Positions 1-64,000 of a DNA stretch of 64,000 nt are shown in pieces. The notes under the pieces are model-generated. The model worked only from the letters and a program-made list of their open reading frames with translations, was not told where the DNA came from and ran no database searches. The stretch is from Azospirillum thermophilum (GTDB lineage Bacteria; Pseudomonadota; Alphaproteobacteria; Azospirillales; Azospirillaceae), in contig NZ_CP029356.1 of NCBI RefSeq assembly GCF_003130795.1, forward strand, positions 456,501-520,500, written 5' to 3'. The first letter of the stretch is position 1; the number at the start of each line of letters is the position of its first letter. The position numbers and the translations under genes were made by a program.

Positions 1-102
1 GACCTCGCGCCGCTGGCCGGCCGGGGGGAGATCGTCATCGGCTCCACCGAGATCGGCGAGAAGCCGGCCCGCATCGCCTGGGAGGTCATGCAGAAGCGCT
101 GA
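1..102 (+). CDS. C-terminal end of an unidentified protein (truncated by window)
   Basis: An open frame enters from the left edge and stops with TGA at 100-102. It gives 33 residues ending in the residues AWEVMQKR. The fragment is too short to assign to a family. Its last 17 bases overlap the 3' end of the oppositely oriented phosphopantetheinyl transferase gene, so the two genes converge. Codon use looks like the neighbours (GC-rich third positions). Confidence 0.5.
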   Translation, partial: DLAPLAGRGEIVIGSTEIGEKPARIAWEVMQKR

Positions 103-826
103 GCAGCGCATCCTCCAGCGTGACGCTCTCCACCCGCCAGCCGGGGCTCTTGATCGCCACCGCGGCGACCGTTCCCGGCAGGCCGCGCAGATCCTCCATC
201 GTCCAGTCCTCCGGGACGCCGGCCACCGGCCGCAGGGTCTCCTCGACCGACAGCAGCCGGGCGGGGCGGCCGGGCACCAGCTCCACCGCGAAACGGTCGA
301 GCGGCAGGGAAAGGCCGGTGCCGACCGCCTTGATCACCGCCTCCTTGCGCGTCCAGCCCAGCAGGAAGGCCTCGTTACGGCTCTCGGGCGGCAGAGCCTT
401 CAGCGCCGCGGCCTCCGCCGGGGCGAAGAAGCGCTCGGCCAGCGGCTCGGCATCGGGGATGAGGCGCAGCCGCTCGATGTCCATGCCGAGCTGGCCCTCC
501 GCCGCGACGGCGATCGCTACCGAATCCTCGCTGTCCGCCAGATTGAAGGCGGGGCCGCCGGGCAGGGCGGGCTTGCCGTGCTCCCCTTCGGTGAAGGCGA
601 GTCCGCCCGGCGAGCGGCCGGTGTAGCGGCCGAGCAGGACCCGCAGCAACCCGCGCCGCAGGATGAAGCGGGCGCGCAGCCGGCCGGTGGCGAAGCGGTC
701 GGCCCGCGCCGTCTCCGCCTCCGTCAGCAGGCGGCGCAATTCCTCCAGCCGGGGTTCCAGCCGGGTCAGGTCGGCGAACCAGACCTGGATCGTACGCTCC
801 GGCAGCGCGAAGCTATGGGTTTTCAT
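86..826 (-). CDS. 4'-phosphopantetheinyl transferase superfamily (Sfp type)
   Basis: Predicted to move the phosphopantetheine arm from CoA onto carrier-protein domains (fatty acid, polyketide or nonribosomal peptide synthesis). The 246-residue product has the family signature: GMDIE with Asp116 and Glu118, which bind Mg, and [15 protein letters not shown] around residues 158-172 with Trp158, Lys161 and Glu162. The length suits the Sfp/HetI group rather than the short AcpS group. I chose the ATG at 826 because GGAGG lies 9 bases before it; an earlier in-frame ATG at 892 has no good ribosome site. No synthase genes are adjacent, so the partner carrier protein is unknown. Confidence 0.9.
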
Positions 827-927
827 CGGATCAGGCCTCCCCCTCGGGGGAGCATAAACCGTCCTGGCTCCCGGCGGCGATTGCGTTATCATGCCGGCCT
901 TTCCCGTCCTGCCGGATTCCAGGAACC

Positions 928-1908
928 ATGGTCGACATCGCAGCCCTCGCCCCGCACCTGACGAACGTCCTCACCGACGCCGCCATCCCCGAACTGCCCA
1001 ACCACTACCGGGGCAAGGTGCGGGAGAACTACGACCTGCCCGACGGCCGCCGCATCCTGATCACCACGGACCGGCTGTCGGCCTTCGACCGCATCCTGAC
1101 CTGCATCCCCTTCAAGGGGCAGGTGCTGACCCAGACCGCCCGCTTCTGGTTCGAGGCGACGAAGGACATCTGCGCCAACCATGTGCTGGACTATCCCGAT
1201 CCCAACGTGGTGGTCGCCAAGCGGCTGACCATCATGCCGGTCGAGGTGGTGGTCCGCGACTACCTCGCCGGCACCACCGGCACCTCGATCCTGCAGATGT
1301 ACAGGAAGGGCCGGCGGGAGATGTACGGCCACCGCTTCCCCGACGGGCTGCGGGAGAACGAGAAGCTGGTGACCACCATCATCACCCCGACCACCAAGGC
1401 CTTCGACGCCGGACACGACGAGGAGCTGACCGCGAAGGAGATCGTCGAGCGCGGCCTGCTGACCCGCGCCCAGTGGGACGAGGTGTCGGACAAGGCGCTG
1501 GCGCTGTTCGCCCGCGGCCGCGAGATGGCGGCCGAGCGCGGCCTGATCCTGGTGGACACCAAGTACGAGTTCGGCTTCGACGAGGCGGGCAACATCCTGC
1601 TGGCCGACGAGATCCACACGCCGGACAGCTCGCGCTACTGGTTCGCCGGCAGCTACCAGCAGAAGTTCGAGGCGGGCGAGCGGCCGGAGAGCTTCGACAA
1701 GGACTTCGTGCGGAGCTGGGTCGCCGCCCGCTGCGATCCCTACACCCAGGACATCCCGGAGATCCCCGCCGACATCATCCTGCAGGCCGCCCGCGTCTAC
1801 ATCGAGGCGTTCGAGACCATCACCGGCCAGAGCTTCGGGATCCCGGCGGACGCCACGCCGGTGCTGGAGCGCATCCGCCGCAACCTGGCGCCCTACTTCG
1901 TGAAGTGA
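928..1908 (+). CDS. purC: Phosphoribosylaminoimidazole-succinocarboxamide synthase
   Basis: SAICAR synthase joins CAIR and aspartate with ATP in purine biosynthesis (cytoplasm). The 326-residue product is the longer form of the family. It shows the GKVRENYDL loop near residues 28-36, [10 protein letters not shown] at about 45-54, VRDYLAGT at about 109-116, the [10 protein letters not shown] strand near 207-216 and [12 protein letters not shown] at about 228-239. It is the first gene of a rightward pair with the 2-hydroxyacid dehydrogenase 10 bases downstream. No other purine genes are close, and a second purC copy elsewhere is possible in this group of bacteria (inference). Confidence 0.95.
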
Positions 1909-1918
1909 CGGCAGGGCC

Positions 1919-2869
1919 ATGAACGTCGCCATCCTCGACGACTACCAGCGCGTCGCCCGCGATCTGGCGGACTGGAGCCGGCTGCCCCAGGGCAGCGGCC
2001 TGGCCGTCTTCGACCGGCCGATCGGCGACCTCGATGCGGTCGCCGCCGCGCTGCAGCCCTTCGAGGTGGTGGTCATCATGCGGGAGCGCACGCCGTTCCC
2101 CGCCGCCCTGATCGACCGTCTGCCGAAGCTGCGGCTGCTGGTCACCACCGGCGCCCGCAACCTGTCGGTCGATCTGGCGGCCTGCAAGGCGCGCGGTATC
2201 ACGGTCTGCGGCACCCGGATGGTCGGCACCCCGACCGCCGAACTGACCTGGGGCCTGATCCTGGCGCTGACCAAGCGCATCACGGTGGAGGAGCGGGCGT
2301 TGCGCGCCGGGCAATGGCAGACCGGGCTGACCGGCAGCCTGTCCGGCCGTCGCCTCGGCCTCGTCGGGCTGGGCAAGCTGGGGACGCAGGTGGCGCAGGT
2401 CGGCCGCGCCTTCGGCATGGAGGTGGTGGCCTGGAGCCCCAACCTGACCGACGAGCGCGCCGCCGCGGGCGGTGCCGTCCGCGTCGAGAAGCGGGAGCTG
2501 TTCGCGACGTCCGACGTGATCAGCGTCCATCTGGTGCTCGGCGAGCGGACGCGGGGCATCGTCGGGGCGGGCGAGCTTTCGGCCATGAAGCCGACGGCGC
2601 TGTTCATCAACACCTCGCGCGCCGGGCTGGTGGACGAGGCCGCGCTGCTCGACGTGCTGCACCGCCGCCACATCGCCGGGGCCGGCATCGACGTCTTCCC
2701 GGTGGAGCCGCTGCCGGCCGACAGCCCCTGGCTGACCGCGCCCAACACCGTGCTCACCCCCCATCTGGGATATGTGACGCGGGAGAACTACGCGCTGTTC
2801 TACCGGGACGCGCTGGAGGATATCCTGGCCTGGGCGGCCGGGGAGCCGATCCGGCTGCTCGGCGCCTGA
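1919..2869 (+). CDS. D-isomer-specific 2-hydroxyacid dehydrogenase, NAD-binding
   Basis: Cytosolic NAD(P)-dependent oxidoreductase that interconverts a 2-oxoacid and a D-2-hydroxyacid; substrate not predictable. The 316-residue protein has the Rossmann motif GLVGLGKLG near residues 146-154. The catalytic set is present: Arg in INTSRAG (about 237), Glu in the DVFPVEPLP segment, and His in LTPHLGY (about 283). Only 10 bases separate it from purC, so the two are probably cotranscribed, although no metabolic link is evident. It resembles the glyoxylate/hydroxypyruvate and phosphoglycerate dehydrogenase superfamily; an exact member cannot be named. Confidence 0.88.
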   Translation: MNVAILDDYQRVARDLADWSRLPQGSGLAVFDRPIGDLDAVAAALQPFEVVVIMRERTPFPAALIDRLPKLRLLVTTGARNLSVDLAACKARGITVCGTRMVGTPTAELTWGLILALTKRITVEERALRAGQWQTGLTGSLSGRRLGLVGLGKLGTQVAQVGRAFGMEVVAWSPNLTDERAAAGGAVRVEKRELFATSDVISVHLVLGERTRGIVGAGELSAMKPTALFINTSRAGLVDEAALLDVLHRRHIAGAGIDVFPVEPLPADSPWLTAPNTVLTPHLGYVTRENYALFYRDALEDILAWAAGEPIRLLGA

Positions 2870-2920
2870 CGGCTCCTGGTTTTCAACGCTCTAGGGGCCT
2901 ATTGACCCAAGGACAAGACC

Positions 2921-3670
2921 GTGCTGCGAAACGGCCTGTGGACCCGCCTCAGCGGGTATCAGCTCACGATCCTCCTGACGCTCGCCGTCACCGCCGCCCT
3001 GCTGCTCGGCTTCGTCGAGCTGGCCGGCGAGGTGGCGGAGGGCGAGACGCTGGCCTTCGACCGGCACATCCTGCTCGCCCTGCGCAGCGCCGCCGATCCC
3101 GACCAGCCCCTGGGTCCCTGGTGGCTGCAGCGGGCGGCCCAGGACCTGACCGCGCTCGGCAGCATCACCATCCTGACGCTGATCACGCTCGCGGCGCTGG
3201 GCTTCCTGATGCTGACGGGCAAGCGGGGGGCGGCGCTGCTGGTGCTGGTGTCGGTCGGCGGCGGCCTCGCCCTGTCGTCGGTCCTGAAGCTGCTGTTCGC
3301 CCGGCCGCGGCCCGACCTGGTGCCGCACGGCGACGTCGTGCTCACCGCCAGCTTCCCCAGCGGCCATTCCATGCTGTCGGCCATCGTCTACCTGACGCTG
3401 GGCGCCCTGCTGGCGCGCTTCGTCGCCCGGCGGCGGCTGAAGGCCTATCTGCTGGTGCTGGCCGTGCTGCTGACCCTGGTCATCGGGTCGAGCCGCGTCT
3501 ATCTCGGCGTCCACTGGCCGACCGACGTGCTGGCGGGCTGGAGCGTCGGGGCGAGCTGGGCCGCCATCTGCTGGCTGGTCGCCCAGTGGCTGCAGAGCCG
3601 CGGCACGGTGGAGCGCGACACCCAGGGCGACGCCGGTCCGGTCGGCGACGTGCCGCCGCGCCTTTCCTGA
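2921..3670 (+). CDS. PAP2-superfamily membrane phosphatase
   Basis: An integral membrane lipid or undecaprenyl-pyrophosphate phosphatase-like enzyme of 249 residues. All three acid-phosphatase signatures are visible: K-x6-RP as KLLFARPRP, PSGH as SFPSGHS, and SR-x5-H-x3-D as SSRVYLGVHWPTD. Hydrophobic segments surround them, with the active site expected on the periplasmic side. The start is GTG at 2921, with AAGGA about 7 bases upstream. Possible jobs are recycling of undecaprenyl pyrophosphate or dephosphorylation of phosphatidate; the sequence does not decide between them. Confidence 0.88.
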   Translation: MLRNGLWTRLSGYQLTILLTLAVTAALLLGFVELAGEVAEGETLAFDRHILLALRSAADPDQPLGPWWLQRAAQDLTALGSITILTLITLAALGFLMLTGKRGAALLVLVSVGGGLALSSVLKLLFARPRPDLVPHGDVVLTASFPSGHSMLSAIVYLTLGALLARFVARRRLKAYLLVLAVLLTLVIGSSRVYLGVHWPTDVLAGWSVGASWAAICWLVAQWLQSRGTVERDTQGDAGPVGDVPPRLS

Positions 3671-3770
3671 GCCCGCCCGTCGCCCGCCGGCCACATGGTG
3701 TGGCGGAGATACCCCATCAGGGTCACGGACAGGTTGAACCGCAGCCCGCCGGGACCGATACTGCGCTGCC

Positions 3771-4271
3771 GTGACGCAGCCATCCAGTGAGCAGATGCCA
3801 GCACCCCCGCTCGACGACAGTACCCTCGACGCCATCGGCGTGCTGATCCGCGCCGTGGAACAGGCGCGGGTGCCCGGCGTGCTGGAGTTCCGGCTGCTGA
3901 TCAACGCGCTGCGCCGCGCCGCCGAGTCGCGCGACGAGCGGGAGCTGCAGGAGGCGGGCCGCGTCTTCGAGACCATCGACCCGGAGTTCCGCGCCCGCAT
4001 CGCCGCCCGCGCCACTGCCGAGGCCCTGGCCTTCGTCGGCCGCGGCGGCGGCCGGGCTGAGGAGCTGCAGACCGTGACGGTGGAGGCGCCGAAGGGCGGC
4101 CAGCGCCCGGGCTCCAGCTTCCTGGCGGCGATCAACGGCATCCGCGGCGCCATGGCCGACGCCGTGGACAGCCGCGAGACCGCCAAGGCCCGGCTGATCG
4201 CCGCGGTCGAGCAGCGGCGTGCCGCCGAAACCACCCTGATCCCCGGCGATCCGCTTCCCCGCTCGCCCTGA
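3771..4271 (+). CDS. Conserved-looking hypothetical protein, 166 aa
   Basis: No family recognised. The product is hydrophilic, without signal peptide or membrane segment, and is rich in Ala, Arg and Glu with likely helices from about residue 15 to 95, followed by a looser basic tail. Start choice is uncertain: GTG at 3771 gives 166 residues and ATG at 3795 gives 158; neither has a strong ribosome site. The next small gene follows 24 bases later in the same direction, so the two may form a unit. Codon use is typical of the window, supporting a real gene. Confidence 0.6.
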   Translation: MTQPSSEQMPAPPLDDSTLDAIGVLIRAVEQARVPGVLEFRLLINALRRAAESRDERELQEAGRVFETIDPEFRARIAARATAEALAFVGRGGGRAEELQTVTVEAPKGGQRPGSSFLAAINGIRGAMADAVDSRETAKARLIAAVEQRRAAETTLIPGDPLPRSP

Positions 4272-4295
4272 CCCTCTCTTCCCAGGAACCCGTCC

Positions 4296-4676
4296 ATGGA
4301 CAAAGCGCCAGCCTTCCGCATCGGCGACAAGGTCACCGTTCACAGCAGCCAGTCCGGCCCGCAGACGCTGGCGACCGTCGCCCGCTTCACCCACGACAAC
4401 CGCTGCATGGAGCTGTCGGACGGCTCGCAGTGGCGGGCGGACGGGCGCCGGCAATGGGGATTCCGCGGCTCCTTCTACAAGGGGCCGGTGGTCCAGGCGG
4501 AGGCCGAGGGCGACGCCGACTTCATCGCCAAGCGCCGCGCCATCGGGGCGATCCGCAAGTTCGCCAACGACCTCGGCATGGACAGCCCGCTGACCGCCGC
4601 GCAGGTCCAGCGCATCCTGGCGGCGATCAATGCCGAGCGGGCCGCTGCAGGGGAGGCAGAGGGCGACCGGGACTGA
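4296..4676 (+). CDS. Hypothetical protein, 126 aa
   Basis: Unrecognised small cytosolic protein. The N-terminal half (residues 5-65) reads like a small beta-barrel: GDKVTVHSSQ followed by TLATVARFTHDNRCMELSDGSQW resembles KOW/SH3-like folds, which is only an impression. The C-terminal half is helical. AGGA sits about 10 bases before the ATG at 4296. It converges with the SDR gene with only 3 bases between stop codons. Confidence 0.65.
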   Translation: MDKAPAFRIGDKVTVHSSQSGPQTLATVARFTHDNRCMELSDGSQWRADGRRQWGFRGSFYKGPVVQAEAEGDADFIAKRRAIGAIRKFANDLGMDSPLTAAQVQRILAAINAERAAAGEAEGDRD

Positions 4677-4679
4677 TCC

Positions 4680-5426
4680 TCAGATACAGCGCCCGCCGTC
4701 CACCTCCATGCAGACGCCGGTCAGGAACCCGGCCTCGTCGGAGCAGAGGAACAGGGCGGCGTTGGCGATGTCCTCCGGGGTGGACAGGCGGCCGAGCGGG
4801 ATGCTGGCGCGGAACTGCGCCCGCTTTTCCGGCGTGTCCTCGCCCATGAACAGGTGCAGCATCCCGGTCTCTCCCGCCACCGGGTTGAGGGCGCAGACCC
4901 GGATGCGGTCGGGCGCCAGCTCCACCGCCATCGACCTGGTCAGGGTGATCGCGGCGCCCTTGGAGCCGTTGTACCAGGTCAGCCCCGGCCGCGGCCGGAC
5001 CCCGGCGGTGGAGGCGATGTTGAGGATGACGCCGCCGCCCTGTGCCCGGAGGACCGGCACGGCGTGGATGGCGCCGAGATAGATCGACTTCACGTTCACC
5101 GCGTAGATGCGGTCGAAGGTGTCCTCGTCCACCTCGGTCATCGGGCCGTTGCGGTGGGTGTAGCCGGCATTGTTGACGAGGATGTCGAGCCGGCCGAACG
5201 CCCCGGTCGCCGCCTCCACCATCGCCTTCACGTCGCCGGAGACGGAGACGTCGGCGCGCACCGCGCGGGCGGTCTCGCCGATCTCCCCGGCCACCGCCGC
5301 CGCGGCCGCCTCGTTGATGTCGGCGACCACCACCCTGGCGCCCTCCGCCGCGAAGCGCTTGGCGATCCCCGCCCCGAACCCCGATCCGCCGCCGGTGACC
5401 ACGGCGACCTTGCCTGCGAGCCGCAT
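4680..5426 (-). CDS. Short-chain dehydrogenase/reductase
   Basis: Classical SDR of 248 residues, NAD(P)-dependent. It has the cofactor motif GGGSGFGAG at residues 12-20, NNAGY at about 86-90, a catalytic Ser in NIASTAG (about 140) and the Tyr-x3-Lys pair in WYNGSKGA (about 153-157). An Asp at the end of the second strand (VADI) suggests NAD rather than NADP (inference). It is the last gene of the leftward TRAP/aldehyde dehydrogenase operon, 64 bases after the aldehyde dehydrogenase. Together with that enzyme it could oxidise an alcohol and then an aldehyde derived from the imported compound. Confidence 0.9.
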   Translation of the reverse strand: MRLAGKVAVVTGGGSGFGAGIAKRFAAEGARVVVADINEAAAAAVAGEIGETARAVRADVSVSGDVKAMVEAATGAFGRLDILVNNAGYTHRNGPMTEVDEDTFDRIYAVNVKSIYLGAIHAVPVLRAQGGGVILNIASTAGVRPRPGLTWYNGSKGAAITLTRSMAVELAPDRIRVCALNPVAGETGMLHLFMGEDTPEKRAQFRASIPLGRLSTPEDIANAALFLCSDEAGFLTGVCMEVDGGRCI

Positions 5427-5490
5427 TCCTCTTCCCTCTCCCGATTATCCGCCCAGTCGTGCGATCGGCCGTGCCGGTCGGTCGTGCGTG

Positions 5491-6927
5491 TCAGTCATGC
5501 TTCAGGGCGATCGTCTTGACGGCGGAGAAGCCGTAGAGCGCCTCGAACCCCTTTTCCCGGTTGAAGCCGCTGCGCTTGACGCCGCCGAAGGGCAGTTCCA
5601 CCCCGCCGCCGGCCCCGTAGTTGTTGATGAAGACCTGCCCGGCCTGGAGCTTGTGGGCGAGGCGCATCTGCCGGCCGCCGTCGCGCGTCCACACGCCGGC
5701 CACCAGCCCGAAGGGCGTGCCGTTGGCAAGCCGCACCGCCTCCTCCTCCCCGTCGAAGGGCATGGCGGCGAGCGCCGGGCCGAACACCTCCTGCTGTTCC
5801 AGCGCCGAGCCGGGGGCGACGTCGCCGAACAGCGCCGGGGTGACGTAGAAGCCGCCCTGCGGCGCACCCTCGACGATCCGGCCCTCGGCCAGCAGGGGGA
5901 AGCCCGCCTGCCGCGCCGCCGCCACCATGCCGGCGACGCGGTCGCGCTGCCTGGCGTTGATCAGCGGCCCGAGGTCATGGTCCTCCAGCGCCGGGCCGAC
6001 CCGCAGGGCCTTGAACCGCTCGGCGATCATCGCGGTGAACCGCTCGTAGACCGGCCGTTCGATCAGCACCCGGCTGCCGGCGGAACAGGTCTGGCCGGCA
6101 TTCTGGACGGCGGCGCGCACCACGAAGCCCAGCGCCTGTTCCAGGTCGGCGTCGGCGAAGACGATCTGCGGCGACTTGCCGCCCAACTCCAGCGTCACCG
6201 GAACGATGTTGGCGGCGGCGGCGCGCTGCACCAGGACGCCGACCTCCTGGCTGCCGGTGAAGGAGATGTGGTTGATGCCGGGATGGGCCGACAGCGCCGC
6301 GCCCGCCTCCTCGCCATAGCCGGTCACGACGTTGATGGCGCCGGCCGGGAAGCCGGCCTCGCTCGCCAGCCGCGCGAGGAAGAGCGTGCTGAGCGAGGCG
6401 TCCTCCCCCGGCTTGACCACGCAGGCGTTGCCCATGGCGAGCGCCGCGCCGACGCTGCGCCCGATGATCTGCAGCGGGTAGTTCCACGGCACGATGTGGC
6501 CGGTGACCCCGTGCGGCTCGCGCACGGTCATCACGGTGTAGCCGGTGAGGTAGGGGATGGTCTCGCCATGCACCTTGTCGGCCGCCCCGCCGTAGAACTC
6601 GAAATAGCGGGCGCAGGCGACGGCGTCGGCGCGCGCCTGGGTCAGCGGCTTGCCGACGTCGCGGGATTCCAGCTGGGCCAGCGTCTCGGCAGTCTCCAGG
6701 ATCCGGGCGGACAGGCGCAGCATCAGCCGGCCGCGCTCCGCCGCGGTCAGGGCGCCCCAGTCGCCCTCGAACGCCCTGCGGGCGGCGGCGACCGCCCGGT
6801 CGACGTCGTCGGCTCCGCCGCGCGGCAGGGCGGCGAAGCGCTCGCCGGTCGAGGGGTCGATGCAGGGGATGGTGCCGCCGCCGGCCGCGTCCACGAAGGC
6901 GCCGCCGATCAGCATCTTGGTTTCCAT
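5491..6927 (-). CDS. NAD-dependent aldehyde dehydrogenase
   Basis: Aldehyde dehydrogenase superfamily, 478 residues, close to the betaine/gamma-aminobutyraldehyde group in overall style. Visible motifs are the cofactor segment PWNYPLQI (about 146-153), LELGGKSP with the general-base Glu (about 246-253) and the nucleophile Cys in GQTCSAGSR (about 280-288). It starts 12 bases after dctM, so it belongs to the TRAP operon. The likely role is oxidation of an aldehyde formed from the imported organic acid or alcohol; the actual substrate is not predictable. Confidence 0.92.
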   Translation of the reverse strand: METKMLIGGAFVDAAGGGTIPCIDPSTGERFAALPRGGADDVDRAVAAARRAFEGDWGALTAAERGRLMLRLSARILETAETLAQLESRDVGKPLTQARADAVACARYFEFYGGAADKVHGETIPYLTGYTVMTVREPHGVTGHIVPWNYPLQIIGRSVGAALAMGNACVVKPGEDASLSTLFLARLASEAGFPAGAINVVTGYGEEAGAALSAHPGINHISFTGSQEVGVLVQRAAAANIVPVTLELGGKSPQIVFADADLEQALGFVVRAAVQNAGQTCSAGSRVLIERPVYERFTAMIAERFKALRVGPALEDHDLGPLINARQRDRVAGMVAAARQAGFPLLAEGRIVEGAPQGGFYVTPALFGDVAPGSALEQQEVFGPALAAMPFDGEEEAVRLANGTPFGLVAGVWTRDGGRQMRLAHKLQAGQVFINNYGAGGGVELPFGGVKRSGFNREKGFEALYGFSAVKTIALKHD

Positions 6928-6939
6928 GGGTCCGGACCC

Positions 6940-8214
6940 TCAATAGACAAGGTTGCGGAAGAACAGCGTGACCGCCGGGACGTAGGTGATGACCATCAGG
7001 CAGGCGAAGACCACCAGCACGAAGGGGATCAGCCGGCCGACGATCCGCTCCAGACTCAGCCCCGCCACCTGGCAGGCGGCGAACAGGTTCACGCCGAAGG
7101 GCGGCGTCACCATGCCCAGCGCGAGGTTGACCACCATGATCAGGCCGAAATGCACCGGGTCGATGCCGAAATGGACGGCCACCGGCGCCAGGATGGGCGC
7201 CAGCACGATGATGGCGGCGGAGGTCTCGACGAACATCCCGACGATGAAGAGGAACAGGTTCACCGCCAGCAGGAAGGCGGCCCCGCTGCCGAAGGTCTCC
7301 GCGATCCAGGCGCCGATGGCGGCCGGCACGCCGGCCCGCGTGATCAGGAAGCTGAACAGCCCGGCGGCGGCGATGATGAACATGATGATCGCCGACGACA
7401 GCACCGACTTCTTCAGGATCGGCCCGAGGTCGGTCAGGCCGATGGCGCGGTAGACGCCCATGCCGACGATGGCGGCGTAGAAGACGGCGACCACCGACGC
7501 CTCGGTCGGGGTGAAGACGCCCTGGTAGATGCCGCCGATGATGATGACCGGCATCAGCAGGGCCAGTGCCGCCCGCTCCGTCGCCTTGACGAAGCCGAGG
7601 TTGCCGTCGCCGTCCTGCCTGCCCCAGCCGTTCAGCTTGCAGGTGATATAGACGAAGACGGTCAGCGCCCCGCCGATCAGCAGGCCCGGCCCGATGCCGG
7701 CGGCGAACAGCTCGCCGATCGACACCTCCGCCGACACGCCGTAGAGGATCATCGGGATCGACGGCGGGATGATCACCCCCAGCTCGGCCGAGGTGGCCTG
7801 GAGCGCCGCGGCGAACTCCGCCGGGTAGCGATGCCGGATCATCGCCGGGATGATGATCGAGCCGATGGCGAAGGTCGTCGCCACGCTCGACCCCGAGACC
7901 GAGGCGAAGATCATGCAGGTCAGCACGCAGGAGCAGGCGAGGCCGCCCTGCACGTTGCCGACCACCGCCTTGGCGAAATCGACCAGCCGGTGCGAGATGC
8001 CGCCGGCCTCCATCAGGTTGCCGGCCAGGATGAAGAAGGGCACCGCCATCAGCGGGAAGCTGTCGATGGTCGTCACCAGCTTCTGCGCCACCACGATCAG
8101 CGGCATGCTGGTGAAGACGGCGATGCCGCCGATGCTGGCCGCCGCGACGGCGACGGCGATCGGCACGCTGAGCGCGAAGAGGCCCACCATGACCAGCAGC
8201 ATGAAGCTCGTCAT
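6940..8214 (-). CDS. dctM: TRAP transporter large permease (DctM family)
   Basis: The large membrane subunit of a tripartite ATP-independent periplasmic transporter, using an ion gradient to import organic acids. The 424-residue protein is built of about 12 hydrophobic segments and contains the family-typical regions VPFFILAGNLMEAGG (about 56-70) and IPPSIPMILYG (about 149-159). It follows dctQ after only 3 bases and precedes the aldehyde dehydrogenase by 12 bases, making a tight operon. Length matches DctM. Confidence 0.94.
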   Translation of the reverse strand: MTSFMLLVMVGLFALSVPIAVAVAAASIGGIAVFTSMPLIVVAQKLVTTIDSFPLMAVPFFILAGNLMEAGGISHRLVDFAKAVVGNVQGGLACSCVLTCMIFASVSGSSVATTFAIGSIIIPAMIRHRYPAEFAAALQATSAELGVIIPPSIPMILYGVSAEVSIGELFAAGIGPGLLIGGALTVFVYITCKLNGWGRQDGDGNLGFVKATERAALALLMPVIIIGGIYQGVFTPTEASVVAVFYAAIVGMGVYRAIGLTDLGPILKKSVLSSAIIMFIIAAAGLFSFLITRAGVPAAIGAWIAETFGSGAAFLLAVNLFLFIVGMFVETSAAIIVLAPILAPVAVHFGIDPVHFGLIMVVNLALGMVTPPFGVNLFAACQVAGLSLERIVGRLIPFVLVVFACLMVITYVPAVTLFFRNLVY

Positions 8215-8217
8215 CGC

Positions 8218-8766
8218 TCAGACCTCGTAGATCTCGTGGCGCGACGTTTCGGTCAGGCGGCGGTGATGCAGCGCCGTCGCGATCTCCTCGGCGGCGCGGG
8301 CCAGCACGCCGACGATGGCCAGCGCCGCGCCGACCGGCACCGCGGCATAGACCAGGGCGATGGAGATGCCCTCGCCGGTGAACGGGTTCTCGACGCCCGC
8401 CAGCATCTGGAAGCGGACGCGCAGCGCCATCTCCCAGCCGTACCACAGCATCACCGACAGGACGCCCAACGACAGGCCGGCGACGGCCACCAGCAGCACC
8501 GCCTTGGCCGTGCCGTGCAGCCGGTTCATCAGGAACTCGACCGCCATCAGCGAGCCGGTGCGGAAGGCGACGGCGACGCCGAGATAGACCATCCAGATGT
8601 CGAGCGACCGCGCCGCCACCTCCGACCAGGTGGAGGGTTCCTCGAACAGGAAGCGCGTCGCCACCTGCCAGAGCGAGATGAAGGCGGCGAGCACCAGCAG
8701 AGCCATCGCCACCCGCAGCGTCCAGCGCATCAGGAAGGATTCGAAGGCCGAAAGGGCTGTCAGCAT
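8218..8766 (-). CDS. dctQ: TRAP transporter small permease (DctQ family)
   Basis: Small membrane subunit of the TRAP transporter, 182 residues with four hydrophobic segments. The motif W-x-E-x3-R is present as TWSEVAARSLDIWMVYLG around residues 50-67, typical of DctQ. The ATG at 8766 was chosen because GAGGA lies about 6 bases upstream; a longer frame reaching 8901 would run back through the dctP stop and the intergenic hairpin and has no family similarity in its extra 45 residues. Confidence 0.9.
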   Translation of the reverse strand: MLTALSAFESFLMRWTLRVAMALLVLAAFISLWQVATRFLFEEPSTWSEVAARSLDIWMVYLGVAVAFRTGSLMAVEFLMNRLHGTAKAVLLVAVAGLSLGVLSVMLWYGWEMALRVRFQMLAGVENPFTGEGISIALVYAAVPVGAALAIVGVLARAAEEIATALHHRRLTETSRHEIYEV

Positions 8767-8787
8767 GGGACGTCCTCGTTGCGCCAG

Positions 8788-8823
8788 CCTGCCGTGTCCG
8801 GACGGGCGCCCCGACACGGCAGG
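8788..8823 (-). other. Intergenic stem-loop between dctP and dctQ
   Basis: A perfect 11-bp stem (CCTGCCGTGTC at 8788-8798 pairing with GACACGGCAGG at 8813-8823) encloses a 14-base GC-rich loop. It lies in the 70-base gap after the dctP stop. There is no T tract, so it is probably not a full terminator. Such hairpins after binding-protein genes commonly protect the upstream mRNA and let the binding protein be made in excess over the permease; that role is inferred here. Confidence 0.75.
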
Positions 8824-8836
8824 GTGCCGGTTGGGC

Positions 8837-9823
8837 TCAGAACCTGTAGTTCCGGATGGCGTCGATCTTGTCCTGGCCGAACTTCCTGGCGTACTCGGCA
8901 TAGGCCGGCTTCAGCGCCTCCTGGAAGGCGGCGACGTCGACGTCGGTGACCACCTCCATGCCCTGGCGCTTCAGCTCCTCGATGCCGTTGGCGGCGTCGT
9001 CCTCGGCCTTCTTGCGCATGGCCTTGGCGCCGGCCAGCGCGGCCTGCTTGAACCAGCCCTTCTCCTGGTCGTTCAGCTTGTTCCACACCGAGGGCGACAG
9101 GATGATCAGGGCCGGCGAATAGACGTGCTGCGACACCGTCAGGTACTTCTGCACCTGCGAGAACTTGGCGCCGAGGATCACGCCGATCGGGTTCTCCTGG
9201 CCGTCCACCGTGCCCTGCTGCATGGCGGTGAACAGCTCCGGAAAGGCCATGGGGGTCGGCAGCACGCCCAGCGTCTTGAAGGCCGTCATGTGCACCTGGT
9301 TCTCCATGGTGCGGATCTTCAGGCCCTTGGCGTCGGCCGGGGTCCTCACCGGCCGCTTGGCGTTGGTCAGATTGCGGAAGCCGTTCTCGCCCCAGGCCAG
9401 CGCGATCAGCCCGTGCTTGGGGAACTGGTCGAGGATCGCCTGCCCGATCGGACCGTCCAGCACGGCATGGGCGTGCTCGTAGCTCTTGAACAGGAACGGG
9501 ATGTCGGTGATCAGCGTGTCGGGAACGAAGTTGCCGACCGGGCCGGAGGAGGTGGCGACGATGTCCACCGTGCCGATCTGCGCGCCTTCCACCATCTCGC
9601 GCTCGCCGCCCAGCGCGTTGGCCGGGAACTGCTTCACCGTCCATTTTCCGCTGGACAGCTTCGCCAGCTCCTCCGCCATCGCGGTGACGCCGACGCCGTA
9701 GTGGGAGGTGGCGGGCAGCGAGTAGCCGGCCTTCAGCTCCTCCGCGGCGGCGGGCAGGGCCAGCAGGGCGGTCAGAACGGCGACGGTTCCGGCCAGCCTG
9801 CGGGCAAGCGTCTTCAGCTCCAT
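8837..9823 (-). CDS. dctP: TRAP transporter solute-binding protein (DctP family)
   Basis: Periplasmic substrate-binding subunit, 328 residues. A signal peptide is clear at residues 1-22 (basic start MELKTLARR, hydrophobic core, cleavage after LPAAA). Family features include the conserved stretch around GQENPIGVI and the R-N-x-T-N element in FRNLTNAKRP, which holds the carboxylate-binding region. The ATG at 9823 is preferred because GGGGGAGG ends 9 bases before it; the ATG at 9832 overlaps that ribosome site. First gene of the operon dctP-dctQ-dctM-aldehyde dehydrogenase-SDR. Confidence 0.93.
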   Translation of the reverse strand: MELKTLARRLAGTVAVLTALLALPAAAEELKAGYSLPATSHYGVGVTAMAEELAKLSSGKWTVKQFPANALGGEREMVEGAQIGTVDIVATSSGPVGNFVPDTLITDIPFLFKSYEHAHAVLDGPIGQAILDQFPKHGLIALAWGENGFRNLTNAKRPVRTPADAKGLKIRTMENQVHMTAFKTLGVLPTPMAFPELFTAMQQGTVDGQENPIGVILGAKFSQVQKYLTVSQHVYSPALIILSPSVWNKLNDQEKGWFKQAALAGAKAMRKKAEDDAANGIEELKRQGMEVVTDVDVAAFQEALKPAYAEYARKFGQDKIDAIRNYRF

Positions 9824-9952
9824 CAGGTGCATCCTCCCCCATATCCTCCGCTTGCGGCAGCAATCGGTCGCCGCGCGGATTGTTGATGACGGAAAGGATG
9901 TTACCCCGATATGCGAACGAATGGGATAGTTTCCTTTGCGCTGTGACGCGCA

Positions 9953-10000
9953 AACGAAAACGCGACCGGGCAGGCTCCGTTTTGCGGAACCCCGGTCGCG
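9953..10000 (-). terminator. Rho-independent terminator of the tRNA unit
   Basis: On the minus strand a 10-bp perfect stem, CGCGACCGGG pairing with CCCGGTCGCG (plus-strand 9961-9970 and 9991-10000), is followed by TTTTCGTTTG. It sits 47 bases past the 3' end of tRNA-Asp and ends the tRNA transcript before dctP. Confidence 0.85.
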
Positions 10001-10046
10001 GCGGCCATTCCCTCTCGGAAATATTCCCCCTGCGGAGGGGGGAGAA

Positions 10047-10123
<77 letters not shown>

Positions 10124-10125
10124 GC

Positions 10126-10201
10126 TGGCTCCCGATGCTGGACTCGAACCAGCGACACGCGGATTAACAGTCCGCTGCTCTACCGACTGAGCTAATCGGG
10201 A
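10126..10201 (-). tRNA. tRNA-Asn (GTT)
   Basis: A 76-base cloverleaf with encoded CCA. Acceptor TCCCGAT pairs with ATCGGGA minus the discriminator G; the anticodon stem GCGGA/TCCGC carries the loop CTGTTAA with anticodon GTT; the T arm CTGGTTCGAGTCCAG is canonical. It is the first gene of the two-tRNA unit. Confidence 0.96.
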
Positions 10202-10212
10202 ACGGAGGTCGC

Positions 10213-10241
10213 CTTATAAAGCGCCCTCCGGACCCTGGCAA
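10213..10241 (-). promoter_or_regulatory. Sigma-70 type promoter of the tRNA-Asn/Asp unit
   Basis: On the minus strand TTGCCA (10236-10241) and TATAAG (10213-10218) are separated by exactly 17 bases. The predicted start lies about 5 bases before tRNA-Asn. A GC-rich discriminator follows the -10 box, as expected for stringently controlled stable-RNA promoters. Confidence 0.8.
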
Positions 10242-10390
10242 GAGGTTTCTTTCATCCCCCCGTCATTTTTTCGGCGGAGGGCCGGGAGGCCGTGACAAAG
10301 CTCGCCGATCGCACGCCGTGGTTGACAGTCGGGGGTGGTTTCAGGTTTCTGCGCGTCCTATCCCCCCTGTCATTTCCCGCGCAGGACCCG

Positions 10391-10969
10391 ATGTCCGACG
10401 TCGTCCCCTTCGCCGCCGCCCGAGAGGCCCTGCTGGCCCGGCTGACCATGCAGCTCCCGCCCTCGTCCGAATGGGCGGGCCGGCTGATGCTGATGCCGGA
10501 GGGCACGCGGGTGGAGCCGATGCCGGCGGCCGAGGCGGCGGAGACGTTGCGCGCCTTCCGCGGCGGGCTGGGGGAGGCGATCGGCGCCGCCGCCTGTTCG
10601 CTCGGCGGCGTCTGGGTCTCGCGGGAGGACTGCCTGGACTGGGACGGGCTGCTGGCCCCGCTGGCGGTGGCCGCCGCCTATGTGGTCGGGCGCAACGCGC
10701 CGGCCGGCGGTCTGGCGGCCGAGCTGTTCCGCTGCAAGCAGGCGCTGGCCGGGTGGGGCGTGCGCGGCCTGCGCGGCGAGCCTGCCGTGGCGCGGGCCGC
10801 CGGCTATGCCGTGGTGACGGTCAGCCGTCGGCCGGACGACCAGGAGATCGTTCTCGACCGTGTGCTCGACACCTTCCGTTTCGTCATGAGCAGCCTGGGC
10901 GAACCGACGGTCGCACCCGACGACCTCGACCGCCGCCTCGTCCGTCGCGCGGTGCCGGCCCGGCGATGA
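10391..10969 (+). CDS. Hypothetical protein, 192 aa
   Basis: Unrecognised soluble protein. It starts MSDVVPFAAARE, has no signal peptide, is alanine-rich and mostly helical by composition, and ends in a basic tail VRRAVPARR. AGGA lies shortly before the ATG at 10391; an in-frame extension to 10292 has no ribosome site and would intrude on the tRNA upstream region. It converges with the repetitive Gly/Pro protein gene at 11007. Codon use is normal for the window, so I take it as real. Confidence 0.6.
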   Translation: MSDVVPFAAAREALLARLTMQLPPSSEWAGRLMLMPEGTRVEPMPAAEAAETLRAFRGGLGEAIGAAACSLGGVWVSREDCLDWDGLLAPLAVAAAYVVGRNAPAGGLAAELFRCKQALAGWGVRGLRGEPAVARAAGYAVVTVSRRPDDQEIVLDRVLDTFRFVMSSLGEPTVAPDDLDRRLVRRAVPARR

Positions 10970-11006
10970 CCGGCATGATGGCTAACACGGCCGGACGGCC
11001 CGGTGG

Positions 11007-11720
11007 CTAGACCGTCACCGAAACCAGGGCGCCGGTGCTGCCGCCGAAAGACCCCCCGCCGGCGGCCGGCGGACCGGTGATGCCCGTCGGGCCGCCGGAG
11101 GGGGCGCCTCCGCCGCTCGATGGGGCGATGCCAACGGCTCCCGCCGGTCCCCCGCTGGCCGCGCCGCTTGCCCAACCGCCCCCCGTCCCGCCGCCGGCCG
11201 GTACCGCAGCCCCGAAGGCAGGGGAGGCGCCATAGCCGGGAAGGCCAAGGCTCGGGCCATCTCCCGCCGTTCCGCTCCCGGAGGCCCGGCCGGCCGCCGA
11301 ACGCTCGCCGCCAGCAGCGGTCGCGGTCCTGGCGTCACCAGCAGCCGTCTGGCCGGCGGTCTCGTCCTGTCGGGCGGTCTCGCCCTGCCTGGCGGTCAGC
11401 CGGCTTGCGGCGCGGCGATACTCTTCCACCACGCGGGCCGACGGAATCTGGGATTGGGTTTCGCCGGTGTCGGTGTCGCGGAAATAGAGCACCGCGACGC
11501 GGGCGAGCTGGTCGTAGCGCAGGAAGGGACTGATGTAGCCACCGCCGGACGACCCGCCGGTCGGCGCGTCGGAACTCGCGGCGCCGCCGGACGGCGGTCC
11601 GGGCTGCACTCCGGACTGCGATGCGGACGGGGCGGCAACAGGGACGGGACCGGCCGGAGCCTCGGTCAGGGGGGCTACGCCGCGGCTTACCGGTACGCTG
11701 GAAACACTGCGGATTTCCAT
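11007..11720 (-). CDS. Low-complexity protein with a FlaG-like core
   Basis: 237 residues. The N-terminal third and the last 120 residues are Gly/Pro/Ala/Ser-rich and disordered-looking. Residues about 63-105 are different: SPFLRYDQLARVAVLYFRDT followed by TGETQSQIPSARVVEEYRR. The pattern 'hydrophobic strand, D-T-x-TGE, Q-IPS, helix' is that of FlaG-type proteins (D-x-TGEVIRQIP). This suggests a flagellum-associated or FlaG-derived protein, as inference only; no other flagellar genes are visible nearby. GGGAGG sits 5 bases before the ATG at 11720. The next leftward gene upstream, at 11827, encodes another small Gln-rich protein. Confidence 0.6.
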   Translation of the reverse strand: MEIRSVSSVPVSRGVAPLTEAPAGPVPVAAPSASQSGVQPGPPSGGAASSDAPTGGSSGGGYISPFLRYDQLARVAVLYFRDTDTGETQSQIPSARVVEEYRRAASRLTARQGETARQDETAGQTAAGDARTATAAGGERSAAGRASGSGTAGDGPSLGLPGYGASPAFGAAVPAGGGTGGGWASGAASGGPAGAVGIAPSSGGGAPSGGPTGITGPPAAGGGSFGGSTGALVSVTV

Positions 11721-11826
11721 CGGTGCCTCCCGCCGTTCCCTGTCCGCATGGGCCGGCCCGTCCGGGGTCGGATCCCGGATCGGTCCTGCCGCGACCGTGA
11801 CGGGCCGCTTCGTCGCCCCCGGTCGG

Positions 11827-12054
11827 TCAGACCGAGATGTTCAGGTTCTGGCCACGCGTCGGCGTCGTGTTGCCGCCGGTCGCGGTGCTCGCCTGCGCTT
11901 GTTGCTGGCGGCGCGTACGCTCCGTCTCGTCCTGCTGCTGGGCTTCGGCCTGCTGGGTGGGTTGGGTCTGCTGAACGGCGGCCGGGCCGCTGCTCAGCGG
12001 AGTGGAGTAAGGCTGCGGGTAGGACCCGTAGCCGCCGACGCTGCTGACGCCCAT
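11827..12054 (-). CDS. Small Gln/Thr-rich hypothetical protein, 75 aa
   Basis: Starts MGVSSVGGYGSYPQPYS and continues with Pro/Ser and a Gln-rich middle (PTQQAEAQQQ), ending in TRGQNLNISV. No signal peptide or membrane segment. The ATG at 12054 was chosen because GGGAG lies about 9 bases upstream. The C-terminal hydrophobic tail 'LNISV' and the position just before the FlaG-like gene on the same strand (106 bases apart) hint that the two are related, but no function can be given. Confidence 0.55.
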   Translation of the reverse strand: MGVSSVGGYGSYPQPYSTPLSSGPAAVQQTQPTQQAEAQQQDETERTRRQQQAQASTATGGNTTPTRGQNLNISV

Positions 12055-12309
12055 GATATGATTCTCCCTCGGCCTCATCGGACCTATCCGAAAGAGTAGG
12101 CAATTTTTGCCCGCCTTTCAAGGGAACTGGCGTCGCAGGAGACTCGTCCTGCGGGAATCGGCGGTTTCCGGGCCCGGAGACGGCCCGCCGATCCGCTCCC
12201 GTTCGACCACCGCGCGACCCTGCCGCGGCCCCGGCTGGAATAAACCGACTCGGGGTGATTGACGGGGCGCACTATCGGATCCACCATCAAAGCCGGTACG
12301 AAACTTTGC

Positions 12310-12324
12310 GAAAGGAGGTGATCC
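12310..12324 (+). promoter_or_regulatory. Exceptionally long Shine-Dalgarno sequence
   Basis: GAAAGGAGGTGATCC is a 15-base match to the reverse complement of the conserved 16S rRNA 3' end (GGATCACCTCCTTTC, established knowledge). The GGAGG core ends 7 bases before the ATG at 12326. Ordinary genes in this window show only 4-6 matching bases. Confidence 0.85.
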
Positions 12325-12325
12325 G

Positions 12326-12502
12326 ATGTCTCATGGAGCCAGCCCGGTCGTAGCCGCGCTGTTCGGTCTTGCCGCTCTCCTGACGGCAGGGGTCGCCAAC
12401 GCGGACTGCTCGCCCACCCACAGCGCGAGCACCTCCACCCCACCGGCTGCCGACGGCAAGGCCGGACCGACGACGCCGACCCGCGGGTCGGTGCCCGGCT
12501 GA
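12326..12502 (+). CDS. Small secreted peptide precursor, 58 aa
   Basis: An ATG directly after a 15-base Shine-Dalgarno match opens a 58-codon frame. Residues 1-26 look like a signal peptide: short polar start, core VVAALFGLAALLTAG, then VANA as a cleavage site. The mature part would be about 32 residues, DCSPTHSAS followed by a Thr/Pro/Gly-rich low-complexity stretch with a single Cys. No family recognised. A terminator follows 53 bases downstream, so it appears to be a one-gene transcript. About 89 bases upstream GGAATAAA (12237-12244) could be part of an alternative sigma factor promoter, but no matching -10 box is convincing. Confidence 0.6.
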   Translation: MSHGASPVVAALFGLAALLTAGVANADCSPTHSASTSTPPAADGKAGPTTPTRGSVPG

Positions 12503-12555
12503 ACCAGCGGCTGCGGGGTCGGAACAGGATCCGACCGGCAGCACCCATGTCCAAG

Positions 12556-12593
12556 CGGGCCGCCTTCCTCACCGGGGGCGGCCCGTTTTCTTT
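12556..12593 (+). terminator. Rho-independent terminator after the small secreted peptide gene
   Basis: The stem CGGGCCGCC (12556-12564) pairs with GGCGGCCCG (12577-12585) around a 12-base loop and is followed by TTTTCTTT. It terminates rightward transcription from the 58-codon gene. Confidence 0.85.
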
Positions 12594-12885
12594 CCGGGTC
12601 GCAAATTCTTCCGGATCATAAGAATTTATTTGCATTCTATGTATTTCGCCGGCGGCGGAGCCGTGGCGGGTGGATTTTACTGTCGCCCGGTCAGTCCATT
12701 TATGTCGGCTCGCCCGTGACAATGCTGCGAAGTCGGTTCCGGACGCTTCGCGACGGATGGTTTGATCTTGAACAACCCCTGGTATCTCGTGAATATCCGG
12801 ACGAATGACGCCGGAAGAGGCAACCCTTTGGCGTCAGCGTTCTCACCGACCGGGCCGCCGGCCCCGCCATATCAGGGGACATCGC
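12594..12885. other. Non-coding stretch upstream of the carbonic-anhydrase-like gene
   Basis: No gene with support on either strand. The first part is clearly AT-richer than the window (around 12600-12655) and holds the perfect inverted repeat listed separately. It probably contains the promoter of the downstream gene, but I see no convincing -35/-10 pair. Confidence 0.5.
12603..12627. repeat. Perfect inverted repeat in an AT-rich patch
   Basis: AAATTCTT (12603-12610) and AAGAATTT (12620-12627) are exact inverted copies with a 9-base spacer. No T tract follows in the right place for a terminator. It could be a dimeric regulator site for the carbonic-anhydrase-like gene 260 bases downstream; that is a guess. 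Confidence 0.5.
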
Positions 12886-13437
12886 ATGCACCATCCCGAG
12901 CATACCCACGGCTGCTGCCACGCCGAGCACAACTCGCGCCGCACGTTCCTGAAGCTGGCGACGCTGAGCGCCGGCGTCGCCCTGCTGTCGCCGATGGTGG
13001 CGGGCAGCGCCCGCGCCGCCGGCAACGTCGAGGCGCTGCTGCTGTCCTGCATGGACTATCGCCTGATGGACGAGGTCGCCGCCTACATGCAGGGCCGCAA
13101 CCTGCTGAACAACTACGACCACATCGTGCTGGCCGGTGCCAGCCTGGGCGCGCTGACCGACAAGAAGCCGGCCTGGAACGAGGCCTTCTGGGACCATGTC
13201 GCGGTCGCCAAGGACCTGCACCACATCAAGAAGGTGATCGTCATGGATCACCGCGACTGCGGCGCCTACAAGGTCTTCCTCGGCATGGACCTGAAGGACG
13301 ACAAGGCCAAGGAGGCCGAGGTGCACGGCCAGTACCTGACCAAGCTCGGTGCGATGATCAGGCAGAAGCACCCCGACCTGGAGGTCGAACTGCTGCTGAT
13401 GGGCCTGGACGGCAAGGTGGAGCCGGTCGGCGCCTGA
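12886..13437 (+). CDS. Tat-exported beta-carbonic-anhydrase-like protein
   Basis: 183 residues. The first 16 residues are rich in His and Cys (MHHPEHTHGCCHAEH), followed by a twin-arginine signal SRRTFLK at 17-23 and a hydrophobic stretch ending in SARAA. The rest has the beta-carbonic-anhydrase zinc site: Cys55-x-Asp57-x-Arg59 in LLSCMDYR and His122-x2-Cys125 in MDHRDCGAYK. The protein is shorter than typical beta enzymes (about 200-220 residues). It is probably folded with its metal in the cytoplasm and exported to the periplasm by Tat. AGGGGA precedes the ATG at 12886. Single-gene transcript: terminator directly downstream. Whether it hydrates CO2 is untested; the family also contains non-carbonic-anhydrase members. 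Confidence 0.85.
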   Translation: MHHPEHTHGCCHAEHNSRRTFLKLATLSAGVALLSPMVAGSARAAGNVEALLLSCMDYRLMDEVAAYMQGRNLLNNYDHIVLAGASLGALTDKKPAWNEAFWDHVAVAKDLHHIKKVIVMDHRDCGAYKVFLGMDLKDDKAKEAEVHGQYLTKLGAMIRQKHPDLEVELLLMGLDGKVEPVGA

Positions 13438-13473
13438 CCGGCGGCGGCCCCCGGAAGGGGGCGGGCAGGAACG

Positions 13474-13522
13474 GAACCGGCGCCTGCCACCCCGGCCGGG
13501 GTGGGGCGCCGGTTCTCATTTT
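13474..13522 (+). terminator. Terminator after the carbonic-anhydrase-like gene
   Basis: An 11-bp perfect stem, GAACCGGCGCC (13474-13484) with GGCGCCGGTTC (13505-13515), encloses an inner CCCC/GGGG hairpin and is followed by TCATTTT. It ends the rightward transcript before the convergent S41 protease gene. Confidence 0.8.
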
Positions 13523-13558
13523 GGGGGCTCGCCCGCTGTCGCGGGACGGCCGCGCCCG

Positions 13559-14986
13559 TCAGTCGTGGCTGCCGACCAGCGTTCCGGTCAGCCGGGTGCG
13601 GATGGCGGTGACCGCGCATTCCAGCGGGCGGTCGGCGTCCGGCTTCGACTGGTTGGCCGCCACCTCCGGGCACATGTCCTCCATCTTCCAGGTGCGGACG
13701 GGCGGCGGCGGCGGGGCGTGCGGGTCGCAGGTGGCCGGGTCGGGGTGGGTCTCCTCGGCGTTGCCGTTGGCCGGCTTGATTTCCAGGTTCGGGGAAACGC
13801 CGAAGCAGTCCACCAGGGCGCCGGACGGCCGGAAGTAGCGGGCGGTGGTCAGCCGGATGCCGGTGTCGGCGCTGAGCGAGGAGATGGTCTGCACCGAGCC
13901 CTTGCCGTAGGAGCGGGTGCCGAACAGCAGGGCCCGCCCGTGGTCCTGCAGGGCGCCGGCGACGATCTCCGACGCCGAGGCCGAGCCGCTGTTGATCAGC
14001 AGCACGATCGGCAGGCCGGGCAGCAGGTCGCCGGCGGTGCCGTGATGGGCGCGCGTCTCGTCGGGGTCGCGGCCGCGCACGGTGACGATGTCCACCGCCT
14101 CCAGGAAGCGGTCGGCGACGTTGACCGCCTGCTCCAGCAAGCCGCCGGGATTGTTGCGCAGGTCGACCACCGCACCGGCCAGCCGGCCGTTGGTCTGGCG
14201 CCGCATGTCCTCCACCGCCGCGTCGAGCGCGGTCGAGGTCTGCTGGTTGAAAGTGGCGATGCGGATATAGGCGACGTCGCCCTCCAGCCGGTAGCGCACC
14301 GGGTGGATCTTGACGATGGCGCGGGTCAGCGACACCCGGGTGGTCGGGTCGTTGGCGCCGCGCCGCAGCGTCAGGGCGACCGAGGTACCGACCGGCCCGC
14401 GCATGCGCGCCACCGCATCCTGCAGGTTCATGCCCTTGACCGCCACCTCGTCGATGCGGGCGATCAGGTCGCCGGCGCGCAGGCCGGCGCGGGCGGCGGG
14501 GGAGCCGTCGATGGGCGAGACGACGCGGATCAGCCCGCTGTCCTCGTCCATCGTCACCTCGATGCCGAGCCCGCCGAACTCGCCCTGCGTCTGCTCGCGG
14601 ATGTAGCGGTAGCGCTCGGAGTCGAGGAAGCTGGAATAGGGGTCGAGCGAGCCCAGCATGCTGTCCAGCGCGGCCTCGGTCAGGGCGCGGTCGCCGGCAT
14701 GGGAGTTCTCGGCCTTCTTCTTCTGCAGGCCGGCCACCGCCTTGTCGACGAGATACTGCGGGTCGAAGGGCTTCACATGTTCGGTCAGGACCCGCCGCAT
14801 GGCGTCGGAGAACAACACGTAGTTGCGGTCCGAGGAGGACAGCGCGCCATAGCCGCGGACCTTGGCGAATTCGGTCCTGTACCGGTCGAGCGCCGCCACG
14901 GTGTCGGCCCGGCTGGTCGGCGCGACCGCGCAGGCCGGCCCCATGGCCACCATCATCAGCAGCAGAGCCGCCAGCAGTTTCGCCAT
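13559..14986 (-). CDS. S41 family carboxyl-terminal processing protease
   Basis: Periplasmic serine protease of the CtpA/Prc group, 475 residues. Residues 1-20 form a signal peptide. A PDZ domain follows from about 125 to 215 (GEFGGLGIEV start). The protease core contains VDLRNNPGGLL near residue 290, the nucleophile Ser in INSGSASASEIV and the Lys of the Ser-Lys dyad in GTRSYGKGSVQ, about 25 residues later. The C-terminal 70 residues carry extra Cys and a Pro run. It was started at the ATG at 14986 to place the signal peptide at the N terminus. The gene stands alone; likely role is processing or quality control of envelope proteins. Confidence 0.92.
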   Translation of the reverse strand: MAKLLAALLLMMVAMGPACAVAPTSRADTVAALDRYRTEFAKVRGYGALSSSDRNYVLFSDAMRRVLTEHVKPFDPQYLVDKAVAGLQKKKAENSHAGDRALTEAALDSMLGSLDPYSSFLDSERYRYIREQTQGEFGGLGIEVTMDEDSGLIRVVSPIDGSPAARAGLRAGDLIARIDEVAVKGMNLQDAVARMRGPVGTSVALTLRRGANDPTTRVSLTRAIVKIHPVRYRLEGDVAYIRIATFNQQTSTALDAAVEDMRRQTNGRLAGAVVDLRNNPGGLLEQAVNVADRFLEAVDIVTVRGRDPDETRAHHGTAGDLLPGLPIVLLINSGSASASEIVAGALQDHGRALLFGTRSYGKGSVQTISSLSADTGIRLTTARYFRPSGALVDCFGVSPNLEIKPANGNAEETHPDPATCDPHAPPPPPVRTWKMEDMCPEVAANQSKPDADRPLECAVTAIRTRLTGTLVGSHD

Positions 14987-15235
14987 CCTTGGCCCCTTTC
15001 GACTATCCGGTCCGGCCGGCGGGTTCGACAGCATCAAGATAACATACCAGCGGTTCAGCGGATCAGACGAGTCAGAACGCCGCCGGCACGGGGGCGTGCC
15101 GACGGCATCGGGGTGACCCTAGCATGCCGTTGCGCCGATCTCCAAGGCTGCCCGGCACGGAGTTCCCGTAGGGGCGGCCTCACGGTTCTGCAACGGCAGG
15201 GTGCAGTGCAAGGAGGCAAGGGGGCAGCCGGCGGG

Positions 15236-15958
15236 TCAGTAGGCTCCCCGGCCGGTGACCATGACGGCGGCGGTGCGCAGCAGGATGCGGATGTCGCCCC
15301 AGAAGGTCCAGCCCACCGCATAGGCGGTGTCGAGCTGCACCCGGCGGACATAGTCCACGTCGTTGCGCCCGCTGACCTGCCACAGGCCGGTCAGGCCGGG
15401 CCGGCAGCGCAGGTAGAAGGGATAGCAGGCCTGATAGTAGCCGATCTCGTCCTCCACGATGGGGCGCGGGCCGACCAGGCTCATGTCGCCGCGCAGCACG
15501 TTGAAGAGCTGCGGCAGCTCGTCCAGGCTGGAGCGGCGCAGGAAGCGGCCGACCGGGGTGATTCGCGGGTCGTTGCGCAGCTTGCGCGTCGCCAGCCATT
15601 CCGCCCGCGCCGTGGCGTCGCGCGCCAGGAGCTCCTCCAGCACCTCGCCGGAGTTGACCACCATCGACCGGAACTTCAGGCAGGTGAAGGATCGGCCGCC
15701 GACGCCGATCCGCTTGTGCCCGAACACCGCCGGGCCGCCGTCGCGCACGATCAGCAGGGCGATCAGCAGCATCAGCGGTCCGAAAAGCAGCAGAAGTCCG
15801 AGAGCGCCGACGACGTCGAACGCCCGCTTGACCCGATTCCGGCACAGCGGCTCCGTCGCCGGCAGGCGCGCCACGGCGTCCTCGGCCGACGCGGCGCCGG
15901 CGAGATCGACGGGGTCCAACCGGGGGACGCCCAGCCGGACGGACTGCGGAAGTGCCAT
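15236..15958 (-). CDS. Bacterial sugar transferase (ExoY-like undecaprenyl-phosphate glycosyl-1-P transferase)
   Basis: Predicted to prime polysaccharide synthesis by moving a sugar-1-phosphate from a nucleotide sugar to undecaprenyl phosphate at the inner membrane. The 240-residue protein is the short form: one hydrophobic segment at about 52-75 and then the catalytic domain with KFRSM, RITPVGRFLRRSSLDELPQ, LVGPRP and GLTGLWQVSGRN. The large five-helix N-terminal part of WbaP/GumD enzymes is absent. GAGAGGAA precedes the ATG at 15958. It is isolated, with no other polysaccharide genes next to it, so it may serve an unlinked exopolysaccharide cluster. Confidence 0.92.
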   Translation of the reverse strand: MALPQSVRLGVPRLDPVDLAGAASAEDAVARLPATEPLCRNRVKRAFDVVGALGLLLLFGPLMLLIALLIVRDGGPAVFGHKRIGVGGRSFTCLKFRSMVVNSGEVLEELLARDATARAEWLATRKLRNDPRITPVGRFLRRSSLDELPQLFNVLRGDMSLVGPRPIVEDEIGYYQACYPFYLRCRPGLTGLWQVSGRNDVDYVRRVQLDTAYAVGWTFWGDIRILLRTAAVMVTGRGAY

Positions 15959-16343
15959 CTGTTCCTCTCGGTTCGCAATTGAACGGTGCGCGCATGGCAA
16001 CACAGGCAGCCGCAGGTTTGTTCGCCCGCATCGGCGGAAGACGGTGGCAACGGCGCGGTACGCCGGTGGGAGGGGATGTCCGGAGGAGCAACCCGCCCGG
16101 TGATTGCTGGTCCTCCGGATCATGGGGGCGCGGTCCGGATTCGGGGTGCGGCAAGGGCGCCGCACCGCCCGGCTGCCCGTCCGTCCGGCTCCCGCACCGG
16201 CGCAACCGCAGCCATGCAGGAATCCGGGTTCCCAGGCTGAACGGTTGCGCTGCAGCCTGTTCAGGAGCTATAGCCTCGACGCCCCCGCCCGGGGGCCGCC
16301 CGGAAGCGGTCATGCCGGCCGCCGGAGAAAGGGATTTCCCGCC
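15959..16343. other. 385-base intergenic region between divergent genes
   Basis: No supportable gene on either strand. It must hold the promoters of the leftward sugar transferase and the rightward terC. Close to the sugar transferase start GTTC-GCAATT-GAAC forms a small inverted repeat (15970-15983). I see no clear -35/-10 pair. Confidence 0.4.
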
Positions 16344-16982
16344 GTGTTCGATTCATTGATTCCGGAGCTGATCGCGCTCGGTCAGGTGGTCTTCATCGAC
16401 CTGGTGCTGGCGGGCGACAACGCGATCGTCGTCGGCATGGCGGCGGCCGGGGTGGCGCGGGCGCAGCGGGCCAAGGTGATCTTCTGGGGCATCGCCTCCG
16501 CGGTGGTGCTGCGCATCCTCTTCGCGCTGGCGACCACCTGGCTGCTCGACATCATCGGCCTGACGCTGGCCGGCGGCATCCTGCTGATGTGGGTGTGCTG
16601 GAAGCTGTTCCGCGAGCTGCGCGCCCAGCACGAGGAGGCGCAGGCCGCCGCCCTGATGGCGGAGGAGGATGGCGGAGGTTCGGCCGAAGGCAGCAAGCCG
16701 GTCGGCACCGCGGTGTGGGAGGTGATCGTCGCCGACGTGTCCATGTCGCTGGACAATGTGCTGGCGGTCGCCGGCGCGGCGCGGGAGCATCCCTGGGTGC
16801 TGGCGCTGGGACTGCTGATGTCGGTGGCGCTGATGGGCGCCGCGGCCAGCGTGATCGCGCGGCTGCTGAACCGCTTCCACTGGATCGCCTACATCGGTCT
16901 CGCCATCATCGCCTATGTCGCGCTGAACATGATCTGGCGCGGCAGCCTGGAGATCCTGTCGGCCGCAGCCGCCTTCTACTGA
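16344..16982 (+). CDS. TerC/YjbE-family integral membrane protein
   Basis: TerC family, 212 residues with about seven hydrophobic segments. Acidic membrane motifs are present: LAGDNAIVVGMAA at about 22-34 and SMSLDNVLAVAGAA at about 133-146, the metal-binding signatures associated with Mn or Ca export in related proteins. A hydrophilic, Ala/Glu-rich loop separates the two halves. The start is a GTG at 16344, chosen because the family begins directly before the first helix; no ATG fits as well. Function is probably metal ion homeostasis at the inner membrane. Confidence 0.85.
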   Translation: MFDSLIPELIALGQVVFIDLVLAGDNAIVVGMAAAGVARAQRAKVIFWGIASAVVLRILFALATTWLLDIIGLTLAGGILLMWVCWKLFRELRAQHEEAQAAALMAEEDGGGSAEGSKPVGTAVWEVIVADVSMSLDNVLAVAGAAREHPWVLALGLLMSVALMGAAASVIARLLNRFHWIAYIGLAIIAYVALNMIWRGSLEILSAAAAFY

Positions 16983-17074
16983 CGGATACCGCAGGCAAGT
17001 CCTGGGCTGCGGCGGCGGAACCTTCGCTGCGTCGCCGTGTTGCTTGCCGGCAGCCTCAACAGAGGAACGCCGGC

Positions 17075-17857
17075 ATGAGCAGCAGCACCGACACCTCTCA
17101 CGACCCCTCCGCAGCCGCCGGCTCGGCGCGTGGCCGCCGCCGGCCGGAAGACATCGAGCAGGACATCCGCGCGATCCGCTCGCGCATGGACCATGTGCTG
17201 GACGAGATCGAGTACCGCCTCTCGCCGGGACAGCTTTCCGGCGGCGCGATCGAGGTGGCGCGCGACGTCGTTCAGGGCAATCCGACGCGTATCGCCCGCG
17301 CCATCCGCGGCAACCCGCTGCCCGTCGCGTTGATCGGCATCGGCGCGTTGTGGCTGGCCTGGGCGATCTCCCGCACGCCGCCGCTGGTGACCGGCGCTCC
17401 GCCCGAAGCGCTGCAGGACCCGGTCTCCCCGCAGCGGGCGCGCATCCTCCTGGTCGGGCTGGCCGGCGCCTGCCGCCAGGGGGCCGAGCGTTTCCGCCAG
17501 GCCGACCTGCGGCTGGCCGACACCGACCTGTCGCCCCGCCTGTCCCAGGTGGCGACCCAGCTCGAACGCAGCGCCCTCGCGCTGGAGGAGGAGCTGTACC
17601 GCCTGGGCGGCCAGACCGAGCCGGACGCCCCGGTGCACCCGGTCTGGCACGACTTCGCCCGCGAGCCCGAGGGCGGCCGGTCGCGCACCCTGACCCTCGC
17701 CGGTCTCGAATCCGGCCTCGACGGCACGCTGCAGCAGTTCCGCGAGGTGCTGCACGAGCCCTTGCCGGAAGACCTGCGCGTCGTCGTCGGCACGCATTTC
17801 CACGACATCGAGATGGTGCGCTACCGCGTCGGCGCCCTGCGCGAAGCTCTGGCGTAA
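17075..17857 (+). CDS. DUF3618 domain-containing membrane protein
   Basis: 260 residues. The DUF3618 signature is at residues 25-60: RRPEDIEQDIRAIRSRMDHV followed by LDEIEYRLSPGQL. A membrane segment follows at about 87-104 (PVALIGIGALWLAWAI). The remaining 150 residues are cytoplasmic-looking and partly helical. DUF3618 proteins are usually found beside membrane proteins of the phage-holin-like Phage_holin_3_6 and YihY groups (established association). Here a YihY/BrkB gene follows 10 bases downstream, which supports a shared transcript and membrane role. AGAGGAA precedes the ATG. Confidence 0.85.
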   Translation: MSSSTDTSHDPSAAAGSARGRRRPEDIEQDIRAIRSRMDHVLDEIEYRLSPGQLSGGAIEVARDVVQGNPTRIARAIRGNPLPVALIGIGALWLAWAISRTPPLVTGAPPEALQDPVSPQRARILLVGLAGACRQGAERFRQADLRLADTDLSPRLSQVATQLERSALALEEELYRLGGQTEPDAPVHPVWHDFAREPEGGRSRTLTLAGLESGLDGTLQQFREVLHEPLPEDLRVVVGTHFHDIEMVRYRVGALREALA

Positions 17858-17867
17858 GGGTGGGCCG

Positions 17868-18874
17868 ATGCTGGGGTTGAGCCGCCGTCACCATTACCAG
17901 TACCCCCGCATTTCCACCCAGGGACGCGGCCGGACCGCCGAGCGGCCGGGCGACATTCCTTCCAAAGGCTGGAAGGACATCCTCTGGCGCACCTACGAGG
18001 AGCAGAGCAAGGACAACATCTCCATCGTCGCGGCGGGGTGGCCTATTATGCCCTGCTGGCCCTGTTCCCGGCCATTGCGGCGCTGGTGTCCATCTACGGC
18101 CTCGTCGCCAACCCGGCGGGGGTGGAACAGCAGCTCCAGCAATGGGCCGGCCTGCTGCCGCAGCAGGTCATCGACATCGTGCGCGACCAGACCCAGAAGG
18201 TGGCGAGCGCGCCGCCGCAGGGGCTGGGGCTGGGCGTGCTGATCGGCCTGCTGCTGACGCTGTGGAGCGCCTCGCGCGGGACCAACTCGCTGATCACCGC
18301 CCTGAACATCGCCTATGGCGAGGAGGACCGGCGGAGCTTCGTCTGGCTCGCCATCCTGTCGCTCGCCATGACGGTCGCGGGGCTGCTGTTCATCATCGTG
18401 ACGCTCGGCCTGATCGTCGCGGTTCCCGCCGCGATCGCCATCGTCGGGCTGGAGGATACGGTGATCGGCTGGGTCGCCCGGCTGGCGCGCTGGCCGATCC
18501 TGGCGGTGGCCATCATCCTCGGGCTGGCGGCGCTCTACCGCTACGCTCCCGACCGGCGCGAGCCGAAATGGCGCTGGGTCTCCTGGGGATCGGTGATCGC
18601 CACCCTGGTCTGGCTGCTGGGCTCGGTCGGCTTCTCGCTCTACGTCTCGTATTTCGGCAGCTACAACGAGACCTATGGTTCGGTCGGCGCCGTCGTCGTC
18701 CTGCTGCTGTGGTTCAACCTGACGGCCTACGTCATCCTGCTGGGGGCCGAGCTGAACGCCGAGATCGAGCACCAGACGGCGCGCGACACCACCGACAGCG
18801 GGCGCGGCGAACGGCCGCTCGGCCACCGCGACGCCTATGTCGCCGACACGGTGGGCCGCCGGATGGGGAAATGA
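17868..18874 (+). pseudogene. YihY/BrkB-family membrane protein, split by a one-base frameshift
   Basis: The gene begins at the ATG 17868 and reads ...KDNISIVAAG, then shifts out of frame at 18035-18038 (GGGG). Adding one G would give VAAGVAYYALLALFPAIAAL, the normal BrkB motif, and the downstream frame continues intact to 18874 (total about 335 residues with six membrane segments and an acidic/basic tail). Thus one base is missing in a G run. It may be a true mutation, a phase-variable tract or an assembly error. The downstream part alone lacks the N-terminal amphipathic region. It follows the DUF3618 gene by 10 bases. Confidence 0.85.
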
Positions 18875-18890
18875 CCGGCGGCGGTCCGGG

Positions 18891-19850
18891 TCAGCCCCCG
18901 CCGCAGCTCCGCACCGCCTCGCCGATGCTCTGCCGCCCGGGGCCGTCCAGCCGGTCGGCCAGGAAGGCCTCCCACTGGCCGGCGCGGGTCAGCTCGCGCT
19001 GGACGCAGCGGCAGTTCGCCTGACACTGGTCCAGCCCGCCGCCGGACTGGGTGCAGGCCGCGATGCAGGAGGCATGGAACTCCCGCACCGTCGCGGGCTC
19101 CGTCCCGACCGCCTGAGCGGCCAGCCAGAACAGGCCGAACAGGACCGGCTGGTGCACGAGATAGACAGAGAGGCTGTGACGCCCGCCCCAGGCCAGCGCC
19201 CGGCCGATGCCGCCCGCCGGCGCTTCCCCGCGGCCGATCCCCGGCCAGAGCCGGGCCAGCGCGATGCCGGCCAGCACGCCGGAAAACCATGGGAACAGCG
19301 GCACATAGTCGTTGGAGTTGGGCGGGACGGTCGCCATGCCGACCCAGATCAGCCAGGGCTGGTCGAAGGCCGGGAAGGACAGCGTATCGCCAACCAGCCC
19401 GACCGCGAGCGCCGCCGCCAGCGTCACCAGCCCCGGCAGCCGGACGAAGACCAGCCCCAGGATGCTGGCGACCGCCAGATGGTGCAGCACGCCGAAGAAG
19501 ATCGGGCTGTCCGGGAACAGCAGGTAGGAGGACAGCGAGACCGCCACCGCCGCCGCCGCCAGCATCGCCAGCCGGCGCAGGAAGCGCAGCGGGTCCAGAC
19601 CGCCGCGGCTGGCCAGCACGAGGCTGACGCCGGCCAGCAGCAGGAAGCTCGACAGGATGACGGTGCGGGCGGCCAGCCACAGCGGGTCGCCCAGCAGGTC
19701 GAAGGACGCCAGGCCGAGGAAGGTGGCGTTCCAGGACCCGTGATAGAGCGCCATGGCGACCAGCGCCACGCCGCGCGCCACGTCGATCAGCGGCCGGCGC
19801 TGCCGCGGGCTCTCGGCCGGTGCCTTGACCGGAGAGGCGGCGGTGATCAC
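18891..19850 (-). CDS. DUF1624 heparan-alpha-glucosaminide N-acetyltransferase-like membrane protein
   Basis: 319 residues with about eight hydrophobic helices. The motif RRPLIDVARGVALVAMALYH at residues 18-37 is the typical start of the DUF1624/HGSNAT group, and GRHSLSVYLVHQPVLFG near 225-241 is the matching C-terminal element shared with acyltransferase-3 proteins. The last 75 residues are Cys-rich (HASCIAAC, DQCQANCRC) and would face the periplasm, where disulfides could form. It starts with a GTG that overlaps the lysA stop codon by 4 bases, so translation is coupled to lysA. The acyl acceptor is unknown. Confidence 0.8.
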   Translation of the reverse strand: MITAASPVKAPAESPRQRRPLIDVARGVALVAMALYHGSWNATFLGLASFDLLGDPLWLAARTVILSSFLLLAGVSLVLASRGGLDPLRFLRRLAMLAAAAVAVSLSSYLLFPDSPIFFGVLHHLAVASILGLVFVRLPGLVTLAAALAVGLVGDTLSFPAFDQPWLIWVGMATVPPNSNDYVPLFPWFSGVLAGIALARLWPGIGRGEAPAGGIGRALAWGGRHSLSVYLVHQPVLFGLFWLAAQAVGTEPATVREFHASCIAACTQSGGGLDQCQANCRCVQRELTRAGQWEAFLADRLDGPGRQSIGEAVRSCGGG

Positions 19851-21121
19851 AGCCAGTCCGGCATCCGCTCCGCCGCCAGCATCTCCTCCACCGTCGGGCG
19901 CGGCCGGATGACGGAGAAGCGCTCGCCGTTCACCAGCACCTCGGGCACCAGCGGGCGGGTGTTGTAGCTGGAGGACATCACCGCGCCGTAGGCGCCGGCC
20001 GACAGGAAGGCGACGAGGTCGTCGTCGCGCAGCGGCGGCAGCGGACGCTGCACGGCGAAGGTGTCGCCGCTCTCGCAGACCGGGCCGACCACGTCGTAGG
20101 GCTGCTCCACCGCGCCCGCCTCCGGCTCCGCCACCGGGACGATGCCGTGATAGGCCTCATACAGGGACGGGCGGATCAGGTCGTTCATCGCCGCGTCGAC
20201 GATGGCGAAGCGGCGGTGCAGCCCCTGCTTCACGTAGATGACCTTGCTGACCAGGATGCCGGCATTGCCGACCAGCGAGCGCCCCGGTTCCAGCGTGATG
20301 CGGCAGCCGAGGTTGCCGGTGATGGAGCGGACCATCGCGGCGTAGTCGGCGAGGTCGGGCGGCCGTTCGCTCTTGTAGGTGATGCCGAGGCCGCCGCCGA
20401 GGTCGAGCCGCTGGATGTCGTGCCCGTCGGCGCGGAGCTGGTGCAGCAGGGCGGCCACCCGCTCGTAGGCCGCGCGGAAGGGGGCGAGGTCGGTGAGCTG
20501 CGAGCCGATATGCACCGCGATTCCCACCGGCTTGATGCCCGGCAGGGCCGCCGCGCGGTTGTAGACCTCGCGGGCATGGTCGTAGTCGATGCCGAACTTG
20601 TTCTCCTTCTTGCCCGTCGCGATCTTGGCATGGGTCTTGGCGTCGACGTCCGGGTTGACGCGGAAGGCGACCGGAGCCACCACGCCCATGGAGTCGGCGA
20701 CCTCGCTCAGCGCCTCCAGCTCCGGGATGGATTCGACGTTGAGCTGGTGGATTCCGGCCTCCAGCGCGGCGCGCATCTCCTCGCGGGTCTTGCCGACGCC
20801 GGAGAAGACGATGCGCTCCGCCGGGATGCCGGCCGCCAGCGCCCGCTTCATCTCGCCGACCGACACGACGTCGCCGCCGGCCCCCAGCCGTGCGAAGGTG
20901 CGGATGACGGCGAGATTGGAGTTCGCCTTCAGCGCATAGCATACCCCGGCATCCTGCCCGGCGAAGGCGCCGGCATAGGCGCTGTAATGGGCCTCCAGCG
21001 CCGCCGTGGAGTAGAGGTAGAAGGGGGTCCCGACCTCGCGGGCGACCGCGGCGAGCGAAACGGACTCGGCGTGCAGGACGCCGTAGCGGTAGGCGAAGAC
21101 GCTCATCGGCGGGCTGCTCAT
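19847..21121 (-). CDS. lysA: Diaminopimelate decarboxylase
   Basis: PLP enzyme for the last step of lysine synthesis, 424 residues. It has the fold-III barrel with the PLP-binding Lys in CYALKANSN (about 63-71), HIGSQLTDL with the conserved His (about 201-209), the GGGLGI phosphate loop (about 245-250), EPGRSLVGNAG (about 284-294) and the CESGDTFA motif with the active-site Cys from the partner subunit (about 355). It overlaps the lptM stop (ATGA at 21118-21121) and the following acyltransferase start (GTGA), forming a tightly coupled operon with argH. Confidence 0.96.
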   Translation of the reverse strand: MSSPPMSVFAYRYGVLHAESVSLAAVAREVGTPFYLYSTAALEAHYSAYAGAFAGQDAGVCYALKANSNLAVIRTFARLGAGGDVVSVGEMKRALAAGIPAERIVFSGVGKTREEMRAALEAGIHQLNVESIPELEALSEVADSMGVVAPVAFRVNPDVDAKTHAKIATGKKENKFGIDYDHAREVYNRAAALPGIKPVGIAVHIGSQLTDLAPFRAAYERVAALLHQLRADGHDIQRLDLGGGLGITYKSERPPDLADYAAMVRSITGNLGCRITLEPGRSLVGNAGILVSKVIYVKQGLHRRFAIVDAAMNDLIRPSLYEAYHGIVPVAEPEAGAVEQPYDVVGPVCESGDTFAVQRPLPPLRDDDLVAFLSAGAYGAVMSSSYNTRPLVPEVLVNGERFSVIRPRPTVEEMLAAERMPDWL

Positions 21122-21318
21122 GGGAACGTGAAACCGCTGTCGGGCTGGCCGGGCTTGGGATCGGTGGAGGGCAGGGGGTATTTCCGCGGATAGGGATCGA
21201 CCTGCCCCTCGGGGCGCGGGTAATCGACCAGCCCCGGCTTCTTGCCGCAGCCGGCGAGCGCCAGCGATGCGGCGAGCGCCAGCAGCGCGAGGGCGGCGGG
21301 GCGGCGGATGCGGGTCAT
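21118..21318 (-). CDS. lptM: Small lipoprotein, LptM-like
   Basis: 66 residues. A lipoprotein signal ends in the lipobox LAGC with Cys24, followed by GKKPGLVDYP, the pattern of LptM/YifL (C-G-x-K-G-P-L-x-x-P). In enterobacteria LptM helps LptD mature in the outer membrane (established knowledge); the same role is inferred. The gene lies 8 bases after argH and overlaps lysA by 4 bases, a location typical of this lipoprotein in alphaproteobacteria. The Pro-rich C-terminal half is characteristic of the alphaproteobacterial version. Confidence 0.8.
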   Translation of the reverse strand: MTRIRRPAALALLALAASLALAGCGKKPGLVDYPRPEGQVDPYPRKYPLPSTDPKPGQPDSGFTFP

Positions 21319-21326
21319 GCGGGGGC

Positions 21327-22757
21327 TCACAGGAAACGCTCCCGGGCGACCTTCACCGCCTCGCGGACGCGGTCGGGCGCCGGGCCGCCGTAGCTCGACC
21401 GGCTGTTCAGCGAGGATTCGATGCTCAGCGCCGGATAGACCGCCTCGCTGATGCGCGGCTCGATCGACTGCAGCTCGGCCAGCGACAGGTCGGTCAGCCC
21501 GACGCGCTTCTCCTCGGCCATCTTCACGGCGCGGCCGGTGATGTGGTGCGCCTCGCGGAAGGGGATGCCCAGCTCGCGCACCAGCCAGTCGGCGAGGTCG
21601 GTGGCGTTGAGGAAGCCGCGCGCCGTCGCCTCGCGCATCGCCTCGCGGTTCGGCTCCATGTCGCGGACCATGCCCTCCATGGCGGCGATGCACAGGCCAA
21701 GCGTGTCGTCGGCCTCGAACACCGGCTCCTTGTCCTCCTGCATGTCCTTGGAATAGGCCAGCGGTAGGCCCTTCATGGCGATCAGCAGGCTGTTCAGCAT
21801 GCCGATGACCCGGCCGGCCTTGGCCCGCACCAGCTCCGCCGCGTCGGGGTTCTTCTTCTGCGGCATGATGGACGAGCCGGTGGTGAAGGCGTCCGACAGC
21901 CGGATGAAGCGGAACTGGACCGAGCACCACAGCACGATCTCTTCGGCGAAGCGCGACAGGTGCACCGCGCAGATCGAGGCGGCCGCCAGATACTCCAGCG
22001 CGAAGTCGCGGTCGGAGACGGCGTCCAGCGAGTTGGCGGTCGGGCGGTTGAAGCCCAGCGCCTCGGCCGTCATGAAGCGGTCGATGGGGTAGGGGGTGCC
22101 GGCCAGCGCCGCCGAGCCCAGCGGGCACTCGTTCAGGCGGGCGCGGGCGTCGGTCAGCCGGCCGCGGTCGCGCCCGAACATCTCGACATACGCCAGCAGA
22201 TGGTGGCCGAAGGTGACCGGCTGCGCCGCCTGCAGGTGGGTGAAGCCCGGCATCAGCGTGTCGGCATGCTGCTCCGCCAGGTCGATCAGGGCGGTCTGCA
22301 GCGCCTTCAGCCCGGCGTCGGCGCGGTCGATGGCGTCGCGCACCCACAGCTTGAAGTCCGTCGCCACCTGGTCGTTGCGCGAGCGGGCGGTGTGCAGGCG
22401 CTTGGCCGGCTCCCCGATCAGCTCGGCCAGCCGGGCCTCCACATTCATGTGGATGTCCTCCAGCTCGACCTTGAACTCGAAGCGGCCGGAGTCGATTTCT
22501 TCCTTCACGCGGTCCAGACCGTCGCGGATCGCGTCGGCGTCCGCTTGGCTGATGATGCCCTGCCGTGCCAGCATGGCGGCATGCGCCTTCGACCCGGCGA
22601 TGTCCTGGTCGGCGAGGCGCTTGTCGAAGCCGATGGAGGCGTTGATCTTCTCCATGATGGCGGCGGGGCCGCTGGCGAAACGGCCGCCCCACATCTGGCT
22701 GGCGGCAGAAGCGTCCTTGGCGGCGTCCGGGGCGTGCTTGGTCTGTTCGGCGCTCAT
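21327..22757 (-). CDS. argH: Argininosuccinate lyase
   Basis: Cleaves argininosuccinate to arginine and fumarate, 476 residues. The fumarase/aspartase signature [12 protein letters not shown] is at about 292-303 and holds the catalytic Ser. Other family elements are MWGGRF (about 23-28), [12 protein letters not shown] (about 123-134) and [16 protein letters not shown] (about 170-185, with the general His). First gene of the leftward operon argH-lptM-lysA-DUF1624. The divergent TlpA-like gene begins 39 bases upstream, so the two promoters share a very short region. Confidence 0.97.
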
Positions 22758-22796
22758 TTCGGGGCGGATTTCGGGTAGGGAGCGGAGAGCGTGAGT

Positions 22797-23441
22797 ATGC
22801 GGACTTTGGCGGCCACCGCAATGCTTTGTGTGGGTCTGGCAGGGGTCGGTTTATGGACTGCCTTCGCGCGTCCGGCCGGCCCGGAGATCCTGCGGCTCGA
22901 CCAGCCGGCGGGCGGGGCGGCGACGCCGGCGGCGGGGCTGGAGAAGTTCCGCGGGGCGGAGGCGCCCAAGCCGGTCCCGCCGCTGACCTTCGTGGACGGC
23001 GACGGCCGGCGGGCCGACCTTGCCGACTTCAGGGGGCGGCTGGTGCTGCTGAACCTCTGGGCCACCTGGTGCGGTCCCTGCGTCAAGGAGATGCCGTCGC
23101 TCGACCGGCTGCAGGCGCAGCTCGGCGGCGATGCCTTCCAGGTGGTCGCCCTGTCGCTCGACCGCGGCGGGCGCGACGTGGTGGCGCCCTTCTACGAGCG
23201 CACCGGCGTGAAGAACCTGTCGCTGTTCCTCGACCCGGCGAGCGGCGCCATGCAGACGCTGGGCCTGCGCGGCCTGCCGACGACGCTGCTGGTCGACCAG
23301 GAGGGGCGGGAGCTCGGCCGCGTCGAGGGGGCGGTGGAGTGGGACTCCCCGGCCGTCACGGCCTTCCTGAAGAAGCACATGGGCGGTAGTGGCGGTGCGC
23401 CGCAGGGGCGCGGACCGGCTGTGGTCAAGACCGGCGGGTGA
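22797..23441 (+). CDS. TlpA-like membrane-anchored thioredoxin
   Basis: Periplasmic thiol-disulfide reductase tethered by one N-terminal helix (residues 3-22). The 214-residue protein has the thioredoxin fold with active site ATWCGPC in [19 protein letters not shown] (about 87-105) and the cis-Pro in [10 protein letters not shown] (about 160-169). This is the TlpA/ResA type that supplies electrons for cytochrome maturation or oxidase assembly. The ATG at 22797 is preferred because GGAGA is 8 bases upstream; GTG at 22791 would overlap it. Divergent from argH. Confidence 0.9.
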
Positions 23442-23456
23442 GGAAGCCCGCTCACT

Positions 23457-23496
23457 GAAAAGAAAAAGCCCCTCCTCCCTGGGGAAGAGGGGCTTT
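23457..23496 (-). terminator. Terminator between convergent tlpA-like and hbd genes
   Basis: A 10-bp stem AAAGCCCCTC (23465-23474) with GAGGGGCTTT (23487-23496). On the minus strand it runs into TTTTTCTTTT, so it is a strong terminator for the hbd transcript; on the plus strand the T run is weaker, giving partial bidirectional use. Confidence 0.85.
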
Positions 23497-23509
23497 CCGG
23501 AAAGAAACC

Positions 23510-24388
23510 TTACCGGGTCGGGACCGGCGGGTTCTTCGAATAGTCGTAGAAGCCGCGGCCGACCTTGCGGCCGACCCAGCCTGCCTCGACATACTTCACC
23601 AGCAGCGGGCAGGGGCGGTACTTGCTGTCGGCGAGGCCTTCGTAGAGGACCTGCATGACGGCGAGGCAGGTGTCCAGGCCGATGAAGTCGGCCAGCTCCA
23701 GCGGGCCCATCGGGTGGTTGGCACCCAGCTTCAGCGCCGTGTCGATCGCCTCGACGCCGCCCACGCCCTCATACAGGGTGTAGACCGCCTCGTTGATCAT
23801 CGGCAGCAGGATGCGGTTGACGATGAAGGCCGGGAAATCCTCGGCGACCGCAGCGGTCTTGCCGATCCTGGCGGTCAGCTCGCGGACGGCCTCGAAGGTC
23901 TCCTCGTCGGTCGCGATGCCGCGGATCAGCTCGACGAGCTGCATCACCGGCACCGGGTTCATGAAGTGCATGCCCATGAACTTGGCCGGACGGTCGGTCG
24001 AGGCGGCCAGGCGGGTGATGGAGATCGACGAGGTGTTGGTGGCGACCAGCGCCTCGGGCTTCAGGTTCGGAACGAGCTTCTTGAAGATGTCGCGCTTCAG
24101 GTTCTCGTTCTCGGTCGCCGCCTCGATCACCAGGTCGGCGTCGCCGAAGACCGACAGGTCGGTGCCGGTGGAGATGCGGCTCAGCGTGGCGGCCTTCTCC
24201 TCCTCGCTCAGCTTGCCCTTCTGGACCTGACGGTCGAGGTTCTTGGCGATGTTGGCGAGGGACTTCTGCAGCACCTCCTCGCTGATGTCCGACACGATCA
24301 CGTCGTAGCCGGACTGGGCGCAGACATGCGCGATGCCGCTGCCCATCTGGCCGGCACCGATGACGCCAATCTTCTTGATCTCAGGCAT
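23510..24388 (-). CDS. hbd: 3-hydroxybutyryl-CoA dehydrogenase
   Basis: NAD(P)-dependent 3-hydroxyacyl-CoA dehydrogenase of the short, single-function type (292 residues). The Rossmann motif GVIGAGQMGSGIAHV is at residues 6-20; the catalytic His-Glu pair lies in MGMHFMNPVPVMQLVELIRG (about 134-153), and NRILLPMINEAV is the conserved start of the C-terminal dimer domain. It follows etfA on the same strand 44 bases downstream, a common arrangement linking beta-oxidation or polyhydroxybutyrate metabolism with electron transfer flavoprotein. A TTG-initiated extension to 24403 is possible but less likely. Confidence 0.93.
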   Translation of the reverse strand: MPEIKKIGVIGAGQMGSGIAHVCAQSGYDVIVSDISEEVLQKSLANIAKNLDRQVQKGKLSEEEKAATLSRISTGTDLSVFGDADLVIEAATENENLKRDIFKKLVPNLKPEALVATNTSSISITRLAASTDRPAKFMGMHFMNPVPVMQLVELIRGIATDEETFEAVRELTARIGKTAAVAEDFPAFIVNRILLPMINEAVYTLYEGVGGVEAIDTALKLGANHPMGPLELADFIGLDTCLAVMQVLYEGLADSKYRPCPLLVKYVEAGWVGRKVGRGFYDYSKNPPVPTR

Positions 24389-24432
24389 TGGAAGTTCCCG
24401 CAATATTTTGTGGAGGAGTATCTATCCGCGCC

Positions 24433-25374
24433 TTACAGGGCCTGCGTCAGCTCCGGCACGGCCTTGAAGAGGTCCGCGACGAGCCCGTAATCGGCGACCT
24501 GGAAGATGGGCGCTTCCTCGTCCTTGTTGATCGCGACGATGACCTTGCTGTCCTTCATGCCGGCGAGGTGCTGGATCGCACCGGAGATGCCGACCGCGAT
24601 GTACAGCTCGGGCGCCACGATCTTGCCGGTTTGCCCGACTTGGTAATCATTGGGCACGAAGCCCGCGTCGACCGCCGCCCGGCTGGCGCCGACCGCCGCC
24701 CCCAGCTTGTCGGCCAGCGCCTCCAGAAGCACGAAGTTCTCGCCCGACTGCATGCCCCGGCCGCCCGACACCACCACCCGCGCCGCCGTCAGCTCCGGAC
24801 GCTCCGACTTCGTCAGCTCCGCCGACACGAAGCGCGACAGACCGGCCGCCACGTCCTGCGCCGCCGCCACGCTCTCGACCGCCGCGGCGCCGCCTTCGCC
24901 GGCCGCCGCCTCGAAGGCGGTGGTGCGCACGGTGACCACCTTCACCGCGTCCGGCGACTGCACCGTCGCGATCGCGTTGCCGGCATAGATCGGCCGCTCG
25001 AAGCTGTCCGCCGACACCACCGCCGTGATGTCCGACACCATCGCCACGTCCAGCAGGGCCGCCACCCGCGGCAGCAGGTTCTTGCCCATCGACGTCGCCG
25101 CCGCCAGCACATGGCCGTAGCCACCCTGGGCAAGCCCCACCACCAGCGGCGCCACCGCCTCGGGAAGCTGGTGGGCATAGGCGCCATCGTCGGCCAGCAG
25201 CACCTTCGCCACACCGGCCACCCTGGCCGCCGCCGCCGCCGCGGCCTGCGCCCCCTGGCCGGCCACCAGCACGTGGATCTCCCCACCAATCTTCCCGGCC
25301 GCCGTCACCGCATGCAGCGTGGCGGGCTTCAGCGTCGCGTTGTCGTGCTCCGCGAGAACAAGAATGCTGGCCAT
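24433..25374 (-). CDS. etfA: Electron transfer flavoprotein, alpha subunit
   Basis: 313 residues, the FAD-carrying subunit that passes electrons from acyl-CoA dehydrogenases to the quinone pool via ETF-quinone oxidoreductase. The C-terminal FAD domain has [14 protein letters not shown] (about 196-209), [23 protein letters not shown] (in two parts, about 225-247) and [11 protein letters not shown] (about 262-272), all ETF-alpha signatures. The start is 2 bases after the etfB stop, so the pair is translationally coupled. An unusual run of alanines ([14 protein letters not shown]) lies near residue 47. Confidence 0.95.
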
Positions 25375-25376
25375 GG

Positions 25377-26126
25377 TCAGATCACCCGCGCTTCGGTCTT
25401 CAGCTTGTCCACCAGGGCGGCGACGTCCGCCACCTTCACGCCGGCCTTGCGCTTGGCCGGCTCGGCCACCTTGAGCGTCTTCAGCCGCGGCGCCACGTCG
25501 ACGCCCAGGCTGTCGGGCGTCACGGTCTCCAGCGGCTTCTTCTTGGCCTTCATGATGTTGGGCAGCGAGGCGTAGCGCGGCTCGTTCAGCCGCAGGTCGG
25601 CCGTCACCACCGCCGGCAGGGCGAGCTCGACCGTCTCCAGACCGCCGTCGATCTCGCGCGTCACCGTGACCTTGCCCTCGCCGGCCTCCAGCTTGGAGGC
25701 GAAGGTGCCCTGGCCCCAGCCGAGCAGGGCCGCCAGCATCTGGCCGGTCTGGTTGCAGTCGTCGTCGATCGCCTGCTTGCCCAGGATGACGAGCTGCGGG
25801 CCCTCCTTGTCGACCAGCGCCTTCAGCGTCTTGGCCACCGCCAGCGGCTGGGTCTCGGCGTCGGTCTGCACCAGGATGGCCCGGTCGGCCCCCATCGCCA
25901 GCGCCGTGCGCAGCGTCTCCTGCGAGGCCGCAGGACCGATCGACACCGCCACGATCTCGCTCGCCTTGCCCGCCTCCTTCAGACGGACCGCCTCCTCGAC
26001 CGCGATCTCGTCGAACGGGTTCATGCTCATCTTCACGTTGGCGGTCTCAACGCCGGACCCATCCGCCTTCACGCGGATCTTCACGTTGTAGTCCACCACC
26101 CGCTTGACCGGGACCAGAACCTTCAT
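25377..26126 (-). CDS. etfB: Electron transfer flavoprotein, beta subunit
   Basis: 249 residues, the exact usual length for ETF beta, which binds AMP and forms the heterodimer with EtfA. Signatures include [20 protein letters not shown] at the start, [16 protein letters not shown] (about 38-53) and the recognition-loop region [20 protein letters not shown] (about 183-202). The ATG at 26126 was chosen because the family starts there and AAGGTGG lies just upstream; further in-frame codons to 26237 overlap the promoter. First gene of etfB-etfA-hbd. Confidence 0.95.
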
Positions 26127-26208
26127 GACCCACCTTGCTTGCTGTGGCCCTGCCTGCCGGGACATCCGTCCGGCGGACACAGAGACAAATTGCTGTGGTT
26201 GCGAACGG

Positions 26209-26237
26209 ACCATAGGGGCCGCCGTTTCGGCTGTCAA
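26209..26237 (-). promoter_or_regulatory. Sigma-70 promoter of etfB-etfA-hbd
   Basis: Minus strand TTGACA (26232-26237) and TATGGT (26209-26214) with a 17-base spacer. The -35 box is a perfect consensus. The predicted start is about 75 bases before the etfB ATG. Confidence 0.75.
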
Positions 26238-26276
26238 TGTCGCCCAAGCTCAAGGCAAATGCCGGATATCCGGCCT

Positions 26277-26846
26277 CTAGCGGTTTCCGCCCGGCACCCA
26301 GAGCACGTCGCCGGCCCCCCTGTCGTTCACGTGGCGGCTGAGGACGAAGAGATGGTCCGACAGACGGTTCACGTATTTCAAGGCCACCGGATTGACCGTC
26401 TCCGTCCGGGAAAGGGCGGTCATATGCCGTTCGGCACGGCGCGCGACGGTGCGGGCGAGGTGCAGGTGGGCCGCGGCGGGCGATCCGCCCGGCAGGATGA
26501 AGGAGGTCAGCGGCGCGAGCTCGGCGTTCATGGCGTCGATCTCCCGCTCCAGCCGGTCAACCTGCGACTGAACGACGCGCAGGGGCGGGTATTTGGGCTC
26601 CGGCTCCTCCGGGGTGCAGAGATCGGCGCCGAGATCGAACAGGTCGTTCTGGATGCGCCCCAGCATGGCGTCCACCTCGGCCATGCCGGCGGTATGGAGT
26701 CGCGCGATGCCGATGGCGGCGTTCGCCTCGTCCACCGTGCCGTAGGCGGTGACGCGCAGGTCGTGCTTGGGTACGCGGGTGCCGTCGCCGAGCGAGGTTT
26801 CTCCGGCGTCGCCGCCGCGCGTGTAGATCCGGGTCAGCTTGACCAT
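26277..26846 (-). CDS. ATP:cob(I)alamin adenosyltransferase, PduO type
   Basis: Makes adenosylcobalamin from cob(I)alamin and ATP. The 189-residue protein has the PduO-type N-terminal ATP motif YTRGGDAGETSLGDG (residues 8-22), the VDEANAAIG segment (about 39-47) and the ARTVARRAERH helix (about 132-142) typical of this family. Length is as expected. The product would supply the cofactor of the ethanolamine ammonia-lyase encoded at 52.8-55 kb. It lies 7 bases before the HIG1 gene in the opposite reading order (downstream of it on the same strand), so the two are probably one transcript. Confidence 0.93.
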   Translation of the reverse strand: MVKLTRIYTRGGDAGETSLGDGTRVPKHDLRVTAYGTVDEANAAIGIARLHTAGMAEVDAMLGRIQNDLFDLGADLCTPEEPEPKYPPLRVVQSQVDRLEREIDAMNAELAPLTSFILPGGSPAAAHLHLARTVARRAERHMTALSRTETVNPVALKYVNRLSDHLFVLSRHVNDRGAGDVLWVPGGNR

Positions 26847-26853
26847 CGCGCCC

Positions 26854-27048
26854 TCACGCCCGCGTCAGGATGGCGATGAGGAACAGCAGGAGCGCCGCAC
26901 CCTGCAGCACCACGCGCATGCGCATCGCCTTGTTGGACCGGCGCGCGTCGCCCTGGCCGCTCCGCGCCATGAAGAAAAGGCCCGAGAACAGCGATGCCAC
27001 CACTGCCAGCAGGGCCATGACCATGAGGGTCGGAAAAAGATGTGTCAT
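26854..27048 (-). CDS. HIG1-domain twin-transmembrane protein
   Basis: 64 residues with two membrane helices (about 5-28 and 47-62) joined by a basic loop SNKAMRMRVVLQG. The N-K-x-M-R-x-R-x-x-L-Q pattern is the signature of bacterial hypoxia-induced-gene-1 proteins, whose mitochondrial relatives are cytochrome c oxidase or bc1 assembly and regulation factors (established knowledge). It starts at the ATG 27048 and ends 7 bases before the adenosyltransferase start. Function here is inferred to be in respiratory-complex support. Confidence 0.75.
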   Translation of the reverse strand: MTHLFPTLMVMALLAVVASLFSGLFFMARSGQGDARRSNKAMRMRVVLQGAALLLFLIAILTRA

Positions 27049-27235
27049 GCCGATGACTATAGCGCGCCACCCCTGCCCCGCCTATCCCGGCGGCGGGTTC
27101 CTTTTTTCTCCGCGGGACCGTTCAATCGGCATGAGCCGCGTTGCGAAAGCCGCCGATCTCCTTACATTGTCGGCGACGAGCGGGGAGGGCGAGGGCGCCG
27201 CCCCGGTTTCACCGGGTCATCGACGAGGCTTTGTC

Positions 27236-28687
27236 ATGCAGAGGCGGACCTTCCTGAAGGCGGCGGCAGCGGCGGCCCTGGCCCCGTCCCTTCCGGCGAT
27301 CCAGGCCGGCGGCGCCGCGCGGGCGCTGGCGGCGGACGGCGGGGCGGAGGTGCCCACCATGCCGGACGGGTTCCTCTGGGGCTGCTCCACCTCCTCCTAC
27401 CAGATCGAAGGGGCGGTGGCGGAGGACGGACGGGCGCCCAGCATCTGGGACAGCTTCAGCCATTCCTTCGGCCGTGTGGTCAACGGCGACACCGGCGACG
27501 TCGCCTGCGACCACTACCACCGTTATGGGGAGGATGTGGAGCTGATGGCGCGGGCCGGCATGCGGGCCTACCGCTTCTCCGTCGCCTGGCCGCGCGTCCT
27601 GCCGGAGGGGGTGGGGGCCGTCAACGCCAAGGGCCTCGATTTCTACGACCGGCTGACCGACGCGCTGCTGGCGCGCAACATCCAGCCCTGGCCCTGCCTC
27701 TACCACTGGGACCTGCCGCAGGCCCTGCAGGACAAGGGCGGCTGGACCAACCGCGACATCGCCAAGTGGTTCACCGACTACGCCCTGATCGTCGCCGGCC
27801 GCATCGGCGACCGGGCCAAGCACTGGTCGATGCTGAACGAGCCGTCGGTCCACGCCATCTTCGGCCACGGCTACGGCACCCATGCGCCGGGGCTGACCGG
27901 GCAGGCCAACTATTACAAGGCGATCCACCACCAGAACCTCGCCCAGGGCATGGCGATCAAAGCGCTGCGCAAGGCCGGCGGGGCGGGGGGCTGGCAGCTC
28001 GGCACCGTGCTGTCGCTGCAGCCGGTCTGGCCGGTCGGCGGGCTGGAGTCCAACTATCCGGCCTCGCTGAAGTGGGATGCGCTGTGGAACCGCGCCTGCC
28101 TCGACCCGCTGCTGAAGGGCAGCTATCCGGAGTTGCTGGCCGCCGAGTTCGCCCCGCTGGTCAAGGACGGCGACCTGAAGCTGATCCGGCAGCCGATCGA
28201 CTTCCTTGGCGTCAACTACTACAGCCGCATGCACCAGCAGCCCGACCCGCAGGGCCTGTTCGGCACCGGCTACGGCATGGCGCCGGAGGGAACCCGCCGC
28301 ACCGGCATGGAATGGCCGATCGAGCCGGACGGGCTGGCGGAAATCCTGGTGGAGCTGAAGGAGAGCTACGGCAACCCGCCGGTCTACGTCACCGAGAACG
28401 GCGCCCATTTCGAGGATCGGCCGGGGCCGGACGGGCGGATCGACGACGGCGACCGCATCCGCTTCATCCGCGACCACCTGATGGCCGCCCGCCAGGCGAT
28501 CGACGAGGGGGTGAACCTGAAGGGCTGGATGGTCTGGACCCTGCTCGACAATTTCGAGTGGGCGGAGGGCTACCGCCGGCGCTTCGGCCTCGTCCAGGTC
28601 GACCGCAAGACGATGAAGCGCACGCCCAAGGCCAGCTACGACTGGTACGCCAGGGCCATCCGCGCGAACGGTCTGCCGCCGGTCTGA
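27236..28687 (+). CDS. Tat-exported family GH1 beta-glucosidase
   Basis: Glycoside hydrolase family 1, 483 residues. The N terminus MQRRTFLKAAAAAALAP carries a twin-arginine motif, and cleavage is likely after ARALA near residue 33. The barrel starts at MPDGFLWGCSTSSYQIEGA. Catalytic residues are Glu202 in LNEP (acid/base) and Glu387 in VTENG (nucleophile). The C-terminal WTLLDNFEWAEGYRRRFGL is the substrate-specificity segment. Most bacterial GH1 enzymes are cytosolic, so a Tat signal is unusual and suggests periplasmic cleavage of plant or exopolysaccharide beta-glucosides. No sugar transporter is adjacent. Confidence 0.92.
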   Translation: MQRRTFLKAAAAAALAPSLPAIQAGGAARALAADGGAEVPTMPDGFLWGCSTSSYQIEGAVAEDGRAPSIWDSFSHSFGRVVNGDTGDVACDHYHRYGEDVELMARAGMRAYRFSVAWPRVLPEGVGAVNAKGLDFYDRLTDALLARNIQPWPCLYHWDLPQALQDKGGWTNRDIAKWFTDYALIVAGRIGDRAKHWSMLNEPSVHAIFGHGYGTHAPGLTGQANYYKAIHHQNLAQGMAIKALRKAGGAGGWQLGTVLSLQPVWPVGGLESNYPASLKWDALWNRACLDPLLKGSYPELLAAEFAPLVKDGDLKLIRQPIDFLGVNYYSRMHQQPDPQGLFGTGYGMAPEGTRRTGMEWPIEPDGLAEILVELKESYGNPPVYVTENGAHFEDRPGPDGRIDDGDRIRFIRDHLMAARQAIDEGVNLKGWMVWTLLDNFEWAEGYRRRFGLVQVDRKTMKRTPKASYDWYARAIRANGLPPV

Positions 28688-28697
28688 TCCGGCGGGT

Positions 28698-29291
28698 TCA
28701 GCCGAAGCGCTGCATCTCCCGCTCCACCCGCGACAGGAAGCGCTTGCGCGTGGCGTCGGTGGAACGGTCCATGTCGTAGTGGGCGAGATAGCGGAACGAT
28801 GCCGTCGGGGCGCAGGCCGTGAGGATGCCGTTCTTCAGGATGCGCCGCGCCGGGTTGCGCATGTGGAGGTTCACCACCCACCAGGGCGAACCGAAGCTGG
28901 TCAGCACCGCCACCCTGCGCAGCCCGGTCAGCAGCGGGACGATCCGACCGCCGGCGGGATCGTGGCGGAAGGCGACGCCCGGCGCCCACACCCGGTCGAA
29001 ATAGCCCTTCAGCACTGCCGGATAATTGAACCACCAGTGGGGATAGCAGAAGACCAGCCCCTCCGCCTCCAGCAGGCGCTCGACCAGCGGGGCGACCGGG
29101 CCGGTGTCGTAGTCCGGGTCGAAATAGCGTGCCCGCTCCGCCGCGGTCAGGGCCGGCTCGAACCCCTCGGCATAGAGGTCGGTCTCCGTCACCGTGTGGC
29201 CGGCGGCGCGCAGGCTGTCGGCCGCGGTGCGGTGGACCGCGGCGGCGAAGCTGTCGGACAGCGGATGGGCGAGGATCGTCTGGATGCGCAT
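28698..29291 (-). CDS. NAD(P)H dehydrogenase (quinone)/KefF-like flavoprotein
   Basis: Flavodoxin-fold oxidoreductase of 197 residues, binding FMN or FAD and reducing quinones with NAD(P)H. Typical elements are TILAHPLSDSF at the start (flavin phosphate loop), FCYPHWWFNYPAVLKGYFDRV (in two parts, about 81-101) and TSFGSPWWVV (about 131-140). The ATG at 29291 was chosen as the residue before the conserved first strand. It converges with the GH1 gene with 10 bases between stops and is divergent from the 132-residue unknown gene. Confidence 0.88.
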   Translation of the reverse strand: MRIQTILAHPLSDSFAAAVHRTAADSLRAAGHTVTETDLYAEGFEPALTAAERARYFDPDYDTGPVAPLVERLLEAEGLVFCYPHWWFNYPAVLKGYFDRVWAPGVAFRHDPAGGRIVPLLTGLRRVAVLTSFGSPWWVVNLHMRNPARRILKNGILTACAPTASFRYLAHYDMDRSTDATRKRFLSRVEREMQRFG

Positions 29292-29386
29292 GGTGGCCGC
29301 AACCATAGCATGGAGGGCCCGCTGTGCTAGAGTGCGGCGCCCGTTCCCGCCTCCCTCCTCCCGCTCCCTCCTGCCGCACTGAGCCC

Positions 29387-29785
29387 ATGCCGTCCAGCCG
29401 CCCGCCCCAGCCGCCCCGCTACGCCATCCAGAAGGCGCGCGGCAAGGGCTGGAAGACGCTGGAGGTGGGGGAGGACCCGGACCAGGCCAAGGCGCGCTTC
29501 GACCTGATGGTGAGCGTCAACCCGCGGGCCTATTTCCGTCTGATCCGGCTCGATTACAACGACCAGTCCGACTATCAGGGGATGGAGTTCAACTGGACCC
29601 TGATCGAGCTTCACGATCCCACCCGCAAGGGCGCCCGCCCGCCGGCGGCGCGGAAGCCGTCCGCGAAAGCGCCGCGCACCGGGGAGAAGGTCGGGCTGCC
29701 GCTGCGCTTCTACCTCGCGGTGATCCTGATCGGGGCGCTGGTCGGCGGGCTCGCCTATCTGCGCTACGGCCTGCCGGCGCACTGA
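29387..29785 (+). CDS. Hypothetical protein with C-terminal membrane anchor, 132 aa
   Basis: No family recognised. Residues 12-80 form a compact soluble domain beginning RYAIQKARGKGWKTLEVGED and containing a conserved-looking NPRAYFRLIRLDYNDQSDY. A basic linker (KGARPPAARKPSAKAPRTG) leads to a single C-terminal helix LRFYLAVILIGALVGGLAYL. This tail-anchored layout suggests a cytoplasmic domain tethered to the inner membrane. ATG at 29387; an extension to 29324 is mostly Pro/Arg and improbable. Confidence 0.65.
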   Translation: MPSSRPPQPPRYAIQKARGKGWKTLEVGEDPDQAKARFDLMVSVNPRAYFRLIRLDYNDQSDYQGMEFNWTLIELHDPTRKGARPPAARKPSAKAPRTGEKVGLPLRFYLAVILIGALVGGLAYLRYGLPAH

Positions 29786-29802
29786 CGGCCGGGCGGGAGC
29801 GG

Positions 29803-30072
29803 TCAGTCGGGCTCGTATCCCTTGCGCCGCATGCACTGGGAGAGGATCTCCTTGCGGTAGCGGTATTGCGGCGTTTCCGGCAGCGGGCGGTAGGGATAGC
29901 CGCGCAGCCGCATGATGCTGTCCACCTCCTCCGTGCACTCGTCGAAGGCGATGTTGGGGGTGTGGTTGCTCGCCGTCCACTCCCGATAGGACGGGTTGCC
30001 GCCGCAGCCGGCCAGAAGCAGGACCACCCCCAGCATCAGTCCCGGCGCAAGGGCCAGTCTCGCCACCGACAT
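29803..30072 (-). CDS. Small lipoprotein, 89 aa
   Basis: A lipoprotein signal with lipobox LAGC (Cys23) follows a hydrophobic core LMLGVVLLL. The mature part, about 66 residues, has two further Cys (DECTEEVD and LSQCMRRKG) that may form a disulfide, with acidic and aromatic residues. Family unknown. GGAGGAAG lies about 8 bases before the ATG at 30072. It converges with the preceding gene and is divergent from the peptidoglycan-binding protein. Confidence 0.75.
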   Translation of the reverse strand: MSVARLALAPGLMLGVVLLLAGCGGNPSYREWTASNHTPNIAFDECTEEVDSIMRLRGYPYRPLPETPQYRYRKEILSQCMRRKGYEPD

Positions 30073-30277
30073 GCTCGCTTCCTCCCCCCGTTGCGCGGAC
30101 CGGGGAAGGCTATCACGCCTGGGGTCCGCCCATCCATTTTCGGGCGCGCTTTTTCGGCAACGGTGCGTGCGCCGCAACACTGGGGCACAAAAATCGCCAC
30201 CGGAAATGCGCCGCAATCTGGTAATTCAATTGGGACGGTTTTGTTGACGATTTCGAGTCGCGAACGGAGGAAGGTGC

Positions 30278-31207
30278 ATGTCTGGGGGATCGCGGCGCGC
30301 GCGGCTGCTGATGGCGCTGACGGTGGCGGTTCCGGTCCTGGCCGCGGGAGCCCTGCCGGTGCGGGCGGAGCCGGGAGCGGCCGACATCCAGTGGGCGCAG
30401 ATCATCCTGAAGGAGAAGGGCTACAACATCGGCGGCCGGGCCAACGGCCAGATGACGGCCGAGACGCGGTCGGCGCTCAGCTCCTACCAGAAGGCGTCCG
30501 GCCTGCCGGTTACCGGGCAGCTCGACAAGGCGACCGTCGCCCACATGATGGGCGAGCGGGAGAAGAAGGCCTCGCCGACCATGGGCTCGCTGTCGAAGAG
30601 CCAGATCGGCCAGACGCCGAAGGAGAAGGAGGTGGCGCCGCGCGCCGCCCCGACCACCCGCGTCGACAGCGGCAACGAGTCGGTGGGCGGCTATGCCCAG
30701 TTCGGCAGCGCCCCGCCGGCCAGCCGCAGCAGCGGCTCGGCCTCCTCCACCGCAGCGGCTCCCTCCGCGTCCGTCTCCCCGGGCCCGGTGTCCTCCGGCG
30801 CCCCTGCTCCGGCCGCTGCCGCCCGCGGCACGGCAACCGCGTCGGGCCACGCCGGCAATCCGGCCGACGGCCCCGTGCCCCAGGCCGCCCCGCGTGCCGC
30901 GGTCACCGCGACCAACGCGGCGGGCGAGCAGGTCTCCACCGTGCCGCAGGCGGAGATGGGCTCCGGCCCTGCCGGCTGGATGACCAACCTGATGCGCTAT
31001 GGGGTGATGGGGCTGCTCGCCGCCACGCTCGGCGGCATCGGCTTCGCCTGGTGGCGCAGCGGCCGTTCGGCCGGACTGGCCTCCGTGCCCGAGGAAGACC
31101 GCCCGCGCGAGGACCGCCGCGAGCCGAGCTTCGGTTCCGGCCGCCGCGAGGAGCTGCGCATCGCTCCGGGCTTCACCGCCGAGCCGCGCGTCGCGCGTCG
31201 CCGGTAA
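30278..31207 (+). CDS. Exported protein with peptidoglycan-binding domain and C-terminal membrane segment
   Basis: 309 residues. A signal peptide occupies residues 1-30 (cut after VRAE region). A PG_binding_1-type repeat follows at about 36-90: WAQIILKEKGYNIGG, TAETRSALSSYQKASGLPVTG and a closing helix. The middle (about 100-225) is Ser/Pro/Ala-rich and disordered. A hydrophobic segment at about 240-258 (YGVMGLLAATLGGIGFAWW) precedes a charged, Arg-rich tail. It could therefore span from cell wall to cytoplasm. CGGAGGAAGG precedes the ATG at 30278. Function unknown beyond likely wall attachment. Confidence 0.75.
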   Translation: MSGGSRRARLLMALTVAVPVLAAGALPVRAEPGAADIQWAQIILKEKGYNIGGRANGQMTAETRSALSSYQKASGLPVTGQLDKATVAHMMGEREKKASPTMGSLSKSQIGQTPKEKEVAPRAAPTTRVDSGNESVGGYAQFGSAPPASRSSGSASSTAAAPSASVSPGPVSSGAPAPAAAARGTATASGHAGNPADGPVPQAAPRAAVTATNAAGEQVSTVPQAEMGSGPAGWMTNLMRYGVMGLLAATLGGIGFAWWRSGRSAGLASVPEEDRPREDRREPSFGSGRREELRIAPGFTAEPRVARRR

Positions 31208-31259
31208 GGGGAGCGCCGCCAGGGAGCGGGCCCCGGCCGGGCGGAACCGGCCGGAGGCG

Positions 31260-34200
31260 TCACGCGACGCCGCGCAGTTCCTCCGCGCCCCGCAGGTCGA
31301 CGCTGACCAGTTGCGAGACCCCGCGTTCGGCCATCGTCACGCCGAACAGCCGGTCGACGCGGGCCATCGTCAGGCGGTGATGGGTGATGATCAGGAACCG
31401 GGTGTCGCCCTCCCGCGCGATGTCCTCGACCAGATCGCAGAAGCGGCCGACATTGGCCTCGTCCAGCGGGGCGTCCACCTCGTCCAGCACGCAGATCGGC
31501 GCGGGGTTCGACCGGAACACGGCGAACAGCAGCGACAGCGCGGTCAGCGCCTGCTCGCCGCCCGACAGCAGCGAGAGGACCTGCAGCTTCTTGCCCGGCG
31601 GGCTGGCGTAGATCTCCAGCCCGGCCTCCAGCGGGTCCTCCGCGTTGACCAGTTCCAGATGGGCCTTGCCGCCGCCGAACAGGCGGGTGAACAGGTCCTG
31701 GAAGTTGCGGTTGACCGTGTCGAAGCTGGCGACCAGCCGTTCCCGCGCCTCGCGGTTCAGGCTGGCGATGCCCTGGCGCAGCCGGGCGATGGCGGCGACC
31801 AGATCGGCGCGCTCGGTCTGCAGGCCGGTGATCTGCTGCTCCAGCTCCGCCGCCTCGATCTCGGCGCGCAGGTTGACCGGCCCCATGGTCTCCCGCTCGC
31901 GCACCAGCTTGTCCAGCCGGGTCTCCAGGGCGGCGGCGTCGGGCAGCGCCTCGCCCTCCTCCAGCTCGGCCGCCTTGCGGGTGTCCTCCGGCCGGCAGTT
32001 CAGCCGCTCGGCGATGCGCTCGGTCAGCGTCTGCTGCTGCTGAAGGGCGGCGGAGACGGCGGCCTCGGCACGGGCGCGGGCCTCGCGGGCGTCGGCGAGC
32101 CCGGCCTCGGCCTTGTGGAGGGCGGTTTCCGTTCTGGCGAGCAGGGTTTCCGCCTCGGCCAGCGCGTCGGCGGCGCGCTTGCGGCTGCGCTCGGCCTCGG
32201 CGATGCGGTTCAGCAGGTCCTGCCGCTCGGCGGCGATCTCACCCGGCCGGCTCTGGAGCTGCGCCAGTTCGGCCTCGGCCGCGTCGGCGCGTTCCTTCAG
32301 CTCACCGATCCGTCCGCCGGCGCCGGCGGAGCGGGTGCCCCAGGAGGCGACCTCCTGCGCGATGGCGGCGAGGCGCTGGCGGCGGGCCTGCGCCTCGCGG
32401 GTCAGCCGGTCGAGCGCATTCTGTTTCTCCGCCAGCCGCGTGCGCTGTTCCGCCAGCGCGGCGCGCCGCTCGTTCACCAGCTCGCGCCCCTCGCGCGGGT
32501 CCGGCAGGCCGTCGAGCGCCGCCCGCGCCTCGGCGAGCCGGGTTCCCGCCTCGGCCCGGTCGGCCGCCAGCCGCTCGACCGCCTCGGTGAGGGCGGCGAG
32601 GCGGGAGGCGGCGGCGTCGGCCTCGCGCGCCAGCTTGGCGTGGCGGTCGCGGGCGGCGTGCAGCCCGGCGAAGGCCTCGCGCACGGCATCGCGGGCGCGG
32701 CGGTCGGCCTGGGCGGCCTCCTCGGCGGCCTGCTTCGCCTCGTCGAGCGCACCGCGCGCCGTCTCCACCTGCTCCTCGGCAAGGTCGAGTTCGCCGCGCA
32801 GCTCGGCCAGCCGGTTGCGCTGCTTCAGCCGGATGGCGGCGGCGGTCGGGGCGCCGGCCTGGACGGTCAGCCCGTCCCAGCGCCAGGCGCCGCCGTCGCG
32901 GCTGACCAGGATCTGGCCGGGCGACAGCGCGGGGGCGAGGCTGGCGCCGGCCGCGGCGTCGGCCACCACCCCGATATGGGCGAGTGCGCGGGTCAGCGCC
33001 GCCGGTCCCTGCACGCGCGCCTCCAGCGTCTCCACCCCCGCGGGAAGCGGGGCGACGCTGGCGAAGGCCGGGAACCGGCGCCAGTGGACCGGGGCAGCCT
33101 CGTCCAGCGGGGCGGTCAGCGCCTCGCCGAGGGCCGCGGCCAGCGCGCCCTCGTAGCCGGGCGCCACGGCCACCGCATCGACCAGCGGCGGAAACAGGTC
33201 GGAGGAGCCCGCCGACAGCAGTTCGGCCAGCGCCCTTTCCTCGGCGCGCAGCTTGGCGCGGGCGGATTCGGCGGCATGCAGGGCGTCGCGGGCACGGGCC
33301 TGGGCGGGTTCGGTGTCGGCCTTCGCCCGCTCCGCCTCCTCGGCGGCCTCGCGGGCGTCTTCCAGCCGTTGCTCGGCAAGCTCGACGGCCATCTCCGCCT
33401 CGGCGAGGTCGCCGCGGGCCGCCATCTCGCCCTCCAGCGCCGAGCGCTGGGCCCGCTGCTCGTCCAGCCGCCTGGACAGCGCGGCGGCGCGACCGTCCAG
33501 CTCGGCGACCTGCCGCTGGATGGAGCCGCGCCTGGCCTCGTCCGCCGCCACCTGTTCGGTCAGGCGGGTCAGCTCGCGGTCGAGCTCGTCCACCGCCTCG
33601 CGCGCTTCGGCCAGCGCCTCGCGGGCGGCCTCCTCCAGCATCTCCTCGTCGGCCTGGGCCTCGGTCAGCCGGTCGCGTTCGGCCTCCAGCCGGGCGAGCG
33701 CGTCCCCGGCGTCGGCGGCCAGCGCCTCCTCGCGGCCGAGGTCGCCGGCGATCTGCCGCAGGCGGGCCTGCAGGGCGCGCTGCTGCTCGGCGACGCGCTT
33801 CTCCTCGGCGTCGAGCTGTTCCTTGGCGATCACCAGCCGCTGCAGCGCGGCGGCGGCCTGCGCCTCGGCCTGCCGGCGCTCGGGCAGCCCGGCGGCGTCG
33901 CTGGTCCGCCGGGTGGTGAGCTGGGTGACCGACAGCATCAGCTCCCGCACCGTGCCCTCCGCCGCCTCGAAGGCGGTGCGGGCGCGCTGAAGCTCCGCCT
34001 GCGAGGCGATCCAGCGTAGGTGCCACAGCACGGCCTCCGCCCGGCGGATCTGGTCGGACAGGTTGCGGTAGCGGGCGGCCTGCCGGGCCTGCTTCTTCAG
34101 CCCCTGGAGCTGGGTGTCCATCGCCCCGATCACGTCGTCGAGGCGCATCAGGTTGGTTTCGGCGGCGCGCAGCCGCAGCTCCGCCTCGTGACGGCGGGAA

Positions 34201-34721
34201 TGGAGGCCGGTGATGCCCGCCGCCTCCTCCAGCAGCATGCGCCGGTCCTGCGGCTTGGCGTTGATGATCTGGCCGACCTTGCCCTGGCTGACCAGGGCCG
34301 GCGAGTTCGCGCCCGAGGCGTTGTCGGCGAACAGGAGCTGGACGTCGCGGGCGCGCACCAGCTTGCCGTTGATCCGGTAATCGGAGCCCGACCCCCGCTC
34401 GATCCGGCGGGTGACCTCCAGCTCCTCATGTTCGTTGAAGGCGGCGGGGGCGGTGCGGCTGTGGTTGTCGATGCACAGCGTCACCTCGCCCAGGTTGCGG
34501 GCGGGACGGTTGGACGTTCCGCCGAAGATGACGTCGTCCATGTCGTCGCCGCGCATCTTCTTGGCGGAGGTCTCGCCCATCACCCAGCGCAGCGCCTCCA
34601 CCAGGTTCGACTTGCCGCAGCCGTTCGGGCCGACGATCCCGGTCATGCCCGGTTCGATGACCAGTTCGGTGGCATCCACGAAAGACTTGAAGCCGGACAG
34701 GCGGAGGCGCGTGAAATGCAC
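31260..34721 (-). CDS. smc: Chromosome segregation protein SMC
   Basis: Condensin core ATPase, 1153 residues. The N-terminal head has the Walker A loop GPNGCGKSNLVEAL at about 32-45. Long coiled coils run from about 165 to 480 and 650 to 960, rich in Ala/Glu/Arg, with a globular hinge between (about 500-640). The C-terminal head shows the signature LSLLSGGEQALTALSLLFA and Walker B ICVLDEVDAPLDEANV near residue 1090. It is the last gene of the leftward set dciA-dsbA-like-smc, 19 bases after the DsbA-like gene. It organises and resolves replicated chromosomes with ScpA/ScpB, which are not in this window. Confidence 0.97.
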   Translation of the reverse strand: MHFTRLRLSGFKSFVDATELVIEPGMTGIVGPNGCGKSNLVEALRWVMGETSAKKMRGDDMDDVIFGGTSNRPARNLGEVTLCIDNHSRTAPAAFNEHEELEVTRRIERGSGSDYRINGKLVRARDVQLLFADNASGANSPALVSQGKVGQIINAKPQDRRMLLEEAAGITGLHSRRHEAELRLRAAETNLMRLDDVIGAMDTQLQGLKKQARQAARYRNLSDQIRRAEAVLWHLRWIASQAELQRARTAFEAAEGTVRELMLSVTQLTTRRTSDAAGLPERRQAEAQAAAALQRLVIAKEQLDAEEKRVAEQQRALQARLRQIAGDLGREEALAADAGDALARLEAERDRLTEAQADEEMLEEAAREALAEAREAVDELDRELTRLTEQVAADEARRGSIQRQVAELDGRAAALSRRLDEQRAQRSALEGEMAARGDLAEAEMAVELAEQRLEDAREAAEEAERAKADTEPAQARARDALHAAESARAKLRAEERALAELLSAGSSDLFPPLVDAVAVAPGYEGALAAALGEALTAPLDEAAPVHWRRFPAFASVAPLPAGVETLEARVQGPAALTRALAHIGVVADAAAGASLAPALSPGQILVSRDGGAWRWDGLTVQAGAPTAAAIRLKQRNRLAELRGELDLAEEQVETARGALDEAKQAAEEAAQADRRARDAVREAFAGLHAARDRHAKLAREADAAASRLAALTEAVERLAADRAEAGTRLAEARAALDGLPDPREGRELVNERRAALAEQRTRLAEKQNALDRLTREAQARRQRLAAIAQEVASWGTRSAGAGGRIGELKERADAAEAELAQLQSRPGEIAAERQDLLNRIAEAERSRKRAADALAEAETLLARTETALHKAEAGLADAREARARAEAAVSAALQQQQTLTERIAERLNCRPEDTRKAAELEEGEALPDAAALETRLDKLVRERETMGPVNLRAEIEAAELEQQITGLQTERADLVAAIARLRQGIASLNREARERLVASFDTVNRNFQDLFTRLFGGGKAHLELVNAEDPLEAGLEIYASPPGKKLQVLSLLSGGEQALTALSLLFAVFRSNPAPICVLDEVDAPLDEANVGRFCDLVEDIAREGDTRFLIITHHRLTMARVDRLFGVTMAERGVSQLVSVDLRGAEELRGVA

Positions 34722-34740
34722 CGGACGATACCCTTCGTAA

Positions 34741-35391
34741 CTACTTCAGCAGCTTGTCGATGGCCTTGGCGAAGGTCTCGAAGGACTGGGCGCCCTCGAT
34801 CCGCTCCTTGCCGTCGTTCAGGATGAAGGTGGGGGTGGCTTCGATCTTGTGCTGCTGCTCGCCGGTCATGCGGCTGGTCAGGATGCTGTCCTCCAGCGCC
34901 TTGTCGGCGATGCAGGAATCGATGGTCTGCTGGCTCATCCCCGCCAGCTTGCCGTACTGGGACAGCGCCTTGGCCGGGTCGGCCGCCCGCGTCCACTGGC
35001 CCTGGTTCTTGAACATCACGTCCAGCAGCGGGTAGTAGCGCTCGGCCGGGGCGCAGCGGGCGATCTGGCTGGCACGCAGCGCCGCCTGGTCGAAGGGGAA
35101 GTCGCGGAAGATCAGCTTCACCTTGCCGGTGTCGATGTACTTCTCCTTGATCTGGGGAAGCACGGTGGTGTGGAAGGTGGCGCAGTGCGGGCAGGTCATC
35201 GACGAGTAGTCGAGAATGGTGACCGGGGCGTTCGGATCGCCCAGCACCCGGTCGCCCAGCCGGTCGGCCGCGGACGGCGTGGCGGCCGGGGCAGCGGTCT
35301 GCGCGGCGGCCGGCGTGACGGAGCCGGTCAGGCCCGAAGCAAGCAGCCCGGTGGCGAGCAATCCGGCGAGTCCCAAAATTTTGCGGTTCAC
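34741..35391 (-). CDS. DsbA-family thiol:disulfide oxidoreductase
   Basis: Periplasmic thioredoxin-fold protein, 216 residues. A signal peptide covers about 1-30 (ends SVTPAAAQ). The active site is CPHC in YSSMTCPHCATFH (about 70-73), and the cis-Pro segment is ATPTFILNDG (about 183-192). It belongs to the DsbA/Com1-like group rather than classical E. coli DsbA. Two further Cys (ARCAPAER, DSCIADK) may be structural. The start is a GTG at 35391, set by the signal peptide. Position between dciA and smc is typical for alphaproteobacteria. Confidence 0.9.
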   Translation of the reverse strand: MNRKILGLAGLLATGLLASGLTGSVTPAAAQTAAPAATPSAADRLGDRVLGDPNAPVTILDYSSMTCPHCATFHTTVLPQIKEKYIDTGKVKLIFRDFPFDQAALRASQIARCAPAERYYPLLDVMFKNQGQWTRAADPAKALSQYGKLAGMSQQTIDSCIADKALEDSILTSRMTGEQQHKIEATPTFILNDGKERIEGAQSFETFAKAIDKLLK

Positions 35392-35480
35392 GTTGGTCTC
35401 TTCCCTACCAGATGTTGATGTATAGCCAAAGGGGCGGCGGCCCGGCAAGGGGCAGCCCGATCCCGTTCCCGGCCCGGGCA

Positions 35481-35954
35481 TCAGCGCCGCGCCGGCTTGG
35501 GCCGGGCCAGCAGCGACCGGCCGAACCGTTCCAGCGTGGCGCGAAGCTCCTCGTCCTCCACCCTGGCGGTGGTGGTGATGATCGACAGCTCCTCGTCCAT
35601 GCTGAGGTCGCGCGGCCGGACCACCGCCGTCGGGCGCTGGGGCAGGGCCGCGTGGATCAGCTTGATCTTCGCCACGGCGCGGTAGCCGAAGAAGCTGTTG
35701 ATGCGCTCGATGATCTGCGGCTCCAGATGCTGCAGTTCCAGCGCGATGGCGCCCATGGCCCGGATGTGCAGCGTCGCCTCCTCCCGCTTGCCGCGGGGGA
35801 AGCTCAGCTTGTCCGGGGCGGTGCGCAGCGAAAGCTGGTGGCCGACGATGGCCGGCCAGTCGGTGATCAGTGCCCCGAAGGCGAGCCCCCGCTTGCCCAG
35901 CACCTTGCCGGCGACCTCGGGCACGGTCTGGCCGATCCGTTTGGGTCCGCTCAT
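35481..35954 (-). CDS. dciA: DciA-like helicase-loading protein (DUF721)
   Basis: 157 residues. The DUF721 core runs from about 15 to 105: GKVLGKRGLAFGALITDWPAIVG, then TLHIRAMGAIALELQHLEPQIIERIN, the KH-like fold of DciA. DciA is the ancestral loader of the replicative helicase DnaB in bacteria lacking DnaC (established knowledge). The C-terminal tail is basic. It is divergent from mutY and leads the dsbA-like/smc group. ATG at 35954. Confidence 0.85.
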   Translation of the reverse strand: MSGPKRIGQTVPEVAGKVLGKRGLAFGALITDWPAIVGHQLSLRTAPDKLSFPRGKREEATLHIRAMGAIALELQHLEPQIIERINSFFGYRAVAKIKLIHAALPQRPTAVVRPRDLSMDEELSIITTTARVEDEELRATLERFGRSLLARPKPARR

Positions 35955-36113
35955 GGTGGTCGCTCTTCCGTCCAAATCGCTTCTCTCGGTCCGGCCGCAC
36001 GGTAGCGCAAGGCGGCATCCTCATCCAGCCCGCCCGCCGCCGTCCGCGCCCCGTCAGGCTGAAACCAAACCGTGGCGAAGCGGTGGCGCTTTATCAGACG
36101 CGGCGGAGCGCCT

Positions 36114-37187
36114 ATGTCTTCCCTCACGATGATCCGCGATTCCCGCAAGGCTGCCGCGCAGCTTCTCTCCTGGTACGACCGTCACCGCCGCGACCTGCCC
36201 TGGCGCGCCAAGCCGGGGGAGACCGCCGATCCCTACCGGGTCTGGCTGTCGGAGATCATGCTGCAGCAGACCACGGTCCCCGCCGTCGCCCCCTATTTCC
36301 GCAGCTTCACGGAGCGCTGGCCGACCGTCGCCGACCTCGCCGCGGCGCCGCTCGACGACCTGCTCGTCGCATGGGCGGGGCTCGGCTACTACGCGCGGGC
36401 GCGCAACCTGCACAAATGCGCCAGGGTCGTCGCCGACGGGCATGGCGGCCGCTTCCCGGAGACGGAGGCGGAGCTGCTGGCCCTGCCGGGCGTCGGCGCC
36501 TATACCGCCGCCGCCATCTCGGCCATCGCCTTCGACCGCAAGGCGACCGTGGTGGACGGCAACGTCGAGCGGGTGATCGCCCGCATCTTCGCGGTGGAGG
36601 AGCCGCTGCCGGCCGCCAAGACCACCCTGCGCCGGCTGGCCGCCACCCTGACCCCGGACGGGCGGCCGGGCGACTACGCCCAGGCGATGATGGACCTCGG
36701 CGCCACCGTCTGCACGCCACGCAAGCCCAGATGCATGCTCTGCCCCTGGGCCGACCTGTGCGACGCCCGCGCCGCCGGCATCGCGGAGGAGCTGCCGCGC
36801 AAGGTTGCCAAGGCGGAAAAGCCGACCCGCCGCGGCGTCGCCTACTGGCTGCTGAACCCGGACGGCGCTGTCCTGCTGCGCCGACGGGCGGAGGAGGGGC
36901 TGCTGGGCGGGATGGCGGAAATCCCCTCCACCGGCTGGGGACCGCAGGCGCCGGATGCCGCCGCCGTGGCCGCCCAGGCACCGCTGCCGGCGGTCTGGAA
37001 GCGTCTGCCCGGGCTGGTCCGCCATACATTCACCCACTTCCACCTCGAGCTTGAGGTCGTGGCGGCGGTGGCCGGCGACGGCTGGCGCCAGGCCGACGGG
37101 CGCTGGATTCCGATCGACCGGCTGGGCGATCAGGCCTTGCCGACCGTTATGGTGAAGGTGGTGCGGCACGCGCTCGCCCACGCCTGA
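36114..37187 (+). CDS. mutY: Adenine DNA glycosylase
   Basis: Removes adenine mispaired with 8-oxoguanine. The 357-residue protein has an HhH glycosylase domain with catalytic Glu in EIMLQQTTV (about 41-49), the helix-hairpin-helix LPGVGAYTAAAI (about 124-135) and the essential Asp in VVDGNVERV (about 146-154). The iron-sulfur motif C-x6-C-x2-C-x5-C is CTPRKPRCMLCPWADLC near 204-220. A NUDIX-like domain (residues 240-357) with FTHFHLELEV recognises 8-oxoG. The ATG at 36114 was chosen with GGAG 6 bases upstream; a GTG at 36072 would add 14 basic residues. Confidence 0.95.
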   Translation: MSSLTMIRDSRKAAAQLLSWYDRHRRDLPWRAKPGETADPYRVWLSEIMLQQTTVPAVAPYFRSFTERWPTVADLAAAPLDDLLVAWAGLGYYARARNLHKCARVVADGHGGRFPETEAELLALPGVGAYTAAAISAIAFDRKATVVDGNVERVIARIFAVEEPLPAAKTTLRRLAATLTPDGRPGDYAQAMMDLGATVCTPRKPRCMLCPWADLCDARAAGIAEELPRKVAKAEKPTRRGVAYWLLNPDGAVLLRRRAEEGLLGGMAEIPSTGWGPQAPDAAAVAAQAPLPAVWKRLPGLVRHTFTHFHLELEVVAAVAGDGWRQADGRWIPIDRLGDQALPTVMVKVVRHALAHA

Positions 37188-37232
37188 TCGTTCCTTCATG
37201 GCGAGGCAGGTCCTCGCGGGGGTGGGTGCGGC

Positions 37233-37967
37233 ATGATCCGACACGCGGTGCTGTTCGTCGTGCTTCTTCTCGCCGTCATGGCCGGGCCGGCCGACGGCCG
37301 GGCCGAGTCGAAGACGGGAGGCAGGGCCGGCCCGTCGCGGGCGGCGGTGGAACTGGTCCTGGCGCTCGACCGCTCCGCCTCCATCACCGACAGCGACCTG
37401 GACTTCCAGCTCCGCGGCCATGCCGCCGCCTTCCGCGACCCCGACGTCGCCGCCGCGATCGGCAACAGCGAGGTCGCGGTGACGCTCGTCTCCTACTCCG
37501 GGCCGCGGTCGCTGCAGGTGCATGTGCCCTGGCGGCTGCTCCGCTCCGAGGCCGATGCCAGGGCCTTCGCCGACGCCATCGACGGGCTGCCGCGCAACCA
37601 CCAGGGCGACTCCACAGCCATCGGGGCGGCAATCGAGGATGCGGCGGCGCTGTTCGGCGGCAGCGGCTATGCGGCGCCGCGCAAGGTGATCGACATCGTC
37701 TCCAACGGCTTTTCCAACAGCGGCGTCGATCCCGTCACCGCCCGCGACCGGGCGGTCGCCCGCGGCATCACCATCAACGGGCTGGCGATCCTCGACGAGT
37801 TCCCCTGGCTGGAAGACTACTTCAAGGACAACGTCATCGGCGGCGACAACTGCTTCGCCAAGTCGGCCACCGACCAGGAGAGCTTCATCGAAGCCCTGCG
37901 GCAGAAGCTGATCCTGGAGATCGCCGCCCGGCCGGCGATCCCGACCACGGCGGTCGCCGCCCGCTGA
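37233..37967 (+). CDS. DUF1194 VWA-like secreted protein
   Basis: 244 residues with a signal peptide (about 1-24). The rest is a von Willebrand-A-like fold with an intact metal-ion-dependent adhesion motif D-x-S-x-S as ALDRSASIT near residue 49, plus VTLVSYSG and DIVSNGFSN strands. DUF1194 proteins are exported alphaproteobacterial proteins of unknown function. It begins 45 bases after mutY and may share its transcript. Three in-phase copies of a 14-bp unit follow the stop codon. Confidence 0.85.
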   Translation: MIRHAVLFVVLLLAVMAGPADGRAESKTGGRAGPSRAAVELVLALDRSASITDSDLDFQLRGHAAAFRDPDVAAAIGNSEVAVTLVSYSGPRSLQVHVPWRLLRSEADARAFADAIDGLPRNHQGDSTAIGAAIEDAAALFGGSGYAAPRKVIDIVSNGFSNSGVDPVTARDRAVARGITINGLAILDEFPWLEDYFKDNVIGGDNCFAKSATDQESFIEALRQKLILEIAARPAIPTTAVAAR

Positions 37968-37995
37968 TCCCGCCCCGCTGATCCCGCCCCGCTGA
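37961..37995 (+). repeat. 14-bp tandem repeat (2.5 copies) carrying stop codons
   Basis: The unit CCGCTGATCCCGCC occurs at 37961-37974 and 37975-37988, with a third partial copy at 37989-37995. The first copy contains the DUF1194 stop codon. Because 14 is not a multiple of three, the three TGA triplets at 37965, 37979 and 37993 fall in three different frames. Confidence 0.85.
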
Positions 37996-38117
37996 CGCCC
38001 GGCTCCGCCGCCCGCACCCCCCGGACGGGCGGAGGCTCCCGCGCGGGCGTGGTGTGGCGAAATATCCTAGCCGCCCGCCCGATTGCGCGGGTAATGTCTG
38101 CTTCTGACGCAACCATT

Positions 38118-38149
38118 TATAACGTCGCCCTGCGGGATCGTCCCGCAGG
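38118..38149 (+). promoter_or_regulatory. -10 box and 5'-end hairpin upstream of the histidine kinase
   Basis: TATAAC at 38118-38123 is a good -10 box (no clear -35). About six bases later a perfect 9-bp hairpin begins: CCTGCGGGA (38129-38137), loop TCG, TCCCGCAGG (38141-38149). It would form the very 5' end of the mRNA and ends 8 bases before the ATG at 38158, overlapping the ribosome-binding region. It may stabilise the message or reduce initiation at that ATG. Confidence 0.5.
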
Positions 38150-38157
38150 CGGGGCCG

Positions 38158-40617
38158 ATGCCGGCTTCGGGCATGCCGGAAAAGGGAAGGATCGCGGACG
38201 GGGGTATGGCGGACGGCGCGCCGGACATGGGATCGATGACCGGGGCGGCGGCGACAACACGCCCCGGCGGCATGGCCGCGTCCCGGCGCGGCGCGGCTCC
38301 GCCACCGCGCCTCCGGCCTTCGGGCAAGCCGCGTCTGCAGACCGCGGCGGCGGCGCTCGTCGGGACGGTGGCGCTGGTCCTGGCGGCGCTGGCCGCGGTG
38401 GTCGGAGCCGCCCTGCTGGGCATCGTCTCCATCGCGGAGGAGGCTCGGCAGCAGACCGTGCCGCGCGTCGTGCTGCAGCAGCGCGACGCCCTGGCCGCCG
38501 CCCAGCTCGGCCGCCTCGCCGAGGTGATCCTGAACAGCCACGACCGCGGCCGCCGTGCCACCGCGCTGGAGGAGGCGGAGACGCTGGCCCTGCAGTTCGC
38601 CGAGCGGGCGGACCGCGCCGCGGTGGAGCGGCTGGACCGTGCCCTGGCGGCGGTGCGCTACAGCAACCACCGCGCCGACCTGATCGACTCCCTGTCCAAC
38701 AGCGTGCGCGAGGGGCTGGGCGCCGTCGACGAGGTGCTGGCCCGCGCCACCCGCCTGCTGGCCGAACCGGACAAGGCGATCCAGGACTATGCCTTCCTCA
38801 GCAACCTCTACCAGCTCCGCCGCCTCTACGGCGAGGCGGTGGTCGCCGATACGCCGGAGCTGCTGGGCGCCCGCGACCAGGAGATCCTGACTCTGATCCG
38901 CGCCCAGCGCGCCCTGCTGGACGAGCTGTCGCCCGCCGCCGCCGCCCATATGGAGGAACTGGTCGACCTGCTGCAGCGCATCTCCGATGCCCGGACCCTG
39001 ACCGACCTGCACCGCGGCCGGCTGGCGGTGCAGCGGCAGATGCGGCAGGACATCGACACCGCCCACCGCCTGCTGCGCGAGCTTGCCGAGGGCCTGGCCA
39101 GCGGGGCGGCGTCCTCGGCGCTCGCCACCGCGGACCGCATCGTCGATTACGGGCGCCGTGCCCTGTGGACCGGCATCATCGGGGTCGGCGCCACCTTCCT
39201 GGTCCTGCTCGGCGTGGCGGTGCTGCTGCTGCGGCATGTGGTCCGGCCGGTGCGGACCCTCAGCGACCTTCTGCAGCGGCTGCCCGACGATCCGCAGCCC
39301 GTGACGCCGCCGCGCGCGCTGCTGGAGGAGTTCGACCGCATCGGCCAGGCCGTCACCCGCTTCGCCGGGACGCTGGTGGCGCTGCACGCCCAGGCCGGGG
39401 CGCTGCGGACGGGGGAGGCGCGGCTCGGCACCATTCTGCATTCCGCGCCCTTCCCGATCATGATCGCCCGGCGCTCCGACGGGGTGATCCTCTTCGCCAA
39501 CGCCCCGACCGGCGAACTGCTCGCCCTGCCGCCGTCCGTCCGGACGGAGGCGCTGCGCCTCGGCCTCGCCGACTTCCTCGACGATCCGGCGGAGGCGATG
39601 GCCCTGCCGGCGACCCTCTACCGGCTGAACCGCGCCACCAGCATCGAAACCCGCTTCCGCTCCGCCGACGGCCGCGTCTTCTGGGGAATCCTGACCGCCG
39701 TCGCCATGGAGTACGAGGGGGTGGGGGCGATGTTCCTGGCGGTGCAGGACATGTCGCTGCGCAAGGACGCCGAGAACGCGCTGCGCGCCGCCAAGGAGGA
39801 GGCCGAGGCCGCGCTGACCGACCTGCAGCGCACCCAGCGCAGCCTGGTGCAGGCGGAGAAGCTGGCCTCGCTCGGCGCGCTGGTCGCCGGGGTGGCGCAC
39901 GAGATCAACACGCCGGTCGGCATCGGGGTCACCGCCTCCTCCTTCCTGGCGGAGGAGGTGCGGAAGTTCCGTTCCACCATGTCGGAGGGCAATCTGCGCC
40001 GCCGCGACCTGGAGAGCTTCATGGACCGGGTGCAGGAGGCCTCGGCCATCCTGCTCGCGAACCTGGAGCGGGCGGGCACGCTGGTGAACAGCTTCAAGCA
40101 GGTGGCGGTGGACCAGACGTCGGAGGCGCGCCGCAGCTTCGAGCTGCGCGGCTATCTGGAGGACGTACTGGGCAGCCTCGCCCCGCACGTCAAGCGGACG
40201 CGGCACCGCGTCTCGCTCGTCTGCCCCGACGACATCGTTATGGACGGCTACCCCGGCGCCCTGTCGCAGGTGGTGTCCAACCTCGTCATCAACGCGCTGA
40301 CCCATGCCTTCGCGCCGGACCAGGCGGGCGCGGTCGCCGTCGCCGTCCGGGCGGACGCGGAGGAGGGCTGGATCCTGCTGGAGGTCGCCGACGACGGGGC
40401 CGGCATTCCCTTCGACCTGCGCGAGCGGGTGTTCGAGCCTTTCTTCACCACCCGGCGCGGTGACGGCGGCAGCGGGCTCGGCCTGCACATCGTCCACAAC
40501 ATCGTGGTCGGCACGCTCGGCGGCGCCATCACGCTGGCCTGCCCGGCGGAGGGCGGCTGCCGCTTCACCCTCAGGCTGCCGCTGCAGGCGCCCGTGCCGC
40601 TCCCCGGCCCGGCCTGA
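38158..40617 (+). CDS. Membrane-bound PAS sensor histidine kinase
   Basis: Up to 819 residues. A first membrane helix lies at about 64-92 and a second at about 338-360, enclosing a long, mainly helical periplasmic sensor of about 245 residues. A PAS domain follows (about 420-535, with GILTAVAMEYEGVGAMFLAVQDMS at its end in two parts), then a dimerisation/phosphoacceptor region with His in VAGVAHEINTPVG (about 583), and an ATPase domain with N box NLVINALTHAF, G1 VADDGAGIPF and G2 GGSGLGLHIV. No response regulator gene is adjacent, so it is an orphan kinase. The start is uncertain: ATGs at 38158, 38173 and 38206 are in frame. The phosphoacceptor motif H-E-I-N-T-P resembles that of the DctB/ZraS-like (HPK4) kinases. 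Confidence 0.9.
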   Translation: MPASGMPEKGRIADGGMADGAPDMGSMTGAAATTRPGGMAASRRGAAPPPRLRPSGKPRLQTAAAALVGTVALVLAALAAVVGAALLGIVSIAEEARQQTVPRVVLQQRDALAAAQLGRLAEVILNSHDRGRRATALEEAETLALQFAERADRAAVERLDRALAAVRYSNHRADLIDSLSNSVREGLGAVDEVLARATRLLAEPDKAIQDYAFLSNLYQLRRLYGEAVVADTPELLGARDQEILTLIRAQRALLDELSPAAAAHMEELVDLLQRISDARTLTDLHRGRLAVQRQMRQDIDTAHRLLRELAEGLASGAASSALATADRIVDYGRRALWTGIIGVGATFLVLLGVAVLLLRHVVRPVRTLSDLLQRLPDDPQPVTPPRALLEEFDRIGQAVTRFAGTLVALHAQAGALRTGEARLGTILHSAPFPIMIARRSDGVILFANAPTGELLALPPSVRTEALRLGLADFLDDPAEAMALPATLYRLNRATSIETRFRSADGRVFWGILTAVAMEYEGVGAMFLAVQDMSLRKDAENALRAAKEEAEAALTDLQRTQRSLVQAEKLASLGALVAGVAHEINTPVGIGVTASSFLAEEVRKFRSTMSEGNLRRRDLESFMDRVQEASAILLANLERAGTLVNSFKQVAVDQTSEARRSFELRGYLEDVLGSLAPHVKRTRHRVSLVCPDDIVMDGYPGALSQVVSNLVINALTHAFAPDQAGAVAVAVRADAEEGWILLEVADDGAGIPFDLRERVFEPFFTTRRGDGGSGLGLHIVHNIVVGTLGGAITLACPAEGGCRFTLRLPLQAPVPLPGPA

Positions 40618-40626
40618 CGGCGGCGG

Positions 40627-41664
40627 CTACCACACCACCCGCGGGACCGAGGCGACCTTCACCGGGCCGAGGAACAGGGCGCGGTCCTGCACGGTCACCG
40701 GGGCGGTGATCACCGGTTCCCCCGCCGGCCCGGTCGGGCGGGACAGCATGGTCAGCACCGTGCGGGCCATCGCCACCTCGTTGGGGCGCAACATCGGCTG
40801 TACGGCGCCGAGCACCGCCTGGGCGCCGTGCACCTCCGCGGTCAGGGCGGCCTGCGGCTGCAGCTCGCCGTCCAGCGCCAGCGTGCCGTTCACCATCATG
40901 CGCAGCGGTCCCCATTCCAGCCCCAGCCGGTCGAGCTCCACCGTGCCGCCGTCGCGGCTCCAGGCCGACAGGCTGGCCGGCTCGATCCGCGGCGGGCGGC
41001 CGAGGACGCGGGCGGACAGCTCCGCTTTCTGGATGTGGCGGCCGAGCGTCGGCGGCGCGGTCTCCGGCAGGGTGACGCCGATGGCGGTCAGCGTCAGGGC
41101 CATGCCCGTCGCGGTATGCCCGGCCGGGCTCTGCGGCGGCTGGGTGGCGGCGACCTCCAGCGTCGCGACCGGCAGCCGCTCCGCCGACGGCTGGGCGAGC
41201 AGGTCGGTGAAGGACAGGCGGATCTGCTCCAGCGTGCCGCCGGTCTCGCCGCCGATGGTCCACAGGGCATGGCCGGCGCCGCCGCCGCGCGACAGGATCT
41301 CCAGCGGCGGCTGGCCGGGCTGGGCGACGATGGCGCGCTGCTCGCCCGGCAGGGTCAGGGCGACGCGCGTCACCGCCCAGGGCGGCGCCTCCGCCACCAG
41401 CCGGGTTCCCTGCCATTCCAGCCCGCGGGCGGCGAGGTGCGGCTTGTCCACGGTGGCGCGCAGGGCGAAGGGGAAGCCCTCCACCGCCAGCGCCGCATAC
41501 TCGACCAGCATGCCCTCGGCCCGGCGCTGTTCCGCCCAGGCCAGCACGCCCTGACGGACCATGCCGGCGGCCCACCACCACCAGCCGGCATAGCCGGCGA
41601 CCAGCAGGGCGGGCAGCAGAAGCGCCAGCAGGGCGGCGCGGCGGGAGGGCTTGCGGAGTCGCAT
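40627..41664 (-). CDS. DUF2125 envelope protein
   Basis: 345 residues. The N terminus is basic (MRLRKPSRRA), followed by one hydrophobic segment (about 11-32) that anchors or exports the protein. The remaining 310 residues are beta-rich with repeated 'VEGFPFALR'-like and 'VTLPE' strands, matching DUF2125, a family of the AsmA-like/beta-taco type seen in alphaproteobacteria. The function of the family is unknown; a structural envelope or lipid-related role is possible. It converges with the histidine kinase, 9 bases between stops. Confidence 0.8.
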   Translation of the reverse strand: MRLRKPSRRAALLALLLPALLVAGYAGWWWWAAGMVRQGVLAWAEQRRAEGMLVEYAALAVEGFPFALRATVDKPHLAARGLEWQGTRLVAEAPPWAVTRVALTLPGEQRAIVAQPGQPPLEILSRGGGAGHALWTIGGETGGTLEQIRLSFTDLLAQPSAERLPVATLEVAATQPPQSPAGHTATGMALTLTAIGVTLPETAPPTLGRHIQKAELSARVLGRPPRIEPASLSAWSRDGGTVELDRLGLEWGPLRMMVNGTLALDGELQPQAALTAEVHGAQAVLGAVQPMLRPNEVAMARTVLTMLSRPTGPAGEPVITAPVTVQDRALFLGPVKVASVPRVVW

Positions 41665-41908
41665 CGGTCGCTGTTCCAGTCGATGAAGCCTCTTTTATAG
41701 CGATCGGCGGGGTTGCGTGCTAGGTTCGGGGTTTCGGGGCGCAGTGGACGCGCCCGCAGCGCTGCACGCGGACATGCTGCTGAACGGCCGTTCCCCCAAC
41801 GCCTCCTTCCTCTCCTCCTCCTCCGATCTCCAGGCGGACAGCCGCCCCGATCCCGGCCGCCCCGATCCCGGTTGCCCCGGTGCGGTCTGGACCCGCGACA
41901 TCACGGTG

Positions 41909-42457
41909 ATGGGCGGGCAGGACGTCTGGGTCTTCGGCTACGGCTCGCTGATGTGGAACCCCGGCTTCCCCTTCCGGGAGCGGCATGCCGCGGTGCTGAA
42001 CGGCTATCACCGGCGTTTCTGCGTCTCCTCCCACCGCTACCGCGGCACGCCGGAGCGACCGGGCCTCGTGCTCGGCCTCGACCGCGGCGGGTCGTGCCGG
42101 GGGATCGTCTTCCGCATCGCCGCCGCCGACGTGCCCCGGGCGCTCGACTATCTGTGGGAGCGGGAGATGGACAACCGCGTCTATCTGCCGAAGATGCTGC
42201 GCGTGCGCCTGCGCGACGGGCGCACCGAGGCTGGGGAGGCCGCGGTGGAGGCCTGCTGCTTCGTCGTCAACCGCGCCCACCACCAGTATTGCGGCTTCCT
42301 CGACGAGACGGCGATGATCGAGCGGATCGCGGGCTGTTGCGGCCAGCGCGGGCCGAACATCGACTATCTCGCCAACACGGTCGAGCATCTGGAGGAGCTG
42401 GGCATCCGCGACACGGCGCTCTACCGGCTCTACCTCGCGGCCACCGGTCGGGGGTAG
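41909..42457 (+). CDS. ChaC-like gamma-glutamylcyclotransferase
   Basis: Glutathione-specific gamma-glutamylcyclotransferase group. The core starts VWVFGYGSLMWNPGF, the phosphate-like binding loop of the family, and the catalytic Glu is expected in the DYLWEREMDN segment (about 77-86 from this start). Product 182 residues from the ATG at 41909. The frame stays open upstream to 41717 with other ATGs (41717, 41774), so up to 64 extra residues of Ser/Pro/Asp-rich sequence are possible; the ribosome sites do not decide. It cleaves glutathione to 5-oxoproline and Cys-Gly in the cytoplasm. Confidence 0.85.
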   Translation: MGGQDVWVFGYGSLMWNPGFPFRERHAAVLNGYHRRFCVSSHRYRGTPERPGLVLGLDRGGSCRGIVFRIAAADVPRALDYLWEREMDNRVYLPKMLRVRLRDGRTEAGEAAVEACCFVVNRAHHQYCGFLDETAMIERIAGCCGQRGPNIDYLANTVEHLEELGIRDTALYRLYLAATGRG

Positions 42458-42495
42458 TCCTTTTGGTCGCGGTGATAACCTAAGCGTTAGTTCTT

Positions 42496-42525
42496 TTGAC
42501 AACGATTAGGTGCCTGTGCATTTTA
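42496..42525 (+). promoter_or_regulatory. Putative promoter of the chemoreceptor gene
   Basis: A perfect TTGACA at 42496-42501 is followed after 17-18 bases by CATTTTA (42519-42525), a weak -10. The region is distinctly AT-richer than its surroundings. The start site would be about 25 bases before the ATG. Confidence 0.4.
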
Positions 42526-42555
42526 AGCCTGAATAATAATCGGGACAGGCGAGAC

Positions 42556-44235
42556 ATGCACGACGTCGGTATTCGCATAAAATTCGTCTTACTTTCTGCA
42601 ATCACGGTCCTGGCGCTGCTGGTGGTCGGCGGCATTCTGCTGTCGGCGCTGCACAATGCGCAGGTGGACAGCCACAAGGGCCGCATCCGGGCTATCTCCG
42701 AGGCGGCCGTCGCCATCATCAAGGACTACGAGGCGCGCGCCGCCCGCGGCGAGCTACCGGCGGAGGAGGCGCGGACCCGCGCGCGCAACACGCTGCGGGC
42801 CATGCGTTATTCCGGCGACGAGTACATCTTCGTCAACGCGCTGGACGGCAACACCATCGTCCATGGCGGCAAGCCGGAGATGGAGGGCAGGAACATGATC
42901 GCCGTCACCGATCCCAACGGCGTGCCCTTCTTCCGTGCCCTGAACGAGGCCGCCCAGGCCGGCGGCCGCTTCGTCGAGTATTCCTGGTCGAAGCCGGGTG
43001 CCTCGTCGCCCAGCCCGAAGATCGGCTATGCCCTGCTGTCGCCGGACTGGAAATGGGTGGTCGGCACCGGCGTCTATGTCGACGACATCGATGCCGAATT
43101 CCGCCGCCATGCCCTGCAGGCCGGCGGCATCGGGCTGCTGGCGGGGGCGGTCGCCCTGGCGCTGGCGCTGCTGGTCTCGCGGTCGATCACCGGGCCGCTG
43201 CTGCGCCTCAGCGCGGCGATGCGCCGGCTGGCCGACCATGACCTGACGGTGACGGTGCCCGACACCGGCCGGCGCGACGAGATCGGCGAGATGGCCCGCG
43301 CGGTCGACATCTTCAAGGAGCGCGGCGAGGAGAACCAGCGTCTGCGCCGCGAGCAGGAGGAGGCCGAGGAGCGCTCGCTGGCCGAACGCAAGGCGATGCT
43401 GGTGCGGCTTGCCGATTCCTTCGAGCGGTCGGTGCGCGACGTCGTCTCCGTCGTCGCGGACTCGGCGACCGAGATGCGCACCGCCGCGGAGTCGCTGTCG
43501 GCGACCACCGAGACGGCCGCGGCCAAGGCCGCCGCAGCGGCGCTGGCGGCCGACGAGTCCTCGGCCAGCGTCAACACGGTGGCCGGGGCGACGGAGCAGC
43601 TCTCCTCCTCGATCCAGGAGATCGGGCGGCAGGTCGCGGCGTCGCACGGCGTGGCCGCCAAGGCGGTGACCGAGGCGACCCGGACCAACGACCTGATGAG
43701 CGGCCTCGCCCGCGCCGCCAACGAGGTCGGCGACGTGGTGAACCTGATCAACTCCATCGCCGGCCAGACCAATCTGCTCGCCCTCAACGCCACCATCGAG
43801 GCGGCGCGCGCCGGCGAGCACGGCAAGGGCTTCGCCGTCGTGGCGAGCGAGGTGAAGAGCCTCGCCAACCAGACCGCCAAGGCGACCGAGGACATCCAGG
43901 CGAGGATCGCCGAGATCCAGCAGGCCACCGGGACGGCGGTCTCCGCCATCCGCGACATCGGCGACGTGATCGGCGAGATGAACAGCATCACCAGCACCAT
44001 CGCCGCGGCCATCGAGCAGCAGGGCGCCGCGACCCGCGACATCAGCGGCAACGTCACCCAGGCCGCCCAGGGCACGCGGACCGTCTCCGCCAACATCACC
44101 ACGGCCAACCAGGCGTCGGCGGAGGCCGGGGCCGCCGCCAGCCAGGTGCTGGGCGGCGCCGGCCAGCTCGCCCAGGCGGCGGAGAAGCTGCGGGCGGAGG
44201 TCGACAGCTTCCTGGCCGGGATCCGGGCCGCCTGA
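42556..44235 (+). CDS. Methyl-accepting chemotaxis protein with single Cache domain
   Basis: 559 residues. The first membrane helix is at about 10-32, a periplasmic single-Cache-like sensor spans about 35-185 (FVNALDGNTIVHGGKPEMEG and GYALLSPDWKWVVGTGVYVDD in two parts), and a second helix is at about 193-213. A HAMP domain follows, then the signalling domain with the conserved hairpin tip NLLALNATIEAARAGEHGKGF near 415-435. Cache sensors of this type often bind small carboxylates. AGGCGAGAC precedes the ATG. The gene has its own AT-rich promoter region. Confidence 0.93.
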   Translation: MHDVGIRIKFVLLSAITVLALLVVGGILLSALHNAQVDSHKGRIRAISEAAVAIIKDYEARAARGELPAEEARTRARNTLRAMRYSGDEYIFVNALDGNTIVHGGKPEMEGRNMIAVTDPNGVPFFRALNEAAQAGGRFVEYSWSKPGASSPSPKIGYALLSPDWKWVVGTGVYVDDIDAEFRRHALQAGGIGLLAGAVALALALLVSRSITGPLLRLSAAMRRLADHDLTVTVPDTGRRDEIGEMARAVDIFKERGEENQRLRREQEEAEERSLAERKAMLVRLADSFERSVRDVVSVVADSATEMRTAAESLSATTETAAAKAAAAALAADESSASVNTVAGATEQLSSSIQEIGRQVAASHGVAAKAVTEATRTNDLMSGLARAANEVGDVVNLINSIAGQTNLLALNATIEAARAGEHGKGFAVVASEVKSLANQTAKATEDIQARIAEIQQATGTAVSAIRDIGDVIGEMNSITSTIAAAIEQQGAATRDISGNVTQAAQGTRTVSANITTANQASAEAGAAASQVLGGAGQLAQAAEKLRAEVDSFLAGIRAA

Positions 44236-44316
44236 TCGGGGCGGCCTGAGCGGTCCGGCGCGGGTGGAGGCATCGGGCGGCTTGGCCGGACCGGCTCCGG
44301 CCCCATATGCTGGGGC

Positions 44317-46293
44317 ATGACCATCCGGATCCCCGCCCGCATCGCCACCCGTATCGCCGGCCACGTTGCCGCCGTCCTGCTGCTGCTGGCCGCCGCCGCG
44401 CCGGCCGCGGCGCAGCCGGTTCATCACGATCTGGAACTGTCGCTCGACCCCGCCGCCCGGCGGATCGAGGCGACCGACCGCCTGACCCTGCCGCCCGGCC
44501 GTCACGAGCTCCGCCTGCTGCCGGCGCTTGCCGTGGCGGAGGCTGTGCTGGACGGCAGGCCGCTGGCGGTGGAGCGTCGCGGCGACCTCCTCCGGTTGAC
44601 GGTGCCGGCGGGGGCCGGGCCGGTGACGCTGCGTTATGGCGGGACGCTCGACGCGCTCGACCCCTCCGGCGGCACCGGGCGGCCGATGGCAGGGGCCGAG
44701 GGAGCCTATCTGCCGGGCCTTGCCGGCTGGCTGCCCTCGGTGGGAGAGGAACCGCCGACTTGGCGTCTGTCGGTGCGGGTGCCGGCTCCCTTCCTGGCCG
44801 TCGCCACCGGCCGGCTGGTGGAGGAGGAGACCGGTCCCGGCGGCTACCATGCCGTCTTCGCCGAGGACCGGACGGTCGAGGAGCCCTCGCTCTTCGCCGG
44901 GGTCTGGACCGTGACCGAGCGGCGGGAGGGGGCGCTGCGCCTGCGCGCCTACCTGCACCCGGAGCAGGCTCCCCTTGCCGAGCCCTACCTGGAGCTCACC
45001 GCGCGGGCGGTCGACCGCTACGCCGCGCGGATCGGCGACTATCCCTTCGACGGCTTCTCCATCGTGTCGGGCGCGTTGCCCGTCGGGCTCGGCTTTCCCG
45101 GCCTGACCTACATCGGGCGGCAGGTGCTGCCGCTGCCCTTCATCCGCGACCAGTCGCTCACCCACGAGATCCTGCACAACTGGTGGGGCAACGGCGTGCG
45201 GGTCGGCGAGGGCGGCAACTGGTCGGAGGGGCTGACCACCTACATGGCCGACTATGCAGCGGCCGAGGACCGCGGGCCGGACGCCGCGCGGGCCATGCGG
45301 CTCGACTGGCTGCGCGACTATGCGGCGCTGCCCGCCGGGCGCGACCGGCCGCTGACGGAGTTCCGCGGCAAGACGCACGACGCCTCGCAGGTCGTCGGCT
45401 ACGGCAAGGCGGCGATGGTCTTCCATATGATCCGGAACGACATCGGCGAGGCAGCCTTCACCGAGGGGCTGCGCCGCTTCTGGGCGGACCGGCGTTTCCG
45501 CGACGCCGGCTGGACCGACCTGCGCCGGGCCTTCGAGCAGGCCTCCGGCCGCGACCTGTCGGCGGTCTTCGCCGCCTGGCTCGACCGGCCGGGCGCGCCG
45601 TCCCTGCAGCTTGCCGCAGCGAAGGCGGAGGGGACCGCCTTGCACCTGACCCTGCGGCAGGAGGGGACACCCTATCCTCTCGGCGTGCCGGTGACGGTCA
45701 CCAGTTCGGCGGGGGAGGAGCGGCACGTCGTCCGCCTCGACGGGCGCGAGGCCAACGTCACGCTGACGGTGCAGGCGCCGCCCACGGCGGTTGCGGTCGA
45801 TCCCGCCTTCGACCTGTTCCGCCGGCTGGCCCCCGGCGAGGCGCCGCCGATCCTGCGGGACGTGACGCTCGACCAGGGCAGCGCGCTGGTCATCGCCGCC
45901 GACGGCGAGGCGGGTGAGGCCGCCCGCGCGCTGGCCGCCCGCCTGCTGGAGGGGCGGACCACGACGGTCGCGGCGGAAAAGGCCGATCCGGGCAAGCCGC
46001 TGCTGCTGGTCGGCACCGAGGACGCGGTCGGGCGGGCGTTGCAGATGCTGAAGCTGCCCGCGCCGCCGGACGCCGTCGCCGGGCGTGGCAGCGCACGGGT
46101 CTGGACGGTCCGGCAGGCGTCCGGACGGGCGGCTCTGGTGGTGGCGGGGCGGGACGCCGCGGCGCTGCAGGCGCTGCTGCGTCCGCTGCCCCATTACGGC
46201 CGGCAGAGCTGGCTGGTCTTCGACGGCGCCAAGGCCGCCGACCGCGGGGTATGGCCTGCGGGGGAAAGCCCGCTGCGGGCGGTCCTGAACTGA
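44317..46293 (+). CDS. M1-family metallopeptidase, exported
   Basis: 658 residues with a signal peptide (about 1-27, ending AAAAPAAAQP). The zinc site HEILHNWWGN at about 283-292 is the M1 HExxHNWW signature, with the third ligand Glu in NWSEGLTTYMADY near 306. The substrate-facing GxMEN-like strand appears as GGLGFPGLTYIGRQ-type sequence in altered form (VGLGFPGLTYIGRQ). The C-terminal 200 residues are beta-rich. It is shorter than classical aminopeptidase N (about 870), lacking the large helical domain. It is predicted to trim peptides in the periplasm. Confidence 0.88.
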   Translation: MTIRIPARIATRIAGHVAAVLLLLAAAAPAAAQPVHHDLELSLDPAARRIEATDRLTLPPGRHELRLLPALAVAEAVLDGRPLAVERRGDLLRLTVPAGAGPVTLRYGGTLDALDPSGGTGRPMAGAEGAYLPGLAGWLPSVGEEPPTWRLSVRVPAPFLAVATGRLVEEETGPGGYHAVFAEDRTVEEPSLFAGVWTVTERREGALRLRAYLHPEQAPLAEPYLELTARAVDRYAARIGDYPFDGFSIVSGALPVGLGFPGLTYIGRQVLPLPFIRDQSLTHEILHNWWGNGVRVGEGGNWSEGLTTYMADYAAAEDRGPDAARAMRLDWLRDYAALPAGRDRPLTEFRGKTHDASQVVGYGKAAMVFHMIRNDIGEAAFTEGLRRFWADRRFRDAGWTDLRRAFEQASGRDLSAVFAAWLDRPGAPSLQLAAAKAEGTALHLTLRQEGTPYPLGVPVTVTSSAGEERHVVRLDGREANVTLTVQAPPTAVAVDPAFDLFRRLAPGEAPPILRDVTLDQGSALVIAADGEAGEAARALAARLLEGRTTTVAAEKADPGKPLLLVGTEDAVGRALQMLKLPAPPDAVAGRGSARVWTVRQASGRAALVVAGRDAAALQALLRPLPHYGRQSWLVFDGAKAADRGVWPAGESPLRAVLN

Positions 46294-46330
46294 CCGCCTG
46301 CCGGCAGGCTGTTCGGGCTCCCCGGGCCGA

Positions 46331-46612
46331 TCAGTTCTTCACGACGTACTTCTGCGACCAGGTCAGGCCACCGTTGGTGGTGGACTGATCGAAAAGCTGC
46401 GAGGAGCCGTTGATGTCCAGGCTGCCCTTGTAGTGCCCGCGGCCCTCGGTGTTCACCCCGACGATGAGGATCTGGTTGTCGCCGGACGACAGGTACGGGG
46501 TGAGGTCGTGAGTGCCGCTGTCGTTGCCGCTGATCGAAGCGACCTGGACACTGTTGACGAAGGCGACGACTTGGTCGTCCGCGATTTCAACCTTCAACGT
46601 GACGGTGGTCAT
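46331..46612 (-). CDS. Small beta-sandwich protein, galactose-binding-domain-like
   Basis: 93 residues, no signal peptide. The sequence is strand-rich with many Asn/Ser/Gly: VTLKVEIADDQVVAFVN at the start and a motif HDLTPYLSSGDNQILIVGVN near 40-59. The pattern 'DLTPYL-x-GxNxIxVxVx' is the same as in the jelly-roll sugar-binding domains of GH2 enzymes, so a carbohydrate-binding role is possible (inference). A stand-alone copy of this size is unusual. GGGGG precedes the ATG at 46612. Codon use is less GC-biased than the neighbours and the upstream region is AT-rich. Confidence 0.6.
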   Translation of the reverse strand: MTTVTLKVEIADDQVVAFVNSVQVASISGNDSGTHDLTPYLSSGDNQILIVGVNTEGRGHYKGSLDINGSSQLFDQSTTNGGLTWSQKYVVKN

Positions 46613-46821
46613 TGGTTTCCCCCTTGTCGTTTATGGGTGTCGTCCATGGGTGTCGGTATGGGCGACGGGGGAGAGGGTATGACAATTTCAAAGGGTATCA
46701 AAAAGCAAAAACTCAACAAAATGAGTCATGAAGTTTGCCGAACGGGAATAAAGGTTGAATAACTGTATTATTCATCCACTCCTATGCGTGTATTCGCCTT
46801 CCCGAGTGCCGGCGGCCCGCG

Positions 46822-46851
46822 GGGGATCGCCGGCATCCGCCGACGATCCCC
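46822..46851 (-). terminator. Hairpin downstream of the bd-oxidase genes
   Basis: GGGGATCG (46822-46829) pairs with CGATCCCC (46844-46851). It lies about 30 bases after the cydB stop on the minus strand. No T tract follows, so it may be a processing or weak termination site. Confidence 0.45.
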
Positions 46852-46881
46852 TTTCCGGTGCGGGCCGAGTCCCTTGGCGGC

Positions 46882-47907
46882 TCAGGAGTAGGTCAGCTCC
46901 GTCGCCTTGCCGCGGAACACGCGGTAGACCAGCAGCGAGTTGCCGATCACCATCGGCAGCACGACCAGCGCCCCGACGAAGATGATCATCAGCGACTCCG
47001 GCGCGCTCGCCGCCTGCCAGACCGTCATCCGCTCCGGCACGACGAACGGGTAGAAGGAATAGGCGAGCCCGTGGAAGCCCAGCGCGAAGATGGCAGCCAC
47101 GACGGCGAAGGGCAGCCAGTTCAGCCCGTCCCCCGCCAGCGGCATCCGGCGCAGCAGAAGCCACAGCCCGGCGAACAGCAGCACCGCCACCGCCGGGATG
47201 GGGGCGAGCAGGAACAGCTCCGGCAGGGCGAACCATTTGGCGAGGATGCGCCCGCTGACCAGCGGCGTGACGGCCGACACGGCGACCATGCCGAGCGCCG
47301 CGAGCCACAGCGTCCGCCGCGCCCAATCGATCGCCCGGCGCTGCAGCGGCCCCTCCGTCTTCAGGATCAGCCATGTGGCGCCGATCAGGGCGTAGGCGGC
47401 GGTCAGGCAGACGGCGACCAGCGCGCCGAACAGCGCGGTCCCCAGACCCGGGGCGAAGCCCAGGATATAGGCGCCGAGCATGTAGCCCTGGCTCAGCGCG
47501 GCGGTCAGGGAGCCGCCGACGAAGGCGCGGTTCCACCAGGGCTTGGCGGCCGGGCCGGCCTTGGCGCGGAATTCGAAGGCGACCCCGCGCAGGATCAGCG
47601 CGATCAGCATCACCGCCACCGGCAGGTAGAGGGCGCCGAGGATGACCCCGTTGGCGGCGGGAAAGGCCACCAGCAGAAGCCCGACCGCCAGCACCAGCCA
47701 GGTCTCGTTGGCGTCCCAGAAGGGGCCGATGGAGGCGACCATGCGGTCGCGCTCGGCCTCGCTGGCCCCGGCCATCAGGATCCCGACGCCGAGGTCGTAG
47801 CCGTCCAGCACGACATAGGCGAGGATGGCGATGCCCATCAGCACCGCGAAGGCGACCGGCAGCCAGTGGCCGGCCCCCGCGGCGGTCTCGATCATCAGCG
47901 TGTTCAT
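46882..47907 (-). CDS. cydB: Cytochrome bd-type quinol oxidase subunit II
   Basis: 341 residues with about nine membrane helices; subunit II of the terminal oxidase. The start LPVAFAVLMGIAILAYVVLDGYDLGVGIL carries the conserved DGYDLGVG motif (about 35-42), followed by FWDANETWLVLA and RGVAFEFR, all typical of CydB/CioB. It begins 9 bases after the subunit I gene. The family is the cyanide-insensitive type by the partner's short Q loop. No cydX, cydD or cydC gene is visible. Confidence 0.94.
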   Translation of the reverse strand: MNTLMIETAAGAGHWLPVAFAVLMGIAILAYVVLDGYDLGVGILMAGASEAERDRMVASIGPFWDANETWLVLAVGLLLVAFPAANGVILGALYLPVAVMLIALILRGVAFEFRAKAGPAAKPWWNRAFVGGSLTAALSQGYMLGAYILGFAPGLGTALFGALVAVCLTAAYALIGATWLILKTEGPLQRRAIDWARRTLWLAALGMVAVSAVTPLVSGRILAKWFALPELFLLAPIPAVAVLLFAGLWLLLRRMPLAGDGLNWLPFAVVAAIFALGFHGLAYSFYPFVVPERMTVWQAASAPESLMIIFVGALVVLPMVIGNSLLVYRVFRGKATELTYS

Positions 47908-47916
47908 GACGTCACC

Positions 47917-49269
47917 TCAGGTGCGGAGCGCGGCAGCGGGGGGAACCGGCAGGGCGGCGGCGGGACGGCCCGCGTCGGCCCCCTTGCGGGCAAGGCGGAA
48001 CAGCACGCCGACATAGGCGGCGAGCAGCCCGGCATAGAGCAGCAGGTAGAGCCCCAGCGTCAGCCCGATGGAGGGGGCCGGCACCGCCGAGGCGGCCTGC
48101 GCGGTGGTCAGCACGCCGGTGACCAGCCAGGGCTGGCGCCCGATCTCGGTCACGTACCAGCCGGCCAGCGTGGCGACCCAGCCGGAGAACACCATGGCGG
48201 CCAGCGCGCGCGCCACCCAGGGCGACAGGCCGCCCGGCCGGCGCCAGAGCTGCCAGGCGGCCGTCCAGGACACCGCCAGCATCAAAAGCCCGACCCCGAC
48301 CATCACGCGGAAGGCGAAGAAGACCGGCGCCACCGGCGGATGCCTGCCCTCGAACCGGTCGAGGCCGGGGACCACGCCGTCCGCGTCGTGACGCAGGATC
48401 AGGCTGGCGCCGTCGGGCACCGCGATCTCGAACCGGTTGTCGCGCGCCTGCTCGTCGGGCAGGGCGAACAGGACCAGCGGGACGTTCGGTCCGGTCCGCC
48501 AGTTGGCCTCCATCGCCGCGATCTTGGCCGGCTGATGCTCCAGCGTGTTCAGGCCGTGCAGGTCGCCGGCCAGGATCTGCACCGGGATCAGCAGGGCCGC
48601 CATCGTCACGCCGGTGCGCAGTGCTGCGGACACGTCGGCGCCGCGGTCGCCGCGCAGCCAGCGGTAGGCCGACAGGCCGGCGACCAGGAAGGCCACCGTC
48701 AGGCCGGAAGCCAGCAGCATGTGGGTCAGCCGGTAGGGCATCGACGGGTTGAAGATGATCGCCCACCAGTCGGTGGCATGGGCGACGCCGTCGCGCATCT
48801 CGAACCCCGCCGGGGTCTGCATCCAGGAATTCAGCGCGATGATCCAGAAGGCCGACACCGAGGTGCCGACCGTCACCACCAGCGTCGCCAGCGTGTGCAG
48901 CCAGTTCGGCACGCGGCGGAAGCCGAACAGCATGATGCCGAGGAAGATCGCCTCGAAGAAGAAGGCGGTCAGGATCTCATAGGCCAGCAGCGGGCCGGCG
49001 ATGTTGCCCACCGTCTGCATGAAGCCCGGCCAGTTGGTGCCGAACTGGAAGGACATGGTGATGCCGGACACCACGCCCAGCGCGAAGGACAGGGCGAAGA
49101 CCTTCACCCAGAACCGGTAGGCATCCATCCACTTCGCGTTCCCGCCGGCATTGAAGCGCAGCTTGAAGAACAGCAGCACCCAGCCCAGCGCGATGGTGAT
49201 CGTCGGGAACAGGATGTGGAAGGAGATGTTCGCCGCGAACTGGAGCCGCGCGAGCACTAAAGCGTCCAT
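47917..49269 (-). CDS. cydA: Cytochrome bd-type (CIO) quinol oxidase subunit I
   Basis: 450 residues, shorter than E. coli CydA (522) because the Q loop is short, as in cyanide-insensitive oxidases (CioA). Conserved features are the N-terminal ARLQFAANISFHILFPTIT with a heme-ligand His, FALGVVSGITMSFQFGTNW, and GWYVTEIGRQPW near 375-386, matching the G-W-x3-E-x-GRQPW motif. It reduces oxygen to water with quinol at the inner membrane, and is suited to microaerobic or respiratory-inhibitor conditions. GGAGAGACGAG precedes the ATG. It follows the regulator gene by 17 bases. Confidence 0.94.
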   Translation of the reverse strand: MDALVLARLQFAANISFHILFPTITIALGWVLLFFKLRFNAGGNAKWMDAYRFWVKVFALSFALGVVSGITMSFQFGTNWPGFMQTVGNIAGPLLAYEILTAFFFEAIFLGIMLFGFRRVPNWLHTLATLVVTVGTSVSAFWIIALNSWMQTPAGFEMRDGVAHATDWWAIIFNPSMPYRLTHMLLASGLTVAFLVAGLSAYRWLRGDRGADVSAALRTGVTMAALLIPVQILAGDLHGLNTLEHQPAKIAAMEANWRTGPNVPLVLFALPDEQARDNRFEIAVPDGASLILRHDADGVVPGLDRFEGRHPPVAPVFFAFRVMVGVGLLMLAVSWTAAWQLWRRPGGLSPWVARALAAMVFSGWVATLAGWYVTEIGRQPWLVTGVLTTAQAASAVPAPSIGLTLGLYLLLYAGLLAAYVGVLFRLARKGADAGRPAAALPVPPAAALRT

Positions 49270-49286
49270 CTCGTCTCTCCGTTTCG

Positions 49287-49874
49287 TTATTCATTGTCGT
49301 GCTCCGCCTTGCCGGACTTCTTCTTGCCGCCGGGCAGGGAGAGGAGCCGGTCCTTCATCTCGAGGACCTTCTGCACCCGTGAACCGAGGGTGAGGAGCTG
49401 GACGAGCCGGTCGGTCTCCAGCCGCTGCACGTCGGCATGCCAGCGTGTCAGCAGCTCGATCAGCTCATGCATCTCGCGCATGCGCTCCTGCGCGTGGCGC
49501 TCCTCCTCGCTGGCCGGCGACTGCATCAGCAGCTCGCGCAGCATGGAAAGGGTGGGATCGACCTCGCGCTTCTTGCGCTCCTCCACCAGGGTCCGGACGA
49601 TCGTCCACAGATCGTCGGGGGTGGAGAAATACTCCCGCCGGTCGCCGGGCCTGTGCTGCAGCCGCACCAGATTCCAGGACTGCAGCTCCTTCAGCCCCAT
49701 GGAGACGTTGGAGCGGGAGAAGCCCAGCCGGTCGCAGATGTCGTCGGCGTTCAGCGCCTCGCTGCTCAGGAACAGCAGGGCATAGATCTGGCCGACGGTG
49801 CGGTTGATGCCCCAGCGGCTGCCCATCTCGCCGAAATGCAGAACGAAGGCCTGGACGAGCGGAGGGAGGTTCAT
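49287..49874 (-). CDS. GbsR/MarR-family transcriptional regulator
   Basis: 195 residues. A winged helix-turn-helix lies at about 35-100: NADDICDRLGFSRSNVSMGL, then LQSWNLVRLQHRPGDRREYF as the wing. The start FGEMGSRWGINRTVGQIYALL is characteristic of the GbsR subgroup. The C-terminal half is helical, ending in a Lys-rich tail. First gene of the oxidase operon, so it probably controls cydAB and itself; a matching inverted repeat sits in the promoter just upstream. Confidence 0.9.
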   Translation of the reverse strand: MNLPPLVQAFVLHFGEMGSRWGINRTVGQIYALLFLSSEALNADDICDRLGFSRSNVSMGLKELQSWNLVRLQHRPGDRREYFSTPDDLWTIVRTLVEERKKREVDPTLSMLRELLMQSPASEEERHAQERMREMHELIELLTRWHADVQRLETDRLVQLLTLGSRVQKVLEMKDRLLSLPGGKKKSGKAEHDNE

Positions 49875-49886
49875 GGCTTCCTCAGT

Positions 49887-49904
49887 TTTCAGGAATTACT
49901 GAAA
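49887..49904. promoter_or_regulatory. Inverted repeat, likely operator of the GbsR/MarR regulator
   Basis: TTTCAG (49887-49892) and CTGAAA (49899-49904), separated by 6 bases, form an 18-bp symmetric site 13 bases before the regulator ATG. It overlaps the -10 box of the predicted promoter, where a bound dimer would block transcription. Confidence 0.6.
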
Positions 49905-49930
49905 TATCGAAACGTTCTAGAGTTTGTAAA
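49902..49930 (-). promoter_or_regulatory. Promoter of the regulator-cydAB operon
   Basis: Minus strand TTTACA (49925-49930) and ATATTT (49902-49907) with 17 bases between. The -10 half touches the inverted repeat at 49887-49904. Confidence 0.6.
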
Positions 49931-50053
49931 GCCCTTGCGCGGCGCTCAAGCTTGCAGCCGGCGCATGGCTCGGCGCAAGGAACGCAAAGCCTTGTTCGGG
50001 ATGTGGGTATCAGGGGTGGCCGGCATGACGTTCTGCCGGCCCGTCCGGCGGCC

Positions 50054-51133
50054 TCAGTTCACCGCCTTCGGCGCCCGTGCCCGCAGGGCGTTCGGCGACA
50101 GGCCGTACCAGCGCCGGAAGGCGCGGCTGAAGGCGCTGACCTCGGAGTAGCCCAGCAGGAAGGCGATGTCGGCCACCGGCACGTGGCGCTGGCGGACATA
50201 GATGGTGGCGAGGTCGCGGCGCACCTGCTCGACGAGGTCGGAGAAGGCCAGCCCCTCGTCCGCCAGCCGGCGCTGCAGCGTCCAGCGGGCGATGCCCAGG
50301 CTGTCGGCCACCTGCTCGACATAGGGGCAGCCTTCGGGCAGCCGGGCGCGGATCTCCGTCTTCACGCGGTCGAGCAGGCCGGGCGGGCCGGTGTCGCGGG
50401 CGATACGGATCAATCGGTCGCTCAGCTCCGTCAGCCGGCCGAGGTCGCCGCCGGGCATCCGGCGGTCGAGGTCGCGGTTGCGCATGATCAGTGCGTTGGT
50501 GCGCTGGCCGAAATGGGCGGGCGCGTCGAACACCGCCTCGTGCTGACGCCATCCTTCCGGGCGGGCATGCTCGAACTGCACCTCCTCCGGCATCCAGCCG
50601 GGGCCGAGGCAGGCGCGCACGACGTTGGCGAACATGCCCATGGTCAGTTCGGCATCCTGCCGCCGCTCCACCACCCGGCCGTCGAGGATGCGGTATTCCA
50701 GCCGCAGCAGATCGCCGTCCCGGCAAAAGCGCGTCTCGGTCGCCTGCTGGTGGAAGGGGAAGAGCCGGGCGAGATTGTCCAGCGCCGCCCCCAGCGTCGG
50801 CGAGGCGAGGGCGATGGAGCCGATCAGCCCCAGCATCTCCGGCTGGAACTGGCGGCCGTAGAGCAGGCCGAAGTTGTCGTTGCCGGTATCCTCGGCCGCC
50901 GCCTCCATCATCGCGACGTAGGAGCCGAGGTCGAGCGGCAGGGTCGGCTGGTCGAGCGAGCGCTCGTCCACCCCGGCCCGGCGCAGCACCCGGTCCGCGC
51001 GGCCGCCCTGCCGTTCGATGAAGCTCGTCACGCCGCAGGCCGCGGCCGCCAGGATGTGGCGCTGCACAATCGGGGGGCAGCGGCCGGGCTCGGAAACAGG
51101 GAATCGCCCAAGGGATAGGCTGTGCGACGTCAT
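50054..51133 (-). CDS. AraC-family transcriptional regulator
   Basis: 359 residues. The N-terminal two-thirds (about 40-240) is the ligand-binding domain of the OruR/ArgR-like AraC group (DNFGLLYGRQFQPEMLGLIG). The C-terminal DNA-binding domain has two helix-turn-helices: VEQVADSLGIARWTLQRRL and VADIAFLLGYSEVSAFSRAF followed by RRWYGLSPNALR. Its gene is the last of the leftward group behind eutB, eutC and the permease, so it is a candidate activator of ethanolamine catabolism (inference). ATG at 51133. Confidence 0.9.
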   Translation of the reverse strand: MTSHSLSLGRFPVSEPGRCPPIVQRHILAAAACGVTSFIERQGGRADRVLRRAGVDERSLDQPTLPLDLGSYVAMMEAAAEDTGNDNFGLLYGRQFQPEMLGLIGSIALASPTLGAALDNLARLFPFHQQATETRFCRDGDLLRLEYRILDGRVVERRQDAELTMGMFANVVRACLGPGWMPEEVQFEHARPEGWRQHEAVFDAPAHFGQRTNALIMRNRDLDRRMPGGDLGRLTELSDRLIRIARDTGPPGLLDRVKTEIRARLPEGCPYVEQVADSLGIARWTLQRRLADEGLAFSDLVEQVRRDLATIYVRQRHVPVADIAFLLGYSEVSAFSRAFRRWYGLSPNALRARAPKAVN

Positions 51134-51306
51134 GACACCGCCCTTTTCCAGACACACGGCGGGATTCAGCAAACCCTGTGCCGGGCGAGGATGCGCCGCA
51201 AGCTTGTACTGTTCAATTGACAAATAGTTTGATAGGGCCGTCATCACGAGGGAGGGCGGCCCCATCGGGCAGGCTCAGGTTCCGGAAGCGGCGCCGGACC
51301 CGCCGC

Positions 51307-52728
51307 TCAGTCGGTCAGGGTGCGCGCCTCGACCTGGGCGAGATCGGCGGCGCTCAGGTTCAGCAGCGGGTCGAGCGTGCCGGTGGTGCGCAGGCCGGCG
51401 GTCAGGCGGTAGATCACCCAGGCCGCCGCCAGCAGCCCGACGAACAGCCCGAAGACCAGCGGGTTGAAGTAGATCATCGTGCCGAGCGCCAGCACCGCCA
51501 GCACCAGCGAGATGGCCGGGAAGACGGGGTAGAAGGGCGCCCGGAAGGGCCGCTCCAGCCCCGGCTCGACGGTGCGCAGGCGGAACAGGCTCGCCATGCT
51601 CATGATGTACATGACGATGGCGCCGAACACCGACATGGTGACGATGTTGGCGGTCAGCGGCTGGCCGCCGATGGTCACCAACTCGTCGGAGTAGATGGCG
51701 GCGATGCCCACCACGCCGCCGGCCAGCGTCGCCCAGTGCGGGGTCCGGCGGGTCGGGTGCAGCGTGGCGAAAACCGGCGGCAGGTAGCCGGCACGGGCCA
51801 GCGCGAAGATCTGCCGCGAGTAGCCCATGATGATGCCGTGGAAGGAGGCGATCAGCCCGAACAGGCCGATCCACACCAGCATGTGCAGCCAGCCGCTCGA
51901 CTCGCCGACCACCGCCTTCATCGCCTGCGGCAGCGGGTCGTTGATGTTGGAGAGCTGCGTCCAGTCGCCGACGCCGCCGGCGAAGATCATGGTGCCGAAG
52001 GCCAGCGCCACCAGCGTCAGGATGCCGCCGATATAGGCGCGCGGCACGGTGCGGCGCGGGTCCTTGGTCTCCTCCGCCGCCATGGCCGCCCCTTCGATGG
52101 CGAGGAAGAACCAGATGGCGAAGGGGATCGCCGCGAAGATGCCGCCGAAGCCCTCCAGCGTCAGCGTGTCGGACCCGGCCCAGCCCTTGGCCGTGAAGTT
52201 CGCCCACGAGAAGCCCGGCGCCACCACGCCCATGAAGACCAGCAGCTCGAAGATCGCCAGCACCGTGACGAACAGCTCGAAGCTGGCGGCGATCGACACG
52301 CCCGCGATGTTCAGCCCCATGAACACCACATAGGCGCCGACCGCCACCAGCTTCGGGTCGAGCGCCGGGAACTGGACGTTCAGGTAGGCGCCGATCGCCA
52401 GCGCGATGGCCGGCGGGGCGAAGACGAACTCGATCAGCGTGGCGAAGCCGGCGAGGAAGCCGCCGTTCGGCCCGAAGGCGCGGAAGCTGTAGGCGAAGGG
52501 TCCGCCGGCATGCGGGATCGCCGTCGTCAGCTCGGTGAAGCTGAAGATGAAGGTGGTGTACATCAGGGCGATGAGGATCGTCGTGACGAGGAACCCCAGC
52601 GTCCCCGCCGCCGCCCAGCCATAGCTCCAGCCGAAATATTCGCCGGAGATGACGAGGCCGACCGCGATGCCCCAGAGCTGGAGACCGCTCAGGCTTTTGC
52701 TCAGTTCGGGTTTGCTGCTCCCGGACAT
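51307..52728 (-). CDS. APC-family amino acid/ethanolamine permease
   Basis: 473 residues with 12 membrane helices. The start LSGLQLWGIAVGLVISGEYF is typical of APC transporters, and AGGPFAYSFRAFGPNGGFLAGF (about 76-97, in parts) fits the ethanolamine permease (Eat/EutP-like) group. The position directly after eutC, 79 bases downstream, supports ethanolamine as the substrate. Import is probably proton-coupled. Conserved FLAIEGAAMAAEETKDPRR lies near 215-233. Confidence 0.88.
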   Translation of the reverse strand: MSGSSKPELSKSLSGLQLWGIAVGLVISGEYFGWSYGWAAAGTLGFLVTTILIALMYTTFIFSFTELTTAIPHAGGPFAYSFRAFGPNGGFLAGFATLIEFVFAPPAIALAIGAYLNVQFPALDPKLVAVGAYVVFMGLNIAGVSIAASFELFVTVLAIFELLVFMGVVAPGFSWANFTAKGWAGSDTLTLEGFGGIFAAIPFAIWFFLAIEGAAMAAEETKDPRRTVPRAYIGGILTLVALAFGTMIFAGGVGDWTQLSNINDPLPQAMKAVVGESSGWLHMLVWIGLFGLIASFHGIIMGYSRQIFALARAGYLPPVFATLHPTRRTPHWATLAGGVVGIAAIYSDELVTIGGQPLTANIVTMSVFGAIVMYIMSMASLFRLRTVEPGLERPFRAPFYPVFPAISLVLAVLALGTMIYFNPLVFGLFVGLLAAAWVIYRLTAGLRTTGTLDPLLNLSAADLAQVEARTLTD

Positions 52729-52807
52729 GGTTTGCCCTCCTGTTCAAGGTTGTGCAGGTGCAATCGGGCGCGGTTCTTCCGTCCGCGCTTCTTGTCGGTA
52801 AGGGGGG

Positions 52808-53578
52808 TCAGCGGCCGTCGAGGACGGGCGGGAGGCCCGCATCCGGCCGCGGCAGGGCGGGGGCGTCCTCCTTCAGGGCCACCCCGGTCAGCTTCAGCCG
52901 CGCCGCCTCGGTGGCGAGCCAGCAGAGCTTGTCCGCCGCCGCCCCGATCGGCAGGCCGTCGGCATGGATGTTGGAGATGCAGTTGCGTTCGGAATCGAGC
53001 CGCCCCGGCTTCGGATCCCAGGTGAGATAGACGCCGAGGGAATCGGCGACCGACAGGCCGGGCCGTTCCCCCACCAGCATGGCGACCAGCCGTGCCCCCA
53101 GCCGCTCCGCCACCTCGTCGCCCAGCGCCACGCGGCCCTGCCCGGCGAGCACCACCGGGGCGATCTCCCAGCCCCGCAGCCGCTCCGCGCAGGCCCGGAC
53201 GAGCGGTGCGGCATGGGCCTGGACCGCGGCGGCCGACAGCCCGTCCGCCACCACGAAGACGATGTCCCAGCGCCCCGCCGCGAGCGCCGCGCGGCTCGCC
53301 TCGTCCAGCCGGCGGCCGAGGTCCGGGCGGCGCAGATAGACCGCGCGGTCGGCGGCGGCGCTGTGGACGCGCAGGCTGGGCAGGGGGGCAAGGTCGGCGG
53401 CCAGCCGGTCGAAATCCACCGCGCCGTGCACGGCGTCCCTGGCGCGGGCATGGGCGAGCTGGAAGTCGAGCAGCGCCGCCGTCGGCAGCCCGTCGCCGCT
53501 GCGCCCCAGCCCGATGCGGGCGCGGGTGGCGGTGCGGAAGCGCGCCCAGGGGTCGGGGGGAAGGCCGCGGTCGGTCAT
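52808..53578 (-). CDS. eutC: Ethanolamine ammonia-lyase small subunit
   Basis: 256 residues, the light chain of the adenosylcobalamin-dependent lyase that splits ethanolamine into acetaldehyde and ammonia. It contains the typical WDIVFVVADGLSAAAVQAHA (about 111-130), MLVGERPGLSVADSLGVYLTW (in two parts, about 168-188) and ERNCISNIHADGLP (about 196-209). The start ATG overlaps the eutB stop (ATGA, 53575-53578), so both subunits are made in step. A longer frame to 53677 lies inside eutB. Confidence 0.95.
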   Translation of the reverse strand: MTDRGLPPDPWARFRTATRARIGLGRSGDGLPTAALLDFQLAHARARDAVHGAVDFDRLAADLAPLPSLRVHSAAADRAVYLRRPDLGRRLDEASRAALAAGRWDIVFVVADGLSAAAVQAHAAPLVRACAERLRGWEIAPVVLAGQGRVALGDEVAERLGARLVAMLVGERPGLSVADSLGVYLTWDPKPGRLDSERNCISNIHADGLPIGAAADKLCWLATEAARLKLTGVALKEDAPALPRPDAGLPPVLDGR

Positions 53579-54969
53579 GCCGGAATCCTCCCGAGCAGGG
53601 CGGAGACGGTGGAGCTCTGGTCCGGCCAGGGCGGCAGGCGGCGCCGGTCGTCCAGCCAGCCGGCGCGCTCCAGCCACGCCTCGAACTCCGGGGCGGGCGG
53701 GCGCTTCAGCAGGTGCCGCAGGCCCAGCACGTCGTGATAGGACAGGCTCTGGTAGTTCAGCATGACGTCGTCGGCACCGGGCACCGCGATCAGGAAGTTC
53801 ACCCCGGCGGTCGCCAGCAGGGTCATCAGGACGTCCATGTCGTCCTGGTCGGCCTCGGCATGGTTGGTGTAGCAGACGTCGCAGCCCATCGGCACGCCGA
53901 GCAGCTTGGCGCAGAAATGGTCCTCCAGCCCGGCGCGGATGATCTGCTTGGCGTCGTAGAGGTATTCGGGGCCGATGAAGCCGACGACCGTGTTGACCAG
54001 CAGCGGGTCGAAGGCCCGCGCCACCGCATAGGCCCGCGCCTCCACCGTCTGCTGGTCCACCCCGTGATGGGCCTCGGCCGACAGGGCGGCCCCCTGGCCG
54101 GTCTCGAAATACATGACGTTGCTGCCGACCGTGCCGCGCTTCAGCGACAGCGCCGCCTCATGCGCCTCGCGCAGCAGGGCGAGGGTGACGCCGAAGCCGC
54201 GGTTCGCCTTCTCGGTCCCCGCGACCGACTGGAAGACGAGGTCGACCGGCGCTCCCCGCTCGATCGCCTGGATGGTCGTGGTGACGTGGGCGAGCACGCA
54301 GGACTGCACGGGGATGTCGAAGCGGCGGCGCACGGTGTCCAGCATCTCCAGCAGGGCGATGCAGGCGGGCAGGTTGTCGGTCGCCGGGTTGATGCCGATC
54401 ACCGCGTCGCCCATGCCGTAGAGCAGCCCGTCGAGCACGGCGCCGGCGATGCCGGTGGGGTCGTCGGTGGGGTGGTTCGGCTGCAGCCGGCTCGACAGCC
54501 GGCCGGGAAGGCCGACCGTGGTGCGGAAGCCGGTGACGACCGGGCATTTGGCGGCGACCGTCACCAGATCGTGGTTGCGCATGATCTTGCTGACCGCCGC
54601 CGCCATTTCCGGCGTCAGGCCGGGGGCGAGCGCCGGGAGGGCGGCAGCGTCGGCCTCGTAGGACAGCAGCCAGTCGCGGAACTGCCCCACCGTCATGTGG
54701 GCGACGGGCCGGAAGGCGCCGGCATCGTGGCTGTCGAGGATGAGGCGGGTGACCTCGTCCGTCTCGTAGGGGATCAGCGGCTCTTCCAGGAAGGTCTTCA
54801 GCGGCAGGTCGGCGAGCACCCGGCGGGCGGCGACCCGCTGCTCGTCGCTCTCCGCCGCGAGGCCGGCCAGCTCGTCGCCCGACCGGCGGGGCGAGGCGCA
54901 GGCCATCACCGCCTTCAGGTCGGCGAACCGGTAGCTGTTCTGTCCCAGCCTGTGCCTGTACTCCGCCAT
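53575..54969 (-). CDS. eutB: Ethanolamine ammonia-lyase large subunit
   Basis: 464 residues, the catalytic heavy chain. Recognisable stretches are LQPNHPTDDPTGIAGAVLDGLL (in parts, about 165-186), GDAVIGINPATDN (about 190-202), HVTTTIQAIERGAPVDLVFQS and MYFETGQGAALSAEAHHGVDQQT near 290-312. Barrel residues for cobalamin and substrate are in these loops. GAGGAAACGCC precedes the ATG at 54969. First gene of the leftward set eutB-eutC-permease-araC. No microcompartment shell or acetaldehyde dehydrogenase gene is next to it. Confidence 0.96.
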   Translation of the reverse strand: MAEYRHRLGQNSYRFADLKAVMACASPRRSGDELAGLAAESDEQRVAARRVLADLPLKTFLEEPLIPYETDEVTRLILDSHDAGAFRPVAHMTVGQFRDWLLSYEADAAALPALAPGLTPEMAAAVSKIMRNHDLVTVAAKCPVVTGFRTTVGLPGRLSSRLQPNHPTDDPTGIAGAVLDGLLYGMGDAVIGINPATDNLPACIALLEMLDTVRRRFDIPVQSCVLAHVTTTIQAIERGAPVDLVFQSVAGTEKANRGFGVTLALLREAHEAALSLKRGTVGSNVMYFETGQGAALSAEAHHGVDQQTVEARAYAVARAFDPLLVNTVVGFIGPEYLYDAKQIIRAGLEDHFCAKLLGVPMGCDVCYTNHAEADQDDMDVLMTLLATAGVNFLIAVPGADDVMLNYQSLSYHDVLGLRHLLKRPPAPEFEAWLERAGWLDDRRRLPPWPDQSSTVSALLGRIPA

Positions 54970-55112
54970 GGCGTTTCCTCCATGTCCTCGTGCTGCGACG
55001 AAGGCAGCGTGACACGGGTGGGCCTGCGGCGAGTTGACACTGGAACACAAAATTCGCAGGAGGGACGGGATGGAGCCGGGCGGTACCGGGCGGCCGTCCG
55101 GCGATCTGCCCG

Positions 55113-55151
55113 AAAAACGAAAGCCCTCCTCCCAGGCGGGAGAAGGGCTTT
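55113..55151 (-). terminator. Terminator of the clpP-like gene
   Basis: AAAGCCCTCCTCCC (55120-55133) pairs with GGGAGAAGGGCTTT (55138-55151) with one mismatch and a 4-base loop. On the minus strand TTTCGTTTTT follows. It lies between the clpP-like stop and the eutB start. Confidence 0.8.
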
Positions 55152-55173
55152 GCGGTGACGATGCGCGGCGGAG

Positions 55174-55800
55174 TTACTTGAACTCTTCCATCGTGCCGAT
55201 GATGTGGCTGACGATGCCGTATTCCTTGGCCTCGTCCGCCAGCATCCAGTAGTTCCGGTCGGTGTCCTTCGACACCTTCTCCAGCGGCTGTCCCGTCTCC
55301 TGCGCGATGATCCGGTTCAGACGCTCGCGCATGCGGATGATCTCCTTCGCCTCGATCGCGATGTCCGTCGCCCGTCCGCCCGTGCCGCCCAGCGGCTGGT
55401 GGATCAGGAAGCGGGTGTTCGGCAGGCAGAAACGGTTTTCCTTCCTGGCCGCCAGATAGATGTGGCAGCCGGCGCTGGCGACCCAGCCCGTGCCCAGCAT
55501 CTTCACCCGCGGCTTGATGAAGCGGATCATGTCGTGGATGGTGTCGCCGGCCTCGACATGGCCGCCGGGGGAGTTCACCACCACGGTGATGTCGTCGTCG
55601 CTCTCATGCGCCAGCGCCAGGAGCTGCGCCGAGACCGCCTGCGCCAGCTTCATGTCGATCTGGCCGAAGATCAGCACGGTGCGCGCCTTGAACAGGTTCT
55701 GCTGCACGGCAGCGAACGGCGGCTGGGCGCTTTCCTTCGACTTCTCGTCCGGTTCCTGTTCGGGCTCGTCGTCGAACCGGGTGTATCCGTCCTGCGCCAT
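55174..55800 (-). CDS. ClpP-family serine protease (ATP-dependent Clp proteolytic subunit-like)
   Basis: 208 residues. The core has VVVNSPGGHVEAGDTIHD (about 75-92), the nucleophile Ser in GTGWVASAGCHIYLAA (about 108), the His in FLIHQPLGGTGGR (about 133) and Asp in KDTDRNYWML (about 183), a complete triad. The N-terminal 30 residues are acidic and Gln/Pro-rich, unlike ClpP, which matches the ClpP-like paralogs often annotated as 'ATP-dependent Clp protease proteolytic subunit' outside the clpPX locus. No clpX is adjacent, so it is probably a second ClpP. GGGAGAAGAA precedes the ATG. Confidence 0.88.
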   Translation of the reverse strand: MAQDGYTRFDDEPEQEPDEKSKESAQPPFAAVQQNLFKARTVLIFGQIDMKLAQAVSAQLLALAHESDDDITVVVNSPGGHVEAGDTIHDMIRFIKPRVKMLGTGWVASAGCHIYLAARKENRFCLPNTRFLIHQPLGGTGGRATDIAIEAKEIIRMRERLNRIIAQETGQPLEKVSKDTDRNYWMLADEAKEYGIVSHIIGTMEEFK

Positions 55801-55999
55801 CGTTGTTCTTCTCCCTGGAATCGGACCTGAGCCGCACTGCGCCTCAATAGCTCTCTCCACATAGCCCGTATCGGGCGGATGTTCAACGTCCCGCCGGGCG
55901 AAAAGCCGGCCCGTCCGCCCGCCGTCCTGCCGGACCGGTTGACGCGGCCTGCGGCCATTCCGCACACTCCCGCTCAGCGGAACGGGCGGGGTGGCGAGG

Positions 56000-56872
56000 A
56001 TGGACGGGGTTGTTGCCGGCGCGGGGGTTTCCGTCCTGATCGCCGCCCACCGGGCGCACGGCACCATCGTCCGCGCGGTGGAAAGCCTGATGGCGCAGAG
56101 CTGGGGTGCATGGGAAGCGGTGATCGCCAGCGACGACGGCACCGACTACCGCGCGACGCTGCTGGCCGCGGGACTCGACGATCCGCGGCTGGTGTTCACC
56201 GGCACCGGCCGCATCGGCGCCGGGGCGCCGGCCGCCCGCAACGCCGCGCTTCGCGCCTCACGCCTGCCGCTGGTCGCTCCGCTCGACGCCGACGACCGCT
56301 TCGCGCCGGACCGCCTCGCCCTGCTGGCGCCGCTCGCCGCCCGGCACGGCGCCGCGGCGGACAATGTCGCGGTGGTGCGCGACAGCGACGGCCGGCCGCT
56401 CTCCACCCTGTTCCCGGAAACCGGGGGCACCGGCTGGCTGGACGCCGACGCGTTCCTGCGAACCTCCGTCCCGATGTTCCCGGTGGTTCGCCGCGACCTC
56501 GACCCGCTGTGGGAGGAGGATGTGACTTTCTGCGACGACGTGGTGTTCAACGTCCGCGTCCTCGACCGCGCCGGCCGCATGGCGCTGGTCCGCCGGCCGC
56601 TCTACGAGTACCGGCAGCGCGAGGGATCCATCACCTTCTCCGCCGACAGCGGCGACCGGGCGGAACGCTGCTACCGCCATGTGCTGGCCCGGCTGGAGGG
56701 CGACGGGCTGGGCATCGCCGATCCGGGCCTGCGCGCCCGCTTCGCCGCGGCGATCGCGGCCAAGCGGGCGCTGAACGCTGCCTTCGAGGAGGCCTTCCGC
56801 GCCGGCCGCTGCGCGAACTTCCAGGAGTTCCTGGCGCTGCGGCCGCAGCCGGCGGCGGAAGGCGTGGTCTAG
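56000..56872 (+). CDS. Family 2 glycosyltransferase
   Basis: 290 residues with the GT2/GT-A fold. The start [26 protein letters not shown] is the typical first strand and helix. Donor-binding Asp residues appear in ASDDGTDY (about 44-51) and the DxD-like [11 protein letters not shown] (about 95-105); ARNAAL precedes the latter. An acidic [21 protein letters not shown] near 170-190 is the acceptor-side segment. The ATG at 56000 is preferred over GTG at 55991. Acceptor unknown. Its stop codon overlaps that of the RTX gene in a shared CTAG. Confidence 0.85.
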
Positions 56873-58353
56873 AAGGGCACCCCGCCTCCGGAGAGCGGCA
56901 GGGGAAGCCCGCCCGCCCCCGACGTGTCGCTGCCGGCGAAGACATAGTCGCGCCCTTCGGTGAAGGCCGGGGCGCCGATCGAAACGCCGGTGACATGCAG
57001 GGAGGAGCCGTCCCTGAAGCTGAAATCGGCGGCCCACTGCACGGTGCCGGGATTGTTGGGCAGCGCACCGAGGCTGGTCACCGTCACCGCCCCGGCGAGG
57101 TCGTCGCGGCCGTATCGGCTGAAGACGATCCGGTCGTTCTCGTCGTTGAACCCGGTCAGCTCGTCGGTGCCGAACCCTCCCACCTCCTTGCTGAAGAGGA
57201 ACAGGTCGCCGGGGTCGCCGAAGTCGACCGCATCCCATCGCGTCGGCGTGCCGCCGCCGTCGATCCGGTCGTCGCCCCGTCCGCCGATCAGCGTATCGCG
57301 GCCGGCGTTGCCGTACTGGAAGAGGTCGTGCGCCGTCAGCACGTCGTCGCCGTCGCCGCCCATCAGCAGGTCGTCGCCCGAACCGCCGGTCAGCGAATCG
57401 GTCCCGTCGCGGCCCAGCAGCACATCGTCGCCCGACTGCCCGAGCAGCGTGTCGTTGCCCGCCATGCCGTCCAGCGTATCGTCCCCACCGCCGCCGGCGA
57501 GCGAGTTGGCGCCGGAATTCCCCCTGATCCCGTTGGACAGCCCGTTTCCGATGAGCAGCGAGCGGGATCCCGGATCCTGCTCCTGCGCGATCATCCGCTC
57601 GACATTGGCGGCCAGCCACCCGCTGCCCTTGATGTAGACGGTGTCGGTCCCGCCGCCGGCGCCCTCCTGGACCGTGTCGCGCAGGGCGTCGATGCGGTCG
57701 GGAGCGGTGCCGTTGATCCAGTAGACGTCGTTGCCGAGGCCGCCGGCCAGCGTGTCGGAGCTGGCGTCGTCGCCGGCATAGAGCGTGTCGTTGCCCGCTC
57801 CGCCGAACAGCCGGTCGCTGCCGCTCCCCCCGCCCATCAGGTCGTTGCCCGTCCCGCCATAGAGCCAGTCGTTGCCGGCGCCGCCCCACATGGTGTCCCG
57901 GCCGTCGAGGCCGAGCAGCGTGTCGTTTCCCGCCAACCCGTCGATGCGGTTGCTGCCGCTGTTGCCGGTGATGCGGTTGGCCAGCTCGTTGCCGGTGGCG
58001 CTGCCGTTGGCGGTGGCCCCGGCCTCCTGCAGCACCAGGTTTTCCAGGTTCCGGCCGAGTATCCAGGAGGACCGGGCATGGACCGTGTCGGTGCCCTGGC
58101 CCCGCTCCTCGATGATGCCGTCCTCCGGGCCGTTGACCCAGAAGCTGTCGTTCCCGGTTCCGCCGATCAGCAGGTCCCGGCTGGCGTCGTCGCCGCCATA
58201 AAGGACGTCGTGGCCCGAACCGCCCTCCACCGTATCCGATCCGTTGCCGCCGCCCAGCGTGTCGTTGCCGTCGCGGCCGAAAATCCATTGCGAGCCGCGG
58301 CCACGGAAGATCCGGTCACTGCCATTGGACCCGTAGACGTATTCGACTGCCAT
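56869..58353 (-). CDS. RTX calcium-binding repeat protein
   Basis: 494 residues made almost entirely of glycine-rich nonapeptides GGxGxDxLx, beginning right at residue 8 with no other N-terminal domain. About 20 repeats are grouped in blocks, for example [21 protein letters not shown]. Two internal modules of about 120 residues (around 48-170 and 190-300) resemble one another, each containing a non-RTX strand pair ending in a GNxLxNxIxGNSG element. The last 110 residues are less repetitive ([36 protein letters not shown]). Such proteins fold in Ca outside the cell and are usually type I secreted; no type I secretion genes are next to it. Confidence 0.9.
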
Positions 58354-58507
58354 TGGAAAGTCCTCCCCGCACGCACGGAGCCGCCATCACCGGCACGGGA
58401 CGAAGTGACGGCTTGATGCGGCGCACCAGTTCTTTGGGTTGTTGCACCGTCATCGACACGATGGCCGTTGACGACGCGCGCACTCCCAAAGCATGAGAGT
58501 GCAACCG

Positions 58508-58530
58508 GGCGAGTCAACTCGCCTGTTTTA
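58508..58530 (+). other. Small hairpin upstream of the RTX gene
   Basis: GGCGAG-TCAA-CTCGCC (58508-58523) followed by TGTTTTA on the plus strand looks like a short terminator but no plus-strand gene needs one. On the minus strand the same bases include TTGACT, which could serve as a -35 box for the RTX gene with TGCTTT about 18 bases on. Both readings are weak. Confidence 0.3.
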
Positions 58531-58565
58531 GTGCTGTGCTTTCGAAATAGGCGCGTCGGGAGCGA

Positions 58566-59363
58566 TTATTTGAAGGCCTTTCCGGGGAAGTCGCCGACCG
58601 GGCTCAGGTGGGTGACCAGCCCGACATCGGGGCGATGGAGGTGCAGGGCCACCGCCGGCGGCTCCTCCGTCCAGCGGTAGGGCGGCTTCGGCGCGAGGTC
58701 GAACGCGATGACGTAGGCGGAGGACGGGGCGACGAAGCCGGTCAGTCCACCCCAGTTCACCGTCGCCTGCCGGTGGATGTGGCCGCAGACCACGCCCAGC
58801 ACCTTGCCGTGCCGGCGCAGCATGGCCCCCAGCTCCTCCGCCCCCTCGATGCAGCGCATGGTGTCGAGGAACTGCATCCCGATGGGGAAGGGGGGATGGT
58901 GCAGGGCGACCAGCGTCGGCCGGTCGGGCTGTTCGGCCAGCCGCGCCGCGATCCAGGCGAGCCGGGCCGGGCAGAGCGCGCCGACCGGCGACCCGGGGAT
59001 CACCGAATCGAGCATCAGGACGCGGACGGGGAACTCCTCCACCGCATAATGCAGGAACTGGCCCTCCATCGGCAGCCAGCCGCGATCGCCGAAGGCCCGG
59101 CGCAACCCGGCGCGGTCGTCATGGTTGCCGGGCAGCACGCGGAACGGGATCTCCAGCGGCTCCAGCCCTTCCAGCACCGCCTCGTACTCGCCCTCGGCCG
59201 GCCCGTTGATCAGGTCGCCGGTGATCAGCACCAGGTCGGGCCGCGGGGTCATCGCGTTCAGATGGGCGACGGTGGCCGCCAGACGCTGGTTGGTGTCCGC
59301 CGCCGGGAACGGGCGGGTGCCCCTGGCGGTGACGTGCAGGTCCGAGATTTGCGCGATCAGCAT
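58566..59363 (-). CDS. Class III cyclic-nucleotide phosphodiesterase-like metallophosphoesterase
   Basis: 265 residues. The full metallophosphoesterase motif set is visible: ISDLH (6-10), GDLI in LVLITGDLING, GNHD in RVLPGNHDDR, HHPP in VALHHPPFPIG and GHIHR in VVCGHIHRQ. Spacing and the N-A-G-type context match CpdA/Icc cAMP phosphodiesterases and glycerophosphodiesterase relatives. It is a cytosolic two-metal hydrolase. The ATG at 59363 was chosen at the first motif strand. Substrate (cAMP or another phosphodiester) is not decided. Confidence 0.88.
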   Translation of the reverse strand: MLIAQISDLHVTARGTRPFPAADTNQRLAATVAHLNAMTPRPDLVLITGDLINGPAEGEYEAVLEGLEPLEIPFRVLPGNHDDRAGLRRAFGDRGWLPMEGQFLHYAVEEFPVRVLMLDSVIPGSPVGALCPARLAWIAARLAEQPDRPTLVALHHPPFPIGMQFLDTMRCIEGAEELGAMLRRHGKVLGVVCGHIHRQATVNWGGLTGFVAPSSAYVIAFDLAPKPPYRWTEEPPAVALHLHRPDVGLVTHLSPVGDFPGKAFK

Positions 59364-59493
59364 GGGAGGTCCGCAATCGGTCGCCGAAGGTCCCGAGCAT
59401 CGCCAAGCCCGGCGCCCGCCGCAACAGCGGAGTGGTGCCGCGGGTGGGAATGGGACGGGCCGGCCGGAAACGGGCGGGTGCGACGATGGCGGC

Positions 59494-60735
59494 TCAGCGC
59501 CGTCCGCCGGCCAGCCGTTTCGCCTCCGGCCGGCCGCGCAGGCGGAGCATGGCCCAGATGCCGACCGCCGGGCCGAGGGCGAGGACGGCCGGGGCGACGG
59601 ACCAGCCGGCCGCCGCGGCAAGCTCCGGCAGCAGATGGATCGACAGCAGCGTCAGCGTGAAGCCGCCGCAGACCTGGGCGGTGAGGATGGTGCCGAGATG
59701 CTGCGGGACCGCCAGTTCGGTGGCGGCGGCGGAGAACTGGGCGGAGTCCGCGACGGCGCTCGCCCCCCAGACGAGGCAGAGGGCGGTGGTCAGCGCCGGG
59801 GCGGCGCCGAAGCTGGTTCCGGCCAGCAGGGCGCAGGAGCCGCTGATCGCCAGCGCCCCGGCGGTCACCGCCGTCCGGCCGATCCGGTCGGCCATCAGCC
59901 CGGCCAGCACGCAGCCGATGCCGCCGACGGCGACCACGGCGAAGGTCGCGCATTTCGCCCAGAAGGCGGCGTCGCCCGGTGGCAGGCTGTGCGCGAAACT
60001 GGCCTGGAGGAACACGCCGACCCAGGCCCACAGGGCGTACAGCTCCCACATGTGGCCGAGGTAGCCGAGATTGACGAGGCGCAGGCTGGGGACGCTCCAC
60101 ACCTCCCACGCCGTGGCGAGCACGAAGCGCCGGGGGGCCGCGGCATTGGGGCCGAGCGACACGGAGGCGGCGACCAGGGCCGAAAGCCCGGCAAGCAGCG
60201 AGGTGAAGGCGATGGTGGAGCGCCAGCCGACCCCGCCGAGCGCGCCGATCAGGTGCGGCGACGCCGACCCCACCGACAGGGCGCCGACCAGCAGCCCGAC
60301 CAGCAGGCCGAGGTCGCCGCGCGCCCAGCTCGCCGCGATCTTCATGCCGACGGGATAGATGCCGGCCATGCAGGCGCCGGTGACGAAGCGCAGGGCCAGC
60401 GCCACCATGCCGGCCGGATCGACCAGAAGCAGTGCTGCGTTGGCCGCCCCGGCCACCAGGGCCGAGGCCATGAAGAGCCGCCGCGGGTCGAGCCGGTCGG
60501 CAAGCCCGAGCAGGGCGCTGACCAGGGTGCCGGCGACGAAGCCGATCTGCACGGCGCTGGTGAAGGCGGCGGCCTGGAAGTCGGTCAGCCCGGCCTCGGC
60601 CCGCAGCGCCGGGACCACCGCCGTGCCGGAGAACCACAGGCTGAGCGCCAGGACCTGCGCCAGTGCAAGGGCGGCGATCGAGCGGCGCTTGGCGTCCCAG
60701 TGATTCTCCCGCGTCTCGATCACCGTGCCGGTCAT
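59494..60735 (-). CDS. MFS transporter
   Basis: 413 residues with 12 membrane helices. The A-loop-like LGLADRLDPRRLFMASALVAG (about 74-94) and the corresponding LAGLMADRIGRTAVTAGALA in the second half (about 265-284) are the MFS signatures. The pattern resembles the small drug/organic-acid carrier group (nitrate/cyanate-like CynX in style), but no substrate is predictable. ATG at 60735. The upstream gene on the same strand is absent; its promoter must lie between 60736 and 61000. Confidence 0.88.
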   Translation of the reverse strand: MTGTVIETRENHWDAKRRSIAALALAQVLALSLWFSGTAVVPALRAEAGLTDFQAAAFTSAVQIGFVAGTLVSALLGLADRLDPRRLFMASALVAGAANAALLLVDPAGMVALALRFVTGACMAGIYPVGMKIAASWARGDLGLLVGLLVGALSVGSASPHLIGALGGVGWRSTIAFTSLLAGLSALVAASVSLGPNAAAPRRFVLATAWEVWSVPSLRLVNLGYLGHMWELYALWAWVGVFLQASFAHSLPPGDAAFWAKCATFAVVAVGGIGCVLAGLMADRIGRTAVTAGALAISGSCALLAGTSFGAAPALTTALCLVWGASAVADSAQFSAAATELAVPQHLGTILTAQVCGGFTLTLLSIHLLPELAAAAGWSVAPAVLALGPAVGIWAMLRLRGRPEAKRLAGGRR

Positions 60736-61008
60736 CGCGCCGCCATGGCGGCGGTTGCGAAGGGTGGGACTGGCCCGCCGGACGGGCGAATGCTGCGAGC
60801 GCGCATGATGCTCTCCTCCGCGACACCTCCGGGACACCGGCCGCCGCTCCGCCGAGCGTGCCGGCACCCAGTGTAAGCGACCGGCGCGCCCGCCGTCGAA
60901 GGATTAGGAGGATCGATCACCAATTTGCAACGGTGATGATGCGTATGACTGAATAGAACCGGACCCGGGGCGTGCGGCGGCGCGGCCGGCGGTGCTGTCG
61001 GTGACCGG

Positions 61009-61346
61009 GCATCAAGGGTCCTGGGCATTGCCGGGCAGGAGGACGGCTTGCCGAACATGCGCAAGTATGGCCAGACCGCGCAGCTTCAATGAGGCCTGGG
61101 CATTACTGCCCAGGAAGACCAGTTTCACGTACAACAATCTGCTGATGCGCCAATGGCAGCTTCAATGAGGCCTGGGCATTACTGCCCAGGAAGACTCGCG
61201 CGCTGGTACACCAGCCTTGATGAGACCGGCCGGCTTCAATGAGGCCTGGGCATTACTGCCCAGGAAGACGGGCGCTGCGCTATAGTCATCGCCACCCAGC
61301 TTGGCGCAGGCTTCAATGAGGCCTGGGCATTACTGCCCAGGAAGAC
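61009..61346 (-). CRISPR. Short CRISPR array: four identical 37-bp repeats plus one degenerate terminal repeat
   Basis: Identical 37-bp repeats lie at 61083-61119, 61159-61195, 61233-61269 and 61310-61346. A related 36-bp copy with about ten changes lies at 61009-61044. The spacers are 38, 39, 37 and 40 bases and unrelated to each other. Each repeat has the perfect hairpin CCTGGGCA-TTAC-TGCCCAGG. On the minus strand the repeat starts GTCTTCC and ends ATTGAAGC, the usual 3' end that becomes the crRNA 5' tag, so transcription is predicted leftward with the leader to the right. The decayed repeat at the left end agrees with this. No cas gene is in the window. Confidence 0.9.
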
Positions 61347-61683
61347 AGGGTACCGCGTACCCCGTTGGAAAGACGCCCGAATCGGAGGCGGATTCGAGCG
61401 GTCCGGGATCTTGACCGATCGGTCAGGAAATCCGGTTCCGTTTCGTTCTCTACGATGTCCAAGAACCCTGGAAAATCAACGCTCTGTCCGTTGCGAGCGG
61501 GTCCGGGGGTTTTGCGGCTACCGGACCGCTCGCACGGCAGCGGCAGCCGGGCGGCATGCTAGCACACGCGCAGCGGGATGCGACAGGGCGATGTTCGCGG
61601 CGGCATGGCGGCACCCTCGGCGGAGGCCGCCCGCCGTCGCCCGGACCGTGCGTGCCCGTCCCCGTCCGGGACCTCGCGGCGCT
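61347..61683. other. Non-coding region beside the array (predicted leader side)
   Basis: No supportable gene. This is the predicted leader side of the array, but it is not strikingly AT-rich. It contains a perfect 14-bp palindrome at 61412-61425, listed separately. The remaining sequence shows no promoter that I would defend. Confidence 0.5.
61412..61425. promoter_or_regulatory. Perfect palindrome resembling a TetR-type operator
   Basis: TGACCGATCGGTCA is its own reverse complement. The form TTGACC-GATC-GGTCA, overlapping a -35-like TTGACC, is common in operators of TetR-family repressors (established pattern). No TetR gene is next to it; the nearest genes are the MFS carrier beyond the CRISPR array and the nitronate monooxygenase gene. 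Confidence 0.5.
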
Positions 61684-62753
61684 TCAGCCCAGCAGCTCCG
61701 CCGCCTCGCGCCACAGCCGCCCGGTCAGCGGGGTGGCGGGCTCGGCGCGGGCGAGCGCGGCGGACTGGCCGGCCCAGGCCTGCATGCGGGCGAGGTCGCC
61801 GGCCTTCGCCGCGGCGCCGCGCATCGCCGCGGTCAGGGCGCGCTGGACCGGGTAGGGGGCGGGCGGCGGGGCGTCCGGCGCGCCGGCGGCGCGGGCATAG
61901 GCGGTGGCGATGCTGCGCCCGGCCCGGCCGCTGAAGGCGCGGGTGACCAGCGTGTCCTCGGCAGCGTCCGCGCCAGCGCGTCGGCCCAGGCGGGGGGCAG
62001 CCCGGCCTCGGGACAGCGCAGGAAGCCGGTGCCGATCTGGACGGCGCTCGCCCCCAGCGTCAGGGCGGCGGCGATGCCGCGGGCGTCGGCGATGCCGCCG
62101 GTCGCCACCACCGGGAGCCCGACCGCATCGGCCACCGCCGGGATCAGGGAGAACAGGCCGACCATGGCGGACTCGGCGCGGGCGGCGTCGAAGCAGCCGC
62201 GATGGCCGCCGGCCTCCATGCCCTGGACCGCGACGACGTCGGCGCCGGCCGCCTCGGCGGCGCGGGCCTCGGCGACGGTGGAGACGTTGGCGATCCACAG
62301 GATGCCGCGCTGCTTCAGCCGGGTGACGAACTCCGCCGGGTAGAGCCCCATGACGGAGGAGACCATCGGCGGGGCCGCCTGCAGGATCGCCTCGCACTGG
62401 GCGGCGAAGTCGCGCAGCGGGGCGTCGGCGGCCTCCGCCGGGACCGGCGGACCCCAGCTGCCGAGGAAGGCGCGGACCTCCGCCTCGCGCGCCGGGTCGC
62501 GGACGGGCGGCGGGTCGGGGATCCACAGGTTGATCTGGAAGGGGCCGCCGGCGCCGGCCCGCACCTCGGCGGCCCAGGCGGCGATCTCCTCCGGTGCCAT
62601 CAGCAGCGCGCCGCAGGCGCCGAGCCCGCCGGCCTTCATGACGGCCATGGAAAGGGAGGGCGGGCAGGCGCCGGCCATCGGGGCCAGCAGGATCGGCAGG
62701 CGCAGGCCGAAACGGGTGCAGAAGGCCTCGGCACGGGCGCGGGCGGCGTTCAT
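61684..62753 (-). pseudogene. Nitronate monooxygenase-like gene, broken by a one-base frameshift
   Basis: FMN-dependent oxidase of the 2-nitropropane dioxygenase family. The first 265 codons from the ATG at 62753 read normally: [30 protein letters not shown] with the catalytic-region His, [17 protein letters not shown] and [15 protein letters not shown]. Near 61965-61967 the frame changes; one added base would restore [20 protein letters not shown] and a normal C terminus to the stop at 61684 (about 356 residues in all). Unrepaired, the protein ends in an unrelated Pro/Ala tail. GGAGACAC precedes the ATG, which overlaps the upstream hydrolase stop (ATGA). Confidence 0.85.
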
Positions 62754-63565
62754 GGCGTGTCTCCTTCGGGGGGGCCGGCTGCGTCGAGGGCGGCATCGAT
62801 GGACGAGGCGGTGAAGACCGGCGCCTCCAACATCATGTAGTGGCCGGCCTCGCGGCAGACCCGGACGGCCAGGGCGGGATAGAGCGGCTCCAGCGCCGCG
62901 CGGATGCGGGGCTCGCGGTAGGGCTCGATGTCGTGCTCGCCCAGCAGGGCCAGGATCGGCAGGGGAAGGCCGGCCGCCTGCGCCGCGAAGTCGGTGCCGG
63001 TGAACATGCGCAGATAGCCGCGCATCGCTTCAGGCCGGGCCGAGCTGCGCAGCAGGGCGAGCTTGCGGTCGAGCCAGACCGCGCCGTAGCGGTGGCCGGT
63101 GCGCGCGGCGATGGCCTCGCGCGCCGCCACATCGTCGTGGATCAGCGCCGCCATGCGGTCGAGCGTCGCCGCGTCGGCCCGGAAGCCGGAGGGCGGCACG
63201 GGGGAGATCAGGACGAGGCGGCCGACCCGCTCCGGCGCGTCGAGCGCGACGCGCTGGGCGATCATGCCGGACATGGAATGGCCGACGAGGTCGAAGCGCC
63301 GGTGCCCCAGCCCGTCCATCAGCCGCAGCACGTCGGCCGAGGCCTCCGCCGCGGTGAAGTCGCCGGGAAGATCGCGCGACAGGCCGTAGCCGCGCAGGTC
63401 GGCGAGGATCCAGGTGAAGCGCCCACCGTCCAGCCACCCAGTCATCGCCGCGTAATTGCGGTGGTCGGCCAGCCATTCATGCAGGACCACCACCGGCCGC
63501 GGGCCGGAGCCGACGCGCAGATGGCCGAGGAGGGAGCGGGAGGGATCGGCGGGGATGGCGTGCAT
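62750..63565 (-). CDS. Alpha/beta hydrolase
   Basis: 271 residues with an alpha/beta-hydrolase fold. Nucleophile Ser is in [12 protein letters not shown] (about 98), Asp in [10 protein letters not shown] (about 214) and His in [10 protein letters not shown] (about 244), a complete triad. The oxyanion segment [13 protein letters not shown] lies near 27-39; the HEW in place of HG is slightly unusual. It is the first gene of a leftward pair with the nitronate monooxygenase gene (4-base overlap). Substrate unknown; esters or small lactones are typical of the family. Confidence 0.85.
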
Positions 63566-63648
63566 GGCGCCCGAGTCTAGGGGGCGGCTGCGGGGCCGGG
63601 AAACGAATTCTCGTGATGGTTTCGTTCTGCGATCGAGATGGCAGGCAC

Positions 63649-63684
63649 GGGCAGCGGGCCGGGCAGCGGGCCGGGCAGCGGACG
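63649..63684. repeat. 12-bp tandem repeat, three copies
   Basis: GGGCAGCGGGCC occurs at 63649-63660 and 63661-63672, with a third copy GGGCAGCGGACG at 63673-63684. It lies in the 247-base gap between the divergent hydrolase and the final gene. Confidence 0.8.
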
Positions 63685-63704
63685 GGATTGCGGGGGAAGC
63701 CAGC

Positions 63705-63720
63705 TTAAACCGGGCTTTAA
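63705..63720. promoter_or_regulatory. TTAA-armed palindrome, upstream copy
   Basis: TTAAACCGGGCTTTAA has perfect TTAAA/TTTAA arms around a 6-base centre. It lies just upstream of the predicted -35 box of the last gene. Confidence 0.45.
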
Positions 63721-63731
63721 CCCTTCCCTGC

Positions 63732-63760
63732 TCGCCAGCCCTCGATTGCTCGGCTATAAC
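63732..63760 (+). promoter_or_regulatory. Predicted promoter of the final gene
   Basis: TCGCCA (63732-63737) and TATAAC (63755-63760) are 17 bases apart. The -10 is good, the -35 moderate. The start would be near 63767, about 46 bases before the ATG at 63813. Confidence 0.5.
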
Positions 63761-63772
63761 ACCCAAAAGTTG

Positions 63773-63788
63773 GTTAAGGCGTCTTAAC
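63773..63788. promoter_or_regulatory. TTAA-armed palindrome, downstream copy
   Basis: GTTAAG-GCGT-CTTAAC is a perfect 6-bp-arm inverted repeat placed just after the predicted start site. With the copy at 63705 it brackets the promoter, 68 bases apart. Confidence 0.45.
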
Positions 63789-63812
63789 GTCCCCGCTCGG
63801 AAGGTGTCACCC

Positions 63813-64000
63813 ATGGCCCGGTTGCTGGCGTTCCTCCTCGTCGTCCTCGTCGCATCCTTCCCGGTGCGGGCGGAGTATGTGCCGGCCGGCCTCGGCAACG
63901 AGGCCGGGGCCTATGCCGACAGCCTGCGCGCCAAGGCGCCGCCGCAGCCCAACCCGCAGCAGCGGGCGGACGCGCTGAAGCAGGCGCGGACCGCGCTGCA
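63813..64000 (+). CDS. Start of an exported protein (truncated by window)
   Basis: An ATG with GGAAGGTG about 7 bases upstream opens a frame that runs off the right edge (62 residues and two bases). Residues 1-20 are a signal peptide (MARLLAFLLVVLVASFPVRA, cut before EYVPAG). The mature start EYVPAGLGNEAGAYADSLRA then turns Gln/Pro-rich (PPQPNPQQRADAL). Family not recognisable from this fragment. Confidence 0.75.
   Translation, partial: MARLLAFLLVVLVASFPVRAEYVPAGLGNEAGAYADSLRAKAPPQPNPQQRADALKQARTAL

Follow-up and report, generated by a model that had tools for sequence, protein, structure and literature searches.

An array remote from cas genes in Azospirillum thermophilum as a probable source of trans-acting guides for a type I-G CRISPR system

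Type I-G CRISPR systems (formerly I-U) have been described from Thioalkalivibrio, in which, according to the accessible part of that report, Csb2 cuts 4 nt 3′ of the base of the repeat hairpin and leaves an 8-nt handle; the same part reports a TTN PAM for type I-G (PMC9638904). Service of several arrays by one Cas locus is also known, and the genomes treated in the available portion of PMC12814883 carry distant arrays that are updated. Upstream of CRISPR arrays, boxA elements were described by Stringer et al., as cited in the consulted section of PMC7862264. Within the genus of interest here, A. brasilense strains possess arrays together with a complete class 1 system, the subtype of which goes unnamed in the portion of text available to us (PMC6675989). 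A search of the open literature on Azospirillum CRISPR (III-B, I-U, arrays) and on orphan or isolated arrays returned no recognisable assignment of the repeat family discussed below to type I-G.

The array considered here lies in a 64,000-nucleotide stretch of the A. thermophilum genome (the window). The assembly totals 6.78 Mb in 9 contigs, and the window falls on contig C5, which is 882,608 bases long. When 24 kb of the window were compared with a plasmid collection, the 12 best matches listed were all to Azospirillum, at 81-83% identity. The array consists of four identical 37-bp repeats with start-to-start distances of 76, 74, and 77 (Table 1), all of which exceed the gathering score of the Rfam family CRISPR-DR16 (RF01330) on the minus strand, so that the leader side is the right side (61347 onward). 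In its near-identical direct repeats (within 23-50 nt), its unique and evenly sized spacers, and the placement of a leader at one end and a decayed repeat at the other, the locus has the makeup of a CRISPR array; a mobile-element origin is recognisable for one of the four window spacers, which matches a phage tape-measure gene. The decayed copy agrees with the repeat at 28 positions when one gap is allowed per row, and without gaps its best score is 24/37, whereas 300 shuffles of 1 kb of flank reached at most 22; its position farthest from the leader is what an ageing array would show. The first-pass annotation had described four exact repeats, spacers of 37-40 bases, and a decayed fifth copy, all of which are present in the sequence, and had allowed for a dispersed repeat family with non-unique spacers, which is not what was found: the 14 own-genome spacer matches better than E 0.01 all fall inside six arrays, and the remaining 5, of 19-25 nt, are at chance level. 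For a wider comparison over 45 genomes (E up to 1), the matches listed extend to about E 2e-6.

Also as originally placed, the array lies between an MFS gene, recognised by Pfam MFS_1, and a nitronate monooxygenase (NMO) gene. The NMO gene is split (61684-62796): residues 5-270 of its ortholog in the congener G022 align in one frame and 270-359 in another, the result of a frameshift or a sequencing error. That ortholog (75%) is the only close one found, its 1.5-kb flanks contain no match to the window MFS gene, and neither window neighbour occurs at the array loci among the 35 loci compared. Four other congeners (G003, G011, G024, and G053) each carry an array near one and the same TPR gene, and three of these arrays also adjoin a common MFS gene, indicating that some distant arrays are old and inherited.

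Table 1. Features of the window array and its surroundings (window coordinates), followed by the six arrays of the repeat family by contig
Feature	Location	Strand	Remark
MFS transporter gene (Pfam MFS_1)	59494-60867	minus	neighbour
Decayed repeat, leader-far end	about 61009-61045	minus	alignment to repeat
Spacer 4, 37-38 nt	61046-61082	minus	precedes decayed copy
Repeat 4	61083-61119	minus	exact copy, Rfam CRISPR-DR16
Spacer 3, 39 nt	61120-61158	minus	
Repeat 3	61159-61195	minus	exact copy, Rfam CRISPR-DR16
Spacer 2, 37 nt	61196-61232	minus	target in G043
Repeat 2	61233-61269	minus	exact copy, Rfam CRISPR-DR16
Spacer 1, 40 nt	61270-61309	minus	
Repeat 1 (leader-proximal), 37 nt	61310-61346	minus	exact copy, Rfam CRISPR-DR16
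Leader	61347-61570	minus	homologous to five sister-array leaders and congener arrays
Further copy of dyad motif	61390-61404	minus	
boxA-like element GGGTTCTTGGACA, at -122	61456-61468	minus	
GC-rich dyad CGAGCGGT...ACCCGCTCG	61493-61533	minus	
Extended -10-like promoter element (putative)	61556-61567	minus	read from alignment
Nitronate monooxygenase (NMO) gene, split over two frames	61684-62753	minus	neighbour
Window array	C5		4 repeats
C7 array	C7		6 repeats
C2 array near 1.888 Mb	C2		9 repeats
C2 array near 12.7 kb	C2		6 repeats
C3 array	C3		2 repeats
C6 array	C6		2 repeats

Ten window ORFs (42754-59621) searched with PADLOC yielded a single match, a weak one of Csa3 to a MarR-family regulator, and genome-wide searches returned two Cas1 matches and one Csb1 match, none of them in the window; both results agree with the initial statement that no cas gene lies nearby. 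The designation 'orphan' built on that statement is correct locally, but it is misleading at the level of the genome, because a type I-G operon is encoded elsewhere and this repeat family is the one that goes with type I-G in the genus; five sister arrays also speak against it. Family repeats number 20 genome-wide at up to 3 mismatches and 29 by the Rfam model, the latter making up six arrays on five contigs. They are nearly uniform inside each array and different from array to array, the pattern to be expected of arrays that each grow by duplicating their own first repeat. Among the 30 ORFs nearest the five sister arrays (77 candidates), PADLOC detected no Cas protein, its matches being to a desaturase, QueC, and SEC-C-like tails. 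A separate observation concerns the C7 array, after whose last repeat a stretch (L105:10151-10185) has 32 of 35 nt in common with an array spacer of G001; this is probably the oldest spacer of the C7 array.

The type I-G operon is located at about C1:188191-196234 (minus strand) and contains the signature genes cas3g, cas8g, cas7g, and csb2, encoding proteins of 878, 782, 337, and 561 aa, respectively. All four cover their NCBIfam models nearly end to end without internal stops and are 85-95% identical to their G011 counterparts, at dN/dS values of 0.33 for cas3g, 0.23 for cas8g, 0.16 for cas7g, and 0.26 for csb2. The interference genes thus appear intact and under selection, with the qualification that dN/dS may reflect the time before adaptation was lost. 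The Cas4-Cas1 fusion and Cas2 of a type I-G locus are represented by remnants only, namely a 135-aa ORF matching positions 2-90 of the 546-position Cas4g-Cas1g profile and a Cas2 segment in which residues 16-62 of 98 are recognisable. Nor does an array adjoin the operon, as C1:172000-211800 contains no family repeat. Modules of this kind, with interference but no adaptation genes, take their type from the effector genes. Since only short pieces of cas4g-cas1g and cas2 remain in the assembly, the cognate machinery is unable to acquire spacers. In G011, too, the Cas4 half is partly absent, so damage to adaptation has occurred more than once. G011 also carries a second csb1 with two stops (G011:C7:172086-172550) near a family array.

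Neighbourhood and co-occurrence connect this operon with the repeat. Among 45 congeners, 12 carry the Rfam repeat, 9 carry csb1, and 8 carry both, such that the repeat occurs in 8/9 csb1 genomes vs 4/36 others (Fisher p = 2e-5, uncorrected for relatedness and overstating independence, since the congeners are related). The ninth csb1 genome, G052, has a variant family array. Four genomes have the repeat without a csb1 match (G009, G017, G049, and G053); G017 and G049 have one repeat match each, and G053 has long family arrays with no Cas1 match at all and no Csb1, which shows that such arrays can persist without the system. Family arrays adjoin type I-G operons in G011, G003, G042, G024, and G051, and, beyond the genus, Methylomagnum ishizawai has two family repeats close to annotated type I-U csb2, csb1, and Cas3'' genes. 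Sixty-one family repeats were also seen on a plasmid of Candidatus Methylocalor cossyra (L233, OZ026885.1), for which the incomplete gene table annotates no cas gene at record positions 1-66418.

The repeat itself is laid out as 5 nt, an 8-bp stem, a 4-nt loop, CCTC, and ATTGAAGC. Among 26 distinct family repeats, one taken for each array variant, the stem covaries: 96.6% of its cells are paired, and 30 double-sided changes are found vs a shuffled mean of 9.2. Hairpin, 4 nt, and 8-nt handle together equal the Csb2 rule as given in the accessible part of PMC9638904; this geometry is directly visible, and Csb2 would be the enzyme that acts on it.

The leaders of the six arrays are homologous over about 200 bp, and each includes a boxA-like element. 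By BLAST, the window leader matches 14 array clusters in other genomes, out of 35 clusters in all, some of which are pieces of one array; a leader alignment, with L184 left out, adds several more clusters, and L120 shows no leader. Transposase-like ORFs are found between array pieces in G003 and G053 (L142:15644-16786 and L144:19507 to L145:411). The conserved leader parts are the extended -10-like element, the GC-rich dyad, the boxA-like element, and the further copy of the dyad motif. In the leader tree (midpoint root), five of the six own leaders form one group (91/90), and four of them another (100/96), which suggests that this lineage has multiplied its array units.

The 13-nt leader element is called boxA-like from its position and the boxA consensus. 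In the window, it agrees at 11/13 positions with its counterpart ahead of the 16S gene of Azospirillum sp. B510. Of 25 leaders, which are related and hence not independent cases, 23 have their best match to the rrn element of B510 at -121 to -123, and at least 10/13 positions agree in 22; the other three, all from G011, reach 8-9/13, a level also attained by shuffles. The rrn leaders used for comparison came from three named Azospirillum records, a search of the own genome having found no 16S gene, and the 13-nt elements were picked after inspection of the rrn leader sequences; with 26-28-nt motifs, only one of the three rrn leaders beat shuffles. The repeated CGAGCGGT motif may be a DNA site. 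A structured leader RNA was also considered, given the strong fold of 61310-61570 (z -3.4), and was rejected when a consensus fold of 24 leaders kept only 10 leader pairs.

The spacers point to phage, in the few cases where a target could be assigned. Window spacer 2 matches G043:C3:784845-784881 at 33/37 positions, with mismatches at positions 6, 9, 12, and 15 and an identical run of 22 nt at the spacer 3′ end. The three bases before this protospacer, TTG, fit the TTN PAM. It lies within a 558-aa ORF matching tail tape-measure families, next to genes for tail sheath, tail assembly chaperone, baseplate hub, and baseplate wedge, and 8 of the 10 G043 ORFs tested match virion, tail, or packaging families; by gene content, the target region is a contractile-tail prophage or a phage-derived region. 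Contractile-tail phage genes are seen around the protospacer over L251-L252 (G043:C3:768000-802000). Neither the Rfam repeat nor csb1 was found in G043. The C7 array shares the repeat of the window array, and its spacer 1 agrees with Azospirillum phage Cd at 33/36 positions, with TGT where the PAM would lie, so that the PAM fits TTN in one of these two cases; when 430 family spacers (23 of the 24 own spacers included) were compared with 40 kb of phage Cd, this spacer alone rose above reversed-spacer controls. A spacer of C2b weakly resembles a Pseudomonas phage terminase stretch (32/41). Window spacers 1, 3, and 4 have no convincing target: none turned up for this array in collections of phages and plasmids, exact 20-mers of the four window and three sister spacers gave no convincing target in IMG/VR, and the first 20 nt of spacers 1 and 4 had no exact match there. 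The arrays of G042 and G052 had no phage match.

For small arrays of this kind, the first-pass annotation had listed three possibilities, a remnant, action in trans with a distant system, and a non-defence role, and the evidence favours the second, with the C1 type I-G operon as the distant system. The strongest competitor, which we regard as unlikely, is that the array is a decaying remnant that once served type I-G and that now, without adaptation and perhaps without expression, confers no useful immunity. Such decay would fit the reduced adaptation genes, the small size of the array with its decayed end, the persistence of the G053 arrays in the apparent absence of Cas1 and Csb1, and the four mismatches in the sole window target; it is harder to reconcile with four exact repeats behind a conserved leader and with interference genes that are intact and apparently selected.

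Far less probable is use of the guides by another system of the same genome, be it type I-E, type II-C, or a type III effector. Type I-E and II-C genes are indeed present: one of the two Cas1 loci, on C1, is of type I-E, and the other, of type II-C, is on C5 at a distance of about 148 kb from the array; but the 20 kb around each (L103 and L104) contain no family repeat at up to 12 mismatches. A type III partner was suggested by the ATTGAAGC end and by G001, in which Cmr-like and type I-G genes lie between family arrays, and the repeat occurs in 3/4 congeners with RAMP proteins vs 9/41 others; this association is weak (Fisher p = 0.05), and the candidate was dropped when a RAMP (PF03787) search of the genome gave no match. 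At the G001 locus (L140-L141, G001:C1:12000-51800), where genes were named partly by reading the proteins, arrays of a single repeat family appear to be common to the Cmr-like type III-B genes and the type I-G genes. A regulatory, non-defence role on chromosomal genes, compatible with retention of the array without cognate adaptation genes and with three of four window spacers lacking a known target, has very little to recommend it given that no full-length self match exists (best non-array match 24 nt, E 0.03) and that phage-type DNA is matched by both spacer 2 and a spacer of a sister array.

We therefore consider the window array to be a trans-acting guide array of a type I-G system whose interference genes reside on another contig, and assign this reading a probability of roughly 0.7. 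According to this model, a promoter in the ~200-bp leader would start a precursor RNA, and the boxA-like element would keep RNA polymerase going through the structured repeats. Csb2 (Cas5-6), supplied from C1, would then cut each repeat 4 nt after the hairpin to leave the handle ATTGAAGC, and the crRNAs, bound by Cas7g and Cas8g, would recognise DNA preceded by a TTN PAM for destruction by Cas3g; one window spacer has a suitable target. With the cognate adaptation genes reduced to remnants, the six arrays would form a fixed library, although the Cas1 of type I-E or II-C could in principle act on family arrays. A bolder reading, which we consider less likely than not, is a frozen guide library spread across five contigs, from which a type I-G system without its own adaptation still works; leader-array units would have multiplied in the lineage, in line with the grouping of five of the six own leaders, and would be kept by selection as portable cassettes in a multipartite genome. 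What looked like an orphan array thereby joins a type I-G effector and guides on five contigs in one system open to test, where it can be asked whether arrays far from cas genes are functional, how array units come to multiply within one genome, and whether interference persists after the loss of Cas4-Cas1 and Cas2.

Set beside described systems, the array is of a known kind in an unusual layout. The Rfam CRISPR-DR16 entry covers the repeat only, and the family is tied here to type I-G. Like the arrays of Stringer et al., as summarized in the consulted section of PMC7862264, the present ones have a boxA-like element upstream; unlike those, the leader belongs to type I-G, the element sits at -121 to -123 in most cases, and its antitermination function is putative. 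As in the genomes described in the available portion of PMC12814883, arrays with the same repeat lie far from the Cas locus, but there the distant arrays are updated, whereas here the cognate adaptation genes have been lost. Also close is the type I-G system of Thioalkalivibrio sulfidiphilus, which, in the accessible part of PMC9638904, shares with the present one Cas3, Cas8g/Csx17, Cas7g/Csb1, and Csb2 and a cut geometry of 4 nt beyond the stem with an 8-nt handle, and differs in having a repeat of 36 rather than 37 nt; in A. thermophilum, by contrast, the arrays stand apart from the operon and Cas4-Cas1 and Cas2 survive as remnants.
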